64,000 nt of DNA. Source: Moringa oleifera (taxonomy: Eukaryota; Streptophyta; Magnoliopsida; Brassicales; Moringaceae). The stretch spans positions 6,628,897 to 6,692,896 of the forward strand of contig JAJFZO010000168.1 in NCBI GenBank assembly GCA_021397835.1, in the 5' to 3' direction. The notes under the pieces were generated by a model that saw only the letters and a list, made by a program, of their open reading frames with translations, made no database searches and had not been told where the DNA came from. A program made the translations under genes and the position numbers. Positions 1 through 64,000 of the stretch are shown piece by piece. The first letter of the stretch is position 1; each line of letters begins with the position of its first letter.

Positions 1-45
1 CATTGTTGTGACAGGGGAGAGGCTCTGCCCATCTGCTTTTCCCTG

Positions 46-1038
46 ATGACTCACTACAGCTCCAGCTACTATGACTCTCATCTTGATGAGCATCTTCAAG
101 TTTCTTACGCTGCTAACTACCAAACAGCTCCAACGCAAGCCTTGATGGGCAATTTCAGCTATGGTTTCCATGATCATGGATTCTTTCAGTATGATCCAAC
201 CCCTTATTATGGTGTTTATGGTTCTGCTACTAACCAACCAGTTGTTTCATACTATGCTACCACTTTCAGTGAGCCTGAACAACTTGTGCATAATCCATCT
301 CCCTTTTGCCGGACTCAGTTTACAGTATCCCACTGTGCCTGGGAATTCAATGAGATAGAGTTTGAAGAGTATGACCCAACACCTTATGGTGGTGGCTATG
401 ATCTTGCTTCGGTGTATGGCAAAGCCCTGCCTCCTTCAGAGGAAACTTGTTATCCTCCTTCATCAGTGGAACCTAATCCTTCATCAGTGGATGGTTTCTC
501 TTTCGCTTCCATTGAATCTCCTAACTTGAAAGAGGAAGCTAATGGTTCTGCAACAAAAGCCCCCAATGGAGCCAAAGGTAAAGAAGAGCTGCAATCTCAG
601 GTAAGCCGTGGAGAGCAGCGGAGCAAGGAGGAAAGTGCAGAAAGGAAGCCTATGGAGTCCTATGAAGGTGAGGATCACCATACTCAATCTGGTTCTGGAG
701 GGGAATTCCCAACTGAATCTGGTGAAGATCATGGTTGTGGATACGAAAGGATACAGCGGCAAATTCCATCAGGGTATGGCCTGGAAGCCATGGACCTTTG
801 TGAGAGCTTATTTGGTCACTGGCCTTGCTTGCTGCGTAGCAAGAGACTTAATGACCATCAGCAAGCTCCTGGTGAAGGCTCCAATGGCGACCCATGGAAG
901 GAGACTGCAGATTATCTCTTCGGCAGCTCATATCCTTACAGTGAAAGAAGAGATGACGGAGTTATTTACTGGGAACCCATCTATGGCTATCAGAGACATT
1001 ACCAGGAAAATCCTGTTTGTCAGCAGACTAGGTATTAG
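46..1038 (+). CDS. Uncharacterised plant Tyr/Gly-rich acidic protein, probable last exon
   Basis: An uninterrupted 330-codon frame ends at TAG-free TAA-type stop context in 1036-1038. The N-terminal third is rich in Tyr, Ser and Asp-Pro-Thr-Pro-Tyr type repeats (DPTPYYG near residue 50, DPTPYGGGY near 110). The middle (about 160-235) is Lys/Glu/Ser-rich and looks disordered. The C-terminal part holds a more conserved-looking block, DLCESLFGHWPCL, near residue 262, followed by ADYLFGSSYPY. I recognise this layout from uncharacterised plant proteins but know no function. No signal peptide or membrane segment is visible. The Met at 46 is the first in frame, but the frame stays open to the window edge and an AG at 13-14 could be a splice acceptor, so an upstream exon is possible. 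Confidence 0.7.
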   Translation: MTHYSSSYYDSHLDEHLQVSYAANYQTAPTQALMGNFSYGFHDHGFFQYDPTPYYGVYGSATNQPVVSYYATTFSEPEQLVHNPSPFCRTQFTVSHCAWEFNEIEFEEYDPTPYGGGYDLASVYGKALPPSEETCYPPSSVEPNPSSVDGFSFASIESPNLKEEANGSATKAPNGAKGKEELQSQVSRGEQRSKEESAERKPMESYEGEDHHTQSGSGGEFPTESGEDHGCGYERIQRQIPSGYGLEAMDLCESLFGHWPCLLRSKRLNDHQQAPGEGSNGDPWKETADYLFGSSYPYSERRDDGVIYWEPIYGYQRHYQENPVCQQTRY

Positions 1039-4000
1039 GAAGACACCCATGAATTCAAGATTGTTGGGAGCTTGTAACATACATGCTATCAATTTCCTCC
1101 TTACATGTTATAACAATAGGCATGCTAATTCCTTCTACCCATCTATGATGGGCTTCAACTTTGAAGCCTAGTTGCCTGGTCACCACTTGCATTTGGGGAA
1201 CACATTCACTAGTTTACTCATTTCTACTCAACCATCATGGCGGATAATTCACACCAATCAAATTAGGGCTTTTTTTAAAAAAAAATTGTTAGATAAGAAA
1301 AACATTTAATTTTTATAAAATTAAAGAAATTTTCCACATTAAGTTATATCACCATTTGAAAATATGCAATATGGGTTAAGTATTACCAAATTGTTATTTA
1401 CTTGACTTCTAAGGATGAACTTCAACGATTTTGTAAGCATGCATAATCAATTATATGAAATTTTCTTGGTCGATTTCTCTAATTATGGTACAAGCATAAG
1501 TTAGTTATCAATAGAGTCTAGCAATGGGTTGTTAAGCATGGAGCATTAGACTTCTAGTGCTTGGTATAGGTGATAAGCCTTGGACCTCAGAGGGACTAAT
1601 GCCTTTAAGATTTATCTAAGAGATTGAAATTTTAGTTGAGGAGAAAGAGCATGATATTTAATCGGGTAAAATAAAAAAATTTACTAATTAGATTTTGATT
1701 TATTAATTTTGATTATATTAAAATTTTATTAAAAATTAAAAATATTTAAATTAAAATTTTTTAATAATTTTTAATTTCAAAATTTTTACATATATATATA
1801 AATATATTTAAATTACCATTACAAAAAAATTTACATGATCAAAATAAATTTTTAAAAATTCATAAAAAAATTTTAATTTAAAATTATTTAAATTTAAGTA
1901 ATAAACTCAAAATAAAGTGTAGTTTTCGTCTGATTGATTTTGAGGTATTTGAATTGCAAATCTTTTTTAATTATTCATAACTGTTTGAACTAATATTTAT
2001 TTTAAATTAAAATTATAGATCAAAATTTGATTTATAATTTTTTTACTTTTAAATATTATATTTTTTTAATAATAAGAATAAATTTTGAAATTTTATATAG
2101 TTTTTATCTAGCACAAAATTATAACATTTGCTTAAGCTGAAGAAAACAAACTAAGAACACAAAAGGGAAGAAAGAGTGGAAAGAGGAGACAAAACTTAGA
2201 GTATTAAAGGATAAGAAATGGGAATGAATGTTTGTACGAAAGACATAATTAGATGAAAAACATAGAAAGCGATAAAGTGAAGGGAAGTGGCATTTTGTAA
2301 CACAAAAGTATAATGTAGGGTTTATCATTTTGTTTTATATATGTGGCAAACCATTTAATTAACCATAATTATGGCTTCCAATAAGACCTTCATTTGCTTT
2401 TTAAGCCATTTCGCGTGCCATCCCCCGTGCCTTAAGGAAGTGTAACACAATTGATTAATGTGTATGAACTTCCAACATTAGAGTTTTTAGCAAAATGCCC
2501 ACAAAAAAATGAAGAAAAAAATGAAATCACGGAGACATAGGAGATCATGACGAAGGCCAATTGTGGTACATCTAAGTCTATGGATCTTAATTAACAAAAT
2601 ATGATTTGAAAATTTGTTATTTGTTAAATGGGGAATGTTTTTTTAGTGAGATGACCTTATTATTTAAGGATATTTGATTTTATTTCAATTAGAAAAGTGT
2701 TATTTTAAGATTTTAATTATTACAAATTTATTTTTGGATAAAAATATATAAATTTTGATATTTATTTGTGTTATGAAAAAAATTGAAAAATCAAATCTAT
2801 TAATTTGGATTAAATTAATTTTATCAAATTTGAAATTAAAAATAATTAAATTAAAAATTCTATACAATAAATTTTGATTGAAAATTTTTTATAAACACAA
2901 AAAATATTTAAGCTATCAAAAAAATTTAAAAATTTTTGAGTATTAAAATATTCTTTAAAAATTTATATTGTTAAAATAATTGATAAAAAATAGTTCGTGA
3001 ATTAAAAATTACTCAAATTTGAAGAAAATATTTAAAATATAACATAGAATTTATTTGAATTATTTTTAATTATTTTGATAATGAAAATATTTTTAATTTT
3101 TTATGATTATTTGAGTATAGATTCAATTTAAATCAAATTAATAGATTAAAATTTGATTTATCACTTTTTAAATATTTAAATTTGTTTAATAACACAAGAT
3201 AAATATTAATTTTTTAATTTTTAATTTTTAATTTTTTTATATTTTTAATACTGATTTTTAATATTTTAAAATATTATCAAAAAAATTATATATTATGTGA
3301 TAATATTATGTTTAAATAATATGAGATATAAATATTTGATATCATATTTCATTACATCATCACATGAATAATAACAAATTAACAATCACCTTTTAATATA
3401 AATTTTGGCACATTTTTATTCTTGTAAGATTTTTTTAAGGTATATTTTTTTAATTGAACAAAATCATATGATCATAATTAAAAATAAATAATAATTTATC
3501 GGTTCCCGATAAAATTTTTGTCGATGATTTTAATTATTAATATTTATCGTTTACCATAAAATTTTAATCAACAAATTAAAATATATCAAACATTTGGCCA
3601 CCTTATCACCACTATTTTAATAATAATGTTGCATAGTTGATATGACATTAACGAAGAAATGGCATTGGCCAGCTGGCTGTAAGACAATAAGGGGAAGAGG
3701 AAATAAATTCAAAAGGCGATGAAAGCCCTCGTAGTTGTCACCGGTGGGGTACCTCCTTTATCATTCTAGCCCTCTGCCTGACCGTGTATTCAACTTGTCG
3801 TTTTAGGGCATTTTAGATTCCGTTTTGTGGATCTTCTTTCTTGCGCATCAAAAACACGCACCTCTTAATTCTGCCTCTTCCCAACTAAACTCTCAGGCCA
3901 ACCTGCGTTCAGATTTCCCTTCCTGCTCTTCATTATCTGCTGTCTCCAACTACACTTTTATATGACCGAAATGCCCCTAAATTTTACCATAACTAATAAT

Positions 4001-4678
4001 TTGATTTAAAAAATATAGATTTTTAAATATATTCTTTTTTTCATTTTATATTTTAAAATATTGATCAAATTTAATTTTAATTTGATAATTTTTACTAATT
4101 TTTTAAATACAAAAATATTTAAATTGTTATTACAAAAGCTTTCTGAATATTTTGAGACATGAAAATGTATTTTTTAAAATTTATATTATAAAAATTAAAA
4201 AGTTATGAAAGATAATTTATGAACCAAAAATTATTTTATTTTAAAATAAAGTATAACATTTATTTAAATTATTTTAAAGATGCTTTGATAATAAAACTAT
4301 TTTTAATTTTTTAAACCTTGAATTAAAGTATAATAATATTAGATGTAAACTTAATTTAATCGATATATTAAAATTTAAATTAAAAAATTAATATAGTTTA
4401 ATTTTTTAATATTTATTTTTTAATTAATAATACAAATACTGTCCTAATGTAAGGGTGTTTACGGCATTTCACAACGAGACATGGCTTCTAATTCCATTAT
4501 CCGCATTGTTGAGACCAAATGATGCCGAGAAGGGTAATTTAGTCAATACGTTTTGCCAGCTCATAAATTGGATAGTCCTTCCTGGCCCCCACTTTTTAAC
4601 TTTAAAGAACCTCAAAAACCCTCCGCAAAACCTCCAATCTGTGTATCTGTCCTCTCTGTCCGCGACACCTCTTCATCG
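1039..4678. other. AT-rich intergenic region
   Basis: No gene is supported here. From about 1640 to 3600 and 3980 to 4440 the DNA is extremely AT-rich, with many short inverted A/T tracts. The segment 2720-3190 has partly complementary ends (a phrase around AAATCTATTAATTTGGATTAAAT recurs inverted near 3120-3165), as in decayed fold-back elements. The 3650-3960 stretch has more balanced composition but shows no convincing reading frame. It may be a regulatory region or an old insertion. Confidence 0.6.
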
Positions 4679-5457
4679 ATGTCTTTCTCTCCCTCACCCG
4701 TCTCTTTCCTCCTCCTCCTTCTCCTCCTTCCGCTCGCAGCTTCGTCCTCTATCCAAGCCCTTCTTCAAAGCCAAGGTCTACCGGGTGGTCTGTTCCCAGA
4801 AAACGTGAAGTCTTACAGTCTTGACCCAACTGGGCGCCTGGAGGTGCACCTGGAAAGCCCATGCTTGGCCAAGTATGACACCAGAGTGTTCTTTGACAGT
4901 GTGGTGAGGGCTAACCTCAGCTACGGTGGGCTCGTGGGACTTGAAGGTCTGTCTCAGGAAGAGCTGTTCTTGTGGTTGCCTGTTAAGGGTATTATAGTGA
5001 GTGATCCGTCCTCTGGGCTTATCTTGTTTGACATCGGGGTAGCTCATAAGCAGCTCTCTCTTTCTCTCTTTGAAGATCCTCCTGTTTGCAAGCCTCAAGG
5101 TGCCTTACCCTCGTTCTCTCTCTTTAATTCTTGTTGATCTGCTGATTTGTTTGATATTTTGCTTTTCTTACTAAAATTGATCCCCGAGTTTTTGTATCAC
5201 TAATGGGTTCCTTTCTTATTTTGCCTCTTTGCTGGTTAAGAAATTGAGAGAGAAGATAAATTTCTCGGTTTTCTCACCAAACAGACACACGCACACACAC
5301 AGAGTTACAGAATTCTAAGTTTTCTCTCTATGAAGTTTTTCTTTTTTCCAATTTTCTTTGAAGGCTTTGAGTTAATTCGGAAAGAAATGTGGATTTTGCA
5401 GGAATTCTTTCAGAGAAGGTTGCGAGGAAGAAGATGGGATTTCAAGTTCAGAGATGA
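4679..5457 (+). CDS. DUF538 family protein, two exons
   Basis: Proposed CDS is join(4679..5099, 5402..5457), 158 residues. The Met at 4679 is chosen because it opens a classic signal peptide: a short Ser/Pro start, a Leu-rich core, then AASSS. A frame extends upstream but adds unrelated residues. The mature part carries the DUF538 signature: LLQSQGLPGGLFPENVKSY near residues 25-45, then YGGLVGLEG, the LWLPVKGI strand and the end motif SLSLFEDPPVCKP. The donor is CAAG|GTGCC and the acceptor TTTTGCAG|GAATTC; the join keeps frame and adds the tail GILSEKVARKKMGFQVQR before TGA. Such small secreted plant proteins have been linked to trichome development and stress, but the biochemical role is not settled. 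There is no neighbour of related function. Confidence 0.88.
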
Positions 5458-6678
5458 AAAATCTCTCCTGCATTTAAAGGATAATTTTTTCACCATTTTT
5501 TCATTTTCATTTTTTTGTTATCAAAAATATGGAGTAAAGTTGATATACTTAAATGCTGATAATGCTGTAAAAATGGAAAATGTGGGGATACCAGTGGGAA
5601 ACTTATGGAATTTCAATATTCATAACTGATAGAAATGCTTAATGATTGCCTTTGTGTACTTGTCATCTTCTTGTCTTTGAAGGATGATTTGCTTAGTTTG
5701 GAAGTAAGGCTTGTTAGTCCAATCTTCTAGTTTCTATACGAAATGAGTTGTTTGTGTGAATTTTCATATTTTGCTTAGTCGGAAATTTGAGAAATTTAGT
5801 TCCTGGTATGAACCAGTTGAGATGGGTACATTGATATACAGCAGATCTCTTTGATCTCTTTCTCTTGCTAGGAAGTGTAGCAGTGCTGCATTCTTTTCTT
5901 CTTTATACCTGTTAATTGCAAGAATTACCAAATCACTGTCTGAAGAATTTAATAATTCTATCCTTCAAGGTTACTCTATTGAACTAGTTGCTTTTATCAA
6001 CTAGTCCTTGGTTGTAAGGAATGCTTGTCTGTATGTCAATTCAAGCATGTCTGCTTCAGACAACTTGTTTGCTGCAGATGAGAAGGTTCTTGCTTGATCT
6101 GAACTGCCAGTTTTTTGTTTTTTCCCCTGGAAATTAACTGGAATTCTATGAAACCAAACATCCTCGTACTGACAACCGTGTCTGCTTAGAACAACTTTTT
6201 TGCTGCAGGGACTTGCAGATGACAAGTTTCTTGCTTGATCTGAACTGCAAGTTTTTGTTTTGTCTTTTCCCTGGAAATTAATGAAGATTCTGTGAAACCA
6301 AATACCCATGTTCTGCAAATTAAGTCAACCAAGTATCTTTCACTTGAAGCTGGTTGCATTTTATTGTTTAGTTCTGGTTTGAGTTGAGGCTTCTTTTTGC
6401 TTAATCAATAGGCCACAGGATTTTTTACTGATTCAACCTTAATTAACAATCTTTCTTATGTCTTTCTTGCCTTATAACACATTCAACTTCAAAACTTCCC
6501 CAAGTTAGTCCAGCATTTCCCAGATCAAGGGGCTGTCCTTGTACATGACAGAATAATCAGGAAATTATTGGATTACAGAGTTATTATTTTTGGGTAATCA
6601 TATCTGTAGAAGTTTCAGCCTAGCATCAGTTTCATGTCTTAACGCAAGATGATGCTCTTCCATAATTGTTAGTTATAG
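5458..6678. other. Intergenic region between DUF538 and DYT1-like genes
   Basis: The two genes converge here, so this holds both 3' ends. No further coding region is supported. It contains the local tandem duplication listed separately at 6047-6315. Confidence 0.6.
6047..6315. repeat. Imperfect tandem duplication, unit about 132-137 bp
   Basis: Two adjacent copies (about 6047-6178 and 6179-6315) share, in order, TCTGCTT.AGA.CAACTT, TTGCTGCAG, TTCTTGCTTGATCTGAACTG, a T-rich tract, CCCTGGAAATTAA and TCT.TGAAACCAAA. Substitutions and small indels separate them, so the duplication is not recent. It lies in noncoding DNA. Confidence 0.8.
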
Positions 6679-7687
6679 TTATATGTTTCTGATGATCTTG
6701 AGCAGTGACTCGCTGGTTTGCTGAACTGTGAGCTTGTAATCAAAAGTTCCCTGAAATCAAGACAGTTTAGATCCTTGAAATTATATATGAAAATTAAGGC
6801 AGAACACAGGAACACAAGCTCCCTGAAATGGAAACAGTTTAGATCCCTGTGAATTATATAGAAACATTAAGACAGAGCACGAGAACATTTTTCTTGGTAC
6901 TTTTCTGGCTCAGTGGAAGCTGCAATTTCACTGTCTGCTTGTACTTAGTGTAGAGCTTTACCTCAATGGATGATGAAACTAGCATGGCTCCTTTAGAGGT
7001 GGTAACACTGGTGTCAGTGAGCTCAAAGCCGAGCAGACTCATGGCCTCAATCAATCTGGTGAATCGTCCCCTTCTCCTTACTAAGATGATCTTTATCCAG
7101 AACTTATTCCCATTGATATAAGTCACCTGAACATCTTCCTGTTCACAATGAGAAAACAAGCTAAAGAATGGAAGAGCTTAAATCTGATCGATTAGAATTT
7201 GGGTGACTGAATACCAACCTCAATCTCGCACTCAATCTCCTCCTCCGCAGCAGCACTGTCATCACATCTTGGTTTTGGTCCCTCTTCAGATGATGAGGCT
7301 TCCATTTCAAGAAGCTGGTTGCTAAGCGTCTCGACAGTCATCTGCAGCTCCTCGATGTAAGTAATTGCATCGTCAATTATGGTTGCTTTGTTCATCTGAA
7401 ACCAGGCAAGAAACCCCATTTGTCAGAAAAAAATGATCTAAACATGCAATCAGAGAAGAATTACTTATGCTCTGGGTACTTGCATTGGTGATGATGGGCA
7501 CTAATGCTCGCAACGTCAAGAGCCTGCCACTGAGCTTCCTCCTCCTACGCCTCTCTGCCTCCAGGTTCTTCGACTTATACCCAGTCATTTGATCATTCCT
7601 ATACCTTCTCCTCCCCATCCTTCCGCCGCCACTGCCACCATCCTCTGCTATATGTAACTCATTCATGGCAGAGCCTACAAACTCCAT
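6679..7687 (-). CDS. DYT1: DYT1-like bHLH transcription factor (tapetum development)
   Basis: Four exons on the minus strand: 7687-7484, 7395-7219, 7138-6962 and 6750-6679, 209 residues, close to the length of Arabidopsis DYT1 (about 207). The basic region NLEAERRRRRKL (residues 41-52) and helix 1 end in VPIITN at the exon 1 edge; exon 2 opens with MNKATIIDDAITYIEELQ, which is helix 2. A Glu/Ser-rich linker follows. Exon 3 carries the C-terminal conserved domain (FWIKIILVRRRGRFTRLIEA, then LGFELTDTSVTTSKGAMLVS). The last exon ends in ESLLKIIRNI. DYT1 in Arabidopsis acts early in tapetum gene control in anthers; the same role here is inference from sequence likeness. Intron 1 has a GC donor (AAT|GCAAGT). 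A TATA-like element lies about 80 bases upstream of the start. Confidence 0.9.
6746..6889. repeat. Tandem duplication within the last intron of the DYT1-like gene
   Basis: Two imperfect copies of about 70 bp (6746-6820 and 6821-6889) share TCCCTGAAAT, ACAGTTTAGATCC, GAAATTATAT and AGAACAC/GAGCAC blocks. Each carries a minus-strand TTTCAG|GG acceptor-like site. The left copy holds the acceptor used in my model (exon start 6750); the other would start an exon at 6822. Confidence 0.75.
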
Positions 7688-8514
7688 AGACGGAGATGGG
7701 TAGTCCTAATACAAGACGGCGCTCTTGCAGCATTACAAGTAGGTTTAGGCCGTGGTTTCAATGGTTATATAGCTGTCTCTCACAAGGGTAACATTTCCCA
7801 CAGAAAGAGAGAGAGAAGAGAATCTTGGTGATATTGTTTGTTAGGCATTCCTACCATGAAAAGCATAAGTCTCATTGATGCTGAGAAAGAGAAAGAAAGA
7901 ATTGGTTGTGCATTCAGTTAAGAATTGCCATATATATTTTCCGTCACAACCATATAAGCAATACATAGAGGCAATCAGATTGATAACGAAAATTATGGTA
8001 TTATTATCATTATTATTATTTTTGTTCAGATTGATAACATGGCAGCTGTTTTCATTCTTGACTGTCAGTTAGCGTTGACTGCAAGTACAAATTGTGTGAG
8101 ACTTGCTTTGGTGTGTAAACTCTGATCAGGAGCCATATGCTCTGTACATGCTTTGTGGGTTGCACACTGCACTGAGCCATGCTAGATAGCTACAGATATG
8201 TCCATATGTCATGTAATTATATGCTTAAGTTAAATACATTTACTATATTCAAATTTCTGATTTTCATAATTGGGTTTAACATTAAGTAACCTTAAATCTG
8301 AGGGGTAAGATGTTCTTTGGGAACCCTAATTTATCTATTGATTAGCAAGTTATCTGACAGCGTCAACTAATAATAATATTTAATTAATGGTGCTATAAGA
8401 TAGAGGGTTATTTATCAGAAAGGTACTGTGGGCTGTGGAGCTTTTACTCTCTTCATTTCCATTTCTTTTATCTCCGGTTCAAAACCCTTCCATAACCCCT
8501 GCAGCCTCCAAAGG
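7688..8514. other. Shared upstream region of divergent DYT1-like and PPR genes
   Basis: Head-to-head intergenic region of about 830 bp. It holds a GA-rich stretch (7800-7830) and a short ATT/ATTATT run near 8000-8025. I see no gene in it. Confidence 0.55.
7765..7771 (-). promoter_or_regulatory. Probable TATA box of the DYT1-like gene
   Basis: Reads TATATAA on the minus strand, about 80 bases before the ATG at 7687. The position suits a core promoter with a short leader. Inferred from motif and spacing only. Confidence 0.5.
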
Positions 8515-9668
8515 ATGTCGTCTTTCTCTCGCTTTCTCCGGCGAGCCTTCTCGACAACTGGTCAGCTCCAAACCGACGCTGCCGGAAGCAGTGTCAAGTC
8601 ACTGTCGGGGATTTGTACAAGGAGCGCAGTCTTAAGCGCCTTGTGGAGAAATTCAAGAAATCATCTGAGTTGGACCGTTTCCGCACTAAAATCGGCATCT
8701 ATGAAAATACTGTTCGACGCCTCGCCTCTGCCAAGCGCTTCGGAATGATCGAGGAAATCTTGGAAGACCAAAAGAAGTACAAAGATATTACCAAAGAGGG
8801 GTTTGCAACCAGACTTATTGGTTTGTATGGGAGATCTGGGATGTTCGATAATGCCCAGCAGACGTTCGACGAAATGCCTGAGAAGAACTGCAAGAGGACG
8901 GTGTTGTCTTTCAACGCCCTCTTGGGAGCGTGTGTAAATTCGAAGAAGTTTGATAAAGTTGATGGCTTGTTTAGGGAGTTGCCAGGGAAGTTGTCAATTG
9001 AACCAGATTTGGTGTCTTATAATACGGTCATAAAGGCATACTGTGAGATGGGTTCGTTTGATTCCGCCATTCAAATGCTTGATGAGATGGAGAAGAAGAA
9101 TGTACAGCCTGATTTGATCACGTTTAATACCCTTTTGAATGGCTTTTATGTGAATGGGCGGTTTGCAGATGGAGAGAAAATATGGGGCCGAATGATGGAG
9201 AAGAATGTGGTGCCTGATATTAGGAGTTACAATGCTGTGTTGTTTGGATTAGGAATGGACAAGAGGACCAAAGAGGCAGTTGAGTTATTGGGAGAAATGA
9301 AGACTAAGGGGGTCAAACCTGACGCGTATAGCTTCAATGCTTTGATTAGAGGCTTTGTTAAGGAAGACAACTTGGAGGAATCAAAGAGGTATTACAGTGA
9401 AATAGAGAAGAATGATTGTGCTCCGGATAAAGCAACTTTTGCAACATTAATTCCTTTTCTTTGCAAAGAGGGGGATTTGGGCTTTGCAGTCAAGCTTTGC
9501 AAGGAGATTTTTAGTAGAAGGTGTCTTGTGGATGGGGCAATCTTGCAGCTTGTGGTGGATAGGTTGGTTAAGGAGTCCAAGATTCCTGAAGCTAAGGAGC
9601 TTGTGCAGCTTAGCAAGTCAAATGATTTCTATCGATATAAGCTAATCATTCGGGAGAGCAGCGAGTAG
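8515..9668 (+). CDS. P-class PPR protein (PPR336-like, mitochondrial type) with an apparent frameshift
   Basis: The body frame runs to TAG at 9668 and holds about six 35-residue PPR motifs plus a degenerate one, from TVLSFNALLGACV near 8903 on. Repeat edges follow the P-type pattern, e.g. PDLVSYNTVIKAYCEMG and PDLITFNTLLNGFYVNG. This architecture matches the small PPR336/rPPR group, some members of which are mitoribosome parts; that function is inferred. The ATG at 8515 opens a typical organelle presequence, SSFSRFLRRAFSTT, but in a different frame from the body. The body frame has no ATG before about 8745 and stops upstream at 8493. The frames meet at the GGGG run 8607-8610, where one missing base would explain the break. 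This may be a sequence error, a true disabling mutation or an unspotted intron. It is a tandem paralogue of the next gene. Confidence 0.8.
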
Positions 9669-10659
9669 TGCACTTTAGTTCGTTTTATGGTATTGAAAGG
9701 CATGTTGGGAAGGCAAATATTTGTGGGGTTGGAGAGTTTGAATAATTACTCTTTTTGCTAGAAAATGTGTTTAGACAAGTAGGTCTCTGCTTTCCGGTTC
9801 TTACTTATCATGTTGTTTAGATACTTTCTGGGTATCTGATTCCAGATTTTCCTTGCTGCTACTGACTTCAAGTTTCCACCATTTAATTTCACAAACAAAT
9901 CTATCATAAGTTTGCTTGCCTTGAATTGTTGATCATGTTAACTTTGTTGTCCCATTGCTGCTGGTTTAGATTGTCTGAAGTTTTTCATGATCAGCTATTT
10001 GAATTGGTGGTCATATTTATTTTGCGGGCTTGCTTGAGCAATGAAATTCAGCTGCAATGGGTTTGCATTAAGTATCAAATACTCTGTTATGCTTTCTTGA
10101 CTTGTCTGTCTTCCTTTCTTCAAGCATTTTCAGTCTCATCCTGTTCCACAAAATCCTTTCAAACTCATGTTTCTGTAATTTTCCAGGAAAAGCTACTCAC
10201 TGGTAGTTCTTTGTCCAAAGCTCATTGTATTAGTGAGTATATGAAATGCAATGCTGGATGTCTATTTACAACAGGAAGATTAATAGAGAATCTAATTTCT
10301 CTCCAACCATTTTTCATATTTGTTATCAGTGATGGATTTAAAATAATTATGGTAGATAATGAAATCATTCATGCGAATGAATATTTCTTTAATTTGAAAT
10401 CTTGTATTCCATTCTGACAGTTTTAATATGTGAATACTTTTTTTTTTTTTTCTCGTGGCAAGCATTATCAGCTGTCTTCAGTAGCAACAGAAGTTTTCGA
10501 TCTTAAAACGCCCATCTCCTGGAGAAAGCTAAATAAAGTAACAATAATTAAAGAATATAAAATAAATAAAAATAATCATAAAAGCCTAAAAAAAGAACTT
10601 CGTGAGTCATAAAGCGCTAGCCCACAAGACAATCCTTAACCTCTGCTTTACATTTTGAA
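9669..10659. other. Intergenic spacer between tandem PPR genes
   Basis: Holds the 3' end of the first PPR gene and the promoter of the second. One frame at 9926-10417 is open for 163 codons but is hydrophobic, Cys-rich and lacks family features. I treat it as noncoding. A poly-T tract lies at 10439-10451. Confidence 0.55.
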
Positions 10660-11835
10660 ATGAGCAAGAGCAAGTCTTCCCTCGTTGGACGCCTCCATGG
10701 CCTCTTCAAAAATCCTGTCGCCTCCATCAAACCCACCAAGCCTTTAGCCGCCGTCAATCCTACTGCTGCGACCAAGTCTTCTCGCAACAAAGAAAGGAAA
10801 CTCGAAAAACTTGTGGAGAAGTTCAAGAAATCTTCCGAGTCTGGCAAGTTTCGCAGGAGCCACAGGTCCTACCTCACCACAGTTCGTCGACTTGCGTCTG
10901 CAGAGAGGTTCTCCATGATCGAGGACATCCTCGAACATCAAAAGAAGTTCGAAGACATCACCTCCGAAAATTTCGTGGACCGGCTAATTTTGTACTATGG
11001 GTACGTGGGCATGTTTGATAATGCCCAGAAGCTGTTCGATGAAATGCCGCAACTGCAGTGTGAGCGCACCGTAAGGTCCTTCAATTCCCTTTTATCAGCT
11101 TGTGTGCATGCGAAGAAATTCGATAAGGTTGAGGAGATACTAAGGGAGTTGCCTGGGAAGTTGGGGATGAAGCCTGATTTGGTTTCGTTTAATACAGTCA
11201 TCAAGGCTTTTTGTGAGATGGGTGATCTGGATAAAGCATTTTCTATGCTTGATGAGTTGGAGAATAATGGGGTGGAGCCTGATATAATAACTTTCAATAC
11301 CCTTCTTGAAGGGTTTTATAAGAATGGTAGGTTTCCAGATGGAGAAAAGGTTTGGGATTTGATGGAAAGCAAAAATGTTATTCCTAATATAAGGAGTTAC
11401 AATTCAAGGCTGCGAGGACTCCTTCATGACAATAGGATATCGGAGGCGGTTAACCTGCTTGATGAAATGGAAAGTAAGGGAATTAAACCGGATGTTCATA
11501 GTTATAATGCTTTGATTGTAAAGCATTGCAATGATGGAAACTCGGAGGAGGCCAAGAGGTGGTATAGTGAACTCAGGAAGAGCTGTATTAGTCCTGATAC
11601 GGTGACTTATGTTATGCTTGTTCGATTTCTTCGCCAGATGGGTGATCTGGATATGGCTCTTGAGCTTTGCAGGGAGGCGATCAATTGCGGTGCTGCTGCT
11701 AATCCAGCGGTGGTGCAGCCTATGATAGATGAGTTGGTCAAGGAATCAAGGACGGAAGATGCCAAGGAGCTTGTGGATTTGTGCCAGCTGAAAAGTTCCT
11801 TCCGTTACAGTGTAAACTTGCCTCCAGAGAAGTAG
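10660..11835 (+). CDS. P-class PPR protein (PPR336-like, mitochondrial type)
   Basis: Intact intronless frame of 391 residues. The start is followed by a basic, Ser/Ala-rich presequence without acidic residues for about 45 positions (SKSKSSLVGRLHGLF), as expected for import into mitochondria. The shared block LEKLVEKFKKSSES and TVRRLASAERFSMIEDILEHQ precedes a degenerate repeat, then about six 35-residue PPR motifs, e.g. RTVRSFNSLLSACVHAKKF, PDLVSFNTVIKAFCEMGDL and PDIITFNTLLEGFYKNGRF. There are no E, E+, DYW or SMR domains, so it is a pure P-type protein. It is clearly paralogous to the gene at 8515-9668, same strand, about 1 kb apart. Members of this group bind organelle RNA, and several sit in the plant mitoribosome; its own target is unknown. 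Confidence 0.92.
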   Translation: MSKSKSSLVGRLHGLFKNPVASIKPTKPLAAVNPTAATKSSRNKERKLEKLVEKFKKSSESGKFRRSHRSYLTTVRRLASAERFSMIEDILEHQKKFEDITSENFVDRLILYYGYVGMFDNAQKLFDEMPQLQCERTVRSFNSLLSACVHAKKFDKVEEILRELPGKLGMKPDLVSFNTVIKAFCEMGDLDKAFSMLDELENNGVEPDIITFNTLLEGFYKNGRFPDGEKVWDLMESKNVIPNIRSYNSRLRGLLHDNRISEAVNLLDEMESKGIKPDVHSYNALIVKHCNDGNSEEAKRWYSELRKSCISPDTVTYVMLVRFLRQMGDLDMALELCREAINCGAAANPAVVQPMIDELVKESRTEDAKELVDLCQLKSSFRYSVNLPPEK

Positions 11836-12699
11836 TGTTCTTGTCTGGTTGATCACTTATTATCTTGTAAGAACATATTTCTAGTTTCATGATAAATGCC
11901 CTTCTGTCTGGGGCTATGCATTGGATACAAGAGTCCAAATTAATTTTGAGAATGCCTTGTGGTACACTTTTTGATGAACTTGGTGATCTTATTCTACTAT
12001 GAATGGATTAACATTTCAACCATTTGTTTCCTGCTTTACTTTTAACAAATTGCAAATTTGTACACTCGTAGAGCATGCTACAAGAAACACTATCTGTTAT
12101 CCAGCTTATCAGGCAGGAATTCGTATACTTCTGGAGGCTGGTAAAGGTGAAGATAGTCTGGAAGGGGATTAACAGACAATTAAGCCAAGGTCTCTATTAT
12201 GGGGCATGAAGCATGTGTTTAATATATTCTTGTTAGGTATTGAGATGAACTTGGCCAAATTGATCATGTTTATAATTGAACACTAAGTTTCCTTTTTCCT
12301 TTCGGAAAATGAAAAGGGAAAAGCAATGAAAACTTAAGCAGCTATGCTTTTTGTTCTATCAGATTTTTATAGCTGTGCACTTCTGTTGACAATAATTCCT
12401 GCAAATCCTCCTTAGCCAATTCCTCCTTGGCAGGCTTTTTTCTCTTGATGGTCGTACTTTATCCTATCGCACAGAAGAGCCCCATAGAACCTGGAAAAGG
12501 CCCAATAAAAAGAAGAAAAGCAAGATTATTCTCAAATTCTTATGACATATCTTTCTCAAGGGCATGAGGAAACTATTACAGGCAAGTTAGCTTATTCTCC
12601 TAAACTAGGGGCTCCAGTACCAGGCAACCTTTAAACCGAACATGGAGGGTCCTTCGCAGACTCTGATTTCCAATGAACTTGACACTTTCTTCCTTCTTT
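11836..12699. other. Intergenic region
   Basis: Lies between the 3' ends of the second PPR gene (plus) and the TPS pseudogene (minus). No coding or RNA feature is evident. Confidence 0.55.
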
Positions 12700-15001
12700 A
12701 AATGCTTTTCATGGATACATTTTCATAGAGAAGAGACTTCATATACTCATAAAGACATGGAAGGCCATGGTTGTCATCATAACTATACATCAATTGCACC
12801 ATTCCTGCAAGATTAAGTCATGCCCTGGTAAGAGATGCTGAAAGTGGATTTGGGTGCAGGCATTCTGATTCAGGCCTTTCCAGGCATCTGAAATTAGACT
12901 GATAACTGCAGCCATGTTCCTTCATGTAGCATTCTACACAAGACCCATCATACCCATCTTGATTCTCATCCTGAGACACATTAATCAAGTAGGAAAATCA
13001 GCAATTGGCTCATCCAGGTAATATATACATATGATGTCCAGTTCAGCTCCTGAAAGCTAACTTCGCACTCCCCAATTCATTGCAGAGCCAAAGAATTGTT
13101 GCTAGGGATGATATAATTCCGGGGTTATTGTCTATAAGTTTCAAAGTTTCTTTGGTTATTGATTGATCCAACACGAAGAATAAGTGCACTATTACCACAT
13201 TCACTCCAATACTAACAATCCCATTCTTCAAGTACTCCTCAGGCTTTGGCAAGTGCCCACAAGCAGACCAGTTTTGCTTCTGCTAGAAATGCATTGCACA
13301 AACTCGCCCACTGCACCAATCAATTTGAAGGATTCACTATCTCTTCCAAGTCCTTTATGTATTCACATAAACACATTCATGGAATTTATTACAGGCACTA
13401 TTACCCAAACTAACGGTTTTACGAAGGTAATGAATTTGGTTCCAGTTGTGCTTCTTGTAGAACTTTGAGGCTGACTTCATTTGTTACGAAGTCAAGAGTC
13501 ATGAAACATCATTTTATGGGGTAAGATAATCTCTGAATGCTATCAGAATCCCATCTACAGATGCAACAATACAATGATAATTAGTCATCGCTGGTCTGTG
13601 GCAATTTAGTTGTCAAACAAAGAAAGAACAATATAAGTTTATCAATGTTGAGTACCTATCCACAGCATCCGTGAAGAAAGTGAGCTCATCTATGCCATAA
13701 ACATCAAATATGTCGTCTATAATGTATAAGTGATATCGGCTTTGTAAGAGCGATCCTTTCCTCTGATAAGCCTGGATCAGTGAGGCCTGCCATAGACCAA
13801 AGGTACCATTTGTGTTGTTGGTCTCTGCCAAACTTCAACTCCTTGTTTAAGCCAAGCTCGTTCCACCATCTAAATAACATGTGAAAGACATGAATTAATA
13901 TATTCGGTAGAAAAAACGTTTTGTTACCAAGTGGACAATTAGTAAGGCAATGAGTCATTATTAAGCTCACCTGAACACCTGAGCTATCTCAGAACGATGT
14001 AAAGACTGGACCACATTGGAATCAATTTTAGCTAGGTCCTGGAGGATCTGTATCCATCCATTTTTTCCACGAAAGTCAGATAGGAATTTCTTGGCCGTGA
14101 ATCTTGATAAGCTTTTGTGATGCGGATAGTCCAAGGTCTTTCCCACAAGTCTCGCTTGATAAGGGTCAAGATTTGCGGACGATGCATTAAGTAACTGAGC
14201 ACTAAATCCTCCAGCTTCATCAGGTATATCTTCTCCTTCTATACCCAGCTGTGAAGCTTTGTATAGTTCCATCAAGTCCTTGTTTCAAACTTGCCATCCT
14301 TGTCTTTGAAGTTGTTAAACACACCTGTCCAGTACACTTTCTTTTCTTAGCTAGTCTCCTTAATTACTTTGCACATTTGATCATAAACATGAATGGAATG
14401 AAATGAATATAGGCTAATGGGTCGGACATACTTGCAGGCACTTGATAACATTCTTGTCTCAAGAGCCGAAAGCGAAGATCAACCTGATGAAGGTCTTGAT
14501 CAGCACTAGGATATGAAGCCGATGTCACGTACATGTTCTGTAGAGTCATTGTAATCTCATCTTGAAAATGGTGATCGACTCCTAGGCGTTGAATGGCATC
14601 AATCATGGCAAGCCTTCATATGTGTCTTCTCCTACTATCTTAAGTATTAGTTTGAATACCTTTAGCTTTTGTGCATGTTCAACATTAATATCATCATGCA
14701 AGAAAAGAGATTTGAGTAAGCCGCACAAACCAGAAAGCACCTAAAAAACACTTATTGAAGGAAAAAGAAAGATAAAGAGAAGTTGATTTACAGCAAAGGT
14801 AGGTTCTCCAATCCGAAGAATAAGGGGCATCAAGGGAGCAGAAACCAGTGCATGGTGATCAGCAAGACACCATCCCTCTCTTTTTTCAGTGGACAAAGAA
14901 GAGATAGTCTGGTTGAGATTCAACTCGTTGATTTGTGGGATTTCTTCTGGAATATTTGTTCTTTTACAGCAAGCTAAATTTTCTTTAGTGTGAGTTGCCA
15001 T
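12700..15001 (-). pseudogene. TPS-g terpene synthase pseudogene (copy A)
   Basis: All seven exons of the neighbouring intact copy can be found in order on the minus strand, but many are broken. Exon 1 (15001-14792) is open. The exon 2 acceptor AG has become AT (base 14696). Exon 2 has lost one base near 14608 inside the [12 protein letters not shown] block. Exon 3 lacks about 20 bases after GKF near 14288, which shifts the frame. Exon 4 lost two bases just before the DDIFD motif (about 13721). Exon 5 (about 13440-13557) has further indels. In exon 6 the Mg-binding motif is altered to LCNELGSAK, and exon 7 (12715-12975) has an internal deletion. The copy cannot encode a working enzyme. It arose by tandem duplication with the copy at 17267-20498. 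Confidence 0.9.
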
Positions 15002-15319
15002 GGAGAAATGGCTTATTATAACGAGCGCCAGGGGACACTCAGAGAAAAAAAGATGAAAGATATGATTTAGACTACAAAAGGCGAATGCTACCAAAGCCAG
15101 TGGCCAAATTCATGTACTAACTCCTAAGTACTGGCCCTGTTAAAATGGTTACGCGTTCATTCCAAGTACTCACATCTCCCACTTGCCCCTGTCCACCTTT
15201 TGCACAAATCACTGTTGGGCGTGTTTCATGCTTCATCCTCTCTGCTTCCTTATTAATTCTCCCATCTTTACTTGTCCTATCTAGTCCATTATTAAAAAAA
15301 AAAAGTTTTATTCATGATT

Positions 15320-15354
<35 letters not shown>

Positions 15355-17266
15355 CAATTAAAAAACGTGAATTGTAATAATATAAATGGAAAAGTAAATT
15401 TTACTTATGCTTCCTAAACTATAAATTAAAAAATCTACAATTTATTAATTTTTTGTTGGTTAGTATTAACTGAGTAAAAGAAGACATTTATTTTATGATT
15501 TTTGGATTTTTTATTCACAATTTTTGAATTGTGAATAAAGATATTTCATAATAAAAATGATTATTAATTATTTAATATAATTTCTTTTTCACAATTTTAA
15601 TAAAATTACAAATAAAATGTATTTAAATATTATATAAATACTTTATTCAATTTATATTTTTAATTAAAATTTTACCAATAAAGATGAATTAAATATTATT
15701 TATTTGTATTTTTAATTAATTATTAAATCATTCACTCTTTATTTATGATTTTTTAACCTTAAAAATTTTTTATTTTGTTTTAAATTTTTAATTTTTTATG
15801 AAATAATAAATTATATTAATCAAAATCATAATACAAATTATAAAACCCCATCCAATTCTTTTTAAAAAATTAGCACACAATTAGAATTTAAAAGTTAATT
15901 AAAATTATTATTAATTTTTATAATAGTAAAAAAATTATTTTTACAAATCCAAAAGTTTTTTACTATAATCACATTTTTTTCTTTATATTTACAAATATTT
16001 TTCATTTACAAATTATCAACTAACATACAATATAAGTTTCCTTGACACATGATTTTCTTTTTATGCTACGCATTCTTCTTTCAACATATCGAAATACTAG
16101 CAAATTAACACATCAATTCTATCAATTTTATTAACATATCATATATATTATCCAATGTCAGACTTAACATTATCAAGTTCAGATTGAGTATAAGTATCAA
16201 TATCCATTAATAATATATATAAAAAATAAAAAAATTGACACTTACGTAAACAATTATCTAAGAATTTACTCTTTGTGAGTATGAAGATTGACGTGGACAC
16301 TTCATTAATATAATTCAAAATATTATTTTATTAAAAAAATACTAAATTTGATACCAATAAGACTTTTGCAATTTCATTGGCTACTGGACAACATGTTTAT
16401 TGCCATCGTGATATATATTTCAATTATCACTTGTCACATGAATTATTTCATGGATCAATGTTTATATATAAAAACATGTTTTTCAAATGCTTATAAATAA
16501 ATTTTAAATTATTATAAAACATTTATTCATAAATATTTTTAAGAACCAATATCATATATACAAAGTGTCACAATCAAGATAACATTATCGTCACTAACCA
16601 TATTGGATGTTGACGATAAACCACATTGTTTGAATTCAAAATATTGAAAAATCAGGTATCATCAATTTTGCATTAACATTGTAGGGTTTTGTATTCAAAA
16701 TATTGAGAAGTCAAGTAAGAAATAATTAATTATAATTCCAGATAATTATCTATCGTGCAACCTAAAAATATACGATCTTAGAAGTTGCAACGCTTTTATA
16801 TTTTTTATTTTTTGGCACACGGAACCACATGTGTTTTGGGACAGGAACACGTGAGCTAGATTGGAAGCCACCAATTTTTGGTTGCAGCTATTAAAACTTG
16901 TTGATTGACCCTTTGTGGTAGTGCCAAGACCCACACTCTGCCCAGTTTTCAACAGACCGCTTTATGTCTGCATCATTAAACGCGGGATATACTGTATCCG
17001 AACCCACCAGTAATGAAGAAGATAAAAGAAAAAAAGAATTCTTTGAGTCGAGGGATGATAATTTTTGAGATGAATACAAACCTTTAAATAAAAAAGAAAT
17101 CAGAAATGCAAGTAGGAAAAATATAGGCAGTAATTAATTCATGATTAGTAACACTTAAGTTTATGGGTTTTTCTTATGAAATTGGTAAATATTATCCAAT
17201 TCTTCAGATATACTAAAATGTAAGTTACTCTGAAACTAAAACAGTTATTTCCATCTTCAAGATGCT
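15002..17266. other. AT-rich intergenic region between TPS copies
   Basis: Mostly very AT-rich (15300-16740). It holds a simple (AT)n repeat at 15324-15351. A more balanced segment at 16750-17080 has short minus-strand open frames (for example TVYPAFNDADIKRSVENWAE) that could be a decayed exon of an unknown gene; I cannot assign it. Confidence 0.55.
15324..15351. repeat. (AT)n microsatellite
   Basis: Fourteen uninterrupted AT units in an AT-rich spacer. Confidence 0.9.
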
Positions 17267-20200
17267 TTAAATGGATGCATTTTCATAGAGAAGAGACTTC
17301 ATGTACTCCTCAAGACTTGGAAGGCCATGGTTGTCATCATAACTATACATCAAAGCAACCATTCTTGCAAGATTAAGACATGCCTTGGTAAGAGATGCTG
17401 AAAATGGATTTGGGTACAGGCACTCCTGATTCAGGCCTTTCCAGGCATCTGAAATCAGACTGATTACTTGCTTTCTTGCATCATCAACCGTGGAGCCATG
17501 TTCCTTCATGTAGTATTCTAGATAAGACCCATCATACCCATCTTGATTCTCATCCTGAGACAGATTTAACCAAATGGATTTCAATCAACAATTGGCTCTT
17601 ACAATTAATATATCTACCTATATAACATCTGCAGTTTAACTCCTGATCAAGATACCTTGGCACTCCCCAAGTCATCCCAGAGCCGAAGAATTGTTGCAGT
17701 GAATGATATTAAGCCAGGTGTGTTGTCGATAAGCTTCAGATTTTCCTTGGTTATGCCTTCACCCAACAGAAAGAACATGTGCACTATTACTACATGTACT
17801 CCTGTACTAACAATAGCATTCTTCAAGTACTCATCAGGCTTCGGCGTGTGCCCACAAGCAAACCACTTTGCTTCTACTAGAAAAGCTTTGCACAAACTCC
17901 TCCACTGCACCAATCAATAAGGAAAGTTGTCAAACTGTCTGTTTCACAATTCTATTACATGGTTAATACATATTGGATGGAAGAACTTAACAACTAGCAG
18001 GATTGTTATTAGCAAATAGTTACCGTTTTGCGAAGGTAGTTAACAGGATTCCAGCCATGCTTCCTGTAGAACTTGAAGCTGATTTCATTTGTGACATTGT
18101 CGAGAGCCTTGAAACATAATTTCATTTCGTGTGATAATTGCTGAAAATTATCATAATCCCATCTGCAAAATATATAACTCACAACTCATTAAGCACAAAT
18201 TAGTAACCAAGGCAGGTCTTTTGTAATATATCAAATCAAGTATGGATCTAATAAAGAAAAGATGGTAGTTAATTAATCAATGAGTCACGTACCTATCCAC
18301 AACATCTGTGAAGAGAGTGAGTTCTTCCAGCTTGCCATAAACATCGAATATGTCATCTATAATGTAGATAAAGGATATTGGCTTTGTCAGATCGATTCTT
18401 TCTTCTGATAAGGCAGGATCAGTGAGGCATGCCATGGACCAGAGGTACCATTTCAGTGGTTGATCTCTGGCAAACTTCAACTCCTTGGCTAAGCCAAGAT
18501 CGTTCCACCATCTGAACAATATGTCAAAGACATGAATTAATACATATAGAAGAAAGTTTGGTTTACTGAGAAGACAATTAATAAGAGCAATCAGTCATTA
18601 TTTTGCTTACCCTGAAACCTGAGCAATCTCCTTCTTATGTAAAGACTGGACAATATTGAAATCTATTTTAGCTAGTCCTTGGAGGATCTGAATCCACCCA
18701 TTTTTTCCATGGAAGTCAGATAGGAATTTCTTGGCCGTGAATCTTGATAACGTTTTGTGGTAGGGATGGTCCAAGGTATACCTCACAAGTCTAGCTTGAT
18801 AAGGGTCAAGATTTGCAGACGATGCATTAAGTAGCTGAGCACTAAGTCCTCCAGCTTCATCAAGTATGTCTTCTCCTTCTATACCCAGCAGCGAAACTTC
18901 GTATAGTCCCATCAGGCCCTTCGTGTCTTTTCTATGTTTCTCGTGAAACTTGCCATCCTTGTCTCTGAAGCTGTTAAACACACCTGTCCAGTACACTTTG
19001 TTTCATTATGCTTATTTACTAAAATTATACATTACATAGTCACTTGCTTTTACATTTATGAGTCAAGATTTTCTTAAGTTTTTTTTTTTTTTTTGTTGAT
19101 CTCACTGGTACTGATTTTTTTTATAAATATGTTGACACATGATAATTTAACAAAATTAATGATTAAAATTTTATATATTTATTTTTATCACGTTAATATA
19201 TATAATAATTATTAGGGTAAAGGACGTTTCACAAAATTTTGATATTTGCCTTCTGTTATTAATTAAATTCTTATATTTAATAAATTATAAATCGAGCTTT
19301 AATCTATTAATTTTATTTAAATTAAATTTTATTTAAATATTAAAAATTGAGGGTATTAAAATTTAAAATTTTACACAACGAATTTTAACTTAAAATTTTT
19401 TACAGATAAAAAAATATTCAACCTACTATCACAAAAAGTTTCATAATTTTTTGAGTACTAAAAATATACATTTTTAAATTTATGATGTTAAAAATTTAAA
19501 AAATATCATAATTATTCAAAAAAATATAAAATTTTTTGTGATAATAACTTGAATACTTCTTTACATCTATGAAAAATTTTAAATTAAAATTTATTATATA
19601 AAATTTTTAATTTAAATATCTTTATTTTTAAATTTTTTAATAAAATTCAATTCATATCAAATTGATGGATTAATATTCTATTTATCATTTTTAAAATATA
19701 TATATTTGATTAATAATATAAGATTTTTATGAGACCTATCTTAGTGCAAAAAATACTTTCTTATTTCCTATTAAAAAAATCAGGACAAGTTCATATAAGC
19801 AAAATATCCTCTTCCTATGTCTATGACTGTTGTGAATTTCACTGAATGTTTTTCATTTAAGATTGCAAAGATAGAAATGAATGACTCAAAAGTACATGTA
19901 GGCTAATGGCTGAGACATACTTGCAGGCACAGGATAGCCTTCTTGTCTCAAGAGCCGAAAGCGAAGAGCAACCTGATGAAGATCTTGATCAGGACAAGGA
20001 TTTGAAGCAGACCTCATGTACAGGTTCTGCAGAATCTGTGTAATCTCATCTTTAAAATGGTGATCGATTCCTAGGCGTTGAATGGCATCAATCATGGCCA
20101 AGCCTTCATATGGTTCTTCTCCTACTATCTCAAGAATCCGCTTGAATACATTCAGTTTTTGTGCATGTTCAACATGAATATCATCCTGCAAGAAAAGAGA

Positions 20201-20498
20201 TCGAGTAAGCTCCAGAAATTAATGAAAAAGCACTTGAAGACATTCATTTGAAGAACAAAGGATGATAAAAGAGAAGTTGATCTACAGCAAAGCCAGGGTC
20301 TCCCTTCTGAAAACTAAGGTGTTTCAATGGAGTGGAAAGTTGTTCTTGATGATGAGCTAGCCCGCATTTTTCTGTTCTTTCAGTGGGCAAAGAAGTGGTG
20401 ATCCGACTCTGTTTCAACCTGGTAATCTGTGAGATTTCTTTAGGAGAATTTGGTGCAGGCAGACAGCAAGAGAAGTTTAATATAACAGAAGTGGCCAT
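17267..20498 (-). CDS. TPS-g terpene synthase, intact seven-exon gene (copy B)
   Basis: Exons on the minus strand: 20498-20286, 20185-19921, 18983-18611, 18511-18293, 18162-18024, 17904-17656 and 17554-17267. All junctions are GT-AG with matching phases, and the sum is 1746 nt, 581 residues, with no internal stop. A Ser/Thr-rich N-terminus suggests a plastid transit peptide. The RRX8W motif of typical monoterpene synthases is absent, and [22 protein letters not shown] and the overall layout point to the TPS-g class, which makes acyclic products such as linalool, nerolidol or geraniol. Class I metal-binding motifs are present: DDIFD at 336-340 and DDLGSAKDE at 480-488, the latter across the exon 6/7 junction. 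The likely reaction is Mg-dependent ionisation of GPP or FPP; the product cannot be read from sequence. Intron 2 carries an AT-rich fold-back insertion. Confidence 0.9.
19240..19735. repeat. AT-rich fold-back (MITE-like) element in TPS intron 2
   Basis: The two ends of this about 0.5-kb segment are imperfect inverted repeats: TTATAAATCGAGCTTTAATC... near 19284 pairs with the complement of ...GATTAATATTCTATTTATCA near 19670. The middle is A/T homopolymer-rich. No target-site duplication could be defined. Similar AT-rich segments with the phrase ATTTTTTGAGTA(C/T)TA occur near 2935 and 19460. Confidence 0.5.
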
Positions 20499-22005
20499 GG
20501 AGAATGGGTTGTTAATCAGTAGACCTGAGAGTGAGAGATCCTAAATGACAGAAGGGAAGAGTGTATCATTCACAAGCTTGATGAGATATACAGGAAAGCC
20601 ACTAAACCTTATTTATGGCACACCCATGTAATACCAAGAATCCCTCAATATCCCACACGTAAATCCATGAATCCCTCATATCCCACACGTAAATCCATCT
20701 TAGAATTTGGACAGGAAAAGCAGGTGACACATGTTTCTTGCGCAAAGGGATCTCTGTGCTTACAGTGGCGTCAACACATCTTAGGTACGTAAGATAAAAT
20801 TCAACTCTCAGCTTGGCCTACAACAAAGGATACGTGGCATTTTTCATAGCGGCTGAAACAGTACTGTGGGACCATAACATATAATTCAACTCTACTGTGG
20901 ATCATTGATTAACACGTTAGTGGACGACATATCTTCTTTACACCACAACATTTGAAAATGATAAAGAGATTTATCATAATACAATATCTTTCCCACAATT
21001 AAACACTATTTACAAAAAAATAGTGTCAAGGTAAATCTGACACTTTCTGCTATCAAAATGATTGGAATACAAATTCAAAAGGCTAGAAATCAACTCAAGT
21101 GGTGATGATGTCATATGTTTTCTTTGTCAAATCTTATTTAGTACTTCATTATCTCGTGATGCTTTTCCTATCCCAGTATCCATGCACGGACCTTTTCCAC
21201 TCTGCAAGTCTGCATCTTCTGTCACCCTCCCTAAGCTATCAAGTCTTTTTCACGTATACATTGTTCAGGCAAGGTTTTGGAGTCGTGAATCATGCAGTGC
21301 TACCGACTTGGGCACACAGTCTGGGACTAGTGAACGGATTGATAGACACATGTATGGCTCAAACCAAAGTGCCGCCCGTGTTTCACGTGTACAATAATTT
21401 TAGCCACTCCTTAAGGTTGACCTATTTGATAACAAATTTTATTATTCGTAATTTATATGCCATCAGTAGATTCGTGTTTTAAAATATTGTTAGAAATTAT
21501 ATAAATATATATATACATATATTTTTCATAAGCAATATATATTAAATCTAAATCAAGTCATTTCAAAACAATAATAAACACTGTAATAAAGTATTTTTTG
21601 TTAAAAAATTTTCAGATTTTTTACTCTTTTTTTTTTTTTTTTTAAGATATAGTTGAAGCATAACTTTGTTTTAATAGTTTCAACACTAATAAGGTAAAAC
21701 AAAGCAGCAGCTCCAACTTCAATCCTTCTTTATTCATTTATTAATCAAACATAGTTACACATGGTTCAACTATCTCATGTTGTTTCATCTTCACAAAGGG
21801 AGAAATCACTCAGAAATAAGGAAAGAGTGATCAGAGTGATTTGAGACCATCTCTAAGTTTCTGTTTTGGCATGCAACTTCAGAATGATGATGCATTCTCC
21901 ATCATGTATCTTGTTCTAAATCCAGTTTCAGTTTGTGACCTCACACACTGTTACAGTCCATACTAGGACAATTTTCCATCTTCAAGAATGTTATAGACTA
22001 ATTCT
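20499..22005. other. Intergenic region upstream of TPS copy B
   Basis: Contains the TPS promoter. Near 20625-20700 a phrase of about 30 bases (AATCCCTCA..ATCCCACACGTAAATCCAT) occurs twice in tandem. A T17-type tract lies at 21627-21643. I see no gene; short plus-strand frames at 21060-21480 lack support. Confidence 0.55.
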
Positions 22006-25000
22006 TCAATTAGAAGCCAATGAATTCAACTTCTTTTCAAATAATTTGGCCCGCCGTAGTGCATCCAAAGCCTCAGCTTGTTTTCCTGCCCGTTTCAAGT
22101 TCAGTGCCTTTGTCTTCTCTGCCTTTATCCGTTCTTCCAATTGAATTCTCTCTTGGCTAGAGTTCTCATCTTTAACAGGATATTGCTTCAGAGTTTCACC
22201 TTTAACAGGATACTGTTTCAGAGTTTCTGCTTTTTCCGGGCTTTTTGATACAATATCAGCACCATCCAATCCAATTGCCTTCAGTGCAGATAAAAGTTGA
22301 GGATCAAGAAGATCCTCAACAACTACATCATCTACAGCTTCTGGTCCACAGGCAGTAGACTTTGAGGAGTCATGAGCAGACAACTCATCCAATTGGGCCT
22401 CAAGAGCTTTGGCCAATTCAAATTCAGCTTCAGCTTCCTGCACACGACCTTCCCTCCTCAGCTTCAGGGCCTGACGTTTGTGGCTGAGGGACTCCTGCTG
22501 CAACTTGAAACGATCACGCCCAGACAATGGCTTTGAAGCCAAGTTTGATGCACTGTTCTCTTTGTGTCCACTGGAAGGACCATCTGATACAGACATTGAC
22601 ACATCGCTAGGACTAGGGTTCTGCTGAAGTCTAGCTTCCTCCAGATTCCTCTCCAACAGCTTTGCTTGCCTTAGTTCCTCTCGGGCTTCACTCAATTTCC
22701 CTTCTCTCTTTAAAATGAGTGCCTTCCTCTTATGAGCCAAAACTTCTTGTCTAAGCAAATCTTGGTTTTTCTGAGAAGTAAATCTCTGGACTGAATTCAC
22801 TCCATCCTCATTTCGCTTATCATCCATGTCAACTACTTTTCCTTTTTCAGAGGTTAATCCATCTTTGCTTTCTAGCTCTTTATTTGGGGATTCAGCAAGA
22901 GAGGAATCGCCAGAACCAAAATTCTTTCTATCTTCTGGTATTCCAGCTGGTATAGTTGTCAACTCATTACCAGTCAACAAATCCATCACAGACTGGACAG
23001 ATGGAGGAGCAACTCTAGCAGCTTCGGTTGTCCCTACATTGCCTGGATGCGCCATTTCATTCAAGGGATTCTGTTCTCCTAATAGTGAATGGTTGTTCCC
23101 AATGGGCTGAGATATGCTCAGAGTCAAAGTATCAGAACTCCTGAGGGGAAAATTAGCTGTGTGACTTTCCGTTGACTCATCAGTAGGGTTGGTTGCTGGT
23201 GCAGAGCCTTTTTTCAACCCCACCTCATCATTTATATTCGCATGCTTCGCATGGCTAATAAATGATTCAGAATACCCGGATTTCTCATTCCTAGACGCAT
23301 CAACCCTAAGCTCTTTCTCAGGAGCTTCTAGTTCTGCCATTTGGGCCTCCAGTACCTTTGCCATTTTCAATAGCTCCTCAGCCTTTTCATTTTCCCCTTT
23401 GCGTCTAAGGGCTAATGCCTCTCTTTTCAAACCCAACAGCTCTTTCTGGATTTCTCTTTTACTTTTTGGCACCAATGCTGTGCCAGCAGAATGCATAGAA
23501 TCACCAACATCTTGTTTGGGAGCCTTTTCTTGCAAGGTTACAGGTTCAAGGTCTTCATCCTTCCATCCCAAGTTCTTTAGCATTGATAATAGTGCTGGGT
23601 CCTGCATATCCTTCATAATATCTCCTTCATCGCTTTCATTAATTGCACTCTCAGAAGCAGGATTAATGAGTTTGTCCTTCATCTGATTAGAGTCGGCACG
23701 AAAGTTCTTCAGGACATCCATCTCTGCCATCTGGGCCTCCAATGATTTTGCTGTTTTCAAAGCTTCCTCTGCCTCATCAGTGTTTCCTTGTCGTCTGAGA
23801 GCCAGAGCCTTCCTTTTAAGCCCTAAGAGTTCCCTCTGCATTTCAGCTTTACTTCTTGATTTCAAAGCTGGGACAGTGGGAGCACCTTGACTTTGAGAGG
23901 CTTCAGTAGTTTGGCCAGAATAATTATCTGATTGCTTGGAACATTTCGATGAAGAGTCTACAAGCTTACGATCTTCATCAGTCCATCCTAAGGTCCTTAA
24001 AACTGAAAGGTATCCCGCATCATGCATTTCTTGATCTGTTACATCCACTTCTTCTCCAACAAGCAGATCTCCAGATGCGTCAGGCCGCTCATACATGCGG
24101 TTCTTACTACCAACCGTCACCTCTGCAGACTTCAACTTAGAAGCACTATCCATTTCTTCAAGCTGATGCTCAAGAACCCTCCCTTTCTTCAATTCTTCCT
24201 CTGCCTCATCCAATCGCCCTTCCCTTTTTAATGCAAGAGCTTTCTTTTTGAAAGCCAGAAGCTCTTTTTGTATCATCAATCTACTCTTAGGTGCACCTTT
24301 AGAATCCATTTCTTCTGTTGCAACAAATTCCTTATCAGCCACTTTTACTGACTTTGGTGAACTATCAGCAGTTTCGGAATTGGTGCTCTCACAGTCTTTT
24401 TCAAGCAACTTTGCCTTCTTCAGCTGAGCGACTGCCTCGGCAATATTACCTGCCCGTTTTTGATTAATTGCCTCCCTTTTCAAATACTGAATTTCAGTTA
24501 ATATAGCTTTGTTGTCAAGAGGAGCAGATGTAGACAAATCATTTTCAGAGTCACTAGGATCTTCAGTCCAACCTAATGACTTTAGAGCAGCAGCCATTTC
24601 TGGGTCTACCATATCTTCATCTGTCACTTCAAAATTACCATCAGTACCAAGATCATCACCAATGCCGACAAGGGGATCAAAGTCAAAATCACACTCCATT
24701 TCATACTCAATTGACGATTTATCTTTTCTGTCATCATCCATGCTATGGATTAGGGCAGATAGCTCATCATCAGGTTCTTCAGCTCCAGCCAGGAGTTCCT
24801 GCTCTTCAAGTTGCTTCTCCAAAACTTTAGCTTTCTTTAATTCTTCCTTAGCTTCTGCAAGCTTTCCTTCTCGCTTCAACATAAGAGCCCTCTTCTTGAG
24901 AGCAACCACCTGAGTATTGTCAAGGCCATGAGTACCCATACCTTTATTACTCCTCTGAGGAACTTCCCCAAGAAGAGAAGAAAGCTCACCCTCCAAACTC

Positions 25001-27029
25001 AGACTTGCTGGTTTTCTACCTTCATCATGAAGACCAATATCAGACCAACCCAGTTCCCTGAGCTCAGAAGCAAAATCATCCTTGTCTTTACCCACTACTG
25101 AAGAAGCCTTATTTTTTCTAACAGATTCTTTATTACCATCCGTATTCTGGATAAGAGCCACATTGCCAGATGCAAATGCCCTTTTACGAGTTTTTCTTAT
25201 AGATATCTCCAAAGCATCAGCTTGTCTCTCAAGTTCCTTCCCTCTCTTAAAAGCTCTTAAAGCTTCCTCCGGTTTCCCTTCTCCTTTAAGAATTTTATAC
25301 TTCTTCTTTTCCTCCAATGCTTGTTGACGCAATTCCTCTAGACTAGCTGATCCAATCTCCCTCTGGACATTCTTCTGTCCGTCAACAGAAGGACTTCTGT
25401 GAATTTCACCTTCCCTATCATTTTCAGTGGTTTCTTGAACATTCGACCAAGATGAACTGCTACTGGCCCTTTTAATACTGGAAACCTTGTTCGTGTTGTA
25501 CCTTAGTCCCAATGAAGAAGATTCATTCACATCAGTACCAAGAATCTCATCCAAAATTTCATCCTCATACTTCATCGGTTTTAAACTACCTGCACAAAAA
25601 TATTTGACTTCAGAGAGAAGCTAACATTTTAATATCAAAAGTGGAGTATCATGAAAGGTTCTGTAATCCAGATTTGTAGTTGTTCTACCAAATCCTCCAA
25701 GCCCAAGGGTTGTGGAAAAGTTTTTCAAAATCATACCGACTAGCATTCTTAGGCATCCATTAAAAGTTAATAATATCAAGGCCCAAATTGACTTAGGTAC
25801 ACCTCAATGCCCAAAGGTAGACACTCAAAATACCCAAAAAGGTGAGGAAAGGGAGAAACCATGGATTTTCTGCATTCAGGCAACAGTCGCTAGAAGAGTT
25901 ATAAGGAAGAATCACCCACATCAGGCAACTAGAAATTTACCTCTCCCACCTCTATTTTTGTGCCCATACCGCATCTCAAACCGTGCTGCCTCTTCTAATT
26001 TCTTACAAGGTTCACATATACGCACAGGTGAATCACCTTGTCCACGTAGAACCATTCTTTGCTGAGTACAGCTGTTGCAAAACAAACCCCCACACCTCCG
26101 GCAGTGATGCTGAAAACATGGAATGCATGCATCAAGAATTCAAAGATTGGTAAGAAAAGTCAAACTTAGACATGAAACTGCTTCTCAAAATAGAATCATA
26201 CAAGACACTTAAAATGAATGACAGAAAAAGATCCAAATTTATACAGAAACCTACTCTAAAATGTCAGTCCAATTGTTACGCGATAATCACATTCTTTTAA
26301 AAGCAATCAATAGCCTTCTGGCTAAACTTTATGTGCTCGCCATTAACAAACAGAGAAAAAGAAAGGGGAAATGAGATCAAAGCATTTATGTAACAGCTTT
26401 AGCTGGTCCACAGGGTTTAACACTAAAATTCAAGTAAACACAAGGCATTTACACAATGAGCAGTTCGAAGAGGACAACATAATATGGTGAGAAAGTTTTG
26501 CTTTCATCAGTATTCATCAACCGGAGATTAACCAAAGATTGAAGATTCCGAAAAACTTACATATACCCGTTGTATGACATCACTTAAAAAGCACGCAAAA
26601 CTTAAAACTAGCATACTTGACTACTGACTGTGCATATGGCAATAGGCAAACTTCCAAGTATAAGCATCAATTATAAAATATCAATAAGAAAAAGATCAAC
26701 TATTTCATGCAAACTAAAGTACAAACGATCCAGACTGTCACCATAATCATCCAATCCGCTCAAGTCTCATCAAACTCATTTCCAGAGCCCAAAACTAAAA
26801 ATAAAAAATAAAAAAATTAATTATAACATCAACATAATCAACTAACAACAGAAAGGTCAACTGACCAAAGGGAATCGGAAAACAGAAAGTCAGCCAAAAA
26901 ACATGGAAAAAGAACCTTGCGATTGATGAAAGTGAACTGAGATGAGCATCCTTGGCAATTTGTAGCATCAATCACCCAATTATTCCCTCTCAACGATGGC
27001 TTTGCCGGCAACCCGATCTTCTCCAACAT
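22006..27029 (-). CDS. FYVE zinc-finger protein with nine helical-hairpin repeats
   Basis: Three exons: 27029-26916, 26109-25941 and 25589-22006, 1288 residues. The N-terminus is a complete FYVE domain: WVID at 19-22, eight Cys at 25, 28, 41, 44, 49, 52, 70 and 73, basic motif RKHHCR at 37-42 and RIC at 68-70. This fold binds PI3P on endosomes. The rest carries nine copies of a roughly 38-residue unit of the form KR.AL.LKREGK..EA.EEL..AK.LE, resembling DM14-type helical hairpins, with acidic/Ser linkers. Five LGW-type motifs (e.g. LRTLGWTDED) alternate with the first repeats. The layout matches plant FYVE proteins of the At1g61690 type. An endosomal adaptor role is inference. The Met at 27029 is preferred; an in-frame Met lies 42 bases upstream. 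Confidence 0.9.
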
Positions 27030-29151
27030 GATCTCCTTTTTTCTTTCCAATCTATTTCCCCGGAAAATCAAAATCGTAATGAAAAGGGATCGAAATCAAA
27101 AGGCCCGTGCTTTTGCATATAGAAATCTGCTAAGAAGGTTCCGCCTCTATTTATTCTTTCACCGAAGGCGTCCCTTTTTCTTCTGTTCTGATGAGTAATT
27201 GAATGACAGAAAAGGAAGGCTCAAAAGAAAAAAGATTATGTAAAGTTCAGAATTCACGAGGAAGACGGGTCAAGAAAAGTCGATATGAACGGCGTCGTTA
27301 TGGTTACGAAATTGGATCATGGAAGGGCCAGATGAAGGGCTCAACGTACGGGCTACACAAGATACGGCGTCGTGTCAGTATACTCGACGCCCTTACACGC
27401 CGTCGTTTGGCTGATCCTCTAATTTCTCCTCGATCTGATTTCACTTTTTACTCGGTTGTTTTTCGGGTCCAATTAGAACAGCAAGACTAGACCACTAACT
27501 GGGAGCTGTGAGCACGGAGACTTTTGAGCCCCTGAAGTTTGGGTCATGGAGACCACGTAGGGAAGCAGATCCAAAGGAAGGTCTGAACCCAAACTCTCTC
27601 TTCAGATGAGCCTCTTTCATGGGCATTCATGCGTTACCCGTTAAGCTGAAGGCTCTGGGCAGACTCTTGAGCCCTTCAGCTTGGGTCACTTCGGAGTGAG
27701 TCTGACTGGCCTAAGCCCATTAGCAAAATTTGTCTTGAGAGTGAAAACATAAATCTAAGGTGATTAAGTTTCGATTCGAACTCATAAATTTAACTATAAT
27801 TTTTAAAATTTAAATAAAATTAAAATTATATAACAGTTTTGATTTCACATTATTGTTTATGTAAATTTTCAACCCAAGTTTAAAAATTAAAATTTTTAAT
27901 AAATTAATTAAAAATATATAAATAATTTAATTTATAAAATTTATAAAATGATTTACCTTAAAAAATATAAATTTTTTAATAAAATATGATCATATAATTT
28001 ATTAATAAATTATTTAAAAAATAATTCAAATATAAAATATTTTTATTAAAAAAAATTTAAATCGATTTTAAATTGAATATGAATTGAACCCGTTTACAAA
28101 CTGAAATTTAAATCAAAACTTAAATTATTTTTAATTAAAATTTATTCGAAATCAAAATTTAACAATTTATATTTTAATTCATCCTCATCATAAATTTTAA
28201 ATCCACGATGCAAAATGAAAACCGAAATCTTAAAGGCGACCACCCCTTTGTATGCATACCGGTATAGATTTTGAATAAGAGAGAGCTTCTTGTTGTCCTA
28301 CTCGGTCATTAAATGCTCCCATCTGCCTACACAAATCGGTAGACTAAAAGCATCACTAACAACAAAGATGTTGGTTTGCCTTCGTGTCCCAAAAAAAGTC
28401 ATCGGTTTGTTTCCAGGATGTTGGTTCCATGCAGTAGCCATTGTTCTTGGGAAACTAAACAATTGCACTGTCTTCAACTCCCACAGTTTCCGAGAACAAG
28501 CCAGTTTTTGAGTGTTATTTGATTTACCACATTGGTAATCATTAAATCATTATTTACCTTTCATTACAACATGGGGCATATGATGTTTTTCTCTGTCTTT
28601 CACATAAGTCAATGGTTTGATAGAAATGCCTTGGTTTCTGCGGCTCCATGAAGCTATTCACTCCAAACGAAGAAGAAGAATGGTGTTGTGAGCCCCCCGT
28701 GAAGCTCGCCAGAAGGGGCTCGGAAATCGGTGCAAATATTCTTTGGAAGCATCAAACATTACATTAATGCAATGCCCACTTAGGACTCTTTTGTTTAGGG
28801 AAGCTGTTTCGTCCTATGTGTTTCTATGGTTAATGTCACATTCCAATCATGACTTCTGACTACCAGGGAACCATGTTATGTCTTCTTCTTGCAACTCTGA
28901 GCTTCCTCTCTTGGATTTTGTTCTGTTTAGCCGGATTACACAGTTTTCTCTTATTTCGTTACTCCAGGGAATTGAAATTTATCTTCATAAATATTACAGA
29001 ACCAAAATGCTTATGGTAGTTGCAGAGATTCACTTCGCACAAACAGATGCAAAACATGTCATATTTACATTAATCAACTTATTTCATCCTGCACAAGTTG
29101 TTTGGAGGGACATTAAGGGATAAAAGACAAAAATTGGCAGTGACATATAAT
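27030..29151. other. Intergenic region, partly AT-rich
   Basis: Upstream of the FYVE gene and downstream of the NPH3 gene. The segment 27740-28220 is AT-rich with inverted tracts. Two imperfect copies of a roughly 30-base phrase (GACTTTTGAGCCC..., GACTCTTGAGCCC...) lie near 27519 and 27662. Open frames at 27203-27490 and 28290-28511 show no family features. Confidence 0.5.
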
Positions 29152-31615
29152 TTAAGAACAAAGTTTTGGCAAGAAGAATCTTCTTTTCATTATCTGTCCG
29201 ATCTGGGTATTCATAATACTACAGACCTTCTCCAGTTCCAACACCCTGCATTGCATTTCCTCCATTTGTGCTTCAATCTCCTTTGTCTCGGTTGCCAGAT
29301 TGAGCTTCTCTGCACAGAGAAGGACTTGCTTCTTAGCTACTTTCTCACCAGAATTTTGCTTAGCAGACTGCAGACTTTCCATGGTTAAAATATGGTGCTG
29401 ACATGAATCTTTAACCTTGGCTTGCTCATAAATGAAAGCTTGGACTGCTATCCTGGGTGGGAATTTTGAGTTTTGAGCATGGTGCTTCGAAGCTTCTGCC
29501 GATAGCTTCTCACAGTTCAATGCACAGCAGACTCTCATCTTTTCTTCTTCACTTAACCCACCATGAACCTGTGCAGAACTTAAGTCAGTGAAAGCACTTG
29601 AAGCAAGAAAATTCACATTAACACTTGCAGGGATATCCTGATTTCACAAATCATCAATTCAGTGTCAGTATCTTATCACTCGACAAACTTAGGGAACTTG
29701 ATGCTCTCTCAATTCAGGTGTTGAGTCATGTCTGTTGGGTATATCTATGAACAGAAAACAAGTAAATACATAATGGGAAGGCATAGTAGCTTATGGCATA
29801 CCTCAAGATACGTGTCTATGGCTCGGTAGATGTGGTCATGAGATCTTCTTGCACTATTAGGGAGCACCATTATCAGTGCAGCAAATTTGGAAGGTCTCAA
29901 ATGGGTATCTGGGGCTACTTCAGCAATGTATGAGTCAATCAGGCTAGCAACTTTTTTCAATCTACTTGGTGATAACCACCAACTGTTGTCAAGGAGAAAT
30001 ACTTTAGCAAGCCTTATAACCAGACTTACATCGTACATGTAACCCTTCCCATGAGGAGACCGAACAAGCAGATGATCTAGAGTTGCCTTATCCAGTTGAG
30101 AACCAATCATGCTCTCTAATCTTTTTTTGTAATGTTTACTCATTTTCAGACGCAAAGCTGCTTGATAAATATCAAATAAGCCCCTCCAATGAAGAACACT
30201 TCTGTTGAGCAGACAAAGCAGTTTGATTACTGCCTCTGTGATATTGCGCTTTTCTGCAAACGAGGCACCGATAGATCTTGATTTCCGATAGTGAAAGAGA
30301 AACTTATAAATGGTAGCACTGTCAAAATTCTGAGATACCATTGACTTAACTAGCTTGCCAATCAAATCAGTATCCACAAACATAAGATCTTCAAACCACT
30401 GAGTTGTCTGACAGCAGCTCTCTCTTGCACTGAAACTGCTCCTTGTATCACATGAGAACTGGAAACTAAAGTTGTCTGAACAACATGTACACGGGCTTGA
30501 ACCAATAGGCACAGCAAGCTTTCCTATGAGACAATCCAAAAACTTCTGAAGTATTGATGAAGAACTTATGGCTGGAAGTAAATCTTGGCACTTTTTTAAT
30601 GCTACTATGAGCTCAGACCAGGTCCAGGAGCTCATTCCTTCGAGACATTCCTCTGTGAGGTCTGCCAAGTTGGATTTAGCACAGATATTCTTATCCATCT
30701 CCATGAAATGAGCAGCACAGTTTAGTAGGACTGCATTCAAGGGGGTTATCTCGGTTCTGCCATTGTTGTGGCAAAACCTTGCCATCAGCTCAAAACCTTC
30801 AGCTCCTCCTGGAAAGTCATGAAGTATTACTTTCAGATTCGTTGTACTGCCCTTCAATTTATTAAACAGTTTGCTGAATTTACCAGAGAAAGATGCAACG
30901 AGTTTCTGCAAAAGTGATGAAGGCAAATGATTAGAGAAAAATGTTCAATAGGATAAGGTACTGCCTCACCTGGGAAATAAAGTTCCAAAAGAAATTGATT
31001 AAAGGGAAATTTAATGCACAGCAGCAACTGCATTAATTGGATGTTTAAAAGCTCGAGTGAGCTACCTACTTGACAAAAGCTGTAAATGAGTCAGACAAAC
31101 TTTGTGCAAGAAAACAAGAGAATATGTATGGTCTTATGAACATTATGGTTAAGAAGTTGCCATCACAAATTAATGATAAGCAGCCTATTTCCATCACAAA
31201 TTTGTCCTAGCAATGAAAAGCTGTAATGAAATCAACAGAATACGAAACTGGAAGAATCAGGAAAAATATCATCATAACTCACATCACTTCAGATATTAAT
31301 TGAGGCTAAAAGGGTACGAAGGAAGAACTAAAATAATTGAAACTGAAAAGGAAAAGGTCATAACAGAGAGAAAAGAAGGACCAGGCATGTTTTGAGCGAG
31401 AATTCTAACCAAAATCCAAATGATTTTAACAAGGCAAAATTTATCTGTAGCAGGAACCACGATTTTGTGATGTTCATAGTGGAGAATAGGTAGGGAAGAC
31501 TGATAACAAGCATCAACACAGACGAATGGCAGTCACAGCAGAGCATTGTTACCTTGTCTACCATGAAAATCTCTTCGCCGTTAACGTCAACTTCAAGGTC
31601 ACAGCAGGATTCCAT
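29152..31615 (-). CDS. NPH3/BTB family protein
   Basis: Three exons: 31615-31553, 30905-29802 and 29568-29152, all phase 0, 527 residues. The start DLEVDVNGEEIFMVDK plus LVASFSGKFSKLFNKLKG is a BTB/POZ N-terminal half that begins almost at residue 1. FPGGAEGFELMARFCHNNG and the following block are characteristic of NPH3-family BTB domains. The NPH3 domain follows: WFEDLMFVDTDLIGKLVKSM near residue 185, then RLKMSKHYKKRLESMIGSQL and the Tyr-containing KGYMYDVSLVIRL. After YLE the LSEEEKMRVCCALN motif of exon 3 leads to a C-terminal coiled coil (about 455-510). Family members are adaptors of CUL3 ubiquitin ligases or scaffold proteins in phototropin and auxin-transport responses at the plasma membrane. 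The specific role is not known. Confidence 0.9.
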
Positions 31616-33576
31616 GGTGCAGATGAACAAATGAAAAAAACCACCTCAAATCAAGCGTTAAGCTGCTAATAGAGGTCCTTATGGGGAAAAGGTTAACTTT
31701 AGAGTTCAGGCCAAAGAGAGAAAAAAGCCAGAAAGGAGGATAAGAGACTAGAAAGTCATAAGCAAGGAAACATATAGAACTAAGGAGTTATTCAGTGTGA
31801 AGGCGAAAGAGGTATTAGAGTGGAAAGCAGCTTCTTTGAATCTGCTGTTGGTTGGTCAATGTGCACAAGAACAATGTTTCTCAGTAGACAGACAACCGAG
31901 GGAATAAGAAGCTACGAGGCAGTTTTGAAACAGTAAAAATTAAGTATTTATTAATAAGGAAAGAGTCAGAGATCCTTCCTTGAGATGGGTACACACCCAA
32001 TTCATCACAAGATTTTTTTGCATATGCAAAATAGTGTCACCTTCTTCAAACGGAACCAGATCAATCATCTCAGCTTTCAAAGTCATAAGAGTTAAATAGC
32101 AGAATTAGGGCACGTTGAAACAAATCATTTGGGTTCCTTTGTTATGGCAAGATTGAATTATCATAAAGCTTGATCGCCAATGATGAAATTGGAATAACTT
32201 TTGTGCAAAACATGAAGGCTCGAAACCCAAGGCGTTTTGTGACTCGGAAACGTCCTAATCGACAACTCTATTCCCCATATCAAAAATTTATTTGACCAAA
32301 TAGCCTCTGCCTGTCCCGCTACTTCTGCCGCCAATCTCCTCACGGTATCAGGGGGACTCCAACAACTGTTTCTTAGTGGGTGCTGGATCCCACCGAAGGA
32401 AATAGGCTACCTGAAAACCATGCTTTCTGGGCAGCAAAACTCCAATGAATTTGCAGAAAGACATGGTTTTCTGTAGTTGAGTGAGTGATGGAAGAGTGCA
32501 AACAAAACCAGAAACCTTCGGTGAATCTTGGAACTGAAGTAAACCTGTAGGCTGTGGCAGACCCAGAAAACAAAACAAAAAAATAATCATTAGGTTTGCA
32601 TCAAAACTTGGGAATGACATCTGAAAAAGCCCAACTTCCACCGTTGATGAGCACCTTTAGAGACTTTTTTGTTGCCCGCAGCCCCACACGCAGTACCAGT
32701 GCTTCCTATCACATCATTAATGATGGTCTAACCAAACCCAACTTGTTCAAAGCACGGGCCTTCTTCAGTCCATTATCTTTGAATTGACACATTCACCTAA
32801 CCCTTTAACTTTCCCCTTTTTTTTTTTTTTAGTTTTTTAATTTTATGATTTTACGTATGGGCTCTTATTTTTCAATTCAATTTCGATTCCCATTTTCCAA
32901 GAATTTGATGCTTCAACATGAATTATCATTCTGAACATTATTGTATATTGAATTGTTGTGCGACCACTAATTTCGATATTTTGCCCCATAGGTTAATATG
33001 CCAAACTCACAACAGTTAAATACATGACATGCACTCCACAAAGATAAATATGATAATATTAAACAAAGAGCAGGCACATCCATATATCAATTATCTTCAA
33101 ACAAAATTTCGACCACTTATGTAAAATGGTTAGCCTCAAAAAATCATAACTAGTTGTTAGTATAACAAAATATGTAGGCAATTCTTATTAAGAAGAGGAT
33201 ATTAACTCCTTGTATCAAGAATGCATATCATAAGCTAATGCTACAATTGGCCTCACCTTCCAATGAGTAGCCAACAACAGGCACTTCTCTTACAAGAATA
33301 GGAACCAAGTGGTTGAAAAGAAAGAAAGGTTAAGAAAAAAAAAGAAAAAAAGAAAAGATGAAATGAAAAATGGGAATGGCATCAGAAGTTGGCATCATCC
33401 GGCCAAGAATACTAAATGCTTAATTTATTTTGCATGGCAACCATCCTCCTGAAAATTTTGAAATGACCCTGGCAACACAATGCAGGATAAGATCACACAA
33501 CTGCACATATTCAATGTAGTTCAGGATGTATAAATACCGCTAGTGAAATCTCTTTAGACTTGCAGTGATTTTTCCT
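31616..33576. other. Intergenic region
   Basis: Contains the 5' leader of the NPH3 gene (to about 31900) and the 3' end of the next minus-strand gene. A minus-strand frame at 32348-32641 (97 codons) is weakly Phe/Leu-rich and unassigned. A poly-T tract is at 32817-32831. No supported gene. Confidence 0.5.
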
Positions 33577-36500
33577 TTAGTAGCCATTAATCTGCTTCGC
33601 AGCTGTGCTCATCAACCTAGAAAAAGGCATTTGGGTCCTGCCAGGAAGGCCCCTTTGTGTGGAATATGGATCATCAGCTTTTGGATGCGAGAATGATCTT
33701 GAAAATGCTTGGGCAAGCTCCACAGCAGAAGCTGCTTTTCCATAGCGCAAACCAGCTCCGTCAGAGGAGGCTGGTTTGCCCTGCTCTCCAGGCTTGTGCC
33801 ATGTCTCAGGTGATGGTTTCCTCTCCTGCTGCTGTTGCTGTCTCTCATTCTCCCTGCTGTTCCTCCAATTTTCATGACGCCAATTCCTCCTGTGTGCATC
33901 AACTCTCTCAACATCTCCTCGACTATCCTTCTTCTCAAACTTCCTTCCAGTCCTGGGGTCAAGAGAACCGTTCTCTGTTCTTTCACCATGGCGAGATGGA
34001 AGTGCATGTTCATGAACTCTTTCAGTTTTGGGAACATCATGTTTGACCCTGGAAGAAAACAATCATAAATGATTAAGAAGAAACAAATTCTTTCAAATTT
34101 TATATACAACTTACATTACCTCCCACCCCAAAAAGAAAAAGTAAAAAAATGAGGTAAAAAGGAAATCAAGGAGGATATGAATACCTGTCAGAATGTTGAC
34201 CCAACTCATGATTGTCAATAGCAACATCATTAATTCCTCGCTCCTTCAGAACCTGGAAAAGGATCAGCAATGCCATCAGGATTTCATCATAAAGCCACCA
34301 AAGAAGGGGGAGAAGTAACAAGAACCACTAACGAATCATGCTAACCAACCAAACTTTTCAATTTTCTCTCAATAGCGAAAGTATCCAACAAATCACTTTT
34401 CTTTCAATAGGGAAAGTACCCTACAAAGATGCTCACCAGTTCTCGAGGCCGAGCACCACCGAACACAGCATTTCTGCATCAGCAACAGGCATTATAAGCA
34501 AAGACTAAAACCAACAAGAAAAGTCCTCTTTGCAAAATCTACCAAAAACTAACAATAGAGGAAAAATAGCACAACATTCCCCTAGGAATATGGACCCAAG
34601 ATTCAATTAGGCTTATACTAGGACACTGTTGATAAAAAACCAAAGAAGCATGAAAATAAACAATTTTTTTCTTGAAGTAAAAAATCAAACAAGAAAAGAT
34701 ATTTATTGTAAAGATCAGACACGAATAAAACCATTTTTAATTAAATAAAAGGTTGTACGTGTAAGAGGCAGAAGTGGAACACCAATGTCAACTCCCATAA
34801 CTTAAAAGTCCTTCGAAAACGTATTAGTGGGAAAGACCAACCCCACATGACTTGTCCTGGATGTTACCCTTCAAACAAGGACGGCTAGTCACAGTGAATT
34901 GGAACCATTCCATGTATCACAATCCAGGATAGAGGCCAGAAAATGAGGTCTAAGGAAATGGAAATTGTGTGGAATTGCCAGTTGGAATGGAACTACTCCA
35001 TTTGCATACAAATAAATCATGAACCAAAATAATTAAAAACGACAACGAAATTGTTCATGAGATGCAGGACCTAATCATGTTCTACTCTGGTACAGTAAAT
35101 TTGTGATGCTAACACATATAATAAGAAAAGAAAATTACATTCTTCAGCGATCCCAACTACCTGTTCACAGATGGCAGAACATGACAACTGCCAGTATCAC
35201 TAAAGCAATGGTTGACATCAGCAAGAGATGAGATCCTTCACAAATTAAAAAGTTTTCAAACCAAGGAGAAGGATGCTCAATTCGGGAGCTCAAAATCCAC
35301 AACAGATTCCAGTTTGAAAATGCACTATATTTTTTTACCACAAATTTTTATTTTTATTTTTTTTTTAAATCTATCTAGAAACTAAAATGCTGTAAAGACA
35401 ACCCTGCAATGCTATTCTCATGATGACCTAATATGCAATCAATTTCAATACAAGCAATGCTTAACTGCACCTTTCAGCTCATTGATAAAATTGATCAAAA
35501 TCGAGAAACTTCACAAAAAATGATGTCACAACTTTCTTTTTGAAACCAATAAAGGTCAAATATGTTCAAATAATTTCGCAAATAAGAATTGTGATCACCT
35601 AAGATGTTTTTAATGGGTTAAATATAACCAATTGATGAAACCTCGATAGTTAGGCAAGCGAAGGAAGTTTTGTTAGTAGAAAACCTTGCTGAAGTAAAGG
35701 TGGATACCACAAATACCAAATAATCATTTTAGCATAAACAATTGATTATAATATAATATTGAGCTAAAGATCTACATGATCTCCTTTTTATATGGGTTGG
35801 TTTCCTGCGGTTCACATAATGAAGATTGAAGAGAAAAGTATGCATCTAGAGATATTAAACACACAACGGAATATCATAGAGTCAAATAAGAAAATTTAAA
35901 TTAAGGAAAAAGATCCATGCTCGAACAAATTCATGTTAACTACTCTCCCCCTCACCAAGATTTTATGTGCAGCCACTAGCCTCTGTTTCGGATAGAAAAC
36001 AGGAGCAAACTTTAGACCACAACTCACTCAAGCACATTGATCAGCACCCACATGAACAAGCATATTCTGGTTCCTAAACAGTTAAAACCCCAAAGCATGT
36101 CAAACTAAGTTCTAAAAAGTAATTTCTGAAGAAAGCTTATAAAATCTGCACAAAAAGGTATAAGAAAGAAAAGGTTATTCTCCTTTTCCCTGAGCTACAA
36201 AAGTGCCCACAGAATAAAAGAAATTCATCAACTAGTTTCTCAACCCCATTTATATTCATCAAAGACCCAAAGGTACACAAAAATAATGCATGTTTTGTTT
36301 AATCAGACTGCTAATTAACACAGACGCAGAAAGTAGCATTCATATAAATTTTCACACTTATATTACCAACCTTCCTGCTTCAATGTTGCCTTCTAACTGT
36401 TCAAGTGGCTGAGACCGAGGCTTTAAATTCAGCTTAGGACGATCTACTGCCTGGTTCACACTCTCAATGCCAGGTAAACCAGGTTTTGGAACATTCACAT

Positions 36501-38045
36501 GACCATGTAATTCAATATCAGTCTCAGCACCGCCATGACTACCTAGATTACTTGGGAGTTGTCCCTATATAGAAGAAAAGAGAAACAAAACTAATTGCAC
36601 TGAAGCAAAAGCAACTTTAAGAAAAGTAATAAAGAAATATTATAAGGAATTTGCTTATTGCCTGCTTAGAATCATGAACAGGTAATTCCATATTCTCCAA
36701 TGGCTTTGTTCGGGGTAGTAACTTCAACTTAGGTCGTTCTGATGCTTCTGTAGGCCCTGTTTGCTGCATGCCTAACCCACCAAACTTGCTATCAGAATGA
36801 GGTGGCTGAAAACCGTCAGTACAAGTTGCATATTTCCTCTCTTTAACTTCCGAATAAGCAGGCGCACGGGGGCATTCGTAATCTGGTAAATCCTTGCTCC
36901 CACTATGAAATCCTTCTTCAATGCTCAAATCCCTTTCCACATATCTTGCTAAAGTAGCATCAGAATATTCCCTACCACCAGTCACATCCATCCGGTTCTG
37001 AGCACCATAGTTCTTAGAACATATGCCACTTTCTGGTTCTGTATGCTTAATAACCTCAACATCTGTCTGATATTGAAGAGAATGCTTTGACTGCCATCTA
37101 CCCGAGGACACCTTTTCAAGCGCACTGGCATGCGCCAACTTTGAAATAGCAATTTGCCCAGACCAAGTAGATTGCATTGGCTCGGGAACACTCACTATCA
37201 CCTCCTTCCTCGGAGCCCAAGCATTTGGATGAGCTCCAGAAACAACATGCCCACTGGTAACTCCTACATCTTGAGGAATCACCCCAACAACAGCTGCATC
37301 ATTAGCTCTCCCAGGGTGTAAATTCCCAGCACCACTTGACAATGACGTTACTGGTGCCAATCCCTGTCTCCCTTGTATCCTCCCAGTTGAAGCAGACTCA
37401 GATTTCAGCTCCACACGACTTCCCAGGCCCCGAAAACTGTCATCATTAACCATTTTGCGTGGAGCCGAGAGCCCATCTAATGGCTTGCGTTCATCCTCAT
37501 CAAAATTCCGGCCAATACGTGCTGTATGAGTAAGAAATGGGGTTTTATCATCTAAATGCCTCGTTGCAGGGGAAGAATTTGGCCGAGGGCGATGATCGGA
37601 CCGGCCCACGGGGTTTCCCCATGATGCTGATCTATCATAACCAGAACGATCTGAAGTCCTAACGACTCTGCGCACGAAATCAACGAAAAAATCAACTAGG
37701 GTTTTCACTTGCAGATCTAGTGACTCCAACTATCCATGCTAATAGACCAGAGGATTACACTTAAAATTACAATTCAAGTTAGATAACTAAATTGACGGCT
37801 CAGATCTAAGATTATGATCAAATGAAAAATCCGATTATAACAAGAACTTGATATACCAAAATATTAATAAAAAAGATTAAAATTTTTTAATGCAATTCCA
37901 ATAAAAAATGAAAGAGAAATAACAACGAGGAAATTGGTACTTACACACCAGGAGCAGATGGGAGAGGGAGATCAGAGGGGATAGTGCCGCCATGGAAGTC
38001 CTTGAGGGTCATAGTATTGCCACTGAAAGCTTTCTTCTTCGACAT
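33577..38045 (-). CDS. Plant-specific protein with paired RPKL motifs (eIF4B-like motif), six exons
   Basis: Exons on the minus strand: 38045-37945, 37667-36662, 36564-36371, 34473-34437, 34252-34185 and 34048-33577; total 1878 nt, 625 residues, with consistent phases. It opens with MSKKKAFSGNTMTLKDFHGG and DLPLPSAPG, then a long Ser/Arg/Gly-rich region that looks disordered. Two copies of a motif RPKL.L.PR..PLE occur at residues 345 and 411, on either side of the exon 2/3 border; a similar motif occurs in eIF4B-type translation factors. FGGARPREL and VLKERGIND follow, then a charged region with a Gln run. The C-terminus has a conserved-looking ELAQAFSRSFSHP and MPFSRLMSTAAKQ. I know such proteins only as uncharacterised or 'hydroxyproline-rich' plant proteins. 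Intron 2 appears to use a GC donor (CAG|GCAATA). Intron 3 is long, about 1.8 kb. Confidence 0.85.
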
Positions 38046-39618
38046 CCTCTTTCCTCCCCAAAACTCCCTTTCTCTCCTTCTCTCTCTATGAAACGGAACT
38101 GCGCTATGGATATACAATCAAATACCGATAGAGAGAGGAGGACAAGAAGAAGAAGAAGAAACGGGAACCCCCGATTCCCGCAGATGACTACAGCAAAAGA
38201 TATAAAAGCAAGAGAAGAAGCACCGGGGCCAGGTTTTGGGGGCTGCCTCTACTCATGGGCCATCTGGGTCTCTACAATAGGGCTTTACTCTGTGTTCTGT
38301 TCCCCTCTGTATCACTGTATGGTTCTTTTGATTCCAATAGCATTTATTTAGTATTTTTAAATATCTTTTTCCCCTTTTATAGAAATAAAACAGATGTTCC
38401 ACATTAGTTACTCCTTTTTTTCAATATAAATTTCAAAAATAAAATAAAAGTTTATAACGCAATAAGAAATGTGAAATTGTTAAAAAAAAAAAAAAGTAAA
38501 TCCTCACTTATGCTTAAATCAATGTTTATAAATTCTTAGTTAGGAAATTAAATTCAATAAAAGGAGATTAGAAGATCTAGAGAAAAGTTTTTTTTTTTTT
38601 TTTTGCCTACGAAATTCTATCTTAATAGAAATCTAGTAATTTATTTACAAGAAAAATCATATAAAGTTTAGATTTTTTTTTTTACTCTTTTTTCAATCAA
38701 ACCCTCAATTTTAAAAATATCCAATCAAATCCTATCATTTTGATTTTGTTCATATCAAAATTTTCATCTAAATAATTTCAATCACATTACTAATTTTTTT
38801 TAATTTAAAGAATGGGAAAATGGGTTTTTTCCTAGTGAATACATAAGGCAAACAACAACACATAGGGATTATTGATCAATTTTCCCAATTTTGATAAGCT
38901 AAACACTCTTTTGCCCTCGCTATGCTATCCTTGTGATTCCTAAAAAATGGGCTTTTGCACATGGATTATTCTTTTTTAGGTGTTGGATGTTGTCTCTGTT
39001 TTGCACTTGTTTCCTTCCTTGCTCTCTGTAAAAGGCAAACTTTTTTTAAAAAAAATAAAATAAAATCTTTCAAAGAGGAAGTCAACCTGTCTGTGATGCA
39101 CCACAAATGGATTTTCATATAGATTGGATAAAGTCCCTTAATCTGGGTATCCCTCTTTTTGAGTAGATAAGGATGAAAGGGTGGTGTAATCTCCAAATAA
39201 TTCATTCTGCCTGGTGGGGATTGTAAAAGATATTGTAATAATTTTTTGTTAGATATTTTAAAAATATTTAATAAATATAATTTATTAAAGAGTCCAATTG
39301 TTCAACTGGATCAATTGATGGTGTAAAATTTACCCATTGGAAAGAAAAACTTTTGTCTCTTCTCATCATATTAAAGATATTACCACATTGGTGCCCGAAA
39401 GAAAGAAGCGATTAGGGGTCAAATAGTTTTTATGATCTTTACATTACCATAAAGTCTCAAAAGCTGAAAAGGAAGATATTGTTAAATTTCTTATTTTAAA
39501 ATTTTTTGAGTTCTCTTTGAAGGATACAAAGCCTATTCTTAATCAAATACATGAGTCAGCAAATTCTAATATAAAACTTTGTAAGTTGTGGATTGAGATT
39601 TTTGAATCATTTCAAGTT
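38046..39618. other. Intergenic region
   Basis: Begins with the promoter and leader of the minus-strand gene (CT/GA-rich at 38050-38160). The remainder is AT-rich with poly-A/T tracts at 38480-38495 and 38588-38604. No gene is supported. About 120 bases before the TPS fragment are open in one frame (39510-39620) but match nothing I recognise. Confidence 0.5.
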
Positions 39619-40082
39619 CTTAATATCATTCACTGCAACAATTCTTCGGCTCTGGGATGACTTGGGGAGTGCCAAGGTATCTTGATCAGGAGTTAAACAT
39701 CAGATGTTATATAGGTAGATATATTAATTGTAAGAGCCAATTGTTGATTGAAATCCATTTGGTTAAATCTGTCTCAGGATGAAAATCAAGATGGGTATGA
39801 TGGGTCTTATCTAGAATACTACATGAAGGAACATGGCTCCACAGTTGATGATGCAAGAAAGCAAGTTATCAGTCTGATTTCAGATGCCTGGAAAGGCCTG
39901 AATCAGGAGTGCCTGTACCCAAATCCATTTTCAGCATCTCTTACCAGGGCATGTCTTAATCTTGCAAGAATGGTGCTTTTGATGTATAGTTATGATGATA
40001 CCATGGCCTTCCAAGTCTTGAGGAGTACATGAAGTCTCTTCTCTATGAAAATGCATCCAGTAAAGTATCTCAAAGATGGAAG
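39619..40082 (+). pseudogene. TPS-g terpene synthase 3' fragment (copy C)
   Basis: Homology to the intact terpene synthase starts abruptly at 39619, inside its exon 6, and covers the exon 6 end (to 39676), the whole last intron (39677-39775) and exon 7 to the stop region. The intron differs from copy B by only about two bases, so this is a recent DNA-level copy, not a retrocopy. One base is missing near 40000 (GATGATACCATGG against GATGACAACCATGG), which shifts the frame before the natural end. The fragment lies about 20 kb from its source and in the opposite orientation. It has no catalytic DDxxD exon and cannot be functional. Confidence 0.92.
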
Positions 40083-42276
40083 ACTGTCATTGTTCCATTC
40101 TGTCACAGAATAACCCTACGCTGTAATAAATATGGAGAAGTAGGTAAACTGTTCCAGTGTACATAGATAAAAATCTCAAGTTACATGTATCATTAGCTGA
40201 ATATTACTTGTCTTTTGCTATGTCTCCTATGCTGCATGTGGTCTTTAATATAGACTATCCTCCAGATATAAGATGATATGAGTGGCTCATTAAATCCTCT
40301 CAACCAGTTGGTATTTATTTTAGAATAAGAGATTTTCTAATCATATGAGTGAGTACTATAACTTTTTTTAAAAAACAATTTTTTTGATAATTTATTATAT
40401 TAATATGATAAAAAATAAACAAAAAAATTTAATATAAAAACATATATTTCATTTTTGAAATAACATTTGAAACCTATATAGTGGTCAATTACTTAATCCT
40501 TGATGTTGTAACTCCAATAACTTTAGCTGAAAGACCACAAGTACCATGTCGGCTACATAATTAAGCTATAACTGACATGACGAGACAGCAGCATACAGAG
40601 CCAGATCAAAGGTAGTCTAAGTCCATTGAAGCTTTATATGCAACGAGACTCATCAAACACTAGTCCTACATTACATTACAGGCCATCTCAATTGTTTTTT
40701 TTTTAATATTTATATTTTATATATTTTACTTATTATTTATATAATATATTAACTATCATTATATCAATAATAATTTATATTTTTGCATTGGTAAACATAA
40801 TATTATCTTTTTTTTTACATGATGTATTATAATTTTAGCTCATTTTATCGTGAACTTGAATTGTATAATGGATATCAATGAATGATATTTGATTTTCATA
40901 CCAACAAAAATATGATGTTGCCTCCACTTATAGATATTCTCTTTCAAATCATCTTAATGAAATCTTTTTATGATTTTAAAATTTATCTATAAATTATATT
41001 TAAAATCATTTAATAAATTAAATTTTAAAAATAAAAATTTATGAACTTATATCAAAATAAACTGTAAATAATAACCACTAAAATATATTTTTTAATAATT
41101 AATTTTATAATTATTATGATATATTTATCAATAAAGATAATAATAAAATTCATGTAATACATATGAAGATAATTGTCATATATAATTAATAATTGTTATT
41201 AAAGATTTGCTTTGTTGCAGTGTGCTTGAAAAAATAATTTGTTTCAACATCTAAGTCACAATTTTTAGCTCGCATGGTAGAGAGTTATCTAAATCGTAAT
41301 TGGTTAGACCTTGACTTTTCAATACTTCCAATTCAATATGATGGGGCTTGACTTTTCAATATTTTTAATTTAAACAATGATTTAGTTAATAATGATGGTG
41401 CTATTATTTTAATTATAATATTTAATTTGTAAATATGTGATTAATTTTGAAAAATATTTATGAATAATTTTTAATAATTTAAAATATATTTAAAATAAAA
41501 ATTATATAAAATTTTGAATTATATTTTATGTTATTAAATAAACATTACTATTTAAAAAATGGTAAACTAAATCTTAACCTATTAATTTGGATCAAATTAG
41601 ATCTTGGTTGAAATAACTTTAAAAAAATCAAGAGAATTTTTGTGGTTCAAATGCTTAAAAATTGAGTAAAAAAATTCTACATTCCATTTCAAGTTTATTT
41701 TTAAAATTTAAATAAATTCAACTCACAAGTTATTTATTATGATTTTTTTTTAAAATGTTAACATTGCAATTTTTTTAAAAATATATTTTTAATTCTTAAA
41801 TTTTTTTTGTTATTATGATAATTTGTGATGGTATTATTTTTTTATGTATAAAAAAATTTAAAATAAAATTCATCGCTATTAGAAAATTTGAAAATAACAA
41901 CAAAAATTAACAACATAGATAATTAATCATTAGATAATAATAACAGATTAATGATAAAATTGTTATAAAATTAAAATTTTAACTTAACGATTAATTAATA
42001 ATAGATTAATGATAAAATTTAGTGAAAAATAAAAATATTTTATTTAAATTTATTTTTAATTTATTAATTTTATTTTTATTTTAAAATATTATTGAAAAAT
42101 CTCAATATTGATTGCTAGCCAACCAGTAACATGCACTTGGTGCTGGGGCTAATGGCTGCCTAACGACCAAAGCAGTGTCAATCGCAAGGCAACCATAATT
42201 GCTAGGGTTAACTGACAGTTTAGCGACCACCTAGGCTTGGTTGTGAAGCAGTCATGGCTGTTAGGCTTCTTTGCAG
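40083..42276. other. AT-rich intergenic region left of the hAT element
   Basis: Strongly AT-rich from 40350 on, without a gene. The last 170 bases (42105-42276) are more GC-rich and share short phrases such as TAGCGACCA/TAGCGACTGAC with the DNA on the other side of the hAT element, which suggests the hAT inserted into an older repeat. Confidence 0.5.
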
Positions 42277-45200
42277 TAGGATGAGCAAAATTCAGTTAAA
42301 ATTAAAAAAATTAAAAAAAAATCGAATTAATTTTAGTTTATTTAATTTGATTTTTTCAGTTTTTGATTATAAAGTAATTTAAAAATTGATTTTCTTGATT
42401 TTTTGGTTAATTTTAGTTAATTTTTTTTAAAATCGAATTAACCAAAAAATCAATTTTTTATTTTAATAATTAATTAATTTTATTAATTAATAAATAATTA
42501 ATATTTATTTTCTTTCAATTACTCTTCAAAAGGGTAAATTGGGATTGGGCAATCGAGAAAACAAATAAACAGTCTTCTTCCTTTTATTTCAATTTGAGTA
42601 TTTGACAAACCCTAACCTAACCCGTCACCGACTCACCATGCCCATCTATCTTTCGAAGTTTCGAGAATCAAAATAGTCGTAGCCATCGACACCACGCACG
42701 TATTCGGTATTGGTAATCAATTAAACCGCTCAATCCCTTAGGCTTGATCTTCTTTCTCTTCAATTTGAATCATCCCGAGAGTAACATCGCAGCCACACCA
42801 CAGCCACACTCACACCACGCACGTATTCGGTAATTGATCAAACCACTCAATTGCTTAGATATGATTTTCTTTCTCTCCAATTGGAATCTTTTCGATAGTA
42901 ACGTCGCAGCCACAACGCAGCCACACTTCCTCTTTTTTTTTTCTTTCAACTTAAGAAGCCGTAACCGTAACTTAATCCATGCACCGTGTGGTCGTGTTCA
43001 TTTATCTTGGAGAATCAGCAGCATCACAGCGACACCCACGCCACCCATACGCATTCGGTGTTTCCTTATGCCAAATCTTCTTTCTTTTCAATTTTAATTA
43101 TTTCAATAGTAGCATGCATTATCTTGCTCTTTAATCTTTCAAATTTTCAAATCCTAATTTGTAACAATTACATTTAAAATTAAAAATTAGATCATTTTTA
43201 TGGATTCCCTTTTTGTATTTGGGTAAGTATTATAAATTGTTTTATGTATTAACACTTTTTCTTTATATATGTGGTATGTATTAGCTATGACATGTAAGGT
43301 ATAATAATTCCAGTATTGAAAATTAAAGAGTTAATTTTTTTAATTCATTTTATTTTTGCTTTATATTTTTTGTTTGAATCTTTCTTGATATAATTTAAAG
43401 TTGTTAATTATGTTTTTTTGTAGTAATTCATAATCATATTTTGAAAGGTAGTGGTATTAACTATTACTATTGCAATGAATTTTTGTGTAACGTAGTATTA
43501 CTATTAAATGTTTTAGAATTTTATCTAACTATTGAAAAGTATTATTACTAACTATTTTTAATTGTTATTTATTTCAGAAATTAAAAGATGTTAACTAGAA
43601 GTAATGATGTAAATCCTGTGCCTAATGTCACATAACCAGATTCAATTCATCCATCATCTGTAAGTTCTAAATTGAAGAGGAAAGTGTTTAAGCCCAAATC
43701 AAAAGTTTGGGAACACTTCATTAAATTTTTTGATGAACAAGGTGAGCATAAAGGTAGATGTAATTATTGTGATAGAGAGTTTTTTGCTGACTCTAGAAGA
43801 AATGGAACAACTGCATTGAAAGCTCATATGGGTACTTGTAAGAGGAGAACAAATGTTAGTGTTGATTCTAGTCAAACTGAATTGGTTTTTGAATCTAGGA
43901 GAGATGGATCTTTAGGTAGTTGAAAGTTCAATCAAGATGCCATTAGAAAGGGTATAGCTGAGATGATCATTGGATGAATTACCTTTCAAATTTGTGGATG
44001 GTAAAAGTTTTCGGCGTTGCATGTCACTTGCATGTCCTAAGTTTCGTATGCCTTCATGATGGACTATAGCTAGAGATTGTTATCAGCTTTATAATGATGA
44101 AAAAGTTAAACTGAAACAGTTTTTAAGATCATCCAGTGTAAGAGTATCTCTCACCACAGACACATGGACTTCAGTGCAAAGAATTAATTATTTGTGTCTT
44201 ACAGCTCATTTTGTTGATAAAGATTGGAAATTGAACAAAAAACTATTAAACTTTTGTCCTATTTCTAGTCATAGAGGTGAGGCCATCGGAAAAGTCATTG
44301 AGAAATGTTTGCGTGATTGGGGGATTGATCAGATTTTTACTGTTACAGTCGATAATGCTAGTTCTAATGATGTTGCAATCTCATACTTGAAGAAAAGATT
44401 GAATAATTTAAGAACTTGCATTCAAGAAGGAAAATATCTTTATTTAAGATGCATTGCGCACATTCTTAATCTCATTGTTACAAATGGATTAAAAGAAATG
44501 AATGAGTCAATTGCACGAGTTAGAGAGGTGGTTAAATATGTGAAACAATCACCTGCAAGGTTGGCCAAATTTAAAGAATGTGCTTTAGTTGAAAAAATTG
44601 AAAGCAAAAGTTTATTGTGTTTGGATGTTAGCACTAGGTGAAACTCCACTTACTTGATGTTGGATGCAGCTCAAAAATTTGAGAAGGCTTTTGAGGTTTT
44701 TGATGATATTGATCCACATTATAGAAATGAGTTGATAATAGGAGATGGGTTGCCTGAAAAAAAGGATTGGGAAACTATTAGGAGGTTTTATCTTTTCTTG
44801 CAACAATTTTATGAACTAACAATCAAAGTTTTAGGTTCTTCATATGTCACCTTTAATAGTTTTCTTGATGATATTTGTAATGTTTATACTACTTTGCGTA
44901 ATTGGGAAACACATTCTGATATTGAGTTAAATGCAATGGAAAAAAAAATGAAAGATAAGTTTGATAAGTATTGGAGAAATGTGAAGAAGATGAATATACT
45001 ACTTTATGTTGCTTCTATTCTTGATCTTAGAAAAAAGCTTGAGTTTGTCAACTTTTACTTTTTGGAAATGTATGATATGGAACAACCTTCAATGATGACT
45101 AGTAATATGAAAAAAGCAGTTGAAGAGTTGTTTGATGGGTACAAAAGAAGTTTGCAACCTCAACCTCAACATGAACAAGTTGGTGAAAGCAGTCAAGTAA

Positions 45201-46641
45201 GCCAAATTGCAGAGGGAAATGAATTAAGATTGAAAAAGGAGAGACAAGTTCTTTTATCTAAGTTCAAGAGATATAAGAAAGAGATCGAAAAAGAAGAAAA
45301 TAAATCAGAATTGGATAGATTTTTAAGTGAAGAGGATGCAAAAGATGATGATAACTTTGATATTCTTGATTGGTGGAAACTTAATAGTCATAGGTTTCCT
45401 ATTCTTTCCCATATGGCTTGTGATGTATTGGCAACTCCTATATCTACGGTTGCTTCTGAATCTGCTTTTAGCACCGACGGACGTGTACTTGATACATATA
45501 GGAGTTCATTAACTCCTAAACTTGTACAAGCCCTTATTTGTGCTCAAGATTGGTTACGTGGATCTCCATGTTTCGATGCCATTGAAGAAGACTTGGTAGA
45601 GCTTGAGAAACTTGATATGGATAATTATTTTGTTTATTTGATTATTTTATATTTTTTAATTACTAATCTTTATTGTTTTCTTAATACCAAATTTGATTAT
45701 GTGTTTATAGATTTGTCAAAAATTACATTGGATGCTACAATTGATTAGTGTAAAAGTGCATTGTTATTTCAAAGTAATTTCTTTTATCACTATTAGTTTC
45801 ACATCTTATATAGTTGAGATTTTGGTGGTGGATTAATTTTCATTTTTTGATTTTTTTAATTGATTGATTATCATAAAAGAGAAATATTAGTTATTAAGAT
45901 GTTATATGTGAAGGCTAAATATTGTTTGCATATAATCTTATCATATAATAGTTTTGCAGTATCATATCAACTCATTTAGGAGGAGCTTCATTTGGATAAG
46001 TTTTTGTCATATTAATATATAAGAATGCACTTATTTCTTTTTTGACATTTTTATATTTGTTTTTTTTTTTTTGCTTTTCAGGCATCGGATTAGTTGAAAA
46101 AAACTTTTTGAAAGAACTAAAAGCAAAATAGAAAAAACAAGGATTGCAATTCCAATAAAATGTTCCTTTTGATGTTGTTAATTTGATAAGTACTAATGTA
46201 TCATATACCAGTTATATTTTGATAATTTTTTTTTTATGATTAAAAGTTTTTATATTCTAAAAGTTGTTATTGATGTATAAAAAATTTTAATTTTTATATA
46301 TAAAAGATGCCGATTTTCATGTAAGTATATATAAAAATATTATTAGAGTAAAGTTTAATTATATTTTTCATCTATATGAACAGATTGTTAATGATATATC
46401 ATATATATTTAATTTGTAAATTGTTATTAAGATTTAAAATAGTTTAAAAGTAAAAAATATAAAATTTAAACCTAAATAAATTTTCGGTTTATTCGGTAAC
46501 CGATTGAAAAAAATTCGGTTTGATTAATTCAGTTATCTTTTAAATACGGTCGGTTTCACTTAAATTATAAAAAAATTTGGTTAATTTGGTTTTTAAAATT
46601 TTCAAACCGAATGAACCAAAATAATCGAATGCTCACTCCTA
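42277..46641 (+). mobile_element. hAT DNA transposon, defective (left palindrome arm)
   Basis: About 4.37 kb. The ends carry short inverted repeats: TAGGATGAGCAAAATTC at 42277 and, on the opposite strand from 46641, TAGGAGTGAGCATTCG. The flanking octamers CTTTGCAG (42269-42276) and CCTAGCAG (46642-46649) match at 6 of 8 positions, as expected for an aged 8-bp hAT target duplication. Subterminal regions are AT-rich with repeated AAATTCGGTT-type phrases on both sides. The transposase remnant is listed separately. The internal sequence is mirrored in the right arm. Confidence 0.85.
43672..45748 (+). pseudogene. hAT transposase remnant (BED finger, hAT dimerisation domain)
   Basis: The N-terminal piece (43672-43923) is a BED zinc finger with CNYCDREF and the following HMGTC, as in RICESLEEPER/ZBED-type proteins. 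The central RNase H-like region covers 44174-44641, with DTWTSVQR before LTAHFVDKDW, then TVDNASSND and CIAHILNLIV. The C-terminal piece (44654-45748) ends with the hAT dimerisation domain: FDILDWWKLN, FPILSHMACDVL, STVASESAFSTDGR. Breaks: stop at 43921, one extra base near 43973, stop at 44057-44059 and TGA at 44639-44641. The same breaks occur in the right-arm copy, so they are older than the duplication. It cannot make transposase. Confidence 0.9.
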
Positions 46642-47925
46642 CCTAGCAGACTAGCGACTGACATTGCATTACTTACTGGTTATCATAGCTAGTGACCATC
46701 ACCTCCGACTATCGATAAGATCCTTTAAAACTAGACTGGATGCTCTGGTTTCTTTTCGTTTTCATGGGCACCGTTGGCCCTTCTCCCTCCCAAATTTCTC
46801 TTGCAATTCGACTCTCTTTTTCTTACTTTTTCTCGTCGACCATAGCTATCCTCTTTGCTTCTTTCCATTGTTCTCTGCCCCATTTTCTCTATCTTGAACG
46901 ATCATCTTCTCCTTCTCTCCGTGAGGCTACTGCTCTCTTCGCTTGATTGTTTTTACATGTAATTATAAAAATTTTGGTTAGTGATATATTAATGATTGGA
47001 AGATCCTCTTCACAAAGTATGCTCACACTAAAATAAAATTGGTTTTTAGAGGTAATTGTTTAGCAACCGTTGTGGTAATTACCGCTACATCTATTAGTAA
47101 AAATTCTTTTATCGTACCTTTAACATCAAATAACTACTAATAATAAATATACAATGATAATTGTAAACATTAGCCATTAAAATACATATATTTTTTTAAG
47201 TTATTATTTACTATTACTTTTAAAATAAATTTATAACTTTTTTAAAAATTTTAAATATCAAAATTTATATTAAATTAATTAAATGATTCAAGTATAATAA
47301 AATAGTATTTATTAAATCATACTTAAAACTAAGCATACATTTATAAAAATTAATAATGTAAATTAAAGTTAAACAGTTATTATATTTTAAAAATATTTTT
47401 ATTATTAAGGTATGGAATATAAAAATAAGAATATTGTTTTAATTTACTTGTCATATTTTTTAAAAAATATTAAATTTAATTTTAAAATAATTTTTTTATA
47501 ATGGAGTTTTTAAATTTTTTTAATTTGAAATATCACATTTAAAATGAAGTTGGCCGGAAAGAGCAAAAAAGTTGAATCTGATTGCATTCTTCCAGATTAT
47601 ACATTCAAAACATTTCAATGGCCATTAAAACTTTTTTATGTTGTAGTGTCCTCACTATACAAAATTGAAGGGACATACTTCACCCAATAATAACGACAAA
47701 GATAATGATTATTATTCCGTTAAATTTTTACAATTGTGAATGATATGCTAATTCAAAATTGAGCATTTAAACTGGTCTTATTTATGAAATTATTTCTTAA
47801 AAAATGTTACATCTCTCGTATGTACATTGGCTTGATGTAAAAGCAAGGGCCTTGGTTGAAATTTGTTCTATTACAATTTTATTTTTATATAATTCAATTT
47901 AGGTGGTTTATAATTATTTTAATAT

Positions 47926-47959
<34 letters not shown>

Positions 47960-49738
47960 CTTATAACACAATCTTATTAAAAATGAATTATAAATAATTA
48001 AATTAAATTTTTATGAGAATCAAATTAGTTAAATATTAATTGTTAGTGTATAGTAATTATATGTTAATAAATTTAGTTTATATTATATTAATTAGATAAT
48101 AATTTAATTAAATTATAATTTGAGATAAATAATTTAATTATATATTTTTTATAAAAATTAAATTAGTTAGACATTAATTATTAATGTAAATGTAATTTTA
48201 TATGTTAGTTAGATAATAGGTTAATTAGATTCTAATCTCACTTCTATCATTCAACTCTATTTTACAACTTATTTTATTCTGACTTACAATACCCTTTCAT
48301 TAAATAACAGGATAGCAACTGACTTATCAATATATATGCATAAGATAAGGATACCTGAAATTTTAAAGAGCAACGTCTTTAATTTCAACCACTCATTTTG
48401 TCGGTGAAATTCTCTCTTCAAGATATATATTAAAGATTCTCCACAGCGCCCTAAATGACACCAAAGGAAGCAACAGCTGTCCCTTGACTGATGACATTTA
48501 TGACAAAATCCAAGAAGGTTACCCTTTTTTGTTTTCTCCACAATTCTCCATCGGATTGCATTAATGAGCCATTACAGAGACAACCACTTCCACAATCTCC
48601 ACACCCATTTCCGTCCAAAAAGCTGAAGCTCTATGTTGTCCAGAAAAATAAAGCTATGATTTCGTGTCTTTTTCACGTTTAAAACATCGGACTTACGAAG
48701 AATTGCCTTCCTGTCCCACGTGTTCAATGCCCAATGTTTACACACCACCGGTACTTATAGGAGCAGACTCTTAATTGTTCCTCCAAAAACCAGCTAAGCA
48801 AAGATAGAGACGGAGACACGTATAGGAAGAAGACAAATATTTTTAATTACTTAATATATAGTTATAATGATTTTAATTTATTATCAACCATATACAATCC
48901 TTCATGCTGCCATCCATATATAGCATATTTCTTCCAAACCAAATCAAAGGCTACAGATTTCGTTAGTTTTGATGAACGTATAAATCTAACATTACAAAGA
49001 AAAATTTGAACAAATAATATTTACAGTACAGAATGACGTTTTATAATAATACCATGATTCATTAAATCCTTAACTTGTGAAGAGATATATAATGGACCAC
49101 CATATATAATTTAGCACTAACTTATTCTGATAACGACAATGCGCAAATTTTCAATGTTAGGACCAGTTACAAGAGGGAGAAAGTTTCTCCAAAGAGAAGA
49201 GGAAAGTAATTAGGGCACTGTACTTCATTTTCGTAGCTTATGTAAAATTCTTATGAAGTTGGAATCTGTAGGTGCATTTTGCAACTTGAAAGGGAAATTC
49301 TTGATTGCCATCATCTTTTTTTTTTTTTTTCCTTTTTTTCCAGGGAAGAGAAAGGGTACTTGGTAGCTTTTAGACTTAGAAGGTACAGCTTTTGATTACT
49401 GCATGGAATTCTTATAAAGTTGATGCTGTTAACATGCAGGGTTTGTACCCTCTTTACTCATTTCACTTCTAAAAGATTTCTTTGACACTAATCATGACAG
49501 CGGGGGAAAAAAAAAAAAGAAGGAAAATTATTTTCTTCGTTCCCAGTTGATTTTTGTCATACTCAAAATTTGTCATGTAGTGTTTTTTTTCTATCCAAAG
49601 GGCATGATTTTTCAGAGACCCCTGGGTTGGGTGTACATGGATGCTTAATTATAGGAGAAGTGTCAGTGAAAATAAAAAGCAAATATATATATTGATAGAG
49701 ACATGGATATTTAGAATACTGAATGATATTATGTTCTG
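46642..49738. other. AT-rich spacer between hAT and copia elements (left arm)
   Basis: No supported gene. It includes a pyrimidine-rich stretch at 46760-46930, a (TA)n repeat at 47925-47960, poly-T at 49316-49330 and poly-A at 49507-49518. Small open frames are kept in both arms only because the DNA is duplicated. Confidence 0.6.
47925..47960. repeat. (TA)n microsatellite, left arm
   Basis: TA run with one C interruption. It differs in length by about three bases from its mirror at 58762-58796, one of the few length differences between the arms. Confidence 0.85.
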
Positions 49739-49774
49739 TGTTGAATATGTGTGAAGATAATTTTATCCACAAAA

Positions 49775-49909
49775 GGGTATATATTTATCTGAAAAATATA
49801 TATATTTATCTGAGAGGGCATATACTTATCTGAAAGGATATATATGCTTATCTGAAAAGGAATATACTCATCCAAAAGAGTATATACTTATCAAAAAAGA
49901 TATCTTGAG
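49775..49909 (+). promoter_or_regulatory. U3 repeat block of the copia LTR
   Basis: Six tandem, imperfect copies of a roughly 21-base unit with core ATATACTTATCTGAAAA. It lies directly upstream of the TATA box, where copia LTRs such as Tnt1 and Tto1 carry repeated enhancer boxes. The enhancer role is inference. Confidence 0.6.
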
Positions 49910-49946
49910 ATTTTCACACATCTATTTTTTTGGCCTTGGGCTCTAC

Positions 49947-49954
49947 TATATAAA
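49947..49954 (+). promoter_or_regulatory. TATA box of left copia LTR
   Basis: TATATAAA followed by GGGGAG, about 300 bases before the LTR end and just after the U3 repeats. Confidence 0.7.
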
Positions 49955-50249
49955 GGGGAGACTTCTACCCATCTAAACATAGAGAGTGAGTAAGAGTCCT
50001 AGGGTTTTATTCTAGTAGAGTGAGGGCTAGGGAAACAGTTATCTCTCTTATAATCTATTTTCATAGTGAAAAGGTTTCCTGCAGTGGCTGCAAAGTGGAT
50101 GTAACTCTCAATTGAGGATGAACCACTATAAATCTTGTGTTCCTGTGGTTGTTTACTTTCTTCTTACTTTTATTATTGTTGCTTTCAGGTTATAGGGATT
50201 TGATATTTGATCCATCAACTAAGGATCTGGTTGTCAAATTTCCAACAAC

Positions 50250-50261
50250 TGGTATCAAAGC
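50250..50261 (+). other. Primer-binding site (initiator Met tRNA type), left arm
   Basis: TGGTATCAAAGC, two bases after the LTR. It differs by one base from the usual plant Met-initiator complement. Confidence 0.8.
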
Positions 50262-50284
50262 TTCGGGTTTTGAGATTGAAAGCA

Positions 50285-53200
50285 ATGGGTAGCGAAGAAA
50301 ACTCATCACATGGGATCATCAAGTTCGATGGTACAGATTATGCATTCTGGAGAATGCAAATCGAGGATTATCTGTATGGGAAAAAGCTGCATGAACCACT
50401 TTTGGGTCAAAAGCCTGAAAAGATTTTAGAAAGCGATTGGGATCTCCTTGATCGACAGGTGCTGGGAGTTATTCGGCTGACACTGTCAAAGAACATTGCT
50501 CACAACGTGGCGAAGGAGAAAACAACTGCAAGTCTGATGAAGGTGCTATCTGACATGTATGAAAAACCTTCAGCAAACAACAAGGCTTTTCTCATGAAGA
50601 AGCTATTCCACTTGAAAATGGGTGAAGGTAATTCTGTGGCAACTCATCTTAATGAGTTTAATACAATAGTTAATCAGTTATCTTCTATTGAGATTGACTT
50701 TGATGATAAGGTACGTGCCTTGATACTATTGGCATCGTTGCCAAATAGTTGGGAGCCCATGAGAGCAGCGATGAGCAATTCTGTTGGGAGTTCAAAATTG
50801 AACTTCAATGATGTTCGTTATCGAGTTCTTGCAGAAGAGATTCGGAGGATCGATTCAGGTGAAACATCAGTTGCAAATTCTGCCTTAAATGTTGAAAATA
50901 GGGGAAAAGAAAGTGACAAAAACTCTGATCGCAATAAGGGCAAATCTAAGTCAAAGAATGGAAGAAGCAGATCTAGATCTGGAAAAAATATGGAATGCTG
51001 GAACTGTAAGAAAAAGGATCACATGAAGAAAGACTGTCACTTACTGAAGAAAAAAGGTGAGCATAAAGATGACATTGCAAATGCTGTAACAGATGAGGTA
51101 GATGATGCTTTACTTTTGGCTATTGATAATCCTCTTGAGTCTTGGGTTTTAGATTCTGGGGCGTCTTTTCATACCACTGCATATGGCAAAATAATAGAAA
51201 ATTATGTTGCTGAAAACTTTGGGAAGGTTTATCTTGCTGATGGCGAACCTTTGAATATTATTGGTATGAGTGATGTTAAATTGAAGATGCCAAATAAGAA
51301 TATCTGGAAGATTCAAAAGGTGAGACATGTGCCAAAGTTGATGAGAAATCTAATTTCTGTTGGACAGCTTGATAGTGAAGGGCATAGGGTGACTTTCAAT
51401 GATAATGCTTGGAAAGTTACCAAAGGTGCCATGGTTGTTGCTCAAGGAAGCAAAACTGGAACTCTTTATATGACTTCAAGTTGCAAAGACACAGTGGCTG
51501 CTGTTGACACTGGTATGAACTCTGACCTATGGCATTGCAGACTTGGGCATATGAGTGAAAAGGGAATGAAGGTCATGGTGGCAAATGGTAATTTGTCGGA
51601 TTTAAAATCTGTAGAGCACAAGTTGTGTGAAAGCTGAATCCTTGGCAAACAGAAAAGGGTCAGCTTCTCCAAAACAGGAAAGCAGTTGAAGCAGCAAAAA
51701 CTAGAGTTAGTTCATACAGATGTATGGGGGCCTTCGACTGTGACGTCTCTTGGGGGATCTAGCTACTATGTGACTTTCATTGATGACTCAACCAGAAAGG
51801 TATGGATTTATTTTCTAAAGAATAAATCTGATATATTTGATGCTTTCAGGAAATGAAAAGCCATGGTTGAGAATGAAATTAATCTTAAAGTTAAGTGTTT
51901 GAGATCTGATAATGGTGGAGAATATGGGGATTTCAAACAGTTTTGTGCTGATAATGGGATCAAGATGGAGAAGACTACTCCAGGTACACCTCGGCAGAAT
52001 GGTGTTGCAGAAAGGATGAACAAAACACTGAATGAACCTGCAAGGAGCATGAGAATGCATGCATGGTTGCCCAAGGTATTTTGGGCAGATGCAGTTAACA
52101 CTGCACCCAATTTAATCAATAGGGGTCCTTCAGTTCCTTTGGATTGCAGAATACCCGAGGAGGTTTGGAGTGGCAAAAAGGTAAACCTGTCTTTTCTAAG
52201 AATATTTGGTTGCCTATCATATATACATATCGATGCTGCTAGTGGCAAACTTGATCCTAAATCAAAAAAATATTTTTTCATTGGATATGGTGACAATGAG
52301 TTTGGTTATTGTTTTTGGGATAGCCAAAACAGGAAGATCATTAGGAGCAGGGATGTAATCTTCAATGAGCAAGTTCTGTACAAGGATAGTTTGGGCAAGA
52401 GTTCAGAAGTAACAGATTCTGAGGTAAAAAGGCCTGAAGTGATCCACTTGAGAGACATTCCAGTGAATCAGTTGCAACAGAATACTGAGAAAGTTGAAGA
52501 TGACATTGCTGAGCAAAATCAGGAAAGTATGGCTCCAGAGGTAAATCCAACCACTCCTGTGACAGAAGTGAGAAGATCTTCCAGGATTGTGAGACCACCA
52601 CAGAGATTTTCACCATCTCTAAACTACATCTTGTTGACTGATAGGGGTAAACCAGAGAGTTTTGATGAAGCTTTGCAGGGTGATAAATCAATCAAGTGGG
52701 AGTTAGCCATGAAAGATGAGATGAATTCTCTCATGAGTAATCAAACATGGGAGTTTGCAGAACTACCACAAGGAAAAAGGGCCTTGCAGAACAAATGGGT
52801 TTACCGGATAAAAGAAGAACATGATGGCAACAAGCGGTATAAAGCAAGATTAGTAGTTAAAGGCTTTCAACAAAAGGAAGGTATTGACTACACAGAGATT
52901 TTCTCCCCAGTGGTTAAGTTGACTACAATCAGAATAATGCTTGGGTTAGTGGCTCAGGAAGATTTGCATCTGCAGCAAATGGATGTAAAAACAGCTTTTC
53001 TTCATGGTGACTTGGAGGAAGAAATTTACATGAAACAACCACAAGGATTTGAAGTCAAAGGTAAGGAGAAAATGGTATGCAAACTTATGAAAAGTTTGTA
53101 TGGGTTAAAACAAGCTCCAAGACAATGGTACAAGAAGTTTGACAACTTCATGGGTGACAATGGTTTCTTAAAGTGCCAGGCAGACTATTGTTGTTATGTT

Positions 53201-53349
53201 AACAAGTATGATAACTCTTACATTATATTGCTACTGTATGTTGATGATATGTTAATTGCTGGAGCTAATTTGCATGAGATAGAGAAATTAAAGAGTAAGC
53301 TTTCAAAGAAGTTTGCTATGAAGGATTTGGGTTCCGCCAAACAAATCCT
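50285..53349 (+). pseudogene. Copia gag-pol remnant (left arm)
   Basis: The Met at 50285 opens gag. A CCHC zinc knuckle lies at 50996-51037 with Asp in place of the usual Gly before His. The protease region has WVLDSGASFH near 51142. The integrase zinc region (HCRLGH) ends in a TGA at 51635-51637, where a zinc-binding Cys is expected. Another TGA lies at 51855-51857. From there a long frame covers the integrase core (DNGGEYG, TPRQNGVAERMN) and reverse transcriptase (RYKARLVVKGF, QMDVKTAFLHGDLEEEIYM, SLYGLKQAPRQWY, YVDDM). The frame runs over the palindrome centre to 53497, adding a tail read from the antisense of reverse transcriptase. Two residues present in the right-arm copy after DNGGEY are missing. 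Non-functional. Confidence 0.9.
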
Positions 53350-53365
53350 GGTGATTCTCATCCCA
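53350..53365. other. Palindrome centre, 16-base spacer
   Basis: Flanked by ACAAATCCT and AGGATTTGT. Read on the minus strand, the spacer is the natural continuation of the copia reverse transcriptase (LGMRIT codons), so the right arm holds slightly more of the element than the left. The spacer itself begins and ends with CC/GG bases that could have given microhomology. Confidence 0.9.
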
Positions 53366-56300
53366 AGGATTTGTTTGGCGGAACCCAAATCCTTCATAGC
53401 AAACTTCTTTGAAAGCTTACTCTTTAATTTCTCTATCTCATGCAAATTAGCTCCAGCAATTAACATATCATCAACATACAGTAGCAATATAATGTAAGAG
53501 TTATCATACTTCTTAACATAACAACAATAGTCTGCCTGGCACCTTAAGAAACCATTGTCACCCATGAAGTTGTCAAACTTCTTGTACCACTGTCTTGGAG
53601 CTTGTTTTAACCCATACAAACTTTTCATAAGTTTGCATATCATTTTCTCCTTACCTTTGACTTCAAATCCTTGTGGCTGTTTCATGTAAATTTCTTCCTC
53701 CAAGTCACCATGAAGAAAAACTGTTTTTACATCCATTTGCTGCAGATGCAAATCTTCCTGAGCCACTAACCCAAGCACTATTCTGATTGTAGTCAACTTA
53801 ATCACTGGGGAGAAAATCTCTGTGTAGTCAATACCTTCCTTTTGATGAAAGCCTTTAACTACTAACCTTGCTTTATACCGCTTGTTGCCATCATGTTCTT
53901 CTTTTATCCGGTAAACCCATTTGTTCTGCAAGGCCCTTTTTCCTTGTGGTAGTTCTGCAAACTCCCATGTTTGATTACTCATGAGAGAATTCATCTCATC
54001 TTTCATGGCTAACTCCCACTTGATTGATTTATCACCCTACAAAGCTTCATCAAAACTCTCTGGTTCACCCCTATCAGTCAACAAGATGTAGTTCAGAGAT
54101 GGTAAAAATCTCTGTGGTGGTCTCACAATCCTGGAAGATCTTCTCACTTCTGTCACAGGAGTGGTTGGATTTACCTCTAGAGCCATACTTTCCTGATTTT
54201 GCTCAGCAATGTCATCTTCAACTTTCTCAGTATTCTGTTGCAATTGATTCACTGGAATGTCTCTCAAGTGGATCACTTCAAGCCTTTTTACCTCAAAATC
54301 TGTTACTTCTGAACTCTTGCCCAAACTATCCTTGTACAGAACTTGCTCATTGAAGATTACATCCCTGCTCCTAATGATCTTCCTGGATTGGCTATCCCAA
54401 AAATGATAACCAAACTCATTGTCACCATATCCAATGAAAAAACATTTTTTTGATTTAGGATCAAGTTTGCCTCTAGCAGCATCGATATGTATATATGACA
54501 GGTAACCAAATATTCTTAGAAAAGACAGGTTTACCTTTTTGCCACTCCAAACCTCCTCGAGTATTCTGCAATCCAAAGGAACTGAAGGACCCCTATTGAT
54601 TAAATAGGGTGCAGTGTTAACTGCATCTGCCCAAAATACCTTGGGCAACCCTGCATGCATTCTCATGCTCCTTGCACGTTCATTCAGTGTTTTGTTCATC
54701 CTTTCTGCAACACCATTCTGCTGAGGTGTACCTGGAGTAGTCTTCTCCATCTTGATCCCATTATCAGCACAAAACTATTTGAAATCCCCATCATTGTATT
54801 CTCCACCATTATCAAATCTCAAACACTTAACTTTAAGATTAGTTTCATTCTCAACCATGGCTTTTCATTTCCTGAAAGCATCAAATACATCAGATTTATT
54901 CTTTAGAAAATAAATCCATACTTTTCTGGTTGAGTCATCAATGAAAGTCACATAGTAGCTAGATCCCCCAAGAGATGTCACAGTCGAAGGCCCCCATACA
55001 TCTGTATGAACTAACTCTAGTTTTTGCTGCTTCAACTGCTTTCCTGTTTTGGAGAAGCTGACCCTTTTCTGTTTGCCAAGGATTCAGCTTTCACACAACT
55101 TGTGCTCTACAAATTTTAAATCCGGCAAATTACCATTTGCCACCATGACCTTCATTCCCTTTTCACTCATATGCCCAAGTCTGCAATGCCATAGGTCAGA
55201 GTTCATGCCAGTGTCAACAGCAGCCATTGTGTCTTTGCAACTTGAAGTCATATAGAGAGTTCCAGTTTTGCTTCCTTGAGCAACAACCATGGCACCTTTG
55301 GTAACTTTTCAAGCATTATCATTGAAAGTCACCCTATGCCCTTCACTATCAAGCTGTCCAACAGAAATTAGATTTCTCATCAACTTTGGCACATGTCTCA
55401 CCTTTTGAATCTTTCAGATATTCTTATTTGGCATCTTCAATTTAACATCACTCATACCAATAATATTCAAAGGTTCTCCATCAGCAAGATAAACCTTCCC
55501 AAAGTTTTCAGTAACATAATTTTCTATTATTTTGCCATATGCAGTGGTATGAAAAGACGCCCCAGAATCTAAAACCCAAGACTGAAGAGGATTATCAATA
55601 GCCAAAAGTAAAGCATCATCTACCTCATCTGTTACAGCATTTGCAGTGTCATCTTTATGCTCACCTTTTTTCTTCAGTAAGTGACAGTCTTTTTTCATGT
55701 GACCCTTTTTCTTACAGTTCCAGCATTCCATATTTTTTTCAGATCTAGATTTGCTTCTTCCATTCTTTGACTTAGATTTGCCCTTATTGCGATCAGAGTT
55801 TTTGTCACTTTCTCTTCCCTTGTTTTCAACATTTAGGGCAGAATTTGTAACTGATGTTTCACCTGAATCGATCCTCCGAATCTCTTCTGCAAGAACTCGA
55901 TCACGAACATCATTGAAGTTCAATTTTGAACTCCCAACAGAATTGCTCATCGCTGCTCTCATGGGCTCCCAACTATTTGGCAACGATGCCAATAGTATCA
56001 AGGCACGTACCTTATCATCAAAGTTAATCTCAATAGAAGATAACTGATTAACTATTGTATTAAACTCATTAAGATGAGTTGCCACAGAATTACCTTCACC
56101 CATTTTCAAGTGGAATAGCTTCTTCATGAGAAAAGCCTTGTTGTTTGCTGAAGGTTTTTCATACATGTCAGATAGCACCTTCATCAGACTTGCAGTTGTT
56201 TTCTCCTTCGCCACGTTGTGAGCAATGTTCTTTGACAGTGTCAGCCGAATAACTCCCAGCACCTGTCGATCAAGGAGATCCCAATCGCTTTCTAAAATCT

Positions 56301-56436
56301 TTTCAGGCTTTTGACCCAAAAGTGGTTCATGCAGCTTTTTCCCATACAGATAATCCTCGATTTGCATTCTCCAGAATGCATAATCTGTACCATCGAACTT
56401 GATGATCCCATGTGATGAGTTTTCTTCGCTACCCAT
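53366..56436 (-). pseudogene. Copia gag-pol remnant (right arm)
   Basis: Keeps a canonical CCHC knuckle (Gly before His), unlike the left copy. It shares the two TGA breaks of the left copy (mirror of 51637 and 51857). It has extra stops: TGA near 55411 and 55307 at Trp positions and TAG near 54773 at a Gln position, all explained by C-to-T or G-to-A changes. The reverse transcriptase frame (start of open part 54006) crosses the centre and ends at 53218 with the same antisense tail as the left copy. Non-functional. Confidence 0.9.
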
Positions 56437-56473
56437 TGCTTTCAATCTCAAAACCCGAAGCTTTGATACCAGT

Positions 56474-56982
56474 TGTTGGAAATTTGACAACCAGATCCTT
56501 AGTTGATGGATCAAATATCAAATCCCTATAACCTGAAAGCAACAATAATAAAAGTAAGAAGAAAGTAAACAACCACAGGAACACAAGATTTATAGTGGTT
56601 CATCCTCAATTGAGAGTTACATCCACTTTGCAGCCACTGCAGGAAACCTTTTCACTATGAAAATAGATTATAAGAGAGATAACTGTTTCCCTAGCCCTCA
56701 CTCTACTAGAATAAAACCCTAGGACTCTTACTCACTCTCTATGTTTAGATGGGTAGAAGTCTCCCCTTTATATAGTAGAGCCCAAGGCCAAAAAAATAGA
56801 TGTGTGAAAATCTCAAGATATCTTTTTTGATAAGTATATACTCTTTTGGATGAGTATATTCCTTTTCAGATAAGCATATATATCCTTTCAGATAAGTATA
56901 TGCCCTCTCAGATAAATATATATATTTTTCAGATAAATATATACCCTTTTGTGGATAAAATTATCTTCACACATATTCAACA
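56474..56982 (-). repeat. Copia 5' LTR (right arm)
   Basis: Mirror of the left LTR with the same TGTTG/CAACA ends, U3 repeats (56812-56946) and TATA box (56767-56774 on the minus strand). The primer-binding site is at 56460-56471. Confidence 0.88.
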
Positions 56983-58760
56983 CAGAACATAATATCATTC
57001 AGTATTCTAAATATCCATGTCTCTATCAATATATATATTTGCTTTTTATTTTCACTGACACTTCTCCTATAATTAAGCATCCATGTACACCCAACCCAGG
57101 GGTCTCTGAAAAATCATGCCCTTTGGATAGAAAAAAAACACTACATGACAAATTTTGAGTATGACAAAAATCAACTGGGAACGAAGAAAATAATTTTCCT
57201 TCTTTTTTTTTTTTCCCCGCTGTCATGATTAGTGTCAAAGAAATCTTTTAGAAGTGAAATGAGTAAAGAGGGTACAAACCCTGCATGTTAACAGCATCAA
57301 CTTTATAAGAATTCCATGCAGTAATCAAAAGCTGTACCTTCTAAGTCTAAAAGCTACCAAGTACCCTTTCTCTTCCCTGGAAAAAAAGGAAAAAAAAAAA
57401 AAGATGATGGCAATCAAGAATTTCCCTTTCAAGTTGCAAAATGCACCTACAGATTCCAACTTCATAAGAATTTTACATAAGCTACGAAAATGAAGTACAG
57501 TGCCCTAATTACTTTCCTCTTCTCTTTGGAGAAACTTTCTCCCTCTTGTAACTGGTCCTAACATTGAAAATTTGCGCATTGTCGTTATCAGAATAAGTTA
57601 GTGCTAAATTATATATGGTGGTCCATTATATATCTCTTCACAAGTTAAGGATTTAATGAATCATGGTATTATTATAAAACGTCATTCTGTACTGTAAATA
57701 TTATTTGTTCAAATTTTTCTTTGTAATGTTAGATTTATACGTTCATCAAAACTAACGAAATCTGTAGCCTTTGATTTGGTTTGGAAGAAATATGCTACAT
57801 ATGGATGGCAGCATGAAGGATTGTATATGGTTGATAATAAATTAAAATCATTATAACTATATATTAAGTAATTAAAAATATTTGTCTTCTTCCTATACGT
57901 GTCTCCGTCTCTATCTTTGCTTAGCTGGTTTTTGGAGGAACAATTAAGAGTCTGCTCCTATAAGTACCGGTGGTGTGTAAACATTGGGCATTGAACACGT
58001 GGGACAGGAAGGCAATTCTTCGTAAGTCCGATGTTTTAAACGTGAAAAAGACACGAAATCATAGCTTTATTTTTCTGGACAACATAGAGCTTCAGCTTTT
58101 TGGACGGAAATGGGTGTGGAGATTGTGGAAGTGGTTGTCTCTGTAATGGCTCATTAATGCAATCCGATGGAGAATTGTGGAGAAAACAAAAAAGGGTAAC
58201 CTTCTTGGATTTTGTCATAAATGTCATCAGTCAAGGGACAGCTGTTGCTTCCTTTGGTGTCATTTAGGGCGCTGTGGAGAATCTTTAATATATATCTTGA
58301 AGAGAGAATTTCACCGACAAAATGAGTGGTTGAAATTAAAGACGTTGCTCTTTAAAATTTCAGGTATCCTTATCTTATGCATATATATTGATAAGTCAGT
58401 TGCTATCCTGTTATTTAATGAAAGGGTATTGTAAGTCAGAATAAAATAAGTTGTAAAATAGAGTTGAATGATAGAAGTGAGATTAGAATCTAATTAACCT
58501 ATTATCTAACTAACATATAAAATTACATTTACATTAATAATTAATGTCTAACTAATTTAATTTTTATAAAAAATATATAATTAAATTATTTATCTCAAAT
58601 TATAATTTAATTAAATTATTATCTAATTAATATAATATAAACTAAATTTATTAACATATAATTACTATACACTAACAATTAATATTTAACTAATTTGATT
58701 CTCATAAAAATTTAATTTAATTATTTATAATTCATTTTTAATAAGATTGTGTTATAAGTA

Positions 58761-58795
<35 letters not shown>

Positions 58796-60079
58796 ATATT
58801 AAAATAATTATAAACCACCTAAATTGAATTATATAAAAATAAAATTGTAATAGAACAAATTTCAACCAAGGCCCTTGCTTTTACATCAAGCCAATGTACA
58901 TACGAGAGATGTAACATTTTTTAAGAAATAATTTCATAAATAAGACCAGTTTAAATGCTCAATTTTGAATTAGCATATCATTCACAATTGTAAAAATTTA
59001 ACGGAATAATAATCATTATCTTTGTCGTTATTATTGGGTGAAGTATGTCCCTTCAATTTTGTATAGTGAGGACACTACAACATAAAAAAGTTTTAATGGC
59101 CATTGAAATGTTTTGAATGTATAATCTGGAAGAATGCAATCAGATTCAACTTTTTTGCTCTTTCCGGCCAACTTCATTTTAAATGTGATATTTCAAATTA
59201 AAAAAATTTAAAAACTCCATTATAAAAAAATTATTTTAAAATTAAATTTAATATTTTTTAAAAAATATGACAAGTAAATTAAAACAATATTCTTATTTTT
59301 ATATTCCATACCTTAATAATAAAAATATTTTTAAAATATAATAACTGTTTAACTTTAATTTACATTATTAATTTTTATAAATGTATGCTTAGTTTTAAGT
59401 ATGATTTAATAAATACTATTTTATTATACTTGAATCATTTAATTAATTTAATATAAATTTTGATATTTAAAATTTTTAAAAAAGTTATAAATTTATTTTA
59501 AAAGTAATAGTAAATAATAACTTAAAAAAATATATGTATTTTAATGGCTAATGTTTACAATTATCATTGTATATTTATTATTAGTAGTTATTTGATGTTA
59601 AAGGTACGATAAAAGAATTTTTACTAATAGATGTAGCGGTAATTACCACAACGGTTGCTAAACAATTACCTCTAAAAACCAATTTTATTTTAGTGTGAGC
59701 ATACTTTGTGAAGAGGATCTTCCAATCATTAATATATCACTAACCAAAATTTTTATAATTACATGTAAAAACAATCAAGCGAAGAGAGCAGTAGCCTCAC
59801 GGAGAGAAGGAGAAGATGATCGTTCAAGATAGAGAAAATGGGGCAGAGAACAATGGAAAGAAGCAAAGAGGATAGCTATGGTCGACGAGAAAAAGTAAGA
59901 AAAAGAGAGTCGAATTGCAAGAGAAATTTGGGAGGGAGAAGGGCCAACGGTGCCCATGAAAACGAAAAGAAACCAGAGCATCCAGTCTAGTTTTAAAGGA
60001 TCTTATCGATAGTCGGAGGTGATGGTCACTAGCTATGATAACCAGTAAGTAATGCAATGTCAGTCGCTAGTCTGCTAGG
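56983..60079. other. AT-rich spacer between copia and hAT elements (right arm)
   Basis: Mirror of 46642-49738, with one substitution and small length changes in poly-A/T and TA runs (58762-58796). No gene. Confidence 0.6.
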
Positions 60080-63000
60080 TAGGAGTGAGCATTCGATTAT
60101 TTTGGTTCATTCGGTTTGAAAATTTTAAAAACCAAATTAACCAAATTTTTTTATAATTTAAGTGAAACCGACCGTATTTAAAAGATAACTGAATTAATCA
60201 AACCGAATTTTTTTCAATCGGTTACCGAATAAACCGAAAATTTATTTAGGTTTAAATTTTATATTTTTTACTTTTAAACTATTTTAAATCTTAATAACAA
60301 TTTACAAATTAAATATATATGATATATCATTAACAATCTGTTCATATAGATGAAAAATATAATTAAACTTTACTCTAATAACATTTTTATATATACTTAC
60401 ATGAAAATCGGCATCTTTTATATATAAAAATTAAAATTTTTTATACATCAATAACAACTTTTAGAATATAAAAACTTTTAATCATAAAAAAAAAATTATC
60501 AAAATATAACTGGTATATGATACATTAGTACTTATCAAATTAACAACATCAAAAGGAACATTTTATTGGAATTGCAATCCTTGTTTTTTCTATTTTGCTT
60601 TTAGTTCTTTCAAAAAGTTTTTTTCAACTAATCCGATGCCTGAAAAGCAAAAAAAAAAAAACAAATATAAAAATGTCAAAAAAGAAATAAGTGCATTCTT
60701 ATATATTAATATGACAAAAACTTATCCAAATGAAGCTCCTCCTAAATGAGTTGATATGATACTGCAAAACTATTATATGATAAGATTATATGCAAACAAT
60801 ATTTAGCCTTCACATATAACATCTTAATAACTAATATTTCTCTTTTATGATAATCAATCAATTAAAAAAATCAAAAAATGAAAATTAATCCACCACCAAA
60901 ATCTCAACTATATAAGATGTGAAACTAATAGTGATAAAAGAAATTACTTTGAAATAACAATGCACTTTTACACTAATCAATTGTAGCATCCAATGTAATT
61001 TTTGACAAATCTATAAACACATAATCAAATTTGGTATTAAGAAAACAATAAAGATTAGTAATTAAAAAATATAAAATAATCAAATAAACAAAATAATTAT
61101 CCATATCAAGTTTCTCAAGCTCTACCAAGTCTTCTTCAATGGCATCGAAACATGGAGATCCACGTAACCAATCTTGAGCACAAATAAGGGCTTGTACAAG
61201 TTTAGGAGTTAATGAACTCCTATATGTATCAAGTACACGTCCGTCGGTGCTAAAAGCAGATTCAGAAGCAACCGTAGATATAGGAGTTGCCAATACATCA
61301 CAAGCCATATGGGAAAGAATAGGAAACCTATGACTATTAAGTTTCCACCAATCAAGAATATCAAAGTTATCATCATCTTTTGCATCCTCTTCACTTAAAA
61401 ATCTATCCAATTCTGATTTATTTTCTTCTTTTTCGATCTCTTTCTTATATCTCTTGAACTTAGATAAAAGAACTTGTCTCTCCTTTTTCAATCTTAATTC
61501 ATTTCCCTCTGCAATTTGGCTTACTTGACTGCTTTCACCAACTTGTTCATGTTGAGGTTGAGGTTGCAAACTTCTTTTGTACCCATCAAACAACTCTTCA
61601 ACTGCTTTTTTCATATTACTAGTCATCATTGAAGGTTGTTCCATATCATACATTTCCAAAAAGTAAAAGTTGACAAACTCAAGCTTTTTTCTAAGATCAA
61701 GAATAGAAGCAACATAAAGTAGTATATTCATCTTCTTCACATTTCTCCAATACTTATCAAACTTATCTTTCATTTTTTTTTCCATTGCATTTAACTCAAT
61801 ATCAGAATGTGTTTCCCAATTACGCAAAGTAGTATAAACATTACAAATATCATCAAGAAAACTATTAAAGGTGACATATGAAGAACCTAAAACTTTGATT
61901 GTTAGTTCATAAAATTGTTGCAAGAAAAGATAAAACCTCCTAATAGTTTCCCAATCCTTTTTTTCAGGCAACCCATCTCCTATTATCAACTCATTTCTAT
62001 AATGTGGATCAATATCATCAAAAACCTCAAAAGCCTTCTCAAATTTTTGAGCTGCATCCAACATCAAGTAAGTGGAGTTTCACCTAGTGCTAACATCCAA
62101 ACACAATAAACTTTTGCTTTCAATTTTTTCAACTAAAGCACATTCTTTAAATTTGGCCAACCTTGCAGGTGATTGTTTCACATATTTAACCACCTCTCTA
62201 ACTCGTGCAATTGACTCATTCATTTCTTTTAATCCATTTGTAACAATGAGATTAAGAATGTGCGCAATGCATCTTAAATAAAGATATTTTCCTTCTTGAA
62301 TGCAAGTTCTTAAATTATTCAATCTTTTCTTCAAGTATGAGATTGCAACATCATTAGAACTAGCATTATCGACTGTAACAGTAAAAATCTGATCAATCCC
62401 CCAATCACGCAAACATTTCTCAATGACTTTTCCGATGGCCTCACCTCTATGACTAGAAATAGGACAAAAGTTTAATAGTTTTTTGTTCAATTTCCAATCT
62501 TTATCAACAAAATGAGCTGTAAGACACAAATAATTAATTCTTTGCACTGAAGTCCATGTGTCTGTGGTGAGAGATACTCTTACACTGGATGATCTTAAAA
62601 ACTGTTTCAGTTTAACTTTTTCATCATTATAAAGCTGATAACAATCTCTAGCTATAGTCCATCATGAAGGCATACGAAACTTAGGACATGCAAGTGACAT
62701 GCAACGCCGAAAACTTTTACCATCCACAAATTTGAAAGGTAATTCATCCAATGATCATCTCAGCTATACCCTTTCTAATGGCATCTTGATTGAACTTTCA
62801 ACTACCTAAAGATCCATCTCTCCTAGATTCAAAAACCAATTCAGTTTGACTAGAATCAACACTAACATTTGTTCTCCTCTTACAAGTACCCATATGAGCT
62901 TTCAATGCAGTTGTTCCATTTCTTCTAGAGTCAGCAAAAAACTCTCTATCACAATAATTACATCTACCTTTATGCTCACCTTGTTCATCAAAAAATTTAA

Positions 63001-64000
63001 TGAAGTGTTCCCAAACTTTTGATTTGGGCTTAAACACTTTCCTCTTCAATTTAGAACTTACAGATGATGGATGAATTGAATCTGGTTATGTGACATTAGG
63101 CACAGGATTTACATCATTACTTCTAGTTAACATCTTTTAATTTCTGAAATAAATAACAATTAAAAATAGTTAGTAATAATACTTTTCAATAGTTAGATAA
63201 AATTCTAAAACATTTAATAGTAATACTACGTTACACAAAAATTCATTGCAATAGTAATAGTTAATACCACTACCTTTCAAAATATGATTATGAATTACTA
63301 CAAAAAAACATAATTAACAACTTTAAATTATATCAAGAAAGATTCAAACAAAAAATATAAAGCAAAAATAAAATGAATTAAAAAAATTAACTCTTTAATT
63401 TTCAATACTGGAATTATTTTACCTTACATGTCATAGCTAATACATACCACATATATAAAGAAAAAGTGTTAATACATAAAACAATTTATAATACTTACCC
63501 AAATACAAAAAGGGAATCCATAAAAATGATCTAATTTTTAATTTTAAATGTAATTGTTACAAATTAGGATTTGAAAATTTGAAAGATTAAAGAGCAAGAT
63601 AATGCATGCTACTATTGAAATAATTAAAATTGAAAAGAAAGAAGATTTGGCATAAGGAAACACCGAATGCGTATGGGTGGCGTGGGTGTCGCTGTGATGC
63701 TGCTGATTCTCCAAGATAAATGAACACGACCACACGGTGCATGGATTAAGTTACGGTTACGGCTTCTTAAGTTGAAAGAAAAAAAAAAGAGGAAGTGTGG
63801 CTGCGTTGTGGCTGCGACGTTACTATCGAAAAGATTCCAATTGGAGAGAAAGAAAATCATATCTAAGCAATTGAGTGGTTTGATCAATTACCGAATACGT
63901 GCGTGGTGTGAGTGTGGCTGTGGTGTGGCTGCGATGTTACTCTCGGGATGATTCAAATTGAAGAGAAAGAAGATCAAGCCTAAGGGATTGAGCGGTTTAA
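60080..64000 (-). mobile_element. hAT DNA transposon, defective, cut by window end (right arm)
   Basis: The terminal inverted repeat TAGGAGTGAGCATTCG starts at 60080. The other end would fall near 64444, outside the window, if symmetry continues. The content equals the left copy. Confidence 0.85.
60973..63049 (-). pseudogene. hAT transposase remnant (right arm)
   Basis: Inverted copy of the remnant at 43672-45748: BED finger at 63049-62798, central RNase H-like region at 62547-62080 and C-terminal part with the dimerisation domain at 62067-60973. The translated pieces are identical to those of the left arm, including the same stops and frameshift. Since a dead gene is under no selection, identity of the two copies shows a recent duplication, ongoing homogenisation, or a technical copy. 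Confidence 0.9.

Follow-up and report, generated by a model that had tools for sequence, protein, structure and literature searches.

The palindrome of more than 21 kb that closes contig C533 of the Moringa oleifera assembly is very probably an assembly artefact, an erroneous contig tip, and no real chromosome structure. It runs to the last base of C533, and the same locus lies unfolded in a second contig, C515, which overlaps C533 end to end and whose alleles the right arm of the palindrome follows. The trigger was likely a long read or library molecule of the C515 haplotype that had folded back on itself. On the chromosome, the locus would most likely be present once per haplotype and in one orientation, passing from C533 through the whole of a copia element into reversed C515.

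Geometry and position of the palindrome

The window, by which we mean the whole stretch of 64,000 nucleotides that was analysed, is C533:6628897–6692896, from an assembly of 279.5 Mb in 669 contigs. Comparison of the window with itself yielded a single inverted self-match at 42721–64000 with 99.27% identity, which at this length cannot be ascribed to chance. The near-perfect palindrome described in the first-pass annotation is thus present, as are its two arms of at least 10.6 kb about a 16-base spacer: the left arm (42721–53349, plus strand) is part of contig C533 proper, the right arm (53366–64000, minus strand) ends with the contig, and the spacer occupies positions 53350–53365. The same annotation had counted three substitutions outside the copia core together with changes in repeat length, and a detailed alignment of the arms confirmed this count, placing the substitutions at 43302, 46339 and 48920 and identifying three short indels, at 47957, 49316 and 49502. 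The copia core (50696–53349) accounts for a further 59 substitutions and a single 6-base indel between the arms.

Pieces of two transposons are carried in the arms. An open piece of a hAT transposase (44654–45748, plus strand) contains RNase-H-like and hAT dimerisation domains, and an open frame ahead of it (44174–44641) had no Pfam match. Nearer the centre lies the 5' LTR of an old copia element (49739–50247, plus strand), with gag, pre-integrase and RT domains downstream and an integrase-core match that falls below the curated cut-off. Scans of the window for Rfam families and for tRNAs each gave zero matches.

Contig C533 is 6,692,896 bases long, and its final base is also the final base of the window. 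The palindrome had been expected to continue past the window, and the outer end of its right arm to lie somewhere beyond position 64000; neither expectation held, as the right arm and C533 end on the same base and no sequence follows. A palindrome maintained by gene conversion would be expected to have a unique outer junction on either side, and none is found on the right, where the contig ends.

The same locus is unfolded in contig C515

Genome searches were run with queries taken from the outer, the middle and the inner portion of the arm. Among the matches listed, three places were near-identical, namely the two arms and contig C515; with the inner copia query, the identity of the left arm to both the right arm and C515 was 98%. 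The remaining matches listed reached at most 97% identity, and the long ones among them were relatives of the transposons. Window positions 53355–64000 correspond to C515:1660841–1671480 (plus strand). C515 contains no palindrome at this locus: it passes the fold point uninterrupted and goes on through what remains of the copia element and its 3' LTR into more flanking sequence.

In the other direction, C515 tracks the window beyond the end of the left arm, matching positions 48503–41221 at 99.92%. A letter-by-letter comparison gave 10 mismatches over 35198–39617 and two over 39619–41301, the two stretches being separated by an indel site (39617–39619) at which C515 has an extra 4.1 kb related to an LTR element and C533 has a 3-base filler. 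Over 27240–35240 the identity is 100% as printed in the search match, a figure taken from the match itself and not from a letter-by-letter comparison. The final 10,000 bases of C515, up to its last base, equal window positions 27245–17246 with two mismatches. The two contigs therefore share a collinear end-to-end overlap of about 36 kb (17246–53349, plus strand, with C515 reversed), the last base of C515 corresponding to 17246. Outside the copia element, a base-by-base comparison covered 23.3 kb (17246–27245 and 35198–48503) and showed 17 substitutions between the two contigs. Their near-identity is not confined to the arms but spans 17246–50695, which is 25 kb beyond the arm end.

We infer that C533 and C515 represent two haplotypes of one locus. 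A separate haplotig for the neighbourhood left of the overlap was looked for at positions 4500–12500, and no second copy was found there, the search giving just two short, weak matches. Position 42721 marks no biological boundary but only the point that the right arm has reached when C533 ends, because the same sequence goes on in C515 beyond it, as far as window position 17246.

Alleles of the two arms and the history of the copia element

The assembled arms, both of which are consensus sequences, carry different alleles. Outward from the fold, the right arm and C515 do not differ at any base (2869 of 2869 identical), and this stretch takes in the 6-base indel and every one of the 59 core substitutions by which the right arm departs from the left. 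In the flank, there are four sites at which the left arm disagrees with the other two sequences (43302, 46339, 49316 and 49502), and the right arm and C515 agree at all four; the right arm differs from C515 at 48920. At a microsatellite (47936–47957), two letters are common to the left and right arms as against C515, and all three lengths differ. The allelic difference between the arms speaks against a simple fold-back, as a single folded molecule would be expected to give the same haplotype on both.

The left-arm copia core (50696–53349, plus strand) differs from the right arm, and from C515, at 59 of about 2650 positions (2.2%), mostly through G>A and C>T changes. The edge of this divergence is sharp: there are zero differences between left and right over 50248–50695, and the divergence begins at 50696. 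We compared the cores with other copia copies (9–14 copies up to about position 52200 and 5–6 beyond it) and scored private sites. Over 50248–53349, left and right have 30 such sites in common, and 25 of these fall within the core. One of the 30 is a stop codon at 51635, a position at which all 14 of the other copies compared read TGC. These shared private sites show the two cores to be two versions of one dead insertion, and an origin of the left core from an unrelated copia copy through a repeat mis-join was rejected on the same ground. Among the 59 core differences, 22 are private to the left arm, 26 are private to the right, and at the remaining 11 both letters occur among the other copies. 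A left arm produced by polishing towards a consensus of the copia family was likewise rejected, because letters absent from all compared copies, as found at those 22 sites, are what real mutations would give.

The copia element in C515 has 65 private sites in 2859 before the fold point (2.3%) and 25 in 906 after it (2.8%); five other copies have, over the same stretches, at most 18 and at most 8, respectively. Its internal part thus looks like one old element that continues across the fold point. For the 3' LTR the contrast is weak, with 11 private sites in 496 as against 10 in one other copy. A perfect target-site duplication was not found around the element, the flanking five bases being TTCTG and CTCAG.

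The junction

The strand switch itself is marked by a three-base pairing, in which CCT (53347–53349, plus strand) is complementary to AGG at 53366–53368, with the 16-base spacer as the loop of the fold; read on the minus strand, the spacer is the natural continuation of the copia element. On that strand, the junction reads CCT, then TGGGATGAGAATCACC, then AGG, after which it returns along the same strand, and the natural sequence at the fold in C515 is ...CCTTGGGATGAGAATCACCAGGGAAAAG... Comparing these two readings suggests that a strand was turned back where an AGG at its 3' end could pair with the CCT 16 bases upstream. The junction fits a snap-back of this kind, with AGG/CCT pairing about a 16-base loop. 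The entire 76-base junction occurs once among the matches listed; 39 other matches cover one side only.

Origin of the palindrome

These observations can be accommodated by the following sequence of events. The 3' end of a folded molecule, ...ATCACCAGG, would form three base pairs between its AGG and a CCT lying 16 bases upstream, and extension would then proceed from it along the molecule's own strand. In the resulting read, the first half would overlap C533, so that the assembler would take the read as the final step of the contig and follow it back over the same locus to the end of the read. The left-arm consensus would be drawn from C533's own reads and the right-arm consensus from the fold-back read together with reads of the C515 haplotype, and the arms would differ at haplotype sites because their consensus sequences come from different reads. 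Such a separate source for the left arm is required by this scheme because one folded molecule carries a single haplotype on both arms. The first-pass annotation had offered three options, a recent fold-back duplication, a palindrome kept alike by arm-to-arm gene conversion, and a library or assembly artefact. The last gains support from the stop at the contig end and from the unfolded copy in C515; the two biological options are left unsupported because the locus is unfolded in C515 and the end of the palindrome coincides with that of the contig. Both halves of its example of an artefact, "a fold-back long read or joined haplotypes", may apply, since the tip is fold-back-like and the right arm carries C515 alleles.

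The most serious competitor, a true inverted duplication on one haplotype, would have arisen when a break in the copia element was resealed by snap-back or fusion, with C515 as the other homologue; alternatively, two homologues would have joined in a dicentric fusion, in place of one homologue bearing a palindrome. We regard this reading, in either form, as very unlikely. The right arm stops exactly at the contig end with no new sequence, the junction is present once in the assembly among the matches listed, and an arm fused by inversion would be dicentric or unstable. The AGG/CCT microhomology and short loop do suit such an event, as fold-back repair in vivo would also leave microhomology with a short loop. 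Sister-chromatid fusion would yield identical arms, and a fold-back between sister strands would accordingly leave identical cores, yet 59 substitutions separate them. A fusion of homologues would instead place the alleles of two contigs on the two arms, as is observed; it would need a head-to-head joining of the homologues at the copia element through 3 bases of microhomology, and also a much faster divergence beside the fusion than in the flanks of that region, a very unlikely combination. The sharp edge at 50696, with an inner 2.65 kb that is 2.2% diverged and an outer 8 kb that is near-identical, is the pattern expected of an old palindrome whose outer arms were homogenised by arm-to-arm gene conversion and whose inner part escaped it. 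We give this history almost no weight, because the right core equals C515 (2869/2869) while C515 is non-palindromic there, and because the near-identity of the two contigs over 17246–50695 reaches far past the palindrome.

An equally negligible probability attaches to the converse error, in which the palindrome is real and C515 is the chimeric contig, a genuine right arm having been joined to the 3' half of another copia element. Copia is a large family within which mis-joins are plausible, and both the imperfect target-site duplication and the near-equal numbers of private sites in the 3' LTR (11/496 as against 10) are compatible with this; the internal private-site rates, alike on both sides of the fold and above those of the five other copies, speak against it. 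A chimera with a young copia element is thus unsupported by the internal part, the 3' LTR being only weakly informative. The artefact reading is not free of difficulty either. The imperfect TTCTG/CTCAG flanks and the weak age contrast of the 3' LTR leave some room for an error in C515, and a fold-back artefact does not explain why the cores have diverged by 2.2% when the contigs differ by about 0.07% in the surrounding sequence. The excess could stem from a more divergent haplotype that appears at this place only, from a sister copy that was left unassembled, or from an uneven building of the consensus.

Other contig ends and consequences for the assembly

We surveyed other contig ends of the assembly in three genome searches, using 130 bases from each of 23 ends out of 52 end pieces; the other 29 pieces were left out because they contained N, were telomere-like, of low complexity or AT-rich, or were omitted for shorter queries. 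Among the best 40 matches per search, an inverted match on the same contig was found for at least one of the 23 ends, that of C12, where it lies 64 kb away. Sampled pieces of this inverted repeat were identical at 600 of 600 and 597 of 600 bases. Its exact middle is tandem-repeat-like and no clean palindrome, so that its origin may differ from that of the C533 tip. The other 22 of the 23 sampled ends had no inverted self-match among the best 40 matches per search, which argues that the fault proposed for C533 is not a general one. Several ends matched other contigs at 99–100% over 130 bases (among them C517/C30, C3/C129, C13/C667, C627/C626 and C49/C532), for which overlaps or repeats are alike possible.

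The practical consequence is a correction: the terminal 10.6 kb of C533 very probably do not belong in a count of genome sequence, and the copia and hAT pieces that recur in the tip would not be real second copies. C533 and reversed C515 should probably be joined across their 36-kb overlap. The inverted end of C12 and the ends that match other contigs suggest that the contig ends of this assembly merit checking. Should the palindrome prove real against expectation, its size would place it among the large palindromes that the first-pass annotation rightly called unusual.

Comparison with known systems

The palindrome resembles several described structures. With the fold-back inversions of breakage-fusion-bridge cycles (PMC10491683), it has in common a fold-back geometry as generally understood, a short spacer and microhomology, and it differs from them in that the cores next to the junction are 2.2% diverged. 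With the mammalian sex-chromosome palindromes that undergo gene conversion (PMC3723533, PMC8981503, PMC6790999), it shares arms that are more than 99% alike; unlike those palindromes, the C533 locus has an unfolded copy, an arm that ends at a contig end, and near-identity to C515 that continues past the palindrome.

Within the accessible portions of the literature on contig-end inverted duplications and haplotype artefacts, nothing more specific was found than a report on fold-back reads, for which library preparation is the suspected source and which can lead to tangles in assembly graphs (PMC12870357); palindromic reads from amplified DNA are likewise described as harmful to assembly (PMC6218980). 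The C533 case departs from these long-read artefacts in being a contig tip, known from the assembly and not as a read, and in having arms with different alleles, which implies that the left arm would have been rebuilt from other reads. It matches them in its near-perfect inverted repeat, in its short spacer, and in the existence of a non-palindromic version of the locus.

Copia elements, indels and reading frames at the locus

The copia cores of the left (50696–53349) and right (53366–56025) palindrome arms differ by 2.2%, with G>A and C>T changes in the majority, and the adjoining segment 50248–50695 shows zero differences between arms. The two cores are a single dead copia insertion present in two versions. 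Around the copia core, the window's contig, C533, and C515, the contig that carries the same locus unfolded, diverge by approximately 0.07%. A complete copia lies in C515 (C515:1659401–1663701; sequence piece L003), its flanks reading TTCTG and CTCAG, which do not form a perfect 5-base target-site duplication. C515 also contains an extra 4.1 kb, related to an LTR element (positions 83–4180 of piece L036), that is absent from C533 at 39617–39619, where a 3-base filler occurs. The adjoining interval 35788–39473 holds 10 of the 17 substitutions in the C533–C515 overlap. Elsewhere in the window, two PPR reading frames lie side by side (8613–9668 and 10660–11835), sharing approximately 68% DNA identity over 769 aligned bases.

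Contig ends and sizes across the assembly

A second inverted repeat (C12:8666924–8731225) extends to its contig end, with arm identities of 99.5 and 100% in sampled pieces and a tandem-repeat-like middle. Among the matches listed, contig ends matched other contigs at 99–100% over the sampled 130 bases for C517/C30, C3/C129, C13/C667, C627/C626 and C49/C532; these could represent unmerged joins, redundancy or repeats. Four of the 32 contig sizes compared are multiples of 500 (C13, C32, C573 and C145; 6592500, 6695000, 3037500 and 62500, respectively), as if cut into fixed bins during a scaffolding step. Two terminal pieces, from the start of C49 (C49:1–500; L054) and the end of C11 (L079), are composed of CCCGAAC-type heptamers or degenerate relatives, the former additionally containing 28 CCCTAAA/TTTAGGG words; in contrast to this CCCGAAC-type sequence, the start of C25 (piece L067) consists of CCCTAAA.
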